Source: a virus | Virus record (IMG/VR): IMGVR_UViG_3300040815_003492 | Coordinates: 1 to 38,741 of that record | Length of the DNA stretch: 38,741 nucleotides | Reading direction: 5' to 3' (one strand) | Shown here: piece by piece, positions 1 through 38,741 of the stretch | Layout: every line of letters starts with the position of its first letter | Position numbering within the stretch: position 1 is the first letter of the stretch | Notes under the pieces: model-generated | What the model saw: the letters and a program-made list of their open reading frames with translations, nothing else | What the model was told of the DNA's origin: nothing | The model's database searches: none | Translations under genes and position numbers: made by a program

Positions 1-1
1 A

Positions 2-280
2 GTGGAAGGTGCCACACTCACGGGAGCCAGTTTCAACAACAACGAAAGCACCACAGTAGAAACAGACACCAGTGCCACGGCAATGTCAGGTGGAAACAAG
101 GTGTATTCAGCACTGTGGGCCAGTCGTATCGCACTGAACCTAGACGGAAAAATCAAGCAAAGACTTCAGTTGGCCAGAGAAGCAGATGGCACACCCATCA
201 CGCTGACCTTCGCCGCCGCATCAAACGGCACAAACACAGACATATTATACAAGTTTGGCTGGGAAGAACTCAGCAACTAG
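2..280 (+). CDS. C-terminal fragment of a phage structural-type protein
   Basis: The frame is open to the left edge of the window and ends at a TAG, so only about 92 residues are visible; the GTG at base 2 need not be the true start. The sequence is rich in Thr, Ser, Asn and Gly, then has a segment (ALWASRIALNLDGKIKQRLQ) and a hydrophobic, aromatic end (LYKFGWEEL). This composition is common in phage virion proteins, but I see no named domain. It is one of few plus-strand genes in this part and converges with the minus-strand gene that ends at 297, only 16 bases away. Base composition is more GC-rich than most of the window. Function is inferred only from composition and phage context. Confidence 0.55.
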   Translation: MEGATLTGASFNNNESTTVETDTSATAMSGGNKVYSALWASRIALNLDGKIKQRLQLAREADGTPITLTFAAASNGTNTDILYKFGWEELSN

Positions 281-296
281 ATATTTTTATTTTTTG

Positions 297-740
297 TTAT
301 TTTAAAAATGCCCAAACTCCCGTGGGATTCTTACAGGCATTGTTGGTCATGTGCCTTTGCACTGTGTTGACCAATATCAATGATTGGTACACCCTACAAT
401 AGCCGTCGGATGTTCGGAAACTGTGTATGACTCGCACTTTGCCTTTCACTAGTCTTTTTTTGCTGTACCACGAAACAGTTTCTCCATCCCTGGTGTTGTT
501 AAGGGCATGATATACCGCTGACTGATGAAGATTTTTTTCTTCCTTCCTCAAAGAAAATCTCAGATATTGTATGTGGTTCCATGCCATGCTCGGAGCACTC
601 CATAGTTCGTTCTCTCCAAGAGTGGTTGGTGTTGGAAAGTTAAGAAAGGCTCCTTCTGTTTCTTTTACATAAGAGTTAGTACCCGATTGGGCCACACTCG
701 CGAACAATAAACTAATTGATATAATGATAACCCGGAACAA
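297..740 (-). CDS. secreted 17 kDa surface-antigen-like protein (RT0821/Lpp0805 type)
   Basis: About 147 residues beginning with a signal peptide (hydrophobic IIISISLLFASVAQS). The C-terminal half has the pattern of the 17 kDa surface-antigen / RT0821 family: 'LNNTRDGETVSWYSKK', then 'GYCRVYQS', then 'NNACKNPTGVWAFLK', with two cysteines that may pair. I chose a TTG start at 740 because GGAGG lies 8 bases upstream; the frame also has an ATG at 755, which lacks a ribosome site. Either start overlaps the end of the upstream gene (712), suggesting translational coupling. It is probably exported to the periplasm or outer membrane of the infected cell. Its role there is unknown; exclusion of other phages or envelope repair are guesses. 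Confidence 0.7.
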   Translation of the reverse strand: MFRVIIISISLLFASVAQSGTNSYVKETEGAFLNFPTPTTLGENELWSAPSMAWNHIQYLRFSLRKEEKNLHQSAVYHALNNTRDGETVSWYSKKRLVKGKVRVIHSFRTSDGYCRVYQSLILVNTVQRHMTNNACKNPTGVWAFLK

Positions 741-1074
741 TTTCCCATCCTCCATCTATTTTTTCACAGGCTATAGATCTCTGATCTATCATTGTGCCTT
801 TGTAGGGCATCTTCCAAGTGAAGAACTGGCAATTTTTTGCGATGCCGGCACCGTGTAGGAAGTCCTTGACGCCATCCTCACATTTGACAATTTCCTTTGT
901 CACTTGATCAATGACCTCACCTTTTTCATTTTTTGTGATAACTGTTTCGTGTGATATATCGCAGTATTGATCGGACCATGGTCCTCCTGCCTTTGCTCCT
1001 GTGCTGATCACGAAAAGTATCATGCCCAACGCCAACATTACCAAAGCGATCAAGTAGAGTATTGTGTTTTTCAT
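712..1074 (-). CDS. exported small protein with N-terminal membrane segment
   Basis: 120 residues. Residues about 4-28 form one long hydrophobic segment ending in TGAKAGG, so this is either a cleaved signal peptide or an anchor. The rest is soluble with four cysteines (QYCDIS, VKCEDG, KNCQFF, IACEKI), plausible for two periplasmic disulfides. The end (DGGWEIVPG) resembles the end of the surface-antigen fold seen in the next gene, so the two may be distant relatives, which I cannot confirm by eye. It starts 11 bases after the lipoprotein gene upstream and overlaps the following gene. No function recognised. Confidence 0.65.
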   Translation of the reverse strand: MKNTILYLIALVMLALGMILFVISTGAKAGGPWSDQYCDISHETVITKNEKGEVIDQVTKEIVKCEDGVKDFLHGAGIAKNCQFFTWKMPYKGTMIDQRSIACEKIDGGWEIVPGYHYIN

Positions 1075-1084
1075 ATACGATACT

Positions 1085-1639
1085 CTACTTTTTCAATACT
1101 TTTTTCACAGATGATTCAAGTTCTTTTGTGTCGATCATGGCCACTTTCTTCTTGTTCACTTCTTCAATGATCGCTTTCACTTCTTTCTTAGAAAGTTCTA
1201 CCATCACATAAGATCTGTAAGATTTATTGTTGGTCGCATAGACCACTTGTTTTGTGACTTCATAGCCTCTAGCAAGTGTTTCTTCTATGACATTTACAAT
1301 GATGTCCTGTGATCCTGCTCTTACTGTTAGATTTTCGTTGGTGCCCGCTTCGTCTTTCTTGATGGTGGTTTGATTATTCATCTCACCATTGATCCTATCA
1401 ACTAATTTAGCCTTTGCCAAAAGAATACTTTTCTTCACAGCAAGTTCTAGATCGGGAGACACAGCAGTTGCCGCCTCTTGATATGAAAACATTGTTTCAT
1501 GATCATATTTCACATACCATTTGGGAGTCTTGTTGACTACTCCGTTCTTGGCCATGTCTGGTTTTATCTTGTAGGTCGAACATTGTGCTACCAATAGACC
1601 TGTAAATATAACCAGTATTAGTTTTCCTAGTTTGTTCAT
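1085..1639 (-). CDS. LPP20-like lipoprotein
   Basis: 184 residues with a signal peptide (LGKLILVIFTGLLVAQC) ending at Cys20. The box LVAQC is a weak lipobox, since Gln rather than Gly/Ala/Ser precedes the Cys, so lipidation is likely but not certain. The mature part starts 'PKWYVKYDHE', followed by a helical 'SPDLELAVKKSILLAKAKLVDRI' type stretch, which is the LPP20 pattern (W-[FY] near the start, then A-x2-A-x3-A helix). The C-terminus is Lys/Glu-rich and probably coiled. GAGG precedes the ATG by about 5 bases. It heads a run of three exported proteins, suggesting modification of the host envelope during infection. Confidence 0.7.
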   Translation of the reverse strand: MNKLGKLILVIFTGLLVAQCSTYKIKPDMAKNGVVNKTPKWYVKYDHETMFSYQEAATAVSPDLELAVKKSILLAKAKLVDRINGEMNNQTTIKKDEAGTNENLTVRAGSQDIIVNVIEETLARGYEVTKQVVYATNNKSYRSYVMVELSKKEVKAIIEEVNKKKVAMIDTKELESSVKKVLKK

Positions 1640-1648
1640 ATTTCCTCT

Positions 1649-1813
1649 CTATTCTTTCAACTTGTCAATTAGTCCCATGATGGAATCTAAAATGTTTCTG
1701 AAAATTTCAGAAACTGCCGACAAATTAAAATCGTTTGTGAATTGCTCGTATCCTGTGCCTATGTAAGGATAGACTGCCAAGAACACGCAAATCAATATTA
1801 TTAATCTAATCAT
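1649..1813 (-). CDS. 54-residue single-pass membrane or exported protein
   Basis: Short gene reading MIRLIILICVFLAVYPYIG, then a polar amphipathic tail ending in DKLKE. The first 19 residues form one hydrophobic segment, so the product is either a small inner-membrane protein or a secreted peptide. The start is supported by a near-consensus sigma70 promoter (TTGACG, 16 bases, TATAAT) whose -10 box ends only 6 bases before the ATG, which implies a leaderless message. It sits at the head of the lipoprotein group (9 bases before the LPP20-like gene). Function unknown; small size and location would suit a membrane-acting early protein. Confidence 0.65.
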   Translation of the reverse strand: MIRLIILICVFLAVYPYIGTGYEQFTNDFNLSAVSEIFRNILDSIMGLIDKLKE

Positions 1814-1847
1814 ACTACTATTATAACACAGTTACCAAATGCGTCAA
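1814..1847 (-). promoter_or_regulatory. sigma70-type promoter, leaderless, for the 54-residue gene
   Basis: -35 TTGACG at 1842-1847, 16-base spacer, -10 TATAAT at 1820-1825, then only 6 bases to the ATG. Transcription would start at or next to the start codon. It would drive the exported-protein group below 1813. Confidence 0.75.
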
Positions 1848-1895
1848 CCAAGTTGATCTGGCTAAAAACTCTTGTTTTTATTGACTTTTTTATTA

Positions 1896-2810
1896 TCATG
1901 ATAACTGTATTTCCTGTTTCCATTGTGATCTTTTTGATTTTCCAACACCACAGGCACGTCTACAGATGTAGAAAGGTTGGTTGGATAATTTGGTTTGGTA
2001 TTCTGTCATCAATTGATCGTTCGTAAATTCCCTTATGTCGTTGTGTTTCTCCTGTCCCATTAGATTTAGGTATGCTTCTGCCATGTGACAGCAAGGCCAT
2101 ACCTTACCGGTATAGTCGATGAATATGCTAGAGTCTCTGTTTCTTTCACAATCAGGGATGGCATCTGTGTAATCCACAGTTTCATAGGTTTGTATTGGTT
2201 TGATATGGGCCTGTGGATATATGTCCCAACGATCTGTTTCCTTTGAACGGAACCAAGTGAATCCCATCTCTTTGGCAAGTTCTTTACATTGTTTTACCTG
2301 ATGCTGATTGTGTTTGAAAACCAACATATCCCAATGTGCTGATGCTCCTGTTTTGATGTAGGCACGGGCATTCTCCATGATTTTTTTGAAATTGGTGTTC
2401 TTCCTGTAGATATGATTGGTGTCTGCCAAGCCGTCGATGCTGAAAACAACATAGTCTAATGGACCAACTAAAATTTTACCCAGTTTAGAAAACCAATCTG
2501 GTGTTTTCAAAGATGCGTTGGTGTTCAATCCCAGTACCAAATTTTTTTTCAGAGATTTAAGATATTTCAGTATGTCGAGCAGTTCCGGAGTGGCACACGG
2601 ATCTCCCACGTTGCCACAGAAAAAAATTTTGTTTATTTGTTTTATGTTGTCAACAGTAAAAGTTTTTTTAAAAAATTCAAGATCTAGGCTTTGTAATTTT
2701 ATGTTAGGGTTTAACCCTTCTCCCAAAACATTCCTGGCACACTGTAGACATTCCGCATTACACAGACTGGTAGGCTCTATGTGTATCTCTTTGATGTTAT
2801 TTAGATTCAT
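1896..2810 (-). CDS. radical SAM enzyme with SPASM-like C-terminal cysteines
   Basis: 304 residues. The radical SAM [4Fe-4S] motif CxxxCxxC is at residues 17, 21 and 24 (CNAECLQC), right after a beta strand as in the family's TIM barrel; 'FCGNVGDPCATPEL' is the glycine-rich SAM-contacting stretch. The C-terminal part has further cysteines (DCERN, WPCCHMAE, CRRACG), the signature of a SPASM or twitch domain that binds auxiliary Fe-S clusters. Such enzymes modify peptides or small molecules, often ribosomal peptides. The ATG overlaps the stop of the small membrane gene upstream (ATGA). No obvious precursor peptide was identified, though several very small genes exist nearby. Substrate unknown. 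Confidence 0.85.
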   Translation of the reverse strand: MNLNNIKEIHIEPTSLCNAECLQCARNVLGEGLNPNIKLQSLDLEFFKKTFTVDNIKQINKIFFCGNVGDPCATPELLDILKYLKSLKKNLVLGLNTNASLKTPDWFSKLGKILVGPLDYVVFSIDGLADTNHIYRKNTNFKKIMENARAYIKTGASAHWDMLVFKHNQHQVKQCKELAKEMGFTWFRSKETDRWDIYPQAHIKPIQTYETVDYTDAIPDCERNRDSSIFIDYTGKVWPCCHMAEAYLNLMGQEKHNDIREFTNDQLMTEYQTKLSNQPFYICRRACGVGKSKRSQWKQEIQLS

Positions 2811-3073
2811 AACACAAAATATCTCAATAAGCTCATTGTCAACATGAACACGATAACAGAATTTAAAAGTATGAGAGCTCTGTCATGCCATTTGTAACCA
2901 ACCCACAACCATCCCATGGTTCCTGTCCAACCTATGGACACATCGTATATCTTGGGTATTTCCTCAACACTACGACAAGCCACAGCCATCAACAGCAATA
3001 TCGATGAAATCCATTTCACATACCAAGTGGAGTCGTGTAGTGGTGTGACTTTGTTAATTGTTTTGTTTGACAT
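2807..3073 (-). CDS. small two-segment membrane protein
   Basis: 88 residues from the ATG at 3073, which overlaps the stop codon of the lysin gene (TAATG). An upstream in-frame ATG at 3139 lies inside that gene and is unlikely. Two or three hydrophobic segments: WISSILLLMAVA around residues 20-32, a Trp/Gly-rich middle (GWTGTMGWLWVGYKWHD), and ILLNSVIVFMLTMSLLRYF at the C-terminus. It sits between a glucosaminidase-type lysin and the radical SAM gene and is coupled to both. A membrane protein directly after a lysin could be a holin, but the sequence shows no holin family signature, so this is only a position-based suggestion. Confidence 0.65.
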   Translation of the reverse strand: MSNKTINKVTPLHDSTWYVKWISSILLLMAVACRSVEEIPKIYDVSIGWTGTMGWLWVGYKWHDRALILLNSVIVFMLTMSLLRYFVL

Positions 3074-3735
3074 TAAGGTAAATCTAAATCTTTTATTTTT
3101 TGTAATATTATATCTTTGTATTCTGGATTTGTAGACCAAGCAGTCAATCCATCAAGTAATTTTTTGTAATTTAATTTGCCCAAATCGTATTGATGATCTC
3201 TTTCCGTTCTAAATTTTTCGTAGGCAGGATGTCTATTGATGATAGCGATCATGTCTGAAACAGATTCACATTTATGGATATATTTTTTAACACCAAATTG
3301 TGCGTTGGGTATGCCCATGGGTTTCATGTGAGGTTGGGTTAAATCCCAAGTCCTCACTCCAAACAGAGCATTGCCTTCAATGGCAAACCTTGATTTGCCA
3401 TATGCTGATTCTATCACTGCCATTGATATTATTATAGCAGAAGGTATTCTATGGTGCGGATCGGTCATTAAATTGAGATAGTCCACACACTTTCCAACGG
3501 CTACAACAAATGAATCGTTGTCATTGTATATAAATTCCGGTTCTTTAAATCCTAAAAATCTCGCCTTGTCCACCGCTTTCTGTTCTGTGTCTCTTATGAT
3601 CTTTTTAGTGGACCATTCATTTGGCTTGAATGTACCATATCCGTATGAAGCAAAAATTATAAAAATCAAGGCAAGAACCTTGTACAAGGTAGTTTTTAAA
3701 TTGTTAGACGTATCTTTGTGTTTAATAGTCTTCAT
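3073..3735 (-). CDS. glucosaminidase (Bax/FlgJ-like) peptidoglycan hydrolase with signal anchor
   Basis: 220 residues. After a basic N-terminus comes one hydrophobic segment (VLALIFIIFASYGYG, about residues 18-34), so the protein is exported or anchored in the inner membrane. The catalytic domain has the glucosaminidase signature 'SMAVIESAYGKSRFAIEGNALFGVRTW', with the likely catalytic Glu in IES. Family members cleave the glycan strand of peptidoglycan. I prefer the ATG at 3735; a longer frame would start inside the perfect hairpin at 3753-3772. In a phage this is probably the endolysin or a virion-independent lysin of the signal-anchor type. The downstream membrane gene overlaps it by one base of the stop codon. 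Confidence 0.8.
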   Translation of the reverse strand: MKTIKHKDTSNNLKTTLYKVLALIFIIFASYGYGTFKPNEWSTKKIIRDTEQKAVDKARFLGFKEPEFIYNDNDSFVVAVGKCVDYLNLMTDPHHRIPSAIIISMAVIESAYGKSRFAIEGNALFGVRTWDLTQPHMKPMGIPNAQFGVKKYIHKCESVSDMIAIINRHPAYEKFRTERDHQYDLGKLNYKKLLDGLTAWSTNPEYKDIILQKIKDLDLP

Positions 3736-3752
3736 ATGTAATATGTGTTTAT

Positions 3753-3772
3753 GATGCCCCCGGAGGGGCATC
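3753..3772. terminator. perfect 8-bp GC-rich hairpin between two minus-strand genes
   Basis: GATGCCCC and GGGGCATC form a perfect 8-bp stem around the tetraloop CGGA. Read on the plus strand it is followed by a T-rich run (TTTATTTTTATA), the shape of an intrinsic terminator; read on the minus strand, the direction of the neighbouring genes, it has no T-run, so there it could instead protect or punctuate the message ahead of the lysin gene. Confidence 0.6.
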
Positions 3773-3779
3773 TTTATTT

Positions 3780-4130
3780 TTATACAGCCTGTCTTACTGT
3801 TTCAGTAGACTCTGATGTAGGTTGTAAACTTTCTTGATAAAGTTTTTCGGCTGTACTCATATAAGAGTTCCAGTCTGCTTTTGACAACCCAGTAAACCTT
3901 GTGATGTTTCCATCAGCAAGTATTTTGTATGAACCAGCAAGTCTGTGAGAACCATCTTCTTGGTATTTGTGGACAACACCTGTTGCCTTACTATCTGCGT
4001 TCTCTCTGCCAGGAATAAACATATACTTTCCTGATTTGCCGTTCCATGTGTTTTCAGTTTCAGTATCAGATTTACATCTTGCGATTACTTGGTCCAATAC
4101 CAACTGTGCTTTTGCTGAACATTTATACAT
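3780..4130 (-). CDS. hypothetical cytosolic protein, 116 residues
   Basis: Soluble, polar protein without signal or membrane segment. It starts with an Ala/Leu/Val helix containing two Cys (MYKCSAKAQL, IARCKSD), then a middle part resembling a small beta domain (GKSGKYMFIPGRE, HKYQEDGSHRLAGSYKILADGNI) and an acidic, Ser/Thr-rich tail. I do not recognise the family. AGGAGA lies 7 bases before the ATG and a consensus promoter lies just upstream, so it is well expressed and transcribed on its own. The next gene follows after the hairpin at 3753-3772. Confidence 0.65.
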   Translation of the reverse strand: MYKCSAKAQLVLDQVIARCKSDTETENTWNGKSGKYMFIPGRENADSKATGVVHKYQEDGSHRLAGSYKILADGNITRFTGLSKADWNSYMSTAEKLYQESLQPTSESTETVRQAV

Positions 4131-4154
4131 ATTTCTTTCTCCTAAGTTAACCTA

Positions 4155-4182
4155 ATTATAACAGGTAATGGTAAAAGGTCAA
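4155..4182 (-). promoter_or_regulatory. sigma70-type promoter
   Basis: -35 TTGACC at 4177-4182, 16-base spacer, -10 TATAAT at 4155-4160. It reads into the 116-residue gene, with a short leader containing AGGAGA. The opposite strand carries the small membrane genes that start at 4228. Confidence 0.75.
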
Positions 4183-4227
4183 CCAGAATAATACCGCAAT
4201 TTTATTGGGTAATTTAAATAAGTGCAT

Positions 4228-4347
4228 ATGAAATTAGATGATATCATGATAATATTTGGTATAGCAGGGGTCATCTTGCTTGTTACCGTGTTATATGCTT
4301 TTCCACCTGATTCCTTGATCGACGCCATGAAACAGTCGGGATTCTAA
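4228..4347 (+). CDS. 39-residue single-pass membrane protein
   Basis: Small frame beginning MKLDDIMIIFGIAGVILLVT and ending FPPDSLIDAMKQSGF. Residues about 7-25 form one membrane segment; the tail is a short amphipathic helix. Its stop TAA is followed immediately by the ATG of the next membrane gene, so the pair is translationally coupled. A T4-late-like box (TTTAAATA) lies about 7 bases upstream of the ATG, but there is no clear ribosome site. Function unknown; tiny coupled membrane proteins in phages often act in lysis or exclusion, which here is only a guess. Confidence 0.6.
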   Translation: MKLDDIMIIFGIAGVILLVTVLYAFPPDSLIDAMKQSGF

Positions 4348-4560
4348 ATGATAAAATGGTTTTTGACTTCTTTAATGATCACAGGTGCGTGTATCACAAG
4401 TTGGCAACTACATCCATACTTTGGTTTGTTCTTCTTGTTCGCAGGCAATCTAGGATGGTCCATACAACTTTTTAAAATGCGAGAATGGGCGGCCATGACC
4501 GTGTTTGTTGTGATGGCATCGGCTTGGAGCTCAGGAATAATAAAATACTTTTTTTGGTGA
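4348..4560 (+). CDS. small polytopic membrane protein, 70 residues
   Basis: Two to three hydrophobic segments: WFLTSLMITGACITSW, FGLFFLFAGNLGWSIQLF and MTVFVVMASAWSSGIIKYFFW, with a short basic turn (KMRE) between the second and third. No known family recognised. Its ATG directly follows the stop codon of the 39-residue membrane gene, and the 2OG-oxygenase gene starts 16 bases downstream, so the three genes probably form one plus-strand unit. Confidence 0.65.
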   Translation: MIKWFLTSLMITGACITSWQLHPYFGLFFLFAGNLGWSIQLFKMREWAAMTVFVVMASAWSSGIIKYFFW

Positions 4561-4576
4561 GATAATTACTGATAAT

Positions 4577-5599
4577 ATGAGAGCAAATATCAATTTAATA
4601 CCAAGACAAGATGTGGACTATGACATATGGGCTCCCATGGCGTTGGGAGTGAAACCATCACCAGATCCAAAAATTAATGCTGTGGAAAAAGAATGCCTCG
4701 AACTTTTTGCCGATGTCAAAAAAAATGAACCCATCGAGATATACAATAATGGTGAACCTCCAGCGTGGGGAGAGAGGGTGGCAGGTATATTAAAAAAAAA
4801 TGGTTACGAAAATGTCACTGTTGATCCAGGAAACGATCGTGAGTATTTCCATAATAAATCTAAATTATTTCCGGATATTAGAAAACCATACAGAATTCAA
4901 CCAATAGGGGATTTAAAGAACAAAATAGAAAAATTATTTGATTTTTATAAAACACAGACATGGACCATAGAAGAACCCAAGTCTGGAGTGTGTGGACACT
5001 ATTACAGAGGTAGAATGCTATGGACACAGGTCCAATCAGGTTATGATCCCAATGACAGTGCCAACAAAGAATTAATGGTTCGTATGAAAGAACTATTAGA
5101 GCCCACTACAAAAATGGTTAAAAAATTTCTAGAAGAAAATGAAACAGTGGTAGAAGACCTAGATGCTAAAATTACCTTAAGATTATTAGACTACGTGAAC
5201 GAAAACGATATAAATTCCAAATTGGCCAGTCATTTGGATGCCAGTTTATTAACAGGTTTATTATATCATGACGCACCATCACTTCACACCGTAGAATTCA
5301 CAGATGATTCGTTGACCAGAGAGCACTCAATACAAAGAGACATCTCCAAAGAAGTATCTGAAGGAAACTGTTTTTGGGTACCTGGCTACGTATATGCTGA
5401 TGAGATGAAATCTTATGTGTCGCCTTGTTGGCATGGAGTACAAGTTCCTATAGATTATGCTAGAAGATTATCAATGGTCATTAGGGTTGAATGTGAACTG
5501 ATTCATAATGGTGCCAAGATCGAAATGCCTGGGTATTTTTGGAATGACGAGTTAAAAACGTGGACTAAATTGCCACTCACTGATATTTTTATCTATTAA
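4577..5599 (+). CDS. 2OG-Fe(II) oxygenase, isopenicillin-N-synthase-like
   Basis: 340 residues. The C-terminal third has the double-stranded beta-helix iron site of this superfamily: HLD (HxD) in 'ASHLDASLLTGLLYHD', the distal His in 'SPCWHGVQVP', and 'ARRLSMVIRVE', where an Arg would bind 2-oxoglutarate. Layout (long N-terminal part, then HxD...H...R) matches the isopenicillin N synthase-like branch. Such enzymes hydroxylate, desaturate or cyclise small molecules or residues using Fe(II), O2 and usually 2-oxoglutarate. Its stop overlaps the convergent 50-residue gene. One of three or four such oxygenases in this window; substrate unknown. Confidence 0.75.
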   Translation: MRANINLIPRQDVDYDIWAPMALGVKPSPDPKINAVEKECLELFADVKKNEPIEIYNNGEPPAWGERVAGILKKNGYENVTVDPGNDREYFHNKSKLFPDIRKPYRIQPIGDLKNKIEKLFDFYKTQTWTIEEPKSGVCGHYYRGRMLWTQVQSGYDPNDSANKELMVRMKELLEPTTKMVKKFLEENETVVEDLDAKITLRLLDYVNENDINSKLASHLDASLLTGLLYHDAPSLHTVEFTDDSLTREHSIQRDISKEVSEGNCFWVPGYVYADEMKSYVSPCWHGVQVPIDYARRLSMVIRVECELIHNGAKIEMPGYFWNDELKTWTKLPLTDIFIY

Positions 5600-5748
5600 T
5601 TAAGTCTATTAAATTTTTTCAATAGATCCAAGTAAACCTTTTCCCAATATTCTTTGAACCACGGATCTTGAGCATTCGTCATCATAAATCTTGCGTTGTT
5701 CAACAATCTCGGTTGTTGATCCTTGTTCACTTTTATTTTTGTAATCAT
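5596..5748 (-). CDS. hypothetical protein, 50 residues
   Basis: Reads MITKIKVNKDQQPRLLNNAR and ends WEKVYLDLLKKFNRLN. Basic, soluble and mostly helical. Its ATG overlaps the stop of the upstream gene (ATGA), a strong sign of a real coupled gene. The 3' end overlaps the stop codon of the convergent oxygenase gene by 4 bases. No function recognised. Confidence 0.6.
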   Translation of the reverse strand: MITKIKVNKDQQPRLLNNARFMMTNAQDPWFKEYWEKVYLDLLKKFNRLN

Positions 5749-6179
5749 TTTAATTTTTTTAAAAATGCTTGTTCGTTGGCCAGTTTTTCTTCAGGAGTGA
5801 GCTCTGTCTTTATGACCTCGATCGTGGTTTCTTCTTTGGGTTCTTCTTTGACTAGGGATTTTGGTTTTTCTATTGGCATTCCGGATCTGTCGAACCATCT
5901 GCCGTCGTCGGTCTCGTAGGTGTGAGATCTAAAATTGTTACCGTCTATGCCTTTTACCAGAATACTTCTTTTATGAATCTTTCCTTTGTATGTTGTGCCA
6001 TTCTTGTTGATCAATTTTGTTTGACCATATATGCCTCCGTATATCCTGTCTATATAGATAGGTTTTCCATTTTGGTCTTCACCATATATATTTGAGACTG
6101 GTTTGATTATAGGTTCTGGAACAGAGGGTGATCGTATTTCTTTTAGATTGTTTAAAATTTCTTTTGTTTTTTCACTCAT
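5745..6179 (-). CDS. hypothetical protein, about 144 residues
   Basis: Starts MSEKTKEILNNLKEI (ATG at 6179; a second in-frame ATG at 6194 is less likely). The middle is repetitive in style, with beta-rich segments containing Tyr/Gly (YGEDQNGKPIYIDRIYGG, DDGRWFDRSG); the end is Glu/Lys-rich and likely coiled (KEEPKEETT...LANEQAFLKKLK). No signal peptide. It sits downstream of phage IF-1, separated by a 100-base structured leader. Function unknown. Confidence 0.6.
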   Translation of the reverse strand: MSEKTKEILNNLKEIRSPSVPEPIIKPVSNIYGEDQNGKPIYIDRIYGGIYGQTKLINKNGTTYKGKIHKRSILVKGIDGNNFRSHTYETDDGRWFDRSGMPIEKPKSLVKEEPKEETTIEVIKTELTPEEKLANEQAFLKKLK

Positions 6180-6293
6180 GTGTTTAAAGAACAACTTTTG
6201 GCACGGATGAGTTACATTCGACGGATTTGCCGTCTCAATATGTATATAGCCTAATGGGCTTTTAAAGTTGGAAACAAATGAATGGTCACCAAC
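6180..6293 (-). promoter_or_regulatory. structured leader or small RNA region downstream of infA
   Basis: On the minus strand this 114-base gap contains three possible hairpins in order: AGTTGG with CCAACT, AGCC with GGCT, and GACGG with CCGTC (5-base loop CAAAT). No ribosome site is evident before the ATG at 6179. I do not recognise a known riboswitch. It could be a leader of the 5745-6179 gene or an end structure of the infA message. Confidence 0.4.
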
Positions 6294-6512
6294 TCACCTG
6301 TGCCTAAAAGTTATTCTTCCTTTTGTTAAATCATAAGGAGATATATCAACATCAACCTTATCATTTGTTAAAATCTTAATTTTGTTCTTTTTTATTTTAC
6401 CACTGGCATATGCTAAAATATTGTGTCCGTTTTCCAACAAAACCTTGTACATCTGCCCAGGTAATACTTCTTGTATTGTTCCTGAATATTTTAGTACATC
6501 CTCTTTTGGCAT
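6294..6512 (-). CDS. infA: translation initiation factor IF-1 homologue
   Basis: 72 residues, the same length as bacterial IF-1, and alignable by eye end to end: MPKEDVLKYSGTIQEVLPG (bacterial form: MAKEDNIEMQGTV-ETLPN), 'YKVLLENGHNILAYASGKIKKN' for 'FRVELENGHxVTAHISGKMRKN', 'IKILTNDKVDV' for 'IRILTGDKVTV', and 'SPYDLTKGRITFRHR' for 'TPYDLSKGRIVFRSR'. This OB-fold protein binds the ribosomal A site during initiation. A phage copy would let the virus influence which messages are started. It is transcribed from a consensus promoter whose -10 box ends 12 bases before the ATG, leaving almost no leader and no Shine-Dalgarno site. Confidence 0.93.
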   Translation of the reverse strand: MPKEDVLKYSGTIQEVLPGQMYKVLLENGHNILAYASGKIKKNKIKILTNDKVDVDISPYDLTKGRITFRHR

Positions 6513-6524
6513 ATGTTAGTGTGT

Positions 6525-6552
6525 ATTATAAGATATTATCAAAAGATGTCAA
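6525..6552 (-). promoter_or_regulatory. consensus sigma70 promoter for infA
   Basis: -35 TTGACA at 6547-6552, 16-base spacer, -10 TATAAT at 6525-6530: both boxes match consensus perfectly. The expected start of transcription is about 5 bases before the infA ATG, so the message is nearly leaderless. Confidence 0.85.
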
Positions 6553-6567
6553 CCAATGAAAAACACA

Positions 6568-7401
6568 CTATTTCCAATATAATTCGTAGACTTTGACCCC
6601 ATGCTTCCAACTGCCATCTACATCGTTCTGGGTGATATTATCAATTTTTACATCACCGTAACCACTTTTTTTAAGGTAGGCCTGGAAATCTTCTGATTGT
6701 ACTGCTTTCCTCATTTTGGCAATAAGTTCTGGATCATCGCTGTTTGTGTATATCATTTTGATGATTGGAAAATCTGGTATTTGCATATCTAACTTATTAC
6801 CAATATAATCTTTGTCTTTTGGATTGCCCTGTATTGGACAGATCACATCTCCATTTTCCACAGACGGTCTATTCACTCCGTGACCAACATAGCCTGTGTC
6901 TATGTCACCGGCGATTATGGCGGCAAGCACATTTTTACTTCCACCATATGGAATACCTTTTACATTGACTCCGGGTTGATTGTTTATGTCATTTACCAGT
7001 CCTTTGGATAGAATCACAGATGCTCCGCCCATTGTTCTAGCATCTTTTAAATCTTTTGGATCACGAGCATTGGTACAGATATCTAGATAACTTTTACCAA
7101 TAAAAACAGTTTTTTCTGCTTTTGCAGGAAGGGGACAATCTAATTTCTTGCCCATTGCCGCGATTGCCACATCCACATTGTAGATCATGATAGCATCTTT
7201 TGTGGATTGGAATTTTGCTTCTGCATCCTCACAATTACCTGCTTGGTAAAAACTTGCTGAAGATATGTTCAATGCATTTTCAAAACTTTTTGCTAATACC
7301 GTTCCTGGTGATGCCTTGTTGCTGTGATTGACAATAGTGATTGCGTTTGCTGATGTGATCATAACAAACAAACTCATTATAATTAAACTGATTTTTTTCA
7401 T
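6568..7401 (-). CDS. tctC: periplasmic substrate-binding protein, TctC (Bug) type
   Basis: 277 residues with a clear signal peptide (KKISLIIMSLFVMITSANA, cleavage before ITIV). The mature protein has the two-lobed binding-protein style of the tripartite tricarboxylate transporter family: 'YGGSKNVLAAIIAGDIDTGYVGHG' resembles the family's 'GGSx..A..AGxVDxG' stretch. The next gene on the strand is a TctA-like membrane protein, which strongly supports this assignment. GGAGA lies 4 bases before the ATG. It would bind an organic acid in the periplasm of the infected cell. At 277 residues it is a little short for the family (about 320). Ligand cannot be read from the sequence. Confidence 0.75.
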   Translation of the reverse strand: MKKISLIIMSLFVMITSANAITIVNHSNKASPGTVLAKSFENALNISSASFYQAGNCEDAEAKFQSTKDAIMIYNVDVAIAAMGKKLDCPLPAKAEKTVFIGKSYLDICTNARDPKDLKDARTMGGASVILSKGLVNDINNQPGVNVKGIPYGGSKNVLAAIIAGDIDTGYVGHGVNRPSVENGDVICPIQGNPKDKDYIGNKLDMQIPDFPIIKMIYTNSDDPELIAKMRKAVQSEDFQAYLKKSGYGDVKIDNITQNDVDGSWKHGVKVYELYWK

Positions 7402-7456
7402 GTTTCTCCAAAATTTTAGTTTTTTTAATAATTATGACTTTGTTTTTTCTATGATG

Positions 7457-8755
7457 TTAAAAATGGATCAGATAAACCTGCATGGTTGTCCATATTATCA
7501 CATCTCCCAACAAGTATATGAATATAAAAGGCATGGCATTGATGTTATATCTTTTCATTATAAAACCAATAATTGTATATCCTAGTAGTAAGGACAAATA
7601 ACTTATCCAAGATATTTCTTGTATAGATACATCCAAGTAAATCATACCTAACACCAACATCAATAGTATTATTTTTAATTGGCTATGTGCTAGTTTTACC
7701 ATAGAGGTATAAAAGTTTATAAATCTAAGACTCAACAAGTAATAAAAAACAACAGTTACCAATGCGAATATTATTATACTATCCAACACCGACACTCCGG
7801 GCAGTACGGTGCTTGACGATTTGGCTAATTCAATGACATTTACCACTTTGATATCCATTATGTTGCTCACAATAATACTGCTTGGAGTAAAAGGCAATCC
7901 GAGAAGAAAAAAAGGCAACAGCATCATGATCACTCCGGGATTGTTGGCAGTCTCGGCCGCTATAATCTTGTCATTGGTATTGGATCTGGTTGTATGATAG
8001 GCAGTTGCCGCTGATAGTTCTGCTGACGGACCGGGAATCAAACTGACCACACAGCCTACTATGGTGTTTTTTACTACCAACCACCATGGCAGTTTTGTTT
8101 TCTTTGGTTCAAATTTTTCTTTATCGTTTTTGATAAATCCAGTGTCATATGAGACAACATCAGGAATGACAACCATTGCAAGTACCAACATAAAGAAAGT
8201 TGTGTGTTGTAAAAATATGGAAGCAGAGTACCAACTTATTGGCAAAGCATAATTGTTTTGTGGAGCGATGAAAATAGCCATGAATGCTATCAAAGCCGTC
8301 ATTAGTTTTTTATTGCTAGTGAATATCAGAAATAATATCACTGTGTACAACAAAAAAAATTTTATTTCAACTCCTCCCATGAAACGCATTCCTGATGTTG
8401 TATAGGTAGTATAAAGTATCCATACCAAACACAGTGCCGAGAAGGCGCTTATCAGACTACCTCGCGACGTTTGCCATAGCAAACTGTTTCTTTCTGATAG
8501 TGATAACTTCTTAACATCATTGACATAAATCAGGCTACTCGCATCTCCAGGAATACCCAATGTGATGGTTGATACACTGCAAAAAAATTGAGATCCTATA
8601 CTGCTGACTGCCCAGAACAATAACATTTGTTCGGGTGACCAAATTGTGGCAGTAACATACAACAGAAATGCACCCAAATATATAGGAAATACAGGAAACA
8701 ATCCTATCAGTATTCCGGTCAGGATACCAGAAGATAAAATAATTGCAAGTTCCAT
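7457..8755 (-). CDS. tctA: TctA-family membrane transporter component
   Basis: 432 residues with about 10-12 hydrophobic segments. Two family motifs are visible: 'ITLGIPGDASSLIY' in the N-terminal half and 'SLIPGPSAELSAATAYHTTR', followed by 'AAETANNPGV', in the second half; these match TctA's PG-containing repeats and EAANN motif. TctA is the large permease of tripartite tricarboxylate transporters and normally has about 500 residues plus a small partner, TctB. No TctB-like four-helix gene is present here, so the pair may borrow the host's TctB. It lies 55 bases upstream of tctC in transcription order. A phage-borne secondary transporter of this family would raise organic-acid uptake during infection. 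Confidence 0.85.
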   Translation of the reverse strand: MELAIILSSGILTGILIGLFPVFPIYLGAFLLYVTATIWSPEQMLLFWAVSSIGSQFFCSVSTITLGIPGDASSLIYVNDVKKLSLSERNSLLWQTSRGSLISAFSALCLVWILYTTYTTSGMRFMGGVEIKFFLLYTVILFLIFTSNKKLMTALIAFMAIFIAPQNNYALPISWYSASIFLQHTTFFMLVLAMVVIPDVVSYDTGFIKNDKEKFEPKKTKLPWWLVVKNTIVGCVVSLIPGPSAELSAATAYHTTRSNTNDKIIAAETANNPGVIMMLLPFFLLGLPFTPSSIIVSNIMDIKVVNVIELAKSSSTVLPGVSVLDSIIIFALVTVVFYYLLSLRFINFYTSMVKLAHSQLKIILLMLVLGMIYLDVSIQEISWISYLSLLLGYTIIGFIMKRYNINAMPFIFIYLLGDVIIWTTMQVYLIHF

Positions 8756-8769
8756 AATGTTATTTTAAC

Positions 8770-8988
8770 TTATTTTTTCTTTTCTGTCAAAATTTGACGA
8801 GGTGTTTTTGAACCAGGTGTGAGTTTTGATAAACGCAGGCTGAACAGTTTTTTTCTTCCTTTGTTGGTAACAATCACGGGTTGACCATTAATATCTGTTT
8901 CGATGCTTTTGATTGTGGCCTGTACATTACGGAAACGTCCAACTTCCACTTTATCACCTGCCTTGATTTCTATTTTATAACTTTTCAT
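8770..8988 (-). CDS. small KOW/SH3-like basic protein, 72 residues
   Basis: Basic protein. 'IKAGDKVEVGRFRNVQATIKSI', 'PVIVTNKGRKKLFSLRLSKL' suggests a small beta-barrel of the KOW/SH3 type (glycine turn in KAGDKV, then VxxGR). Such domains usually bind RNA or ribosomal proteins, but the family is not certain. It follows the 46-residue basic gene by 4 bases and is followed by tctA after 14 bases. Confidence 0.6.
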   Translation of the reverse strand: MKSYKIEIKAGDKVEVGRFRNVQATIKSIETDINGQPVIVTNKGRKKLFSLRLSKLTPGSKTPRQILTEKKK

Positions 8989-8992
8989 TTTG

Positions 8993-9133
8993 TTAGACTA
9001 TTCCGCTCCAATCGTCATCGGATATTTCTCGTCTTCTTCTTCTTTTGGTTTTTTTCTTTTTTGTTTTTAGTTTTTTGGTTTTTTTTGTTTTATTTGATAC
9101 AAACATATCTAGATATTTTCCAAAATATTTCAT
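8993..9133 (-). CDS. 46-residue Lys/Arg-rich micro-protein
   Basis: Starts MKYFGKYLDMFVSNKTKK, continues with a dense Lys/Thr run and RRRRRE, and ends SDDDWSGIV. About half of the central residues are Lys or Arg, so it should bind nucleic acid or acidic protein surfaces. GGAG lies 6 bases before the ATG, inside the end of the upstream oxygenase gene whose TGA is one base away, which supports real translation. The acidic C-terminal tag next to a basic tract looks like a nucleic-acid-mimicking or histone-tail-like layout. No family recognised. Confidence 0.55.
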   Translation of the reverse strand: MKYFGKYLDMFVSNKTKKTKKLKTKKKKTKRRRRREISDDDWSGIV

Positions 9134-9134
9134 A

Positions 9135-9740
9135 TCAATCTCCAAACAAACTCAAGTCAAAATTTAATACAGTGGCAACTAGATGAACTCTATCTTCTTC
9201 TCCACCGTTGAATGCATTATGATATTTTGTGTTATTGGTTATCCATACGTGTCCGTCTGCAGGCATATGAAAGTTCACTGACTCAACAACCATGTGAGCA
9301 CCGGGATTAGTTATGATAGGTATGTGCAGTCTGGGTTCGGGATCTCTATGCCAGCTCAATGTTGTTCTTGGCAGTTTCCAAAGCAGTCTTATTCTACCCA
9401 ATTGATACTTTGTAGATAATGTATCATACACTTCTTTGAAGTAAGTGTCTTCAAACAATTTGACAAACTCGGAATACTTGGTCTCGTCTATGGGTTTTTC
9501 TCGAGTAACTTCTATCCCCGTGTGATCTGGCTTTGTCCAAAAGTAGCCTCTCACGTTGCCTCCGGTTATGGAATTTGGATCACCGGGTATCTGTGTTAAA
9601 CAAATTGCATTGATGTCTCTTTTACCAAGCGGAGATTGTCTAGCCACACGACTATCGACTTCTTGTACTGCTGATTGTAATTTGTTTATATCAAAATACA
9701 AATTTGGATCTTGATAAAAACCTTTTGGATATACATTCAT
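9135..9740 (-). CDS. 2OG-Fe(II) oxygenase, aspartyl/asparaginyl beta-hydroxylase-like
   Basis: 201 residues. 'LSWHRDPEPRLHIPIITNPGAHMVVE' holds the HxD iron ligands (H-R-D) and the basic strand, and 'YHNAFNGGEEDRVHLVATV' holds the distal His and the Arg that binds 2-oxoglutarate. This order and the short 'HIPI...NPG' spacing match the Asp/Asn hydroxylase branch, members of which are common in marine T4-like phages. It could hydroxylate a protein residue or a small molecule. Its start overlaps the stop codon of the ALDH gene (9740), so it is in the same unit as the lysine-degradation pair. Confidence 0.8.
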   Translation of the reverse strand: MNVYPKGFYQDPNLYFDINKLQSAVQEVDSRVARQSPLGKRDINAICLTQIPGDPNSITGGNVRGYFWTKPDHTGIEVTREKPIDETKYSEFVKLFEDTYFKEVYDTLSTKYQLGRIRLLWKLPRTTLSWHRDPEPRLHIPIITNPGAHMVVESVNFHMPADGHVWITNNTKYHNAFNGGEEDRVHLVATVLNFDLSLFGD

Positions 9741-11143
9741 TATACATCAAAAGTTATGCCTTGTGCCAAAGGCAAATCTTCTCCATAATTTACAGTGATG
9801 GTTGATCTACGCATATATTGTTTCCATGCATCCGAACCACTTTCTCGTCCACCGCCTGTGTCTTTCTCTCCACCAAATGCTCCACCAATTTCTGCACCTG
9901 AAGGACCTATATTAATATTTACAATACCACAGTCTGATCCCAGCACAGATATAAATTTTTCTGCTTCTTGCAGATTATCTGTAAAAATACAAGAACTTAA
10001 TCCCTGTGGAACAATGTTGTGTTTTCTGATAGCATTATCTAGAGTGATATACTTCAAAATGTACAGTATAGGAGCAAAAGTTTCGTTGTGTACCAACTCG
10101 TCCTGCTCTTTGACTTCCACTATGGCAGGTTTTACATAGCAACCTTCGATAACTTCTCCACCGTGTACAATATGTCCTCTTTCTCGACATTTTTTTAAAA
10201 CTTCTTGCATTCTATCAACAGATTGTTGATTGATCAAAGGTCCCACTAAATTTTTAGGATCCATTGGATCACCTATTGTCAAACTGCTGTATGCAGATTT
10301 AATTTTTTCAAGTAGTGTATCGTAAATGTTTTCGTTAACAATCAATCTTCTCAGTGTTGTACATCTTTGTCCGCAAGTTCCCACAGCACTGAATACTATG
10401 GCTCTAATCGCAAGATTCAAGTTTGCGTGTTGTGAAACTATCATTGCATTGTTACCACCCAATTCTAATAAAGATTTTCCTAATCTTGCCGAAACCCTCG
10501 GAGCCAATGCTTTGCCCATCTCTGTGGAACCTGTGGCACTTACTAATTTTATTCTAGGATCGTCTGCTATCCATTCGGCGGCTTCTTTTCCGCCTTCGAC
10601 TATGCCCAATAGATCTTGTAAATGAAATCTATCACCTTGTGTATGTTTCACTGTCACGTTTTTTAAAAATTCAACAATTGACTCATCCCATAACTCTTTA
10701 CATTTTAGAGTGATGTTCATACTGAGGGGTGATGGTTTCCATACAACAGAATTTCCACACACTATAGAAAGTATATGATTCCATGACCATACAGCACAAG
10801 GAAAATTAAAAGCAGATATGACCCCAACAACTCCGAGTGGATGCCATACTTCCATTAACTTGTGATCTTGTCTTTCCGATGGCATGGTCAATCCGTAAAG
10901 TTGTCTTGACAATCCCACCCCGAAATCACACATATCTATCGCTTCTTGTACCTCTCCTATTCCTTCCGCAATAATTTTTTTGGAATCCTTTGTGACCAGT
11001 TCTCCTAACTCTTGTAAATTTTCTCTTAATTTGTTGCCAAATATTCTGATTAGTTCTCCTCTTTTTGGAGCAGGAACATTTTTCCATAACATCTGGGCGT
11101 CCATGGCCCTGTTGACAATCACGTTATATTTTTGTTTATCCAT
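9740..11143 (-). CDS. ALDH7-family aldehyde dehydrogenase (alpha-aminoadipic semialdehyde dehydrogenase)
   Basis: 467 residues from the ATG at 11143, which has GGAG 6 bases upstream; a longer frame to 11179 is inside the previous gene. Hallmarks of the antiquitin (ALDH7) group are clear: 'SAFNFPCAVWSWN' (NAD site), 'LELGGNNAMIV' (general-base Glu), 'GTCGQRCTTLRR' (nucleophile Cys), and the C-terminal 'GPSGAEIGGAFGGEKDTGGG', 'WKQYMRRSTITVNY', 'LPLAQGI'. This family oxidises alpha-aminoadipic semialdehyde (in equilibrium with piperideine-6-carboxylate) to 2-aminoadipate with NAD+, the second step of lysine degradation by the saccharopine or lysine-6-dehydrogenase route. It directly follows, and overlaps by 8 bases, a saccharopine/lysine-dehydrogenase gene. 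Confidence 0.9.
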   Translation of the reverse strand: MDKQKYNVIVNRAMDAQMLWKNVPAPKRGELIRIFGNKLRENLQELGELVTKDSKKIIAEGIGEVQEAIDMCDFGVGLSRQLYGLTMPSERQDHKLMEVWHPLGVVGVISAFNFPCAVWSWNHILSIVCGNSVVWKPSPLSMNITLKCKELWDESIVEFLKNVTVKHTQGDRFHLQDLLGIVEGGKEAAEWIADDPRIKLVSATGSTEMGKALAPRVSARLGKSLLELGGNNAMIVSQHANLNLAIRAIVFSAVGTCGQRCTTLRRLIVNENIYDTLLEKIKSAYSSLTIGDPMDPKNLVGPLINQQSVDRMQEVLKKCRERGHIVHGGEVIEGCYVKPAIVEVKEQDELVHNETFAPILYILKYITLDNAIRKHNIVPQGLSSCIFTDNLQEAEKFISVLGSDCGIVNINIGPSGAEIGGAFGGEKDTGGGRESGSDAWKQYMRRSTITVNYGEDLPLAQGITFDV

Positions 11144-12158
11144 AAAGTTCTCCAAATTTATTACCAGTGAATACATCAAACGGTATATTTTCTTGACGTT
11201 GAAATCCTTTGCCTTTTAATTTGCCTTCGGCATAGGCCAGGACTACCGCACAGGCCCCGGATGCAGTGGTTCTCTGTATGGCACTGAAGTTTTCATCTCC
11301 GTAAATTTTTTTACTATACGTTACTTCTTGTAGCATACCATTCTTGATGCCGACCACACTGACGAACATCACAATGACATCAGCGGTAGTGTAAGGCACT
11401 TCCTGATCAAATAGATCAATAAATTTTTCTTTGTTGTGTTTTAAATTCAAATCGTCCAACAAGAATTTCATGCTGGCATGATGTCCTGGATATCTTATGG
11501 TTTTGTAGTCAAGTGTTTTGACTGTGTCAGAAAATGTTTCACACATAGAGGCCGCTCCACCAGATGTGTTAAAAGCCTCATATCTATCACCATCAACATA
11601 TAAAGTTTCTAAACCGTCCAATGGTAGTGTTTTGATGTGTTTGTTATTTCTAATAACATCACAATCATTTACGTATTCGTTGATCAATCCGGACGTACTC
11701 CATGTGAGATAATAGGCCATGGCATTGTTTGGATACTTAGGCAATGCTCCACCTCTCATATTAACTTTGTCCACTCTTTCAAATTGTTTGATAAGATTAC
11801 TTGCAACAATATTAATGGCTCCCGGAGCAAAACCACACTGCGGCATCATGAATGTGTCTGATTTGAAAGTCTTGATGTGATCTGTCACTGCTGTGTCTTC
11901 TGTGAGATCAAAATATGCCACATTGAATTTATTACAGGCATCTGCTATCAAAGGATTAGCATCATAAGGTGCTCCTGAGACCAATATATCTTGTTTAGAC
12001 ACAAAGGATTCCAGGTCGTCTTTGTTGAATACATCTATCTTTTGTACTTCATTTTTTTGTATTTTGTCCGCTATACTAATATTATGATCTGTTGTTTTTA
12101 GATAAGCATATATTGTTGATCCAATTTTACCAGAACCTATAATTCCAATATTTTTCAT
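11136..12158 (-). CDS. saccharopine / lysine-6-dehydrogenase family protein
   Basis: 340 residues. N-terminal Rossmann motif IGSGKIGSTIYAYL (residues 5-18); 'VSGAPYDANPLIADACNKFNVAYFDLTED' and 'MPQCGFAPGAINIVASNL' are typical of the saccharopine dehydrogenase family, including lysine 6-dehydrogenase. It would form alpha-aminoadipic semialdehyde from saccharopine or directly from lysine, reducing NAD(P)+. The coupled ALDH7 gene would complete conversion to aminoadipate. The GGAG that serves the ALDH start lies within its last codons. Which of the two substrates is used cannot be decided by eye; absence of a lysine-ketoglutarate reductase gene in the window favours lysine 6-dehydrogenase activity or use of a host enzyme. 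Confidence 0.8.
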   Translation of the reverse strand: MKNIGIIGSGKIGSTIYAYLKTTDHNISIADKIQKNEVQKIDVFNKDDLESFVSKQDILVSGAPYDANPLIADACNKFNVAYFDLTEDTAVTDHIKTFKSDTFMMPQCGFAPGAINIVASNLIKQFERVDKVNMRGGALPKYPNNAMAYYLTWSTSGLINEYVNDCDVIRNNKHIKTLPLDGLETLYVDGDRYEAFNTSGGAASMCETFSDTVKTLDYKTIRYPGHHASMKFLLDDLNLKHNKEKFIDLFDQEVPYTTADVIVMFVSVVGIKNGMLQEVTYSKKIYGDENFSAIQRTTASGACAVVLAYAEGKLKGKGFQRQENIPFDVFTGNKFGELYG

Positions 12159-13444
12159 TACATTTTTTCTCCTATTTTAAATCCTCTAAATCTTAAAAAT
12201 CTAGGAAAACGTAGACTATATTCCCTAGTCGTGTCCTGATTTTGGGTTATTGCATCTGCTCTAATTTCAACAACCTGTCCTAATAATTTATCTTTGTGTT
12301 GCCAATATGTTTCACGATCCTGGTCTGTCAATCCAGATCCCACATTAGTTTTTATAAATTTACCATCGTCGGTACCTTCAACAATGAGAGCACCCAGTTT
12401 ACCAATATTTCTACCCGTGCCTTCTTCAACATCTTTGACAGTTAAAGAAACTTCTATAAAAGGTTTTACTTTTAACCAGAGGCTGGATCTCTTACACTCG
12501 TAGATACCTCCCAATGGTTTAATCATGATGCCTTCGAATCCTCTGTCTATACACATCTTGTTATAGTCTGCAAACTGTTTCTGTCCATCGTCGTCATTTA
12601 AATCTATTTTTACATATTCTACTTTGGATATGTTTGGACCATAATCATATCCGTCCAACCATTCCTTTCTTTGACCCAAAGTGTCATTTGATCCACCCTC
12701 CTTGAAGTGTTCAAGTGGCAGGCAATCAAACAGGTTTAGCACCGCATCGTCCGTCTTCGCTCCACCCTTCCTGTGTATCTCCCTCATCAGGGTCTGGAAG
12801 TCATCGCTCATTACCTCACCATCGAAAACCATGCTCTCGGACATCTGATCGAGCATCTCGTCAAATTGTTGAAGTATCTTTGGAAAGTTAACCAATTCCT
12901 TGCCGTTTCTTGAGAACATCTTGACCTCGTCCTTGTCCACGTCACATATTGTTATCACTCTGACTCCATCCAGTTTGGGTTCAACATACACTTCACCTGT
13001 CATCTTCTTCTCGTGCTTCTTGCTGTCGTCTGCCAACATACACTCGAACACAGGAACTTTCATCGTAGAATGCTTATTGATTGTCTTGTGTGTGACCCCA
13101 CATCTTAGATCTTTTATCAAGATCCTACGATACCAGTCGTTCCATTCTTCCATGTTTGATCTATCACAAAGGTCTTGGATCACATCTCGCATTTCATTGC
13201 CTGTGAGAGTTCTGTCTTCCAATCTTCTCAAGACATCATCAAATTCTGTCTGTGTGATTCCTGTGCCATCCTTCTTTGATACGGGCACCTTCTGTACACC
13301 AAAGGTCCTGAATCCATCCAAGGCCGCACCAACGCCGTTGAAGAACCTGATGTTCTCCGCATCGCTCTCACGCCTGATAATGGCCTCTTTCTTCAGTCTC
13401 GAATTGTCCGCTTCCAGTTCTTGTATGATTTTCCAGGGTTTCAT
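12158..13444 (-). CDS. ATP-dependent DNA ligase, T4 gp30-like
   Basis: 428 residues. Adenylation motif EPKLDG with the active-site Lys at about residue 157, close to Lys159 of T4 ligase. Further nucleotidyltransferase motifs follow in order: 'MVFDGEVMSD', 'FEGIMIKPL' and 'SLWLKVKPF', then an OB-fold C-terminus (TGRNIGKLGALIVEG...LRFPRFLRFRG). It seals nicks during phage replication and repair. The ATG overlaps the stop of the HNH-like gene (ATGA), and its own stop is shared with the lysine-dehydrogenase start (12158). Parts of the gene (lines at 12721 and 13321) are 53-57% GC by count, against 35% near the 3' end, suggesting a mosaic origin. Confidence 0.95.
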   Translation of the reverse strand: MKPWKIIQELEADNSRLKKEAIIRRESDAENIRFFNGVGAALDGFRTFGVQKVPVSKKDGTGITQTEFDDVLRRLEDRTLTGNEMRDVIQDLCDRSNMEEWNDWYRRILIKDLRCGVTHKTINKHSTMKVPVFECMLADDSKKHEKKMTGEVYVEPKLDGVRVITICDVDKDEVKMFSRNGKELVNFPKILQQFDEMLDQMSESMVFDGEVMSDDFQTLMREIHRKGGAKTDDAVLNLFDCLPLEHFKEGGSNDTLGQRKEWLDGYDYGPNISKVEYVKIDLNDDDGQKQFADYNKMCIDRGFEGIMIKPLGGIYECKRSSLWLKVKPFIEVSLTVKDVEEGTGRNIGKLGALIVEGTDDGKFIKTNVGSGLTDQDRETYWQHKDKLLGQVVEIRADAITQNQDTTREYSLRFPRFLRFRGFKIGEKM

Positions 13445-13983
13445 TTTATTACTCCTAACATTGTAAAATGATTTTCAATAGACCACAAGTCTAAATCAAT
13501 GGGTTCTCCTCTTAAATTTTTAATTGTTTTGGTAAATCCTGCCATTTTATATCTTCGAAATGGATATTGCCATGTGGCATTGTATTGCCATTCTCCTTCC
13601 AGGATGTGTTTGTCAGCATCTGATATAAGGCACAAAGGCATATGGATTGCTTCGATCTCAGATATATGACCTTCCAGGTATGCTTGTAGTATCCTATTTT
13701 GTGGTATTGGATGCTCGAGATGTGCTTTGCCCTCATTGGCACCTTCCGCCACATAATGGGCCTGTCCAGGACATCGTGCCTTTTGTGTGTCCCTCAAGTA
13801 TCTCTGTAAAAAATAAAAGTACTTGCCTTTGACTTCTCTGTTGACATTTTCACTTAATAAATCGTTTTTGAATCTATTTAGAATTTCTACATCTGCCTCA
13901 AGCGATACTTTGTTGGCAGATTTAAATTGTAACTTACCTACCAATTCGCGATCTAATCGCATATATCTATCTAGTTCAAACAT
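13441..13983 (-). CDS. hypothetical protein, HNH-like candidate
   Basis: 180 residues, soluble, mixed charge. The stretch 'GKAHLEHPIPQNRILQAYLEG', followed by 'IHMPLCLISDADKHIL', has the spacing of a degenerate HNH/McrA-like nuclease fold (His, then Asn/His in a helix), but the zinc cysteine pairs and the catalytic His-Asn-His are not clean, so nuclease activity is only a suggestion. It overlaps the ParB-like gene upstream by 8 bases and the ligase gene downstream by 4, so all three are co-translated. That link to a ligase and a ParB/nuclease-fold protein points to DNA metabolism. Confidence 0.55.
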   Translation of the reverse strand: MFELDRYMRLDRELVGKLQFKSANKVSLEADVEILNRFKNDLLSENVNREVKGKYFYFLQRYLRDTQKARCPGQAHYVAEGANEGKAHLEHPIPQNRILQAYLEGHISEIEAIHMPLCLISDADKHILEGEWQYNATWQYPFRRYKMAGFTKTIKNLRGEPIDLDLWSIENHFTMLGVIK

Positions 13984-15106
13984 TGTTTTTTATTTTACAA
14001 TAAGGAACAAACTCTGCACAGATGTCGTTTTTCAATAAACCCATGGACACTTTAGGTTCGTGTGGTGGATTGAACTGATCATCTTCTGATGCGTGTGAAA
14101 GATATGCTTCTCTCATAAGAGTACTCATTGCCACTGGTGCGTCCCATGATGTGCCTCGGCAATGTTGCCATTGCTTTTTAGAGGCAGAATGTATTCCTTG
14201 TGCATTCCTTCCACATATATCGATCAGTGCCGATAGAATTTTATCTATCCAATCTTTGGGTAGAAATTTAGTTGCACCGTCTTCTTTTGCTAATGCGTAC
14301 ATTTTTACAAGTCCTATGTAGATACCTTGATTGATTTCTCCTCCGTCCTCATCTCCGTAATATTGTTTGATTCCCAACAATATCTTTTCAAGAACATCAG
14401 CATCGCCGGTCATTTCTAAACCTTTGTATGCATAATCAAAATGTGAGAAATAGTGTTTGTTTGGACCACACTTGCCCGGGCTCTTTCTCACTCGCTTGGG
14501 TTCTAAATCTATAGCACATTTTTTGAATAGGGTATCAACAGTGTAGGCATTTTTTACCCTAGGATTATTCCTATCGTTTTCAGAATGGACATCGTTGTGC
14601 CATCTGTGTAATAGACCCCTGTGTATCTCTTCTGTGCCTGCCCTCAATATACCTGTGTCATTCAATATCTCAAATGCAATGGCATCAAAAGATTGATGTG
14701 ATGTCTCAACATAGGTCATGGGCACTGCCTTGAAACCCAATACCGATAATGCGACAGACGTGTGTTGTCCATCAAACAAAAAGTATTTTCCGTCTCTTTT
14801 GACTGCCGATGCGGGTCTTACCACTCGGGGATCAAATTTTTCACATATACGAACCACGTGTGAAGGTCTCAAGTCTCGTTGTACAGAGTAATTGAAACAT
14901 AGATCGTCATTGATCTCCACTTGTGAAATACCTTGCGGTAATATCATTTCAGGATCTTTTTGTAATTCTTTCAGCCTATCTCTGGCTGTTTCTAACCTTG
15001 TTTTGAAATTGGCTACTTCATCTTCGCCGTCTTTGTAGAATTCCTCAACTACTTGATTGAGAGTTTTCACTTTGTTTTCCATATCATCTCCTGTATGTTG
15101 ACTCAA
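13976..15106 (-). CDS. ParB/sulfiredoxin-fold protein
   Basis: 376 residues. An N-terminal coiled-coil (KVKTLNQVVEEFY, FKTRLETARDRLKELQK) is followed by a ParB-like domain: 'NYSVQRDLRPSHVVRICEKFDPRVVRPASAVKRDGKYFLFDGQHTSVAL' style order, with the core FDGQHT corresponding to the ParB 'DGxHR' motif. The fold occurs in plasmid partition proteins, CTP hydrolases and DNA nucleases. The C-terminal 200 residues are unassigned and contain several Cys and His (KCGPNKHYFSHFDY). AGGAG lies 5 bases before the ATG. A strong promoter and a leader of three hairpins precede the gene, so its expression, and that of the ligase behind it, is probably controlled at the RNA level. Confidence 0.75.
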   Translation of the reverse strand: MSQHTGDDMENKVKTLNQVVEEFYKDGEDEVANFKTRLETARDRLKELQKDPEMILPQGISQVEINDDLCFNYSVQRDLRPSHVVRICEKFDPRVVRPASAVKRDGKYFLFDGQHTSVALSVLGFKAVPMTYVETSHQSFDAIAFEILNDTGILRAGTEEIHRGLLHRWHNDVHSENDRNNPRVKNAYTVDTLFKKCAIDLEPKRVRKSPGKCGPNKHYFSHFDYAYKGLEMTGDADVLEKILLGIKQYYGDEDGGEINQGIYIGLVKMYALAKEDGATKFLPKDWIDKILSALIDICGRNAQGIHSASKKQWQHCRGTSWDAPVAMSTLMREAYLSHASEDDQFNPPHEPKVSMGLLKNDICAEFVPYCKIKNNV

Positions 15107-15200
15107 TTACACCCAAAGGGTGCGGAGTCGTGTGTTCCGCCGAATATAAGCGAGATCCGACGGAACAAGTTTATAGACATTTACTTTAATATGTCTTGTT
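15107..15200 (-). promoter_or_regulatory. 5' leader of three consecutive hairpins
   Basis: From the predicted transcription start near 15200 to the ribosome site the RNA (minus strand) folds by inspection into three hairpins in a row. (1) AGACAT with ATGTCT, 15175-15196. (2) A 9-bp stem, 15158-15166 with 15134-15142, one G-U pair, loop of 15. (3) A two-part stem: GACTC with GAGTC enclosing CACCC-TTT-GGGTG, 15100-15129. The last hairpin ends inside the SD-ATG interval's upstream border. It looks like a regulatory leader, but matches no riboswitch I know. Confidence 0.6.
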
Positions 15201-15206
15201 AATTTA

Positions 15207-15234
15207 ATTTTAACACATTATCAAAATATGTCAA
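15207..15234 (-). promoter_or_regulatory. sigma70-type promoter for the ParB-like/HNH/ligase unit
   Basis: -35 TTGACA at 15229-15234, 16-base spacer, -10 TAAAAT at 15207-15212. It is followed by the three-hairpin leader. Confidence 0.75.
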
Positions 15235-15244
15235 CCGTCTGTTT

Positions 15245-15544
15245 TTAAACAACAATATTACTTTTTGGTGGTGTTTTGATAGGTGAAGTTGCATTCTTGT
15301 ACTCGTTGATCACTTTTTCATTGGCCAATCCAATTACCACAATATTCCTGGTTTCTATTTCTATATCTTTTGATTGATCCATTGTGGGCACAAATGTACC
15401 AAAAGCCAGTCCCTGTGGGCTCATCATGATTACCAAAGGTTTCTGTATGGTAATTTTATTTTGATCGTGATCAGTTACTTTGGCAATGACTTCTTCCCCA
15501 GTGACCAATTTTATAGTTGCTATTTTTTCTTTTTCTATTATCAT
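15245..15544 (-). CDS. Sm-like hypothetical protein, 99 residues
   Basis: 'IATIKLVTGEEVIAKVTDHD', 'KITIQKPLVIMM', then 'IETRNIVVIGLANEKVINEY'. The pattern of a glycine-turn strand pair followed by conserved strands suggests an Sm/Hfq-like small beta-barrel, though the N-terminal helix is missing and the match is by pattern only. Related-looking proteins occur in marine T4-like phages with no known function. The start is supported by a consensus promoter whose -10 ends 6 bases before the ATG, i.e. a leaderless message. The tail (SPIKTPPKSNIVV) is probably disordered. Confidence 0.65.
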   Translation of the reverse strand: MIIEKEKIATIKLVTGEEVIAKVTDHDQNKITIQKPLVIMMSPQGLAFGTFVPTMDQSKDIEIETRNIVVIGLANEKVINEYKNATSPIKTPPKSNIVV

Positions 15545-15550
15545 TGTTCT

Positions 15551-15579
15551 ATTGTATATGACAAATATTTTTTTGTCAA
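15551..15579 (-). promoter_or_regulatory. sigma70-type promoter, leaderless, for the Sm-like gene
   Basis: -35 TTGACA at 15574-15579, 17-base spacer, -10 TACAAT at 15551-15556, then 6 bases to the ATG at 15544. Confidence 0.75.
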
Positions 15580-15590
15580 ATGAACTGCTA

Positions 15591-15598
15591 TATAAATA
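15591..15598 (+). promoter_or_regulatory. T4-type late promoter (TATAAATA)
   Basis: Exact T4 late -10 box, ending 7 bases before the ATG of the PP-loop gene at 15606. Only that gene follows on the plus strand before the convergent gene. Confidence 0.6.
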
Positions 15599-15605
15599 TT
15601 GAAAA

Positions 15606-17078
15606 ATGAAAACCTATACTCCCACCGATCAGAACACAAAAGACTTATTAAAAAATTGGACAAGGAAAAATGGCCAGCTCTGGGAGATATTTTTAAAATA
15701 TGGTCCAGACAATACCATCACTGCAAAAACACTTGAACAAATAGAGCAAGATACAAATACCACTGTCAAGACTAAAGGTAGAGTAAATTTTCAATGTTAT
15801 CCGTTCAGTGAAAAACACAACATCAAAGAAACAATATTCCATGGGTGGGAATCTAGCACATTTTATCAAAATTTTCAATTGAACAGTGAGGGGTTGATTG
15901 AAGTTAGAGACCTACCTCGAAACACGATACCATACGAAGAATTTGAGAAATTTGCAGTAGAAAAACTTGATAAAAAAATAAAAGACTTTATCGATTCGCA
16001 TGATGACATAGTTTTAATGTACAGCCAAGGTATAGACTCGATACTATTAATGGCTTATTTGCACAAATACAACGCTCTAGGTAAAACAGAACTCGTATAT
16101 GTGAATAATCAGGAGCCTGACTATGAACCAATAATGGTCGATGGAGAAATATTTTTGCCTTTGTGGAATAAAAATCCTTACATCGAGACATATTGGAAAG
16201 ACCGTCTTAGCAATCCAACTTTAAAATACAAAAATCATCATGAGAATAAGCATAATCCCAATAAGTCACACGTTCTCAGTGAAGGTGCAATTCTGAAATT
16301 TGACAACAACCTTGACCTGAGTTTTGAAAAAACACTTGGTTTTAAGAAAGTCACCGAATTAAAAATGAACGAGGACACGCTGATCAAATGGGCGAACAAT
16401 AGAGATCCAGAACCATTTTTTAATTATCAATCTTATGAGGTCGCCGAACAGTTCAAAGATAGACCTGTAATAATCGGCCACGAAGGGAATTCTGTTTTAT
16501 TTCATAAATGGGAATGGGTCAGACGTATCGGAAAACACATACCTATCGATGAAAATTATTATACAAAAACTGTAAACGGCATAGATTGGGATTTGGAATG
16601 GGACAACGACTGGGGAATCATAACACTTTTTCAACCAAAACAAAGAGGGTATGATAATAAAGACATAGGCAACGAATTCACTCCAATTTCTGATTTTGAA
16701 TTGATGTCAATGTTGCCTTTTATTGACACAGAAACTATAGATCCTTTAGATGTAGCGAACGCAACAATGATTAAAAAAATGATACATCAAATGGTTGGAG
16801 ATAAATTTGATCACTTGATAGTCAAAGAAGGTAACAATTGGATGAATTTTTGGACTCTGGCAAGGATACCCGTTTCAAAACTTGATCCTGAAAATTTAAA
16901 TTTATATGTGAATAAAAAAAGCAACCTTCATAATGTATCTTTTTGTAAGAAAGCATTACAGGTGGCAAAAAGAACGGGTTGGATATTTGCATCAGATCTA
17001 CTACAAATGAAATTCACAAACAAAGTGACCTTGCTATATGCAGATAACTTTCCTACTGCTGTTGTAAAAATAAATTAA
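15606..17078 (+). CDS. PP-loop ATP pyrophosphatase-like protein (asparagine-synthase-like), variant motif
   Basis: 490 residues. The ATP-binding PP-loop appears as YSQGIDSILLMAYL (S140-S145), a variant of SGGxDS in which Gln replaces the first Gly. Downstream, 'PVIIGHEGNSVLFHKW' resembles the second nucleotide-binding segment of asparagine-synthase C-domains. The N-terminal 130 residues are not a canonical glutaminase domain (no Cys after the initiator Met). This fold adenylates a carboxylate or amide, then lets a nitrogen or sulfur nucleophile attack. It is one of three such proteins in the window. A T4 late box lies just upstream. It ends 4 bases inside the convergent gene. Substrate unknown. 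Confidence 0.7.
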   Translation: MKTYTPTDQNTKDLLKNWTRKNGQLWEIFLKYGPDNTITAKTLEQIEQDTNTTVKTKGRVNFQCYPFSEKHNIKETIFHGWESSTFYQNFQLNSEGLIEVRDLPRNTIPYEEFEKFAVEKLDKKIKDFIDSHDDIVLMYSQGIDSILLMAYLHKYNALGKTELVYVNNQEPDYEPIMVDGEIFLPLWNKNPYIETYWKDRLSNPTLKYKNHHENKHNPNKSHVLSEGAILKFDNNLDLSFEKTLGFKKVTELKMNEDTLIKWANNRDPEPFFNYQSYEVAEQFKDRPVIIGHEGNSVLFHKWEWVRRIGKHIPIDENYYTKTVNGIDWDLEWDNDWGIITLFQPKQRGYDNKDIGNEFTPISDFELMSMLPFIDTETIDPLDVANATMIKKMIHQMVGDKFDHLIVKEGNNWMNFWTLARIPVSKLDPENLNLYVNKKSNLHNVSFCKKALQVAKRTGWIFASDLLQMKFTNKVTLLYADNFPTAVVKIN

Positions 17079-17365
17079 AATTTATATTTTCCGTGTTTGA
17101 AAACGTCGTCCACTAATTTTTGACATTCGTCATGCCAGTACTGTCCGCTTTCTCTCAATTGCTCGTTCATTGTTCGCAGTCTTTCCATTTTCTTTTTCAA
17201 TGTTTTTAATTGAGTGGGAGATATTATTTTTTCCAGTTCTTTGATTTTGGTTATCTTGTCGATCACATCATCAATGACCGGGCAGGTTATGTCGGGAACT
17301 TTGGGAGCCTTTTTCCTTATTTTCATCCAAACCTGTTTGTGCTTTGGTAGTCTACGTTTTTTCAT
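17075..17365 (-). CDS. hypothetical basic coiled-coil protein, 96 residues
   Basis: Very basic N-terminus (MKKRRLPKHKQVWMKIRKK), then a Lys/Glu/Leu coiled-coil from about residue 38 to 75 (IKELEKIISPTQLKTLKKKM style), ending with a Cys/His pair (WHDECQKLVDDVFKHGKYKF). Probably binds nucleic acid or a protein partner. AGGGG precedes the ATG. It is the first gene downstream of the tmRNA on the same strand and could be read through from it. The stop overlaps the convergent PP-loop gene's stop by 4 bases. Confidence 0.6.
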   Translation of the reverse strand: MKKRRLPKHKQVWMKIRKKAPKVPDITCPVIDDVIDKITKIKELEKIISPTQLKTLKKKMERLRTMNEQLRESGQYWHDECQKLVDDVFKHGKYKF

Positions 17366-17448
17366 TCACACCCCTGTTTAATATGAAATATTTAAGGTTA
17401 GGATGACAAATGAATATACGACATTATAAGTTATACGATCGTATTATG

Positions 17449-17755
17449 TTGGGGGAACTTCTGTTCCCAGGTGTCCCCAAACCCGCAAGATTGTTGGCTA
17501 TTAAGCCGCTAATCTTAGTTGAGATTGACCAACTGTTAGGTCAGCAAATCCCAATGCTTTTTTATTAGCATTTATAAAATAACCCGATTACGTCGGAATA
17601 ATCACGATGAACTCCAGATAGTTTTAACTGTCAATCGATCCTAGTTCACCCCCTCAAAGCACAAATCTATTGTGTGTGTTTCAAGTGAGTGGTGGAGGTG
17701 GTCGGTACTGCCCCGACGTCTTGTCCAGGTATTGTCTACCCATCAACGTCCATGC
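17449..17755 (-). ncRNA. ssrA: two-piece (circularly permuted) tmRNA
   Basis: On the minus strand the acceptor piece comes first: T-arm stem GTCGG/CCGAC with a 7-base loop (17701-17717), then CACCTCC and an encoded ACCA ending at 17690. After a 36-base spacer the coding piece begins at 17653 with GGGGGTGAACTAGGATCGA. The 5' GGGGGTG pairs with CACCTCC over 7 bp and gives G-U at the third pair, the alanine-tRNA identity element. A tag frame starts at the GCT at 17569 and ends LRLAA-TAA-TAG at 17501. This permuted order is typical of alphaproteobacteria, pointing to the host. tmRNA rescues stalled ribosomes and tags their peptides. Outer ends are approximate; a GGGAAC/GTTCCC hairpin (17453-17468) marks the 3' region. 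Confidence 0.88.
17501..17569 (-). other. tmRNA proteolysis-tag reading frame
   Basis: Resume codon GCT at 17567-17569; 22 codons starting Ala-Asn-Lys-Lys and ending Leu-Arg-Leu-Ala-Ala, then TAA and TAG. The AN start and LAA end are the usual tag features; the length is at the long end, and the middle (GFADLTVGQSQ) is unlike the short ANDENYALAA-type tags. Confidence 0.8.
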
Positions 17756-17759
17756 TAGT

Positions 17760-17788
17760 ATTTAAACACATTAATGGTATTTTGTCAA
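17760..17788 (-). promoter_or_regulatory. probable tmRNA promoter
   Basis: -35 TTGACA at 17783-17788, 17-base spacer, -10 TTAAAT at 17760-17765, which would start transcription near 17753, just before the acceptor piece. Its -35 forms an inverted repeat with that of the divergent promoter. Confidence 0.6.
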
Positions 17789-17792
17789 TAGG

Positions 17793-17821
17793 TTGACACT
17801 TGTTTTTTTGGATGCTAATAT
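17793..17821 (+). promoter_or_regulatory. sigma70-type promoter, leaderless, for the 72-residue gene
   Basis: -35 TTGACA at 17793-17798, 17-base spacer, -10 TAATAT at 17816-17821, then 6 bases to the ATG at 17828. Divergent from the tmRNA promoter, with only 4 bases (TAGG) between the two -35 boxes. Confidence 0.7.
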
Positions 17822-17827
17822 AAGTTT

Positions 17828-18046
17828 ATGCCAAAAAACAGAAAATTTATTTTTACAGATAAAACAGCACCCGCTGAAGAACAGGTCAAAGAAATTGAAG
17901 CACTGGGTTACAGACGAGCAGTGAAATCTTATCAGTCCGGTTCCAAAGCAAAATTTGTGGAAGTGGAATGGACTACCAAAAGTGGTGAGGAATTCTACAA
18001 ACTACAAAAATTACCGTTGGGTAGATCAAAAAAACTAGGTAGATAG
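17828..18046 (+). CDS. hypothetical basic protein, 72 residues
   Basis: Soluble, Lys/Arg-rich at both ends (MPKNRKFIFTDK, LPLGRSKKLGR). Predicted order: strand, helix (EEQVKEIEALGYRRAV), then two strands (KFVEVEWTTKSG, FYKLQKLPL), suggesting a small alpha/beta fold. No family recognised. It is transcribed from a near-consensus promoter with its -10 only 6 bases from the ATG and is divergent from the tmRNA, so the two share a control region. Confidence 0.6.
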   Translation: MPKNRKFIFTDKTAPAEEQVKEIEALGYRRAVKSYQSGSKAKFVEVEWTTKSGEEFYKLQKLPLGRSKKLGR

Positions 18047-18068
18047 TTTTTAACACATCTATCAAATC

Positions 18069-18145
18069 TATAAATACGATTACAGCGCCACTCCAGTAGT
18101 GACGTCGGAATTAACAGGACGCTTGAGTTTTACTCTTTACTATTT
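18069..18145 (+). other. late-promoter box followed by a possible small structured RNA
   Basis: An exact TATAAATA (18069-18076) is followed, with no start codon, by sequence that could fold: GCGCC with GGACGC (one bulge) around CACT-CCAGT-AGTG, then GAGT-TTT-ACTC. The ABC-importer promoter begins at 18144. It could be a small RNA or the terminator region of the 72-residue gene. Confidence 0.3.
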
Positions 18146-18173
18146 GACAGAACGCCCTTCCGTATGGTATAAT
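18144..18173 (+). promoter_or_regulatory. sigma70-type promoter of the ABC-importer operon
   Basis: -35 TTGACA at 18144-18149, 18-base spacer, -10 TATAAT at 18168-18173. The leader carries AGGAGA a few bases before the ATG at 18212. Confidence 0.8.
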
Positions 18174-18211
18174 AAACCTAGTAATTAAACTTAAAACTAG
18201 GAGAATATTAT

Positions 18212-19147
18212 ATGAAGAAAATGATTCTGACGTTGTTGATATCTATCATAACAACAACAATATCGGCCAAGGAATTTACAATGGCCATTCAACCCACCTT
18301 TGGTGCTCATCAGCATATAGGATATGAAATAATCGAGAGATTAGAAGCACGAGGCATAACAGTAAACACAGTACCAACAAAATCATCCATCAAAGGCAAT
18401 TCCTTACTGATGAATAAACAGATAGATGTCAACGTGGGGTCTATCACATCGTTCATTGTTTTAAATGATAAGATGCCTGAGCAAAGTTTGTTGCTATCTG
18501 CCATTGGGCATTACAAGTATTTCTTACAATGTACACCTGACATCAAAACAATGGACGATGTTAAAACTACAAAAATTGTCACTTCTGGTAGAAACACCTT
18601 GGAACATCACACAATCAGGTGGTTGGCAAAAGAACACTTTGGAGATCCTTATGCACTTGATGAAAATTTTATTACCATGAAAAGACCTCAAATATGGCAA
18701 ATATTGCAGGCCGGATCTTCTGACGTGAAATGCGTGATGACCGGAGCACCATTACAGAACAAGATACAGGACGAACTGGGTTTTGTTACAGTTGCCACAA
18801 GTGATGTTGAAAAAGGTATAGCAGGATCATACAATGCCTATTGGACAAGGAAAGATTGGGTTGATCAGAATCCCAGTTTGGCTTATGCTTTCATAACAAC
18901 AGCAGTAGAAGTTATACGTGATTACAACAAAGACCCTATAACAATTTTGGAAAAATTTATTCAGAAAGACAAAATGGACACAACTGCGGAGTATCTACAA
19001 AAAGGACACATAAAAAATCAAGCAATATTCCATTCCGATCTAAGGGGATCAGAGTATTTTAATAATTTTTTATACGAAATAGAATATCTCAAAGATAACA
19101 AAGGCGACATATCAAAAATGATCTATCGTGCAGGGGCGTTGAAATAA
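18212..19147 (+). CDS. ABC importer substrate-binding protein (NMT1/SsuA/TauA type)
   Basis: 311 residues with a signal peptide (KKMILTLLISIITTTISA, cleavage near residue 19). The mature part follows the NMT1/SsuA pattern for nitrate, sulfonate, taurine or thiamine-precursor binding proteins: 'MAIQPTFGAHQHIGYEIIERLEARG', 'MNKQIDVNVGSITSFIVLND', 'IVTSGRNTLEHHTIRWLAKEHFGD'. It lacks a lipobox. It is the first gene of a plus-strand unit followed directly by an ATPase (stop and next start share bases at 19147), an SDR and a permease, so it belongs to a complete importer. A promoter with TTGACA and TATAAT lies 40 bases upstream. Ligand not readable from sequence; sulfonates, taurine or pyrimidine are the family's usual ones. 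Confidence 0.82.
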   Translation: MKKMILTLLISIITTTISAKEFTMAIQPTFGAHQHIGYEIIERLEARGITVNTVPTKSSIKGNSLLMNKQIDVNVGSITSFIVLNDKMPEQSLLLSAIGHYKYFLQCTPDIKTMDDVKTTKIVTSGRNTLEHHTIRWLAKEHFGDPYALDENFITMKRPQIWQILQAGSSDVKCVMTGAPLQNKIQDELGFVTVATSDVEKGIAGSYNAYWTRKDWVDQNPSLAYAFITTAVEVIRDYNKDPITILEKFIQKDKMDTTAEYLQKGHIKNQAIFHSDLRGSEYFNNFLYEIEYLKDNKGDISKMIYRAGALK

Positions 19148-19698
19148 TGCAATTGATTTCCGTTGCTCCTCTCAGAAACAATGTAGAGTTATTTAGACCT
19201 ATAACTCTACATCTACGACCCGGCGAAGTAAACACGTTGATGGGAGCATCGGGTATTGGAAAAACTAGTCTTCTCGAATGTATCTCCGGAGGTTGTGAAT
19301 ACACAGGAAAGATCATAGACAATTCAAATATTTTCAGGGTATTTCAAGACACCAATCAACTATTTCCTTGGATGACCGTGAGGGAAAATTTAAGACTGGT
19401 TACAGATATAAATTGGAACAAGATTGCTAAAAAATTAAAATTAGAAAAACATTTGGATAAAATGCCCAACGAGTGTTCAGTTGGTCAGAAACAACGGTTT
19501 ACTCTGATGAGAGCTCTATATAGTGATAGATCAATATTGTTATGTGACGAACCCATGAGCGGTGTTGATGGTGCCACAGGAAAAGAAATAGTGAGAGAAT
19601 TTAAAAAATTAGTCAAAAGCACAAACAAAAAAGTTTTATGGGTCACACACAATCAAACAGAAGCCAAACAACTCGGAAAGGTTATAAAAATACAATGA
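19147..19698 (+). CDS. ABC transporter ATPase, short form
   Basis: 183 residues, shorter than the usual 230-260, but every catalytic motif is present: Walker A GASGIGKT (33-40), Q-loop Gln67 in 'VFQDTNQLFPWMTV', signature 'SVGQKQR' (111-117; Val for the first Gly of SGGQ), Walker B SILLCDE (129-135), and H-loop His168. The 'LFPWMTVREN' text is typical of the nitrate/sulfonate/taurine ATPases, matching the binding protein. The missing length is at the N-terminus and after the H-loop. The stop overlaps the SDR start (ATGA). It would power uptake through the permease encoded two genes downstream. Confidence 0.88.
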   Translation: MQLISVAPLRNNVELFRPITLHLRPGEVNTLMGASGIGKTSLLECISGGCEYTGKIIDNSNIFRVFQDTNQLFPWMTVRENLRLVTDINWNKIAKKLKLEKHLDKMPNECSVGQKQRFTLMRALYSDRSILLCDEPMSGVDGATGKEIVREFKKLVKSTNKKVLWVTHNQTEAKQLGKVIKIQ

Positions 19699-20264
19699 AA
19701 ATAGCATTAACTGGACATACTTCTGGTATTGGCAGAGAGTTTGCTGAAGCATTGAAAGATCAAGAATTAAAATGTTTTAGTAGATCAAACAGTTATTCAA
19801 TTGATACTAAAGCAGAAAGAGATAGGATTGTTAGAGAAGCACAAGATTGTGATGTATTCATCAGCAATGCATTTTCTGATGAGAACCCATGGGGTCAAAC
19901 AGAATTATTATTTGATCTATGGCAAGTTTGGAGAGGATTAAACAAAAGGATAATCTTAATATCAAGTTCTAATACACATCGATGGGAAAAAATAATGCAT
20001 GGCACTCGAGGAATTCAATATAGAACAGCCAAACAGTCTTTGGAGAATGCCGCAGAGCAGTTATGGAATGAATCTGATTGGCCATTAATCAATATTGTGG
20101 CTCCAACACTGATGAGAATTGAGAGAACTAAACATCTTAATTTTGGTCATCAAATGGACCCAAAAAATCTTAGCGATGCTGTAAGAAGAATATGTTTTGA
20201 GCAAGGACATCAAACACGAAAACTTATTTTTAATTGGTGGCCCAACACAGAAGGAAAACAATGA
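19695..20264 (+). CDS. short-chain dehydrogenase/reductase (SDR)
   Basis: 189 residues from the ATG at 19695, overlapping the ATPase stop; a longer frame from 19638 lies within the ATPase gene. Classical SDR features: TGHTSGIG (6-13), 'DVFISNAF' for the NNAG position, catalytic Ser in 'ILISSSN' (90-92), and YRTAK (Tyr109, Lys113). At 189 residues it is shorter than typical SDRs (about 250), and the C-terminal substrate loop is reduced. It is coupled by ATGA overlaps to the ATPase before and the permease after, so it probably acts on the imported compound. Such an enzyme within an importer operon of a phage is unusual. Confidence 0.82.
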   Translation: MKIALTGHTSGIGREFAEALKDQELKCFSRSNSYSIDTKAERDRIVREAQDCDVFISNAFSDENPWGQTELLFDLWQVWRGLNKRIILISSSNTHRWEKIMHGTRGIQYRTAKQSLENAAEQLWNESDWPLINIVAPTLMRIERTKHLNFGHQMDPKNLSDAVRRICFEQGHQTRKLIFNWWPNTEGKQ

Positions 20265-20989
20265 ACGGCATAAAAAGTTTTGCGATAATATTGGTTATTT
20301 GGCAATTGATATCAATGCTCATAGGAAACAGTTATATCTTGCCAGGTATAGATCGATTAATAGTAGAATATCCAAAATTGTTCTCTGATCTTAGATTCAT
20401 TCATTCACTGAATGATACTTTAATTTTTTTATTCAAATCTTGGATTTTAATATCAATAATTTTATTTGTTGTTGTTATTTTATCGGTATTAAACAGATCT
20501 TTTAGATTCATATTTAAGAGCCTATGTGCATCTTTACAGCCTACACCAACGTTTGCATGGTTACCGGTGTTCTTGCTTGTATTTGGCGTAAATGAAATCA
20601 CAATGATATTTTTATTGATATTTGCAACCATATGGATGGTAGGACTCAACATGATTGCTGTGCTAGAACATTCAATCTCCCAGTGGTCAAAGCATTGTGT
20701 TAATTTAAAACTATCTGTGCTAGATAGTGTTACCAAAGTTTATCTACCCAGTCTAAAACCTCTACTGATAGCCAATGTTAAAACTTGTTGGAATTTCAGT
20801 TGGCGAATACTGATTGGAATAGAAGTTGTATTTGGCACAATAGGACAGCACTGGGGAATTGGAACATATATGACAGATGCAAAAGATGTGATGGAAACAT
20901 CCACTATGTACGCTGTCTTTTTTATTATTATATTAATAGGTATCGTAGTGAACGAGCTATTTGATAAAACCCTTAAGGAGAAAAAGTAA
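20261..20989 (+). CDS. ABC importer permease (SsuC/TauC type)
   Basis: 242 residues from the ATG at 20261, overlapping the SDR stop (ATGA). Six hydrophobic segments: FAIILVIWQLISM, FLFKSWILISIILFVVVILSVL, FAWLPVFLLVFG, ITMIFLLIFATIWMVGLNMI, a later one around WRILIGIEVVFG, and MYAVFFIIILIGIVV. The cytoplasmic EAA-like loop appears as 'KLSVLDSVTKVYLPSLKPLLIANVK'. 'LQPTPTFAWLPVFLLVFG' is the pattern of the sulfonate/taurine/nitrate permeases ('PIPxxAWxPL'). It completes the importer: binding protein, ATPase, SDR, permease, all on one strand. Confidence 0.88.
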   Translation: MNGIKSFAIILVIWQLISMLIGNSYILPGIDRLIVEYPKLFSDLRFIHSLNDTLIFLFKSWILISIILFVVVILSVLNRSFRFIFKSLCASLQPTPTFAWLPVFLLVFGVNEITMIFLLIFATIWMVGLNMIAVLEHSISQWSKHCVNLKLSVLDSVTKVYLPSLKPLLIANVKTCWNFSWRILIGIEVVFGTIGQHWGIGTYMTDAKDVMETSTMYAVFFIIILIGIVVNELFDKTLKEKK

Positions 20990-20990
20990 A

Positions 20991-21605
20991 ATGGATAAAA
21001 GACTAATAAAATTTAGAGTAATAGGTGGAAATTTTGATGAAGAATTGTCTTATTATAAAGCAAATTTTGGAAGAGAACATTTAGACAATGTTCTCAAACA
21101 AAAAGATCATAAAAGAGCAAGAAGGATGGGTCAAGCCAATGTTGATTATAAAGAGATAGGGATTAAAAGAAATTCACGTGGTTATGTAGATCCTGATAAA
21201 ATGCCAACGTTAGAAAAATTAAGAAAAGTAATTGGATGGAAAGATACTCAAATGATTATTCAAAAGTATGAGCAGGGAGAAATGCAACTTAGACACACTG
21301 ATTATATGCCAGGACACGACATTGCAGAAAGAAAAGAATTGTATTTTAAAGCAAATGAATATAAAAATTTAAAATATCATAGAATGCTTTTGATGTTACA
21401 TGATCGAAAACCCGGACAATTCATGCATCTTGAAGATAAGATTATTAATAATTGGAAAAAAGGTGATATGTTCTACTATAATACTAGAAAATATTATCAT
21501 GGTGCTGGTAACTGCGGAGTTGAACCTCGTTGGATATTAAGAATAACAGGAACACCAACTAAAAAATTTGAAGAAATTAAAAAAAGAAAGGTTATAAAAC
21601 TATGA
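20991..21605 (+). CDS. 2OG-Fe(II) oxygenase-like protein
   Basis: 204 residues from the ATG at 20991, with AGGAG about 10 bases upstream, inside the end of the permease gene; a longer frame from 20961 is unlikely. Iron site by pattern: HTD in 'LRHTDYMPGHD', the distal His in 'YYHGAGN' and Arg in 'RWILRITG', with 'KYHRMLLMLHDRKPGQFMHLEDKIINNWKKGDMFYYN' forming the central strands. Distinct from the other oxygenases at 4577 and 9135. The next gene looks like a shortened relative of its C-terminal half. Very AT-rich DNA. It overlaps the following gene by 4 bases. Substrate unknown. Confidence 0.7.
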   Translation: MDKRLIKFRVIGGNFDEELSYYKANFGREHLDNVLKQKDHKRARRMGQANVDYKEIGIKRNSRGYVDPDKMPTLEKLRKVIGWKDTQMIIQKYEQGEMQLRHTDYMPGHDIAERKELYFKANEYKNLKYHRMLLMLHDRKPGQFMHLEDKIINNWKKGDMFYYNTRKYYHGAGNCGVEPRWILRITGTPTKKFEEIKKRKVIKL

Positions 21606-21919
21606 AAGAATTAATTGTTGAACTAATTCATCAAACACCTGGAGAGTTTGAGATACCTTCTAAAAATTATAAAGGTATGAAATATAGGACTGTTTATTTT
21701 ATAGATAAGTGGGAACAAGCTCAGATATATGAAGTTGATAATAAAATAATATCTAAATGGAAACAAGGTTCTATTCATACAATATCTTTTGGACAATCTT
21801 ATTGTTCTTTAAATTTAAGTAGACAGCATCGTAAATTTGTTGCTTTATATCATAATAAAGAAATAACAAAAAAAGATGTGTTAGAGCTATTAGATGAACA
21901 ATTAAAAAAATTTATATGA
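21602..21919 (+). CDS. truncated 2OG-oxygenase-like domain without its iron ligands
   Basis: 105 residues. 'KYRTVYFIDKWEQAQIYEVDNKIISKWKQGSI' lines up by eye with 'KYHRMLLMLHDRKPGQFMHLEDKIINNWKKGDM' of the gene before it, and 'HRKFVALYHN' with the Arg-containing end strand. The HxD and the distal His of an iron site are not visible, so the domain is probably catalytically silent, perhaps a partner subunit, or it arose by duplication and loss. The ATGA overlaps on both sides tie it to the oxygenase and to the PP-loop gene that follows. Very AT-rich. Confidence 0.6.
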   Translation: MKELIVELIHQTPGEFEIPSKNYKGMKYRTVYFIDKWEQAQIYEVDNKIISKWKQGSIHTISFGQSYCSLNLSRQHRKFVALYHNKEITKKDVLELLDEQLKKFI

Positions 21920-22992
21920 TAGATGTTTATTGGTTTGCTGACCAAAAAAAGCATTTAAGTAAAGTAACTGCGATTGAGTCTGATTCTAATTGTAAATTTT
22001 ATTACAAAACAGATGCTTTAAAAGAATACAATTTTAACAACTATTCTGATAACACTCTGGATGAATTAATAAAAAATAGACTTTTAAAATTAAGACAACA
22101 ATACACTAGATTAGTCTTATGGTACAGTGGGGGAACGGATAGTAAAACTATATTAGATTGTGCTTATAGACACAGCATTAAATTTGATGAAATAATTTTT
22201 TATGATAAGTTGTATAATCCATATCCATTATATAAAGAAGAAAAAGATATGGCCAAAAAAGATATAGAAGAATACAGAAAAAAAATTAATACTAAAATAA
22301 CAATATTAGGTGTTGGCTATGAAACAGCCAAAAGTTTTTATTTAAAACACAAAGAAGATTGGGTTAGGCAACCTTTTATCACAGATAGATTTAGCAAACA
22401 TATGAGATATAATATTTTAGATACTCACCCAACAGAAAAAGAAAGATTATTGAATGATAACACTGTTCATATAACAGGAAATGATTATCCAAGACTGTAT
22501 CTTGATGATAATAAATGGTATTTAATTTATTTTGACACACAAGAATATTGCACATATTATTTAAAGCAGTTTTTTAATCTTTTTTGGGATGATTTTGATA
22601 TTTTAAATTGGCAAATTTATAAGTCTATTAATTTTTATGAAACACAACAAAATTTAAATAATGAAAATGTACAGAAATTTCAAGCACATAATCCTATATT
22701 TGATCATAAGGAGTTTAAAAAAACATTAGGAAGGATTATGCCAACAAACAATTACATTGCGTATGGTAAGCAAAAAATCTTTGTAGATGTTAATAATGAC
22801 AATTATGAGTGTGCATCCATGGAAAAATATGCCAAAGAAAATGATAAAGAAGTTTTTGACATCTATCAAGAAGGAATGAAAGTATTAAAAAGTATTAATT
22901 TTGAAAAAGCAATTTATAGTGATTTGATCTACATTAAAGATCAAAATTTTTCAGAAAATAGTAAGAATACGGACTACTCCATCTTAGGCTAA
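21916..22992 (+). CDS. PP-loop ATP pyrophosphatase (asparagine-synthase-like)
   Basis: 358 residues. Canonical PP-loop YSGGTDSK at residues 70-77, preceded by a strand (RLVLWYS) as in the N-type ATP pyrophosphatase fold. 'HITGNDYPRLYLDD' may be the second nucleotide segment. There is no N-terminal glutaminase Cys2 (the protein starts MIDVYW). It overlaps the truncated oxygenase-like gene by 4 bases (ATGA). The DNA is very AT-rich (20-22% GC in sampled 60-base lines, against about 43% at 30121). Its last 59 bases overlap the convergent gene ending at 22934. It probably adenylates a carboxylate or amide; substrate unknown. Confidence 0.75.
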   Translation: MIDVYWFADQKKHLSKVTAIESDSNCKFYYKTDALKEYNFNNYSDNTLDELIKNRLLKLRQQYTRLVLWYSGGTDSKTILDCAYRHSIKFDEIIFYDKLYNPYPLYKEEKDMAKKDIEEYRKKINTKITILGVGYETAKSFYLKHKEDWVRQPFITDRFSKHMRYNILDTHPTEKERLLNDNTVHITGNDYPRLYLDDNKWYLIYFDTQEYCTYYLKQFFNLFWDDFDILNWQIYKSINFYETQQNLNNENVQKFQAHNPIFDHKEFKKTLGRIMPTNNYIAYGKQKIFVDVNNDNYECASMEKYAKENDKEVFDIYQEGMKVLKSINFEKAIYSDLIYIKDQNFSENSKNTDYSILG

Positions 22993-23305
22993 TTTCTCTG
23001 TCGGGTTTCATGATAATTTCATTTTTATCATTAGTTAACAAAGGAAAATAAGACAAACAACTAAAATCATTTATGATCATGTCGGCAATGTTAATATAAT
23101 GTTGTTTATGAGCATTTTTTATTTCCAAAATAGACTGTGTGATCGATGTGGATTCTTGGACACTAAATTTGACCATGGTTCTTTTGTTGTTGTACTCTAT
23201 TGTATAATTTGTGACTTTGTTGTTATTAAACTTTATTTCTAAAGGATTTTCGTTTGTTTTTTTTAAAGTGTCTACATAGATTGATATATCTAAATGTTTA
23301 TTCAT
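22934..23305 (-). CDS. hypothetical protein, 123 residues
   Basis: Soluble, Lys/Asn-rich and beta-rich: 'NKHLDISIYVDTLKK', 'NYTIEYNNKRTMVKFSVQ', then a helix (ITQSILEIKNAHKQHYINIAD). No known domain. Its start overlaps the end of the membrane gene upstream by 8 bases, but its 3' end overlaps the convergent PP-loop gene by 59 bases, unusually long for this genome, so one of the two stops may be extended. Function unknown. Confidence 0.5.
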   Translation of the reverse strand: MNKHLDISIYVDTLKKTNENPLEIKFNNNKVTNYTIEYNNKRTMVKFSVQESTSITQSILEIKNAHKQHYINIADMIINDFSCLSYFPLLTNDKNEIIMKPDREISLRWSSPYSYYFLKNFDL

Positions 23306-23513
23306 TGTCGTCCTTGAATCTATCTTTTAATTCTTCTGCTTTCTTATAACTCCAATAGTATAAGGCATCAAGCCATATTAGATTTACAACATATCCCAAC
23401 ATTGTAAATCGTATTCCCATTATGCTTGGTAACAGATATAATCCCAAGAACAGGAAAAACACATAATTGAACACCCTCTCATTAGGTACCCACCAGTTCA
23501 GCCAGTTGTACAT
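23298..23513 (-). CDS. small membrane protein, 71 residues
   Basis: Two hydrophobic segments: VFNYVFFLFLGLYLLPSIMG and FTMLGYVVNLIWLDALYYW, then a charged, basic-acidic tail (KKAEELKDRFKDDNE). Trp-rich N-terminus (YNWLNWWVP). No named family. Its ATG directly follows the stop TAG of the PP-loop gene, so it is translated with it; the next gene overlaps by 8 bases. Confidence 0.65.
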   Translation of the reverse strand: MYNWLNWWVPNERVFNYVFFLFLGLYLLPSIMGIRFTMLGYVVNLIWLDALYYWSYKKAEELKDRFKDDNE

Positions 23514-24431
23514 CTACGTTCCTTTCGACAACAGATCGATTAATTTTTCTGTTGTTCCTAAATAATAACTTTTTGTTGTGCCCACGTGTCTTATCAGTGT
23601 TGTAAAATTTTTGTATTTTTTTGAATCAATGATTCTCCTGTCCATGGGTAGAGCGATCTTTGGTCTGGGAGAACAATTGAATATTTTGAACCTGTTTTCT
23701 TCTGTTGTCATTCCTGGATCTCTTGCGGCTATATAACTCAAGGTCACTTCCGGATTCCAATTTAAAACAGTCATTGGATGTTTGCCATCGGCGATCAATA
23801 ATTTCACAAGATCCGCTTCACTTTGTAGATATCCATGTTTCGTGTTTCCCTCGCTGTCTTTTAGTGTGGCGTCGTATTCTTCTTCGTACATGATGGGATC
23901 GGGTATGTACAATTCATTAAAACCCATCCCCGTCAACAATATTCCATCGCGATCATTCACATAATCCAACACAAACTTCACAGTGACAGAACCTGCTGTC
24001 ATTATGCTACAATATTTTTTTGAATGAGAGATCAGATTATCAATATACTGATCCTCGTTGATGTTGATCACGTGCGGTTCAATGTTGTTTTGTTTGCACC
24101 AACGAAATGCCCACCAAGTGTCTAACGAGTTCTCTTTGTTGAGAGTTACCACTATTGGTATGAATTTAATTTTTTGTTTGACCAATATGTCCGCAACATA
24201 CTCGCTGTCTATTCCCCCGCTCATGGCAAGATAGATTTTTTTATTATAAGTTTCGTGTATGTCTGATACTGCGTTTCTTGTGGCGACATCTATAGGAACA
24301 ATTTTATTGGTTCCTTGAGGTCTTAAAAAACATTCAAAATCGTTGCTTGGATATGGATTTTCATAACTTCTATTCCATTTATATTTTATCCAATTATCTT
24401 TACCGTATCCTGGCAGAGAATCATAATCCAT
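23514..24431 (-). CDS. PP-loop ATP pyrophosphatase (asparagine-synthase-like)
   Basis: 305 residues. PP-loop AMSGGIDSE at about residues 69-77; 'FIPIVVTLNKENSLDTWWAFRWC' and 'NNIEPHVININE' give the next two Rossmann strands, and 'DGILLTGMGFNELYIPDP' the second nucleotide segment (GMGFNE, like GxGxDE). Organised like the C-terminal half of an asparagine synthase or a QueC-type enzyme without glutaminase domain. Its ATG overlaps the end of the Rieske gene by 11 bases, so oxygenase and ligase are co-translated, suggesting one pathway. Third PP-loop protein of the window; sequence differs clearly from the other two. Confidence 0.78.
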   Translation of the reverse strand: MDYDSLPGYGKDNWIKYKWNRSYENPYPSNDFECFLRPQGTNKIVPIDVATRNAVSDIHETYNKKIYLAMSGGIDSEYVADILVKQKIKFIPIVVTLNKENSLDTWWAFRWCKQNNIEPHVININEDQYIDNLISHSKKYCSIMTAGSVTVKFVLDYVNDRDGILLTGMGFNELYIPDPIMYEEEYDATLKDSEGNTKHGYLQSEADLVKLLIADGKHPMTVLNWNPEVTLSYIAARDPGMTTEENRFKIFNCSPRPKIALPMDRRIIDSKKYKNFTTLIRHVGTTKSYYLGTTEKLIDLLSKGT

Positions 24432-25299
24432 TATTTCGTAACCAATTTATGTAATGTGTTTTTTGTTTTTCCAAAAATTTAGATTGAAAGTGAGGTACAA
24501 CCGATTCGGATTGTGTTTTATCTTGGCTCCAGGCAGTTTCCCATATGTGACAGTTCAACTCCCAATTCTTTTCGGAATATCTTGTGTCTCTGTATTTGTA
24601 AACAGTCACATTGGTTTCTTTATCGTTGATTGGGTTACAGACAGTGTTGAACCAAGCACCAGGAAAGTATTCCATCATTGTGTATGGATACACACAGAAC
24701 CAAGCGGCACCGTGTTTCCTTTCTCGATCTTCTTGTAGCATTGTCTGTCCAAAATCATTATCTAATTTTTCTTTGTTGTTGGGAGCATACTGCACTGACG
24801 AATTTTCTAAAATCTCCCATTCAACTTCTTCCACAGATAGTTGATCATATATTTTTGGATGAACTACCGGAAGATGATCCATGTCTAAAAAAATATTAAC
24901 AATATCAATATAATTTGCCTTTACATTATCTACACGCATTTCTTCCAACACAAGATGATCGCTCTTGATATAATCTATTGTGGGCAAGTCGTGTTTTTCA
25001 GAAAACAAATAGCCATTCCATTCAAAAACTTCTTTATTTTCTAAATTCTCTTCATTCTTACACCAATGTGAAGTGCTACCGGAACCAACAGGTTCTCCTT
25101 TGCTTGTGAATGACCAACCATGATATGGACATAGTCTGGTATTTTGTCCTTGTGTTCCTTTAAAATAAGAACCCTGATGTGGACAGATATTGCTGTAAAG
25201 AGTGTACAGGTCTTTGTTTTTATTTAATGACCAATCTTTTAAATGTGGTAAAACTTTCCACGAATTATTTTCCAAATCGTTTTTGTGTCCGAGCAACAT
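24421..25299 (-). CDS. Rieske non-heme iron oxygenase, alpha-subunit type
   Basis: 292 residues. The Rieske [2Fe-2S] ligands are CPH at 39-41 and CPYHGW at 57-62 (Cys57, His60). The mononuclear iron site is DMDHLPVVH with His142 and His147, spaced H-x4-H as in ring-hydroxylating oxygenases. The protein is shorter than the usual 400-450 residues. It needs an electron donor reductase, which I do not see in this window, so it would depend on a host ferredoxin or reductase. The co-translated partner is a PP-loop enzyme. The phage's SufE/SufT genes could help supply its cluster. An AATAAATA box (25308-25315) lies upstream. Confidence 0.9.
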   Translation of the reverse strand: MLLGHKNDLENNSWKVLPHLKDWSLNKNKDLYTLYSNICPHQGSYFKGTQGQNTRLCPYHGWSFTSKGEPVGSGSTSHWCKNEENLENKEVFEWNGYLFSEKHDLPTIDYIKSDHLVLEEMRVDNVKANYIDIVNIFLDMDHLPVVHPKIYDQLSVEEVEWEILENSSVQYAPNNKEKLDNDFGQTMLQEDRERKHGAAWFCVYPYTMMEYFPGAWFNTVCNPINDKETNVTVYKYRDTRYSEKNWELNCHIWETAWSQDKTQSESVVPHFQSKFLEKQKTHYINWLRNNGL

Positions 25300-25320
25300 A
25301 ACAATTTTATTTATTGGGTG

Positions 25321-26535
25321 TTAAGAAAGTGTATTGACGTCCTGAAACAATGCAAGTTCTTTCTTTATTATCTCAACATCGTTGTTGTTCATATTTTCCA
25401 AAAGAACTTTTGATTTTGCATATACACTGCCAGGAACAGATAGTCCTAATATGTTCAATGAATCATTTATGATCTGTTCTGCGGTTTTTCCGGAATCCGA
25501 AATCTTGTCTTTGATTCTAACATCTTTTAGTGCCTTACGTGTGACCGATCTTATATCTGTATAATCAACGACATCCGGTAATCCTCTCAATCTCATAACA
25601 CTTTCTATTATTTCATTTGCCGACGAATCAGATGCAGGATTGTGATATAATGCATTATCGTAACTGGAATTTGTTTCATACTCGTCAAAGTATTTTTTCC
25701 AATCGGCGTTCTGACTCAACCTAGATAGCAACTGTGCTATTGTTTTGTCAGAAGCAAAACTTTGATATATGTTGTGTGTGGTCAATGATTCGCTATAGGT
25801 AAAAATAGATCCTAAGTTGGATGTTTCAAGTGCAATTTGTGTTTCGATTGTATTTTTAACAGACACAAGATTATTATAATATTCAGTATATATACCGGTC
25901 GACAAGTTGTTGTGAAAGTTTGCTGATGTTGAAATGATGGAACTAACTAAAGAATTAAATGTGGACACATTCAAGTCTGTGCTGTCTTCCAAGGTATCTA
26001 TCAAATCACTCATGTTTTGCAATGCTGTCTGATATGCTGTGTCTGTTGACATAATCTGTTGATTTATAAAAGTCATTGTTCTCGTTAAGGTTTCCAGGGT
26101 GTTATCCAAGTAACCGGCTATAGAGCCAAAGTGTCCATTTATTCCTCTGTTCATAGAATCTGCAGTCACTCCGTACAATGTGGGTATGGTCAAAATAAAT
26201 CCTTGCACTTCGCTTAGATGTTGTAAGAATGTTCCTGTGTTTGGCCTGTCGTCGTCTGGATCTTGTTCACCTAGGCTACCATCTAAAATTTTTACAGTGT
26301 GTGCATCTAGTTCGTCCAGATATTTGACATTTAGATACGTGTTTGTGTTTATGGCATCTTTTATGCTGTTCTTTTGTGAGTTGGTCAAAACTTCGTTGAC
26401 ATCTGTTTTTGAAAGCAATGTTCTCGTTTTGGAAATAAATCCTGTGTTACAGTTTGTTATTCCATTTTGAACTCCTTGATTAGAGAAATTTGGTGATGTG
26501 TTAACTAATGTTTTTAAACCTTTTAAGACTGCCAT
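25321..26535 (-). CDS. putative virion protein, 404 residues
   Basis: Long, soluble, Ser/Thr/Asn/Leu-rich protein, predicted mostly helical with many heptad-like segments (TLETLTRTMTFINQQI, NNLVSVKNTIETQIALE). No signal peptide or enzymatic motif. It lies directly after the PAAR spike-tip gene with one base between, a typical place for tail or baseplate proteins in T4-like phages. Family not recognised, so the virion assignment rests on position and composition. Confidence 0.6.
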   Translation of the reverse strand: MAVLKGLKTLVNTSPNFSNQGVQNGITNCNTGFISKTRTLLSKTDVNEVLTNSQKNSIKDAINTNTYLNVKYLDELDAHTVKILDGSLGEQDPDDDRPNTGTFLQHLSEVQGFILTIPTLYGVTADSMNRGINGHFGSIAGYLDNTLETLTRTMTFINQQIMSTDTAYQTALQNMSDLIDTLEDSTDLNVSTFNSLVSSIISTSANFHNNLSTGIYTEYYNNLVSVKNTIETQIALETSNLGSIFTYSESLTTHNIYQSFASDKTIAQLLSRLSQNADWKKYFDEYETNSSYDNALYHNPASDSSANEIIESVMRLRGLPDVVDYTDIRSVTRKALKDVRIKDKISDSGKTAEQIINDSLNILGLSVPGSVYAKSKVLLENMNNNDVEIIKKELALFQDVNTLS

Positions 26536-26536
26536 T

Positions 26537-26833
26537 CTATGATCCTACAAATACATTGGGCGAACCTTGTATTACTCTAGTACAGGTCGGGTCACCCACC
26601 CTACCAACTCTTATACCTTCCGCATACACAGATCGAGTGGTTGCTTTCAAGGTTGCCGAATGAGGACAACAACACGGCGGACATCTACACGGTAAGAGAT
26701 GTCTTGTGTTCCTATGACCGTTTCCGGACACTCTTATACCATTGGCAAACACACTTCTAAATGCACCTTTTCTATAAGGTGTTGAACAGTGTGTTGCTTC
26801 TCGATCACCTTTTCTTGCAATTGGTCTAGACAT
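26537..26833 (-). CDS. PAAR-repeat spike-tip protein
   Basis: 98 residues. Two copies of a PAAR-like pattern: 'PIARKGDREATHCST', 'SVFANGIRVSGNGH', then after a Cys/His/Pro-rich linker (CRCPPCCCPHSATL) 'SVYAEGIRVGRVGDPTCTRVI', ending 'GSPNVFVGS'. In T4-like phages the small PAAR protein (gp5.4) caps the cell-puncturing spike; the His/Cys cluster normally binds a metal ion at the tip. A late-promoter-like CATAAATA (26839-26846) lies 5 bases before the ATG, consistent with virion timing. Confidence 0.85.
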   Translation of the reverse strand: MSRPIARKGDREATHCSTPYRKGAFRSVFANGIRVSGNGHRNTRHLLPCRCPPCCCPHSATLKATTRSVYAEGIRVGRVGDPTCTRVIQGSPNVFVGS

Positions 26834-26838
26834 ACCAA

Positions 26839-26846
26839 TATTTATG
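26839..26846 (-). promoter_or_regulatory. T4-type late promoter (CATAAATA)
   Basis: Seven of eight bases match TATAAATA; it ends 5 bases before the PAAR gene's ATG, so the late message would be nearly leaderless. Confidence 0.55.
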
Positions 26847-26866
26847 GCTGTGAAATATGTGCGTTT

Positions 26867-27673
26867 TTAATGTTTAATGATAGAGTCGATGTCGTGTAAT
26901 TTACGTAACAACGGTTCTAGATCTTTCAAATTTAAGTTATTGGGACCATCTGAATATGCCTGATCAGGATTGTTATGAACTTCCATGAAGATCGAAGCAA
27001 CACCAACGGCAACACCTGCCTGTGCGATCACCGGAATGTGTTCTCTATTTCCTCCGGATGTTGTTCCTTGTCCTCCCGGTTGTTGACAAGAGTGTGTGGC
27101 ATCTAGACACACAGGGTATCCTGTCTTCTTCATTTCGTATAAAGATCGCATATCAGTGACCAGTGTGTTGTATCCAAAAGACACTCCACGTTCACATAAC
27201 ATTATTTTATTGTTGCCCGTGGATGCTATTTTTTCTGCCGAATGCTTGATGTCCCATGGTGCCATGAATTGTCCTTTCTTAAGGTTGATCCATTTGTTTG
27301 TTCTGCCAGCCGCTAATAACAGATCAGTCTGTCTGGAAAGGAACGCAGGTATCTGTAACATATCTACAACTTCTGCGACAGGACCACACTGCTCGGCCGT
27401 GTGTATGTCTGTTACCACAGACACATCAAATTCTTTTTTTAATTTTTCAAATATCTTTAGTCCTTCTTCAAGTCCCACACCTCGCTTACCTTGTAGAGAA
27501 GTACGATTAGCCTTATCAAAAGATGATTTATATATAAAGTTCCAGTTATTTTTGTCACAAATACTTTTAATGGATTCACACATTCTAAATGCATGGCTCT
27601 CTGATTCTATTTGGCAAGGTCCTAACACAGCAAATAATTTTTTATCGTTGCCTAGCATTGAGTCTATATTCAT
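26867..27673 (-). CDS. kdsA: 3-deoxy-D-manno-octulosonate 8-phosphate synthase
   Basis: 268 residues, full length for KdsA. Family blocks: 'LGPCQIESE', 'YKSSFDKANRTS', 'RGVGLEEGLKIF', 'TDIHTAEQCGPVAEVVDMLQIPAFLSRQTDLL', 'LCERGVSFGYNTLVTDMRSL', 'DATHSCQQP', 'FMEVHNNPDQA.SDGPN'. It condenses phosphoenolpyruvate and arabinose 5-phosphate into KDO-8-phosphate, the precursor of the KDO in LPS. Cys20 in GPCQ is the metal ligand of the metal-dependent class; E. coli has Asn there. The start shares bases with the stop of the sugar dehydrogenase gene (TAATG). It suggests the phage feeds KDO into LPS or glycans during infection. Confidence 0.93.
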   Translation of the reverse strand: MNIDSMLGNDKKLFAVLGPCQIESESHAFRMCESIKSICDKNNWNFIYKSSFDKANRTSLQGKRGVGLEEGLKIFEKLKKEFDVSVVTDIHTAEQCGPVAEVVDMLQIPAFLSRQTDLLLAAGRTNKWINLKKGQFMAPWDIKHSAEKIASTGNNKIMLCERGVSFGYNTLVTDMRSLYEMKKTGYPVCLDATHSCQQPGGQGTTSGGNREHIPVIAQAGVAVGVASIFMEVHNNPDQAYSDGPNNLNLKDLEPLLRKLHDIDSIIKH

Positions 27674-28470
27674 TATTGTTTTTCCCTTCTTAAATTATTA
27701 TTGATATCTATTGTTTTTTCCAATTGAGTGAATGGTATCTTTAGTATTTCTCGAGCAAAGTAAGCCAAAGCCGAAGTATCTTTTGGAAAACAGGATCCCG
27801 CATATCCTCTTTGTCCGTCATTGCCTGGTACTTTAAGATGTGTTGCTCCAATACGAGGATCTGTTGCGATAATTTTTGCAAAAGTTTCCCAATCAGCACC
27901 ACCGGCAGATTTTAATACATCATACATCTCGTTCATGAAAGTAACTTTGGTTGCCAAAAAACTATTGATACAATATTTGATCATGGACGCTGTTATTATA
28001 TCTGTTTTAAAAACAGGACAAGGTTTACAGATTGAATGATTCTTATATAAGTTTTCGACCCAATCTGTGCTCTCGTGTTCTCCGCCAAAAATATGCATAG
28101 ATGGATTACAAAAATCATTTATATAATTTTTTTCAGTGAGAAATTCTGGATTATATACTAATCTTATATTTGAAAATTGTTTTATTATTTTTTCTATCAT
28201 GTAAGATGGCACTGTGCTTTTTAATATTACAAATTGTGTGTAGTTGTTTAATTGTTTCATGACATCGAAAAGAATAGAAACATCACATTCCCCTGTAACC
28301 GACTGTGGAGTGGGAACACAAACAAAGGTTGCGTCTGGCTTGAAATTAATTAAATCTTGTATTGAATTGTTGTTGTGTTTTGGATCAACTATCAATTTAT
28401 CAATAGTATGCGTGAATCCATGATCCACTGCTGATCCTACAAACCCATGTCCGATAATACCCAGTTTCAT
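27673..28470 (-). CDS. UDP-glucose/GDP-mannose dehydrogenase family, short form
   Basis: 265 residues; normal family members have 390-450. The NAD-binding Rossmann motif is IIGHGFVGSA (5-14), 'VCVPTPQS' and 'NPEFLTEKNYINDF' follow, and the catalytic Cys stands in 'GYAGSCFPKDTSAL'. The protein ends soon after the catalytic loop, so the C-terminal UDP-binding domain is absent. The missing domain suggests altered substrate binding, or use of a shorter substrate; similar short forms exist in marine phages to my knowledge. It is transcribed from its own promoter (TAGACA, 17 bases, TATAAT) 9 bases upstream and coupled to kdsA. Confidence 0.85.
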   Translation of the reverse strand: MKLGIIGHGFVGSAVDHGFTHTIDKLIVDPKHNNNSIQDLINFKPDATFVCVPTPQSVTGECDVSILFDVMKQLNNYTQFVILKSTVPSYMIEKIIKQFSNIRLVYNPEFLTEKNYINDFCNPSMHIFGGEHESTDWVENLYKNHSICKPCPVFKTDIITASMIKYCINSFLATKVTFMNEMYDVLKSAGGADWETFAKIIATDPRIGATHLKVPGNDGQRGYAGSCFPKDTSALAYFAREILKIPFTQLEKTIDINNNLRREKQ

Positions 28471-28479
28471 ATGTGTTAT

Positions 28480-28508
28480 ATTATACTGGGTATTATGAAC
28501 AATGTCTA
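28480..28508 (-). promoter_or_regulatory. sigma70-type promoter, near-leaderless, for the sugar dehydrogenase/kdsA pair
   Basis: -35 TAGACA at 28503-28508, 17-base spacer, -10 TATAAT at 28480-28485, then 9 bases to the ATG at 28470. Confidence 0.65.
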
Positions 28509-28514
28509 CTGTTT

Positions 28515-28913
28515 TTACAGTCCCATAAGGTCACGCACCTCGGGGTTGATCATGTCTCTACCCCATTGTGGTTGCATTGTGATCTTGACCTTGCACTTGA
28601 GACCTGATATGCTCTCCACCTTGTCCATGACGTCTTTTGGTATGATGTCCGCCGCTGGACAGAATGCACTGGTCAGGCTCATCAGCACGTGCACCGTCCG
28701 ATCCTCTGTGACCTTGACGTCGTATATCAGGCCCAGGTTGTATATGTCCACGCTGATCTCGGGATCATAGCACTCCTTGAGTTTCTCGACTATGCTGGGC
28801 ATCAGTTCTTCCTGTGTTGGTGGATGTTCCTTGATGTCTTTTAGATCAGTTTCCAGTTGTGGGTCAACGGATGCACTGTCATTTGGCACCCATCCTGGAG
28901 GTGTCTCAATCAT
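28515..28913 (-). CDS. SufT/MIP18-family (DUF59) Fe-S assembly protein
   Basis: 132 residues. Core 'IVEKLKECYDPEISVDIYNLGLIYDVKV' matches the DUF59 N-terminal signature (DPEI.V.I..LGLIY), and 'MSLTSAFCPAADIIPKDV' matches the Thr/Ser-x-CP stretch with the conserved Cys, ending in an aromatic-basic strand (MQPQWGRD). These proteins help mature Fe-S clusters (SufT, CIA2, PaaD). An N-terminal extension of about 35 residues is not part of the domain. It overlaps the end of sufE by 8 bases. GC is clearly higher here (57% in the line at 28681) than in the neighbouring dehydrogenase gene, a sign of mosaic origin. Confidence 0.88.
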   Translation of the reverse strand: MIETPPGWVPNDSASVDPQLETDLKDIKEHPPTQEELMPSIVEKLKECYDPEISVDIYNLGLIYDVKVTEDRTVHVLMSLTSAFCPAADIIPKDVMDKVESISGLKCKVKITMQPQWGRDMINPEVRDLMGL

Positions 28914-29307
28914 GTGCTATCCTTATGATTCTGTTGATCAGTTCTCCCAGTCCGTTCTGCCTCTGCATTGTCAGTAGTTCTTTTATGCCCAGTGGTTCAA
29001 AACTTTCCACTGTGAGGTTCGCAACGGCACTCCTGTGCTCACCGTTTACTATGTCCGTGACAACTTTAGCAGTTCCTTTAGTAATAAAGGCATCACCATC
29101 AACTCTGTATTGCATTTTATTTTCTGCATCTGCACCGCCCACTATCCATAACTTACTGGCACAACCGTGTATTCTATTTTCTTCTGTTTTAACGGCGTCT
29201 GGTAACGGCTCTACTTCTTTTGCTTTGTCAACAAGATATTGTAGACGATCATGGCCTTCTAGCATTTTTAGATCATTACCAAATTCTTTTATTTTTTCTA
29301 GTATCAT
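28906..29307 (-). CDS. sufE: SufE-like sulfur acceptor
   Basis: 133 residues. SufE signature: 'VEPLPDAVKTEENRIHGCASKLWIVGG', with the persulfide-carrying Cys49 in HGCASKLW, and the helical end 'IKELLTMQRQNGLGELINRI' matching the family's 'L...L.P.R.NGL..M'. SufE takes sulfur from the cysteine desulfurase SufS and stimulates it. It is the first gene of a unit with SufT and lies just after nrdB. It starts with -10 TACCAT only 6 bases from the ATG, so it is probably read from a leaderless transcript. Together with SufT it may help load clusters during infection. Confidence 0.92.
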   Translation of the reverse strand: MILEKIKEFGNDLKMLEGHDRLQYLVDKAKEVEPLPDAVKTEENRIHGCASKLWIVGGADAENKMQYRVDGDAFITKGTAKVVTDIVNGEHRSAVANLTVESFEPLGIKELLTMQRQNGLGELINRIIRIAHD

Positions 29308-29313
29308 GCTCTT

Positions 29314-29342
29314 ATGGTAACACGAAATAGTTTAAAAGTCAA
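29314..29342 (-). promoter_or_regulatory. possible sigma70 promoter, leaderless, for sufE
   Basis: -35 TTGACT at 29337-29342, 17-base spacer, weak -10 TACCAT at 29314-29319, then 6 bases to the ATG. Confidence 0.5.
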
Positions 29343-29349
29343 TATTGAT

Positions 29350-30450
29350 TTATAATGAAAACTTTTTGAATGAGTCTTTTTTGACGTCTTGTTTGATACC
29401 ACCCACAATGTATGATTCCACTTCTGTCTCTTGTGGTGCCACCTGCATACCTTTTGATGACAGCCAATGCTGTGTCCAAGGTAAAGGATTTTGTGATGCT
29501 GATATATCATAAATTGGATCAAAGCCCAGTGCTCTCAATCGCTTGTTTGCTGTCCACTCAACATAAGATCCTAATAATCTTTCGTTCAATCCAATAATTG
29601 ATCCGTCTCTGAATAGATATTTCGCCCAGGCTTTTTCTTCTTCCACACAGTCTTTGAACATCTGGATCACAGTTTTTTCTGTACCTTTCATTGCTTTGGT
29701 CATTTCAGGATCATCACCTTTTTGCCATGCTTTGATCACGTGTGTTGAAAGGTTCAAGTGTGTGGCTTCATCCCTAGCGATCAGTGAGAGGATCTTGGCC
29801 GATCCCTCCATCAATTTCAATTCACCAAACGCAAAGGTACAAGCAAATGAAATATAAAATCTCAAACCCTCCAGCAAGTTCACGGTCATCATTGCCAGAT
29901 ACAGTTGTTTCTTAAGTTCGATCATGTCCACTTTTTTGCCCACAGCATAATCCATGGCCATTGCTCCGAACTTGTCATACTCACCTGTTACACTTTCTGC
30001 TCTTTTTAATATTTCTTTGTCATCTAATATTGTGTCAAACACTTCTGATGGATCCGAATACACATTCTTCATGATGTGTGTGTATGATCTTGAGTGTATG
30101 GTTTCGAAGAAATCCCAAGTCACAATACAGCCTTCCAGTTCCGGATTAGAAACATATGGCAAGAACATAAGACTTGGTCCTCTGCCCTGCACTGAATCCA
30201 ACAGTGTTTGATATTTTAGATTGCTGGTGAATATGTGTTTTTGTTCTGGTCTGAATCCTTGATAGTCTGCTCTGTCTTTTTGTAATGAAACTTCTTCTGG
30301 TCTCCAGAAGTAACCAATCATGGTTTGGTTCAGTTTATCAAATTGTGGATATTTGAAATCGTCGTACCTCTGTACGCCACCGTCCTCACCAAAGAACATG
30401 GGTTGTTTTGTGAAATCTATTTTTTGTTTATTGAATACTGTCTTCGTCAT
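29350..30450 (-). CDS. nrdB: class Ia ribonucleotide reductase, small subunit
   Basis: 366 residues, collinear with E. coli NrdB. The diiron ligands are visible: Asp in 'YQTLLDSVQG', Glu and His in 'FFETIHSRSYTHI', plus later Glu and His ('ARDEATHLN'); the tyrosyl radical Tyr is the Y of SRSYTH. C-terminus 'DSFKKFSL' ends in the acidic-hydrophobic tail that docks into NrdA. It generates the radical used by NrdA to make dNTPs. It follows nrdA by 8 bases. An exact TATAAATA (30456-30463) spans the nrdA stop and lies 5 bases before its ATG, which may give it separate late transcription. Confidence 0.97.
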   Translation of the reverse strand: MTKTVFNKQKIDFTKQPMFFGEDGGVQRYDDFKYPQFDKLNQTMIGYFWRPEEVSLQKDRADYQGFRPEQKHIFTSNLKYQTLLDSVQGRGPSLMFLPYVSNPELEGCIVTWDFFETIHSRSYTHIMKNVYSDPSEVFDTILDDKEILKRAESVTGEYDKFGAMAMDYAVGKKVDMIELKKQLYLAMMTVNLLEGLRFYISFACTFAFGELKLMEGSAKILSLIARDEATHLNLSTHVIKAWQKGDDPEMTKAMKGTEKTVIQMFKDCVEEEKAWAKYLFRDGSIIGLNERLLGSYVEWTANKRLRALGFDPIYDISASQNPLPWTQHWLSSKGMQVAPQETEVESYIVGGIKQDVKKDSFKKFSL

Positions 30451-30455
30451 CGGGT

Positions 30456-30463
30456 TATTTATA
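30456..30463 (-). promoter_or_regulatory. TATAAATA box at the nrdA stop codon
   Basis: Exact T4 late -10 sequence overlapping the TAA of nrdA and ending 5 bases before nrdB. It may be fortuitous, because nrdA ends in an AT-rich stop. Confidence 0.4.
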
Positions 30464-32891
30464 TTGCACAGGCGTCACAGGCTTCTTCGTCCTCACTGTT
30501 CTCATTTACTCCAAGATCGGTTAGTTGTACGTCTTCACCATCTGCGGTTTCTGTGGTCTCTATACCTGATGGTTGTACATCTTCTTCGTCACCTTTGAAA
30601 TCATAAGTGTTTTGATAGTAAGAAGTTTTCCAACCGTATTTGTATGAATTTAATAAATCCGAAGCCATTACTGACAACGGTACTTCGTTATTTTCATAGT
30701 TGAGTGGATTGTAACTCCAGTTGCCCGATATGGCTTGGTCAAAATATTTCTGCATCATTGCCACAACATTGATGTAACCTTCATTTGATGGCATATCCCA
30801 CAACAGAGTGTAGGCATTTTTAAGTTTAGGAAAGCCTGGCACAATCTGTTTGAGTGGACCTTTCTTGCTTTTCTTAATGGATAACAATGCTCTTGGTGGT
30901 TCGATGCCGTTGGTTTCATTACTGACAACGGAAGAACTTTCCGATGGCATCTGTGCTGATAGTGTGGAATGTCTTAGTCCGTATTTTATAATGTCTTTTC
31001 TCAGTGACTCCCATGCATATCTTTGTTTGTGTGGCACAATTTTATCTATATCTTTTTTGTATGTGTCTATAGGCAGTATTCCGTCTGCATATTTTGTTTG
31101 AGAGAAACCTTCGCAGGCACCACGTTCTTCTGCCAGTTTGTTGGATGCTTTAAGTAGATTGAATTGAAATGCTTCGGATAGTCTATCCACTGAGTCCCAT
31201 GCTTCTGGTTGTGAATAATTAAAACCTAGTTTGGCTAGATAATGTGCCAACCCAATATAGCCAACACCCAAACTTCTTCTTTTCTTTGTGCTGGTCTCTG
31301 CCGCTTTGACAGGATACTCTTGATATTCTATAATTTCTTCCAAGGCTCTCACAGCCAGGTCACATAAGTTTTCTAACTCTTCTAAATTATTGAGGGCACC
31401 CACATTGATTGCAGAAAGAATACATAAAGCAATCTCACCTTTGTCGTCGTCGATGTGTTGTATGGGTGTTGTTGGCAATGTTATTTCTTGGCAAAGGTTT
31501 GACATACTAACTTTATCTTTGAAGGACGAATGTGAATTACAATGATCTATGTTCATTATGTAGATACGTCCTGTCTCTGCTCTTTCTTTCAATAGATCAA
31601 AAAATAGTTCTTGTGCTGAAATAGTTTTTTTAGGAACATTTTTATCTTTTTCATATTTTACATATAAATCATCAAACTTGTCTGTGCCGAACGCATCATA
31701 CAGTCCCGGGGTTTCGTGTGGAGAGAACAAAGTTATTTCTTCGTCGTTAATGAATCTTTCGTAAAACAGTTTAGATAACTGGATTGAATAATCTAATTTT
31801 CTAACCCTGTTGTCTTCTGTGCCTTTGTTGTTTTTCAGAACTAATATGTCTTCGATTTCTTGGTGCCATATTGGGAAGTGTACAGTTGCTGAACCACCTC
31901 GCACACCGTTCTGTGTGCAACACCTTACTGTGCTTTCGAATTTTTTGAGGAACGGGACGACACCAGTGTGTTGAACTTCACCACCACGTATCTTAGAATT
32001 GATACCACGAATTCTACCAGCATTAATACCAATTCCTGCACGACGAGCCACGTAAAGACCAATAGCCATGTCAGTACTAAAAATGCTAGGAAGAGTGTCG
32101 TCGCTGTCAACGAGAACACAACTTGCAAACTGTCTGATAGGCGTACGTACACCGGCCATGACCGGAGTTGGGATATTAATTTTGAATTGAGAAATTGCGT
32201 CATAATATTTTTTAACATAGCTCATCCTTTTGTTTTTTGGATAATCGGCAAACAGTGTTGCTGAGATCATCATGTACATATCTTGTGGAGTTTCGTACAA
32301 CTCGCCCGACGATCTGTCTTGTACAAGATACTTATCTACCACTTGTCTTAAACCAGCATAGGCAAAATTTAGATCTCTGTCTCTTCTTATCCAAGTGTTA
32401 AATTTTTTTAATTCGGTTTTATTGTATTTTTCAACGATGCCTTTGTCATACACACCCAATCTGATATTTCTCAAAATTAATTTCAAGAGTGGCATATATT
32501 CATATTGACCGTGTGCTTCTTTTCTCACATCATAAAGCAGTAACCTTGCCGCGGCATATTGATAATTGGGATTTTCCAGAGTGGTCAGGTCATTGGCTGA
32601 ACGCACAAGAACATTTTGAATGTCCTTCGTCGACATTCCGTCATAAAATTGCAAGTTGGCATTGATTTCTATCTGTGATGCTGATACCCCAGACAAATCT
32701 TCACAGGCTTCTTCAACAACAAAATGAATTTTATTGATGTCCAATGGCTCCAACCTGCCATCTCTTTTTGCGACATTGATGGCGGAGGTATTAATATTGG
32801 TCATTACACTATTATTCAAATTGGATTTTGTTTTTTTTGTATGGGTATTTATCAGATTTTTTTGTTCTTGTACCGAAATGTTTGCTGTCAT
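30459..32891 (-). CDS. nrdA: class Ia ribonucleotide reductase, large subunit
   Basis: 810 residues. An N-terminal ATP-cone ('VAKRDGRLEPLDINKIHFVVEEAC', around residues 37-60) follows a 35-residue tail; an intact cone implies dATP feedback. Active-site parts: Cys in 'ASCVLVDS', 'NLCQEITLP' with its radical Cys, 'LCILSAINVGAL', the YY radical-relay pair in 'TSYYQNTY', and the C-terminal redox pair in EACDACAI. It reduces ribonucleoside diphosphates. The upstream region is only AT-rich with a weak promoter (TAGACT, 17, TATAAT). Length is larger than E. coli NrdA (761). Together with NrdB it forms the class Ia enzyme typical of large T4-like phages. Confidence 0.97.
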   Translation of the reverse strand: MTANISVQEQKNLINTHTKKTKSNLNNSVMTNINTSAINVAKRDGRLEPLDINKIHFVVEEACEDLSGVSASQIEINANLQFYDGMSTKDIQNVLVRSANDLTTLENPNYQYAAARLLLYDVRKEAHGQYEYMPLLKLILRNIRLGVYDKGIVEKYNKTELKKFNTWIRRDRDLNFAYAGLRQVVDKYLVQDRSSGELYETPQDMYMMISATLFADYPKNKRMSYVKKYYDAISQFKINIPTPVMAGVRTPIRQFASCVLVDSDDTLPSIFSTDMAIGLYVARRAGIGINAGRIRGINSKIRGGEVQHTGVVPFLKKFESTVRCCTQNGVRGGSATVHFPIWHQEIEDILVLKNNKGTEDNRVRKLDYSIQLSKLFYERFINDEEITLFSPHETPGLYDAFGTDKFDDLYVKYEKDKNVPKKTISAQELFFDLLKERAETGRIYIMNIDHCNSHSSFKDKVSMSNLCQEITLPTTPIQHIDDDKGEIALCILSAINVGALNNLEELENLCDLAVRALEEIIEYQEYPVKAAETSTKKRRSLGVGYIGLAHYLAKLGFNYSQPEAWDSVDRLSEAFQFNLLKASNKLAEERGACEGFSQTKYADGILPIDTYKKDIDKIVPHKQRYAWESLRKDIIKYGLRHSTLSAQMPSESSSVVSNETNGIEPPRALLSIKKSKKGPLKQIVPGFPKLKNAYTLLWDMPSNEGYINVVAMMQKYFDQAISGNWSYNPLNYENNEVPLSVMASDLLNSYKYGWKTSYYQNTYDFKGDEEDVQPSGIETTETADGEDVQLTDLGVNENSEDEEACDACAI

Positions 32892-33016
32892 AATTTTATT
32901 TTTATTTTTGTTTATTATAGACTATTATAATAAAAAAATAATGACAAGTCTATGACAAAATGTGTAAATCACACATACAACTTGTGATATTATTATATTA
33001 TTTTGGAAAAAAATAA

Positions 33017-34627
33017 TTAAACACCAACTGTGACTTGGTAGTTTAATGTGCCGGCAACACTGTTGTCGGTGTTATATCTAATTACCACAGAATCGCTTGA
33101 TCCTGAAGAATCTAGATCATCCCACGAAGGTATCAAATCAACCTGCACATCACTGTTTTCTTCAAATTCGTCACTGTAGGAAACGCCAGTGGTATATGCG
33201 TTGATGATTAATTTTCCAACTCTATGATTAGAACCTCTTTCAATTTTGTATTCAATTGTGATCTTTTTGTTTTCGGCCGCCGGGATCATTATTCCTGTTG
33301 ATGCCAATGACTGATTGTTTTGCAGAGTTGCAACTCTAACAGGACTGGTCAAATTGCAAACTCCTTGCACTTCATCTAGAGGAACCAGTGTGTTACTTCT
33401 TCTACCGCTGATGTCAAAATAGTCAAGTACAGAAGAACATTCATCTGCGTCAAACTGCACGATCGGGTATGTCGTTATGTTATCAACACCTCCGGAATTG
33501 GCCAAACCAACTGTTCGATCAAAAAAGTTATTGAAAGTTACCACATTTCTAACTTCTCCTGGGGAGTTAGAAACTTTTACAGCACTCTCATGAATTTGTT
33601 TAAATTGATTAGATAAAAACTGAATATTTTTTGGACCAGTTGTTTGTCCTGACGACGATCCATCTCCCAGCGTACCTATTACCGCTCCAAACCTAGCCAG
33701 TGTAAAATCTGAATTGATAAATTTCACAGATACAACATCATGATCCAATTGTACCAATCTAGCAAATTTTGTGAAAGTACATTTGTCAAATGTTATGTTT
33801 GAAGATGTTAATGCAGTTGTGGATTTAATCGTGATACCTTTGCCGATAGAAGAATCTATCGAAGGAACAACATCACCACCACCTAAAGTGTATGCACCTT
33901 CAAATCCACAATCATAAAACGAAACATTTTCTGCACAGTCTATAGATATCCCACCATAAGATGTACCTGTTTTAAAAGTGATTCCTTCTACGGAAATATT
34001 TTTAGGTGTTGTTGCTGATCCAGTCATGCTTCCAAATCCTACGCCATCTTGATCGACTGTTTGTGCTATTGAACCTGTACCTATGTTATGAATAATTGTC
34101 TTGCCGTTACCTTCTCCCACCAATTGGGCATAAGGTGGAATCTTTAATGTTGAATTTATTTTGTAAATGCCTGCAGGAAAAAGAATTATTCTTCTGCTTT
34201 GAGCATCACCTTGATCCACTATGTCGGAATAAATTTCGTCTAGGGCTCTTTGAATAGCCTGTGTGTTGGTGGTAGCAATTGAATCATTACCGTTTCCTAT
34301 TGCTCCAAAACTTTTTATAGAAACAATATCGTCGAGTCTTGCCTGTAGAGATCTTGTTGTTGGAGAATTGACATTTGCACCAGTTAATATTGTGTCATCT
34401 TGTCTATAACCCTTGTAGATATATTGTAAAGCAGAAGCAAATCCTGTGGAATTTTCTGTGATGATTTCTGTGTTGCCCACAGCCGGTGCACCATCGGCCA
34501 CTGTGCCATTACCTATGTAGAGTTTTTGTTCGTCAATCACCCAACCCAGTTCTCCCGCGGCAAGTTGTGGCAAGTCGGTTGCTTTACCCCTACGGTGTTG
34601 GATTCTTGAAATTTGCACTATTGGCAC
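33017..34627 (-). CDS. tail fibre/spike with beta-helix
   Basis: 536 residues; GTG start with AAGGAG 8 bases upstream. The N-terminal ~50 residues, 'QISRIQHRRGKATDLPQLAAGELGW', 'KLYIGNG', match the tail-fibre head domain found in many marine phages. From about residue 85 a pectate-lyase-3-like right-handed beta helix follows ('SIKSFGAIGNGNDSIATTNTQAIQRALDEI', 'RIILFPAGIYKINSTLKIPPYAQLVGEG', 'NISVEGITFKTG'). It probably recognises or cleaves host surface polysaccharide. The C-terminus (LNYQVTVGV) is short and ends without a recognisable chaperone domain. A CATAAATA late box lies 26 bases upstream. Confidence 0.88.
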   Translation of the reverse strand: MPIVQISRIQHRRGKATDLPQLAAGELGWVIDEQKLYIGNGTVADGAPAVGNTEIITENSTGFASALQYIYKGYRQDDTILTGANVNSPTTRSLQARLDDIVSIKSFGAIGNGNDSIATTNTQAIQRALDEIYSDIVDQGDAQSRRIILFPAGIYKINSTLKIPPYAQLVGEGNGKTIIHNIGTGSIAQTVDQDGVGFGSMTGSATTPKNISVEGITFKTGTSYGGISIDCAENVSFYDCGFEGAYTLGGGDVVPSIDSSIGKGITIKSTTALTSSNITFDKCTFTKFARLVQLDHDVVSVKFINSDFTLARFGAVIGTLGDGSSSGQTTGPKNIQFLSNQFKQIHESAVKVSNSPGEVRNVVTFNNFFDRTVGLANSGGVDNITTYPIVQFDADECSSVLDYFDISGRRSNTLVPLDEVQGVCNLTSPVRVATLQNNQSLASTGIMIPAAENKKITIEYKIERGSNHRVGKLIINAYTTGVSYSDEFEENSDVQVDLIPSWDDLDSSGSSDSVVIRYNTDNSVAGTLNYQVTVGV

Positions 34628-34652
34628 TGTATTTTCTCCTTAAAATTTACAG

Positions 34653-34660
34653 TATTTATG
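34653..34660 (-). promoter_or_regulatory. T4-type late promoter (CATAAATA) of the tail fibre
   Basis: Seven of eight match to TATAAATA. It directly abuts the stop codon of the exonuclease gene and leaves a 25-base leader containing AAGGAG. Confidence 0.6.
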
Positions 34661-35365
34661 CTAAAGGATAGACTTATAATATTGCTCTAGTCGACGATAC
34701 CATTGGTCAGACCATTTATCATAATCGTCAATTTCAAAGGTTTGATACTCGTTGTTTTGTGTGCAGATAAAAATACGTCCTGTTTTTATATCAGTATCAA
34801 ATAGTTTGTTGTGTGCTTCTGCATAAGCCACTAATTGAAGATAGTAATCTTCCACCCATTCTTTCTTTTTCAATTTACGTGCTTGTTTGAAATCCATTAT
34901 GGCAGGTGCTCCTTTGTACACTCCCACAAGATCTGTGGTACCTGCATATAGCTCGGGATAATAAAGCGAAACCTCAGATCCCCAAACCTCCGAAACATTG
35001 TTCAACCCATTGTCAATTATTATGTTGGCCATGGCATGTGCCTTCTGCTGTATGAGATTAGACCCTGGAGTTCGATCTTCGCCTTTCACGTGCTTCTCTA
35101 GGCTACGGTGCATCACTGTTCCTATGTTGGCACTCTCTGTCGTGATCTGCTGTGCCTTCTCCACACCAATCCTTTTACGCCAGGCGTGTAGGTGTGTCAT
35201 ATCCTTTGTGGCGCTCAGTACAGTTGTGACCGATGGCACCTGTCTTCCGTCGGGTGTTTCGTAATGACGTTTACCGTTACGAGATGCTCGACTGAGTTCG
35301 TTATATTCAAAACGTTGAATATATTCTATACCTTTGCTTTTGAATGTTTCTGTTGGTATTTTCAT
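34661..35365 (-). CDS. PD-(D/E)XK exonuclease (Cas4/RecB-like)
   Basis: 234 residues. Nuclease motifs by pattern: an early 'SVTTVLSATKD', 'ANIGTVMHRSLEKH' (the conserved helix with His), 'LYAGTTDLVGVYKGAPAIMDFKQARK' (Asp...DxK core), and 'YYLQLVAYAEA' (QLxxY helix). Similar single-domain Cas4/RecB-like nucleases occur in T4-like cyanophages near structural genes. It probably processes DNA ends during recombination or packaging. No cysteines for an Fe-S cluster as in true Cas4 are visible. It lies upstream of the tail fibre and shares its operon. Confidence 0.85.
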   Translation of the reverse strand: MKIPTETFKSKGIEYIQRFEYNELSRASRNGKRHYETPDGRQVPSVTTVLSATKDMTHLHAWRKRIGVEKAQQITTESANIGTVMHRSLEKHVKGEDRTPGSNLIQQKAHAMANIIIDNGLNNVSEVWGSEVSLYYPELYAGTTDLVGVYKGAPAIMDFKQARKLKKKEWVEDYYLQLVAYAEAHNKLFDTDIKTGRIFICTQNNEYQTFEIDDYDKWSDQWYRRLEQYYKSIL

Positions 35366-35421
35366 ACAGTAAAAATTATATAGTATATTAGATTATATTA
35401 CAATAAAATTCTGATTATGAA

Positions 35422-35781
35422 TTATTGTCTGTGTTTCATAGCAGACTTGGCCATCTGCTTAACTTTATCCGTGGACCCTTGGTCGTCAAAATCCATTTCT
35501 GGATCTTTTTCGGCTTGTTTCTCAGTTTTCAATATGACTTTTTCTTGATCAAAATCATCAACAACACTTTTTAAAACATCGGAACTGTCGTACATGGACT
35601 TGAAAAGATTATAGTTGAACATGGGATATCCTGTGTTTTTCAATATCTGCTCCAAGGCATCAAAACTGATTTCCGAAGTTTGATCAACATCGTCGGCTGA
35701 ACCTCTAAGGTTGGTCAACGTATTCATGACTGCGGATTGCAATTCTTGTGTTTTGGGATCTTGAAATTCTCGGAATCTCAT
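35422..35781 (-). CDS. hypothetical acidic protein, 119 residues
   Basis: Starts MRFREFQDPKTQELQSAVMN. Acidic in the second half (DQEKVILKTEKQAEKDPEMDFDDQ) and mainly helical, with a Ser/Asp-rich stretch at 26-40 ('GSADDVDQTSEIS'). Ends KSAMKHRQ. No enzymatic motif. It lies 5 bases after the gene for a 281-residue virion-type protein and both resemble gene pairs seen near head genes of marine T4-like phages, so a structural or assembly role is likely but unproven. Confidence 0.6.
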   Translation of the reverse strand: MRFREFQDPKTQELQSAVMNTLTNLRGSADDVDQTSEISFDALEQILKNTGYPMFNYNLFKSMYDSSDVLKSVVDDFDQEKVILKTEKQAEKDPEMDFDDQGSTDKVKQMAKSAMKHRQ

Positions 35782-35786
35782 CGGGA

Positions 35787-36632
35787 TTACTTCCCGGCAA
35801 GTTTTGCGTATATTCTTGATGATGATTCAAAAACTTCACGCGATTCTCTTTGTTCTCTGCCTTCTGGTTCTGTGCCACCTGCTTCTGCATCTGTGGTTCC
35901 AAACTCGTCTGTTTCTGAATCTAATGAATCCAATTCAGTGTCCAATTCTGCTGTGTCATCGGCACCCATTGGTTCCGAAGCAGTTTCCTCACCAGTCAAA
36001 ATTCTCACACCGTTGTCAAGGTCTTGCCTTGTTTGTGTCAATGTGGATTCTGCTGTTTCCAGTGCTGGTTGAACAGTTGAGATAAATGCATCTGCCTTGT
36101 CGGCACCCATCTCATCTCTGATTCTGTCTGCCAGTTCTAACATACTTTCAGTTTTCATTGTGGCCAGATCTTCTAGATAACCTGTTACCTTGTCCATCAT
36201 GTCTTTGGCGGCCAGGATCAATTCTGATTGTTGCTCCACACCTTCTTGAACAGACTCTTTGCTTAATAGATCACCCACCACTGCTTTTTTCTCTATGTCG
36301 GTCAGTTGAGGTGTTCTTTCAATTTTTTTGATCATCTGTTGTGTCTTGGGATCGCTTAATGCTTTTTTTGTAAATCCTGCATCAACTTCTTTGATTGCTT
36401 GATTTATCACGTCCAACATCATTTGATGTTTTTGATAATTTGCATCATTTAGCTCTCTGCCAAAATGTGTGTTGTCTGTGATTGTATGAATTTTAGTTCT
36501 AACCATGTTGGCCATGTTTTCCAGTTGGATCTTGCTTAACCCAGAAAGGTCAAGTGTTTGTCCGAATCTAGATTCAAATTCTTTCAATAAAGATTCTGTG
36601 GTTACTTTCTTAGTTAGATCTAATGCTTTCAT
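35787..36632 (-). CDS. putative virion protein with acidic C-terminal half
   Basis: 281 residues. N-terminal ~175 residues are helical ('KVTTESLLKEFESRFGQTLDLSGLSK', 'NMANMVRTKIHTITDNTHFGRE'), then a long low-complexity acidic tract around residues 210-265 (Glu/Asp/Ser/Thr-rich: 'DDTAELDTELDSLDSETDEFG') and the end 'SSSRIYAKLAGK'. Similar proteins in T4-like marine phages are hypothetical virion proteins. Located between the paralogous small genes and the exonuclease. No known catalytic motif. Confidence 0.6.
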   Translation of the reverse strand: MKALDLTKKVTTESLLKEFESRFGQTLDLSGLSKIQLENMANMVRTKIHTITDNTHFGRELNDANYQKHQMMLDVINQAIKEVDAGFTKKALSDPKTQQMIKKIERTPQLTDIEKKAVVGDLLSKESVQEGVEQQSELILAAKDMMDKVTGYLEDLATMKTESMLELADRIRDEMGADKADAFISTVQPALETAESTLTQTRQDLDNGVRILTGEETASEPMGADDTAELDTELDSLDSETDEFGTTDAEAGGTEPEGREQRESREVFESSSRIYAKLAGK

Positions 36633-36634
36633 TA

Positions 36635-36934
36635 TTAAACTGTTTCTGTTGTTCTTTCAGATTTTGTAATACCTTGCTCACCGTTGTAGGCATCTATCTG
36701 ATCTGCTATTGTTTCTACGAATGCGTCAAATTTATCTAATGCCGCTTGATTAGGCCAAACGTTTACAATCTTTAATGCATGTGAACCATCTGCGTTCGCA
36801 GTCACAGTTTTTTCAGTTTCTATCTCTCCTGCTTCCATCATTCTCATGATTTCAGTTCTCAAAGGAGCATATGTTTTGAAAAAACGGACAGAACCTGTTG
36901 GTATATTAAAAGTTTGTGTTGTTCTTATCGCCAT
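36635..36934 (-). CDS. small protein, paralogue A of a tandem pair
   Basis: 99 residues. 'TQTFNIPTGSVRFFKTYAPL' and 'KIVNVWPNQAALDKFDAFVETIADQIDAYN' match the neighbour's 'TYTFIIPVGKVRYFKSSPQL' and 'TTHWPNDADYKDFESKISSHTDAINEYN' along the whole length, so the pair arose by duplication. A small alpha/beta layout, possibly a ferredoxin-like fold, is suggested by strand-helix order. GGAG lies 10 bases upstream of the ATG. Role unknown, probably virion-related by position. Confidence 0.7.
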   Translation of the reverse strand: MAIRTTQTFNIPTGSVRFFKTYAPLRTEIMRMMEAGEIETEKTVTANADGSHALKIVNVWPNQAALDKFDAFVETIADQIDAYNGEQGITKSERTTETV

Positions 36935-36949
36935 TTTTTTTCTCCAAAT

Positions 36950-37252
36950 TTAAAGTTTTTCAATAACTCTTGTTACTTGTATGTTATTTATTCTATTGTA
37001 CTCATTAATAGCGTCAGTATGACTACTGATTTTAGACTCAAAATCTTTGTAATCAGCATCGTTTGGCCAGTGTGTGGTTAATACGAGCTTGTTTGCACCA
37101 TCCATGCTAGTGACTTCTTTTGTTGTTATGACTTTTGTGTCTATGGTTGTTAAAGAATAGGTTCGCCATAACTCTTCTAGTTGAGGACTAGATTTGAAAT
37201 ATCTTACCTTGCCAACAGGTATAATAAATGTATATGTTACTTTAGTAGCCAT
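36950..37252 (-). CDS. small protein, paralogue B of a tandem pair
   Basis: 100 residues, homologous along its length to the preceding-coordinate gene (shared 'TFxIPxGxVRxFK', 'WPNxAxxxxFxxxI', and 'INxYN/DAYN'). An exact late-promoter box TATAAATA (37272-37279) lies 19 bases upstream of the ATG and overlaps the end of the previous gene; no ribosome site is evident. The pair is thus late and probably virion-related. Confidence 0.7.
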   Translation of the reverse strand: MATKVTYTFIIPVGKVRYFKSSPQLEELWRTYSLTTIDTKVITTKEVTSMDGANKLVLTTHWPNDADYKDFESKISSHTDAINEYNRINNIQVTRVIEKL

Positions 37253-37270
37253 GATAATATATATTTACTG

Positions 37271-37801
37271 TTATTTATAATCATTTAAAAACCTAAATGT
37301 GTGATCGAATATTTGATGTATTTCTGACTTTATCTCGTCTGCTCGCCTGTTGGTCTCTATCAATTTGTTAGAATAAACAAACTCCTTGTCGTCATCGGTT
37401 TCTTTGACTGCTATTTTATAGAACCTCTTGAAGTTCTTTATATCAAATAGTTTTGATGCGAATTGTTCATCCAATGTTAATATTTGAGAAGGTATGTTTT
37501 TTTGATCTGCTAGATAATGTGCAACCAATATGGCAGTCTGTTTGAGGAAAATACTGTCATACAAAATCTTTGCCTGTGTCATGTCCGCTATCACATAAAC
37601 ATATCTGGTTGGATCTATCTTCTTGGGGACGATTGCGATATTACCAATTAAGATACCTTTGGAAAACTGTTTTGGTAAATGTCGAAAAGGTCTTTGCTTT
37701 TCGTCGTTTTTGGCCAGTTCATTTAATTTGTTCTTGAGATTGTAGGATTTTATTTGACTCTCAAGTATCTCATTTTTATTATCAACAATTTTTTTTGCCA
37801 T
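37271..37801 (-). CDS. hypothetical protein, 176 residues
   Basis: Soluble, basic N-terminal helix (MAKKIVDNKNEILESQIKSYNLKNKLNEL), then a compact middle ('GILIGNIAIVPKKIDPTRYVYVIADM', 'KILYDSIFLKQTAILVAHYLADQ') and an amphipathic C-terminal helix ('RADEIKSEIHQIFDHTFRFLND'). No membrane segment and no known motif. It occurs with the next upstream gene in a virion-type block; function unknown. Its end carries the late box of the following gene. Confidence 0.6.
   Translation of the reverse strand: MAKKIVDNKNEILESQIKSYNLKNKLNELAKNDEKQRPFRHLPKQFSKGILIGNIAIVPKKIDPTRYVYVIADMTQAKILYDSIFLKQTAILVAHYLADQKNIPSQILTLDEQFASKLFDIKNFKRFYKIAVKETDDDKEFVYSNKLIETNRRADEIKSEIHQIFDHTFRFLNDYK
37272..37279 (-). promoter_or_regulatory. 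T4-type late promoter (TATAAATA)
   Basis: Exact late box, 19 bases upstream of the paralogue-B ATG, overlapping the stop codon of the gene ending at 37271. Confidence 0.6.
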
Positions 37802-37812
37802 AGAAATTCATA

Positions 37813-38034
37813 CTACTTAACTAAACGTATGCTTCTATTTAATGCATATTGGGTATCATCAACAAGTTTTTTTCTTACCAGAGCACCCTTGCTGGCCAAT
37901 ATCCTTGCAGTTTCTATGTCTTCCACATCGAGGTTGCTTTGTAGGATTGGTAATTTACTTTTATATTTTTTTATAAAAGCAATTTGTCTTTGTGTTATGT
38001 AGACTCGAGCATATCGAGATAATTGTATGAACAT
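37813..38034 (-). CDS. hypothetical basic protein, 73 residues
   Basis: MFIQLSRYARVYITQRQIAF, then 'KYKSKLPILQSNLDVEDIETARILASKGALVRKK'. Basic and alpha-helical; no membrane segment. Starts 12 bases before the 176-residue gene in transcription order. Not recognised. Confidence 0.6.
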   Translation of the reverse strand: MFIQLSRYARVYITQRQIAFIKKYKSKLPILQSNLDVEDIETARILASKGALVRKKLVDDTQYALNRSIRLVK

Positions 38035-38057
38035 TTTTTAAAGTTTAAGTTTGAATT

Positions 38058-38288
38058 CTATGAGGGCATCTTCATCAGGATCACAACAATCGTTGATAGT
38101 AATCCTGCTACCACGGTACCCGCGGTCATGATCAAAGTTTTATTGGAACTCTTGTGATTGTTCGACAAGTCGTCGTTGATTCTTTTCAATGCCAGTTCAA
38201 TTGACGACAGGCGATCGTGTAGGCCTTTGTATCTCTCAGAGCAAAGGTCCACGTGTGCTTCCAAATTTGTTTTTTCTAAATCACTCAT
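38058..38288 (-). CDS. XhlA-like coiled-coil protein with C-terminal membrane segment
   Basis: 76 residues from the ATG at 38288 (the in-frame ATG at 38312 adds only eight residues and lacks support). N-terminal coiled-coil 'LHDRLSSIELALKRINDDLS', basic linker NHKSSNK, then one C-terminal membrane segment (TLIMTAGTVVAGLLSTIVVILMK). This layout, helix plus a single C-terminal anchor, resembles the XhlA/hemolysin-associated lysis proteins of phages. It may help membrane disruption. Its relation to the lysin at 3073 is only inferred. Confidence 0.6.
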   Translation of the reverse strand: MSDLEKTNLEAHVDLCSERYKGLHDRLSSIELALKRINDDLSNNHKSSNKTLIMTAGTVVAGLLSTIVVILMKMPS

Positions 38289-38374
38289 AATAGTTCTCTT
38301 TTTCGCATCCATATGGATGCAGTTTTTGTTGCCTGTTTGAGAAGTTGATCTGCCTATTTGAGCCTAATATACTA

Positions 38375-38741
38375 TTATTTATCTGTCGGGCCTATATCAA
38401 TAAAGTATGTATTTTTAAATTTTGTATCCTGCGTGTTGAAGCAATTGGCCGGAAATGTGACTGTTTCCTGTAAAAAGCCGTGTGTTGGTATCAGGTCAAA
38501 ATCTGTTATTAATCCAGCCACTCCGTTATCGCCATCACTGTAAGCACCAGTCTGCTCAGTTCTCCATGTGAAGGACCATATGTTCTGTTTGCCTTCTTTG
38601 TAGAAAGATCCAAAATGGAACTCCTTTAGATCAACTGATTGTTTTACAGGATCGTGGTCCCAATCCACGTTGGCCCTCAACTGTATCAGTTGTTGCACCG
38701 TGACGAAATTGGCTTTCTGCAATTTCACAGTTTCCAGTGTG
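38375..38741 (-). CDS. virion-type protein, N-terminus beyond the window
   Basis: The frame is open through base 38741 (last visible codons read Thr-Leu-Glu-Thr-Val-Lys), so the GTG at 38728 is not necessarily the start and the N-terminus lies outside. About 120 visible residues: 'QLIQLRANVDWDHDPVKQSVDLKEFHFGSFYKEGKQNIWSFTWRTEQTG', 'VAGLITDFDLIP', 'FPANCFNTQDTKFKNTYFIDIGPTDK'. Aromatic, beta-rich, no enzyme motif. Probably a structural protein. A GATAAATA box (38376-38383) overlaps its stop and could serve the next gene. Confidence 0.5.
   Translation of the reverse strand, partial: TLETVKLQKANFVTVQQLIQLRANVDWDHDPVKQSVDLKEFHFGSFYKEGKQNIWSFTWRTEQTGAYSDGDNGVAGLITDFDLIPTHGFLQETVTFPANCFNTQDTKFKNTYFIDIGPTDK

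Follow-up and report, generated by a model that had tools for sequence, protein, structure and literature searches.

The 38,741-bp stretch of DNA analysed here (the window, which is the single IMG/VR record IMGVR_UViG_3300040815_003492) encodes a TctA-family permease next to a TctC-like binding protein. We consider it likely that the two form a two-component TTT uptake system that is kept by phages and is independent of TctB. This reduced, two-gene form of a bacterial three-part nutrient importer is found in many uncultured phages. As judged from sequence, the virus probably equips the cell that it infects with its own system for taking up small organic acids.

A TctA–TctC gene pair in viral DNA

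The window is identified as viral (phage) DNA, because it is an IMG/VR record and encodes a ribonucleotide reductase, a DNA ligase, a glucosaminidase endolysin and an Mtd-type (tail-fibre-type) tail protein; a virion structural match was also obtained. The coordinates of the relevant features are given in Table 1. The preliminary description had reported a binding protein adjacent to a TctA-like membrane protein, and both ORFs are indeed intact neighbours on the minus strand, separated by 55 bp. The promoter candidate listed for tctA is weak, because promoter-like sites in this AT-rich region were not enriched (17 found vs 14.4 expected in shuffles).

Table 1. Features of the window that bear on the TctA–TctC pair
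Feature	Position	Strand	Basis or remark
TctC/Bug-type solute-binding protein, 277 aa	6568..7401	-	AF2, Foldseek, fold Z, family profile
Putative Sec signal peptide MKKISLIIMSLFVMITSANA, ANA cleavage site	7342..7401	-	by eye from translation
GGAG, likely Shine-Dalgarno of the tctC-like gene	7406..7409	-	sequence read directly
TctA-family permease, 432 aa, short form	7457..8755	-	PF01970, hhalign, AF2
AAETANN motif (canonical equivalent APEAANN)	7940..7960	-	alignments; E268, A270 and N272 invariant
Sigma-70-like promoter candidate TTGACA-17-TAAAAT, 11/12	8762..8790	-	consensus scan; ends 7 bases before tctA start
Lysine-type cassette: AspH-like oxygenase, P6C dehydrogenase, saccharopine-dehydrogenase-like	9135-12158	-	found in many viral contigs
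tmRNA, permuted, alphaproteobacterial-type	17450-17808	-	Rfam RF01849, 112 bits

The permease

The window permease matched Pfam PF01970 above the curated cut-off across its full length (residues 7–411; E 3.1e-25; 89.1 bits, cut-off 28.9), as did all 19 of the viral permeases tested. Profile–profile comparison by hhalign aligned the viral permease family with canonical TctA at 100% probability (E 4e-46). This alignment ended at column 463 of the 505 in the canonical profile, which indicates that the final stretch of canonical TctA is absent from the viral permeases. The preliminary description had named the loss of essential helices from TctA as evidence against its reading, and part of such a loss was found: all viral members lack the C-terminal stretch (about the last 40 residues in the window permease) and the FGxGxxEG loop, and retain the rest of the protein. 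Hydropathy analysis predicted 10 transmembrane (TM) helices in the window permease, which was counted as agreeing with the approximately 12 expected for TctA; short forms mostly had 9–11 and long forms 9–13. For bacterial TctA, 9–12 TM helices have been reported (PMC5812351). The AF2 model, built from the window protein and its viral homologues only, had a pLDDT of 85.0. A search of the PDB copy yielded no TctA structure for fold comparison, and the best fold match, to a YS1 transporter (Z 10.7), was too weak to be of use. Weak tblastn matches were obtained on plasmids, and among those listed with gene annotation all were TctA-type permeases.

The motif G-Hy3-G-Hy3-G-Hy2-P-G-Hy-G was tested in both TctA repeats. 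In TM1, the corresponding G-x3-G-x3-G-x2-P-G stretch reads GILTGILIGLFPVFP, in which the three glycines and the proline are kept and the glycine of PG is lost, so that the alignment shows GLFPVFP where GxxPGxG is usual. In the second repeat, NTIVGCVVSLIPGPS, P-G is kept (LIPGPS) and two glycine positions are substituted. Other branches of the viral permeases retain IPGAG. Thus, of the PG and EAANN motifs claimed at the outset, PG stands for the second repeat and fails for TM1 (PVFP), and EAANN in fact reads AAETANN. An IPG hairpin (LGIPGD) is present in the window permease; the second IPG hairpin is LPF in its branch. With the altered TM1 PG and the LPF hairpin, coupling or substrate handling may differ from that of known TctA, which counts against the transporter reading.

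The binding protein

When the single protein was used as query, the match to Pfam TctC (PF03401) was weak and below the cut-off (E 0.008), and even at E 0.01 this family was matched by just 2 of 15 viral binding proteins. The assignment became firm with the profile of the viral family and the AF2 fold. All eight PDB matches of the family profile were TctC/Bug proteins (best E 6.7e-7), and hhalign against TctC gave 98% (E 8e-14); together with the hhalign result for the permease, this bears out both family assignments made in the preliminary description. The AF2 model, for which the input was again the window protein and viral homologues only, had a pLDDT of 90.8, and its best Foldseek match was TctC 4x9t (E 3.7e-12). 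In the VIA fold comparison, eleven TctC/Bug entries were retrieved at Z 17.8–21.4, with Bug27 the best, and the next fold followed at Z 12.8. The modelled fold is clearly that of TctC/Bug proteins. The earlier assertion that the binding protein carries a signal peptide also held, since the N-terminus is Sec-like by eye (Table 1), and it is similar in the viral homologues listed after correct placement of their starts.

Occurrence in other viral contigs

With TctA or TctC as a single-protein query, viral_contigs, genome_contigs and INPHARED yielded no relative, because the proteins are too divergent. An alignment of the window TctA with seven annotated plasmid TctAs was then run against viral_contigs, and 97 stretches encoding relatives were detected, of which 80 were kept. 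Among the loci fetched, the same pair was present in about 60 further loci with 24 distinct short permeases (clustered at 85% identity, many loci being near-copies; all 24 entered the tree, four of them from cellular bins). The closest relative lies on another viral record (L045); it has 61% identity along its full length, and the TctA–TctC order there is unchanged. The permeases of L046–L050 were 35–38% identical.

The short set comprised 66 permease loci (permeases of 419–445 aa), including the window and leaving out L183 as an edge-cut form. A small binding protein was found near the permease in 62 of these, and the four loci that lacked one (L054, L064, L067 and L098) were all cut by a contig end. 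The two genes are directly adjacent in the branch of the window. In most loci of the largest branch, the binding-protein gene lies on the opposite strand at a distance of approximately 1.1 kb, and the partnership there is therefore inferred.

The evidence for the pair is metagenomic. No convincing copy was found in the phage records of INPHARED; the matches that related viral permeases gave there seem to be bacterial sequence filed under phage, for example Salmonella genome contigs.

Annotation misses this system, because none of the 19 viral permeases matched a PHROG family and the Pfam TctC model recovers so few of the binding proteins.

Absence of TctB

The preliminary description had noted that no TctB-like gene was seen, and had proposed that one be sought in flanking DNA and elsewhere in the phage. 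The window contained no match to TctB (PF07331) even at E<=10, and hence no complete tripartite TTT system with TctB encoded alongside tctA. A local HMM detected TctB near none of the 66 short permeases, in contrast to 44 of 66 canonical (long) loci that served as the positive control. Likewise, when 49 viral records with short TctA were searched in full, among them long relatives of 158–250 kb, none had a Pfam TctB match above the cut-off (control L120, E 1e-15). A multi-TM neighbour of TctB size, defined by size and hydropathy, occurred at 1 of 58 short loci vs 31 of 52 canonical loci. The absence of TctB is thus a property of the whole family rather than a gap of this fragment. A viral substitute for TctB was also considered and rejected, as no small multi-TM gene recurred beside the pair, with two exceptions: DUF6580 in eight loci of one branch, and a 78-aa protein about 4 kb away in nine.

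Phage origin and selection

At least one phage hallmark gene was present in 12 of 50 records (terminase in 11, T4 portal in 9), including those of 158, 166, 171, 177, 235 and 250 kb; the remaining 38 records were mostly short fragments. In the tree, a branch with 100/100 support separated the short permeases from 42 canonical TctA sequences, and what it says of origin is limited by the arbitrary rooting, by two rows with long branches and by a sampling of archaea that consists of one plasmid TctA (L043, long form). Short permeases were also found on four contigs from cellular bins, three of which (L145, L147 and L193) have phage-like neighbours. The fourth, L144, from a gammaproteobacterial MAG, has bacterial neighbours and encodes a short TctA and a small TctC without an adjacent TctB (5153–7303). 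Its permease lies within the branch of the window, among phage sequences, and among 24 genomes of the order to which this MAG belongs, no other carries the gene.

For both genes, dN/dS was about 0.06–0.3 among related viral pairs, which indicates that viral TctA–TctC pairs are under purifying selection. Comparison of the window with L045 gave 0.20 for TctA and 0.34 for the binding protein, values that are rough because dS exceeded 1.2.

Genomic neighbourhood

The pair lies downstream of the lysine-type cassette (Table 1). The L-piperidine-6-carboxylate dehydrogenase of this cassette scored 701 bits, just below the equivalog cut-off of 730, and the cassette suggests conversion of lysine to 2-aminoadipate by the phage. 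Functional coupling of cassette and transporter was considered and found to be unsupported, as none of the 36 cassette-sharing viral records fetched carries TctA or TctC. AspH-like oxygenases are common in marine phages. An upstream oxygenase of this type was present in 42 loci, and in L129–L134 it occurs with the TctA–binding-protein pair at a distance of about 8 kb. An ATP-grasp-looking protein was found in 52 loci; its family had no match in the PDB. Immediately upstream of tctA is a small gene (8770–8988), which is followed by a different gene in four relatives that have it, indicating that in this phage lineage the pair belongs to the accessory cargo.

Several other transport genes were observed. 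On the plus strand of the window, positions 18212–20989 encode a second uptake system, consisting of a TauA/NMT1-like binding protein, an ABC ATPase that is short at 183 aa, and a SaoP/NtrB-like permease, with an SDR-like ORF lying between these genes. L052, a 228-kb virus record, contains a complete TRAP operon (DctQ, DctM and DctP; 5624–8606), in which DctQ was called from its position and its TM pattern. Next comes a PP-loop gene, after which the TctA–TctC pair begins. A BtuB-like TonB-dependent receptor directly precedes tctA at L085 (7843–12051) and 12 similar loci, and in eight of these the DUF6580 membrane protein precedes the receptor. In L046 (7299–8237) and L050 (12229–13218), a DctP-type (TRAP) binding protein directly follows the tctC-like gene; as no signal peptide is evident, this periplasmic type of protein may stay in the cytoplasm.

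Proposed function and alternative explanations

In the two-component system that we favour, the binding protein would be secreted to the host periplasm during infection, where it would capture a small carboxylate and dock on TctA. TctA would then move the carboxylate into the cytoplasm by ion symport, as expected from its family, and the small subunit would be either dispensable or replaced in its role by the short TctA itself. By family default the substrate would be a di- or tricarboxylate, and the infected cell would probably benefit by gaining additional carbon or co-substrate. We tentatively suggest, as a proposal that could well be wrong, that phages keep an old two-subunit branch of TTT and that some have added a phage BtuB-like TonB receptor (13 loci including L085), giving a complete route from the outside to the cytoplasm.

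Alternatively, the phage TctA and binding protein could assemble with a resident host TctB into the full three-part transporter. Canonical TTT systems include TctB; the alphaproteobacterial-type tmRNA in the window hints at an alphaproteobacterial host, and TctB is common among alphaproteobacteria. Moreover, the small subunit was found to be essential in the related TRAP transporters (PMC5812351). However, conservation of TctB is poor, with a mean identity of 27% (PMC5812351), which makes it unlikely that phages infecting diverse hosts could broadly use the host subunits, and on L144 the pair lacks an adjacent TctB amid bacterial neighbours. Function without TctB appears better supported than use of host TctB, since the TctB-less arrangement is constant, recurring in several deep branches of the viral permeases, and we regard assembly with a host subunit as unlikely.

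Paired uptake itself might be absent: the permease could export a metabolite, or the binding protein could work alone in the periplasm to sequester or sense a ligand, as orphan TctC may. Such orphans are common in some bacteria (PMC5812351), and many loci have the two genes on opposite strands, as described above. We nevertheless find this explanation rather improbable, because permease and binding protein occur together at every locus uncut by a contig end and are directly adjacent in the branch of the window. Phages do pick up host genes, and the absence of the pair from the 36 viral records sharing the neighbouring lysine cassette would fit a recently captured fragment of a host operon that has lost tctB and is decaying or functionless. 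The intact ORFs, the purifying selection on related pairs, the separation of the viral group from all sampled host permeases, and the 61% identical homologue on L045, which is full-length and has its genes in the same order, make such a relic highly improbable. Our preferred reading remains a phage-kept pair that would work without TctB.

Comparison with known transport systems

A tctA domain match was reported on a viral contig of marine SUP05 (Roux et al. 2014, PMC4164917) and repeated in a review (PMC6359870); it is a protein-domain match only, and the available text gives no binding protein or subunit make-up. No other viral precedent was found in the papers searched, a partial literature set that makes this weak evidence, and a phage family that is widespread and encodes TctA and TctC without TctB looks new. 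Such a family would show phages supplying whole uptake systems, beyond single binding proteins or enzymes.

With TTT (TC 2.A.80, e.g. Salmonella TctCBA) the phage pair shares a TctA that has the two repeats, the IPG hairpin and the AAE-ANN motif, and an adjacent gene for a binding protein that combines the TctC/Bug fold with a signal peptide. It differs in lacking TctB, in the changed TM1 PG of the window's branch, and in the lengths of the permease (419–445 aa vs about 490–520) and of the binding protein (254–292 aa vs about 310–340). Stand-alone archaeal TctA (arCOG04469, COG1784), which was compared outside the tree, is likewise a TctA without TctB, and has been suggested to work alone (PMC5898192, citing Winnen 2003). 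Unlike the phage system, it usually has no binding protein either. TRAP (DctPQM) is also a binding-protein-dependent secondary transporter and has large and small membrane subunits, but its sequence families differ from those of TTT, and its small subunit proved essential in the cases tested (PMC5812351). For TTT, the requirement for TctB has been argued both ways (PMC5812351); with a natural, conserved TctA–TctC pair, the need for TctB in transport by this family becomes directly testable.

Follow-up and report, generated by a model that had tools for sequence, protein, structure and literature searches.

The sequence comparisons suggest that the overlapping sufE and sufT genes of a marine virus belong to a phage SUF pathway of modular make-up, through which more Fe-S clusters would become available to phage enzymes, and we consider this to be the probable function of the pair. 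As part of this explanation, both genes would belong to the phage lineage rather than being a fresh pick-up from a host. The genes lie in a 38.7-kb marine virus record, itself a fragment, which was analysed over its whole length and is referred to here as the window. In total, the pathway reading is drawn from (i) the families, folds and conserved cysteines of the two proteins, (ii) purifying selection on both genes, (iii) their distance from the sampled bacteria, and (iv) the FdxA neighbour and the SUF gene sets of related phages.

Results

Genomic surroundings of sufE and sufT

The two genes are encoded on the minus strand: sufE (28906-29307; PF02657, E=4.3e-29) codes for a sulfur-acceptor or transpersulfurase-type protein of 133 aa and sufT (28515-28913; PF01883, E=1.2e-14) for a DUF59/FeS_assembly_P protein of 132 aa, and their reading frames share 8 bp. 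On the same strand and 42 bp upstream of sufE lies nrdB for the small subunit of class I ribonucleotide reductase (29350-30450; PF00268, E=1.6e-51; phrog_86), with nrdA for the large subunit beyond it (30459-32891; PF02867, E=1.1e-135; phrog_84). Coordinates, Pfam matches and strand all confirm what a sequence-only reading of this DNA had described as an overlapping SufE-DUF59 (SufT) pair behind nrdAB. PHROG matches in the window comprise NrdA, NrdB, an exonuclease, a DNA ligase and a virion structural protein, and neither SufE nor SufT matched a PHROG family at E 0.01.

The same reading had named a radical SAM and a Rieske enzyme of the phage, and both are present on the minus strand: a radical SAM and SPASM protein (1896-2810; PF04055, E=5.2e-9; PF13186, E=1e-4) and a Rieske [2Fe-2S] domain protein (24421-25299; PF00355, E=6e-7). 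These two proteins are the likely Fe-S clients in the window. In this 38.7-kb fragment SufB, SufC, SufD and SufS gave no match over cut-off, and an FdxA gene was detected neither by pattern search nor by tblastn. When the near relatives G001 and G002 (34 and 64 kb) are included, all three records being fragments, SufB, SufS and FdxA were likewise not found and SufC gave nothing over cut-off, an ABC ATPase-like ORF matching it weakly.

On its other side, sufT faces a ugd-like dehydrogenase gene (27673-28470, minus strand; PF00984/PF03721), and the site between the two genes varies between relatives. It is empty in the window (28471-28514) and contains an 86-aa ORF in L003 (6798-7058), a PBP_like_2 (PstS-like) gene in L004 (7067-8023) and, judged by eye, a ThyX-like ORF in L020 (4542-5171).

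SufE and SufT proteins

SufE matches PF02657 over residues 17-128 with 101.2 bits (gathering cut-off 27). Its Cys49, which we take to be the persulfide-carrying cysteine, sits in a G-C-x-S motif and is invariant in all 15 aligned phage rows. SufT matches PF01883 with 54.8 bits (gathering cut-off 23.5), and its conserved motifs are D-P-E, L-G-L-x-Y and a cysteine, with D50, P51, E52, L60, G61, L62, Y64 and C85 invariant in all nine rows compared (six from phages, three from bacteria). Cys85 is invariant in 29 of 29 phage rows and in three of three bacterial rows, a unanimity that is biased among the 29 because many of them were collected by a pattern containing Cys85. The AlphaFold2 model of SufT has a mean pLDDT of 80.9 with a poorly predicted N-terminal extension (lowest at residues 1-20), its top Foldseek matches are the DUF59 structures 3cq2 and 3lno, and Rv1466 of M. 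tuberculosis (5ird) is among the solved structures that match the window protein. The median dN/dS is 0.076 for both genes, based on the unsaturated pairs (18 of 55 for sufE and 25 of 66 for sufT). Given that the matches cover most of both family models, that the cysteines are conserved and that sufT immediately follows sufE on further viral contigs, the pair is not a chance arrangement; it is genuine and appears to be functional.

The AlphaFold2 model of SufE (mean pLDDT 89.3) has E. coli SufE, 1mzg, as its top Foldseek match (E=3.9e-9, TMq 0.82). At the level of equivalog models the assignment is less specific: with its first residue left out, the protein reaches 56.1 bits for the SufE model NF006792 (cut-off 160) and 52.5 bits for the NCBIfam CsdE model, both under cut-off. 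Because NCBIfam separates SufE and CsdE poorly for this protein, sulfur delivery to other acceptors is possible. Specifically, SufE could be a CsdE-like acceptor whose sulfur goes into the thiolation of tRNA or nucleotides and not into Fe-S clusters, a proposal to which the similar model scores, CsdE (4lw4) as the best sequence match among solved structures and a weak Asn_synthase/PP-loop-like protein in the window (23514-24431) lend some weight. Given that the top structural match is SufE and that relatives link sufE with genes for SufT, SufB, SufC, SufS-like proteins and FdxA, we regard a role in thiolation as unlikely.

GC content and a putative recombination patch

Both genes had been described as lying in DNA with a higher GC content than their neighbours. 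This holds for sufT (GC 50.4%, GC3 61%) and for the last third of sufE, but not for sufE overall (GC 40.3%, GC3 32%), the first part of which (29061-29307) has a GC content of 36.4%. Between 28501 and 29060 the GC content is 49.1% compared to a window mean of 36.7%, and fewer than 0.1% of the 560-bp stretches of the window are as GC-rich. The last third of sufE and all of sufT would accordingly make up a candidate recombination patch at about 28500-29060.

Compared to L003 and L004, the NrdA, NrdB, Ugd and KdsA proteins of the window are 98-100% identical, SufE is 93-94% identical and SufT 64%. Outside the patch, DNA identity to L004 is 95-100%; base by base, there are five differences from 29600 to 29056, differences are dense from 29041 on, and identity recovers from about 28500-28490 to 95% (L003) and 97% (L004). 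In the SufE tree the window and L003 are paired with a support of 92%; in the SufT tree a starred group of 11 rows holds L003 and excludes the window, and by path length the window lies closest to L020, L014 and L083, with identities of up to 87%. The contrast between SufT and SufE identities, the tree positions and the sharp borders fit a scenario in which the 3' end of sufE plus sufT would have been swapped by recombination between flanks that are near-identical to those of L004.

A donor of the patch was not seen among the related sufT genes compared; those of L005, L008, L009, L014, L020 and L083 have a GC content of 39-44%, unlike the patch. The sufE gene of L005 (6001-6399; GC 50.4%, GC3 62%) resembles sufT of the window in composition and hints at a GC-richer, unsampled source of the cassette. 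As evidence that both genes came recently from a host, the GC rise is rejected, given that only the patch is GC-rich and that identities to L003 are 94% for SufE, 99-100% for NrdB and Ugd and 64% for SufT.

In principle, the patch borders could also stem from a chimeric assembly join. The metagenome-type record and the sharpness of the borders would be in line with a more general view in which the two genes are passengers or an assembly artefact and have no function in the phage. This is very improbable: the reading frames are open across both borders, 138 viral stretches encode SufE relatives, the median dN/dS is about 0.08, and the gene pair is repeated in L002, L003 and L004, which are contigs of three dataset numbers.

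Distribution in viruses and comparison with bacteria

Of the 138 stretches obtained in the SufE scan of viral contigs, 80 were analysed as loci, as were 80 of the 114 stretches from a scan with a SufT alignment. SufT is encoded in at least 11 of the 80 SufE loci and SufE in at least 14 of the 80 SufT loci. An FdxA-type ferredoxin gene lies within 200 bp of sufE in at least 31 of the 80 SufE loci, and nrdA or nrdB is found in at least four of them; these counts are lower bounds because contig ends cut many loci. At the level of whole records, FdxA is encoded on 32 of 48 records with SufE/SufT versus two of 18 records without. A DUF5856 protein adjoins sufE in one group, and no tie of this protein to iron was established.

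The adjacency to nrdAB is not general to sufE loci, and this bears on a second function that the gene order in the window brings to mind. In E. coli, the yfaE ferredoxin, which is encoded beside nrdAB, maintains the NrdB cofactor. The pair could serve the adjacent class I ribonucleotide reductase by supplying Fe-S clusters to a ferredoxin that maintains the di-iron/tyrosyl cofactor of NrdB. The order nrdA-nrdB-sufE-sufT, codirectional and with short gaps, is compatible with this, as is the location of nrdAB upstream of sufE and FdxA in L021 (with at least three ORFs between) and of an nrdB end about 3.7-4 kb before sufE in L354 and L358. Such a role is nevertheless improbable, given that no more than the four sufE loci mentioned contain nrdA or nrdB, that 13 of 17 nrdB-drawn records of at least 30 kb, themselves fragments, lack SufE and SufT, and that the ferredoxin neighbour in relatives is FdxA, presumably of the 7Fe type and not 2Fe-2S.

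Among 50,697 isolate-phage records, from which nearby records may have been left out, no close match to SufE or SufT was found. The matches obtained, in 5 and 11 records, all have less than 60% identity and may represent bacterial DNA inside phage records (the annotation of one record was examined and another has no annotation). The best bacterial SufT is 51% identical among the matches listed (80 kept of at least 593 genome stretches), the best among 142 genomes of a single class, 95 of which gave a match, is 48% identical, and bacterial SufE proteins from six genomes are 28-34% identical to that of the window; a close bacterial donor was not found among the genomes sampled. In 95 bacterial loci, fetched mainly by SufT, both genes occur in 61 and lie at most 150 bp apart in 54 of these 61, mostly in the order sufS-sufE-sufT. 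The phage genes are thus ordered like those at the end of bacterial suf operons. In the SufE and SufT trees the phage rows are set apart from the bacterial ones with moderate support (SH-aLRT 85-86%), and in the SufB tree the viral rows do not form one group (4 changes); bacterial rows in these trees are mostly from Bacteroidota, and part of the bacterial and viral rows was left out beforehand.

SUF genes on related viral records

A SufB-type SUFBD_core is encoded on seven of the 49 SufE/SufT records (window included), and four of these seven have a second, short SUFBD_core ORF. Aminotran_5 matches were obtained on seven of the 49 records (three at E<1e-120), and SufC over cut-off on three of 67. 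SufB of G015 and G052 exceeds the NCBIfam equivalog cut-off (844 and 856 bits versus 717), and SufC of G037 and G050 exceeds that of TIGR01978. All phage SufS proteins tested stay under the model cut-off of 475.1 bits, with 471.2 for that of G037, the best, and 240-467 for the others; those of G037 and G052 (467) miss it narrowly. SufD is about 143-215 aa in several related phages, and the match of the short SufD-like proteins is confined to the SufD core (111-127 bits versus a cut-off of 222). The SufE-like protein of G050 is without the G-C-x-S motif.

One record, G052 (IMGVR_UViG_3300020477_001008; 242,646 bases), has matches to SufB, SufC, SufD, SufS, SufE and SufT on one contig together with the T4 gp23 major capsid protein, FdxA and an Nfu protein before SufT. 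Its radical SAM matches at E 0.001 number 23, and some of these stay under the family cut-off. Across the collection, gp23 occurs on five of 67 records, as expected for fragments.

These findings bear on the proposal, made from the sequence of the window, that the pair diverts the host's assembly line to the phage enzymes. The presence of Fe-S assembly families and of client genes agrees with it, but it is incomplete, as relatives encode a SufB of their own and, in some cases, SufC, SufD-like and SufS-like proteins as well. A harsher variant holds that the pair seizes or blocks the host SUF machine (SufS or SufBCD), such that host Fe-S proteins fail and those of the phage are served, in line with the lack of a detectable desulfurase or scaffold gene in the 38.7-kb window. 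Blockade is quite improbable in view of the active-site cysteines and the strong purifying selection that the proteins retain, and the addition of own SUF genes by relatives is a better fit to supply.

Several contigs link SUF genes to the gene order of the window. G015 (L357/L365) has the order FdxA-SufB-(53-aa ORF)-SufE-SufT followed by two ORFs, a Ugd homologue, one ORF and a KdsA homologue. On the 172-kb contig of L371, SufB occupies the position of the window's radical SAM/SPASM gene and a small ORF, and is flanked by homologues of window 3073-3771 (54%) and 1085-1639 (86%) and, further out, of 3780-4130, 712-1074 and 297-755. In L381, SufB lies about 7 kb from NrdA and NrdB that are 80% identical to those of the window.

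Contiguous SUF gene sets

A SufB scan gave 111 viral stretches, of which 80 were analysed. Four loci (L412, L415, L420 and L437) contain a contiguous set SufB-SufC-short SufD-SufS-like-SufE-SufT, to which some add a glutaredoxin, a radical SAM protein, FdxA or an A-type carrier; in L420 the match to the carrier falls slightly short of its cut-off. The SUFBD core, SufE and FeS_assembly_P are over cut-off in all four. SufB exceeds the equivalog cut-off of 717 bits in L415, L420 and L437 (845, 820 and 814) and was detected by phmmer only in L412; SufC is over the TIGR01978 cut-off of 212.8 in L412 (220) and L415 (236) and under it in L420 (160) and L437 (156). A SufS family is the best match, under its cut-off of 475, in L412, L415 and L437 (312, 335 and 241), and the desulfurase-like gene of L420 has an Aminotran_5 match. 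Phage neighbours of the sets are a clamp loader and PhoH (L420 and L437), gp31-like (L415 and L420) and MazG-like (L412) genes; collagen-like repeats may account for a tail-fibre-type match in L437.

The cysteine of SufB that aligns to what we take to be C405 of the E. coli protein is kept in G015, G052, L415 and L371 and lost in L412 and L420. By regular expressions, the SufC signature motifs are complete only in G037 and G050, and the SufS lysine motif was not found in L415. In this cysteine loss, the motif gaps in SufC and SufS and the sub-cut-off scores, some of the phage SUF proteins differ from a plain bacterial copy. A full-length SufD (384-438 aa) is present in L423-L430, L432, L438, L440, L441, L443 and L444; the phage status of these contigs is based on IMG/VR and, in three, on gene order assessed by eye, with few informative PHROG matches.

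In total, we lean towards a broader model in which uncultured T4-like phages would own a working Fe-S factory to serve their many radical SAM enzymes. It would consist of SufB-SufC-SufD-SufS-SufE-SufT plus FdxA and an A-type carrier, and its SufD would often be reduced to the C-terminal core. In this model, which we hold with less confidence than the pathway reading, the pair in the window would be a reduced or scattered form of the factory.

Association with radical SAM proteins

Radical SAM matches number 171 in 3.10 Mb on the 48 SufE/SufT records compared to 20 in 0.91 Mb on the 18 records without, i.e. 5.5 versus 2.2 per 100 kb (p=0.0023 by the Mann-Whitney test; a value this high arose in 66 of 20,000 label shuffles), a comparison of fragmentary records in which lineage is not controlled. 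At least one match is present on 36 of the 48 records with SufE/SufT and on seven of the 18 without. Within the nrdB-drawn subset the difference is weak (3 in 160 kb with SufE/SufT versus 7 in 646 kb), and in the ligase-drawn subset the numbers are 33 in 518 kb versus 13 in 266 kb. No radical SAM match was obtained in G001 and G002, the two near relatives of the window.

Discussion

Combining the protein, gene order and distribution data, we suggest that between them SufE and SufT would relieve two likely bottlenecks of Fe-S supply in infection, allowing a quick maturation of phage Fe-S enzymes. SufE would transfer persulfide sulfur from a SufS-type cysteine desulfurase to a SufB-containing scaffold, SufT would help to hand finished clusters to apoproteins, and FdxA, judged from what is known of its family, would act as electron donor. 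The scaffold and desulfurase could be those of the host, or they could be encoded elsewhere in the phage genome. The radical SAM and Rieske proteins of the window, and the many radical SAM proteins of its relatives, are the presumed clients.

The bacterial SUF system (SufABCDSE and SufT) comprises the same protein families, and the order sufS-sufE-sufT is the same at the operon end. It differs in that the window holds sufE and sufT alone and in that several related phages have a shortened SufD. In S. aureus and M. tuberculosis, the DUF59 protein SufT functions in Fe-S protein maturation, in S. aureus under high Fe-S demand, according to the excerpts used of PMC4982691 and PMC9045647; these are bacterial genes, and their comparison with phage SufT is through the Rv1466 structure (5ird).

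Viral Fe-S assembly genes, and the idea that they supply Fe-S clusters to phage enzymes, have already been published. As far as the excerpts of PMC5332604 extend, an A-type carrier and IscU, up to 12 radical SAM genes and PaaD occur in T4-like environmental genomes, and the use of Fe-S clusters by viral proteins is proposed. The likeness to the present genes lies in the T4-like marine phages, the many radical SAM enzymes and the Fe-S hypothesis, and PaaD may be DUF59 kin; in the section on Fe-S genes, SufE, SufT, FdxA and a SufBCD scaffold are not mentioned. A viral sufE without sufS from a marine oxygen minimum zone is interpreted in excerpts of PMC8940887 as a helper for host SufS; the same excerpts describe no SufT pair, FdxA neighbour or phage scaffold, whereas the related phages described here have SufS-like genes. 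NifU, NifS, ferredoxin, Fe-S proteins or sufS on viral contigs or a viral-type element appear in excerpts of PMC7785012, PMC7678222, PMC10721903 and PMC7692377. No description of a phage SufBCDS operon was found in the literature searched, which was in part available as excerpts and largely without subscription journals and bioRxiv preprints.

Viruses are usually regarded as borrowers of Fe-S assembly, a service provided by the host. Under the broader factory model, Fe-S synthesis would be a viral function, beyond a host function that is tuned by viruses. If, together with many radical SAM enzymes, these phages supply the factors for sulfur transfer, scaffolding, electron donation and cluster delivery, Fe-S supply would be a limiting step in infection and a trait on which selection acts in the virus. 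The short SufD proteins would offer a natural means of determining which portion of SufD cluster assembly requires.

Additional genes were observed on the contigs described here. Near the SUF set of L412 (1837-4150) lie genes for a pyridine nucleotide-disulphide oxidoreductase and a 2Fe-2S ferredoxin domain protein, possibly the electron supply of the set. G052 (L354, L355 and L356) encodes the ribosomal proteins L7/L12 and S21 and, judged by eye, ClpX- and IF-3-like ORFs. The 65.6-kb viral contig G020 (L359:4601-5020, L127:4586-5872) contains genes for ribosomal protein L11 and cytochrome b, and also for SufB, a short SufD-like ORF and SufT. In the window itself, a TctA permease gene with a weak TctC-like neighbour (under cut-off) forms a tripartite tricarboxylate transporter-like pair at 6568-8755; aldehyde dehydrogenase and saccharopine dehydrogenase-like genes adjoin each other at 9740-12158; and an ABC importer-like set at 18212-20989 consists of an NMT1-like binding protein and a BPD_transp_1 permease, between which, by eye, lie ABC ATPase-like and SDR-like ORFs.
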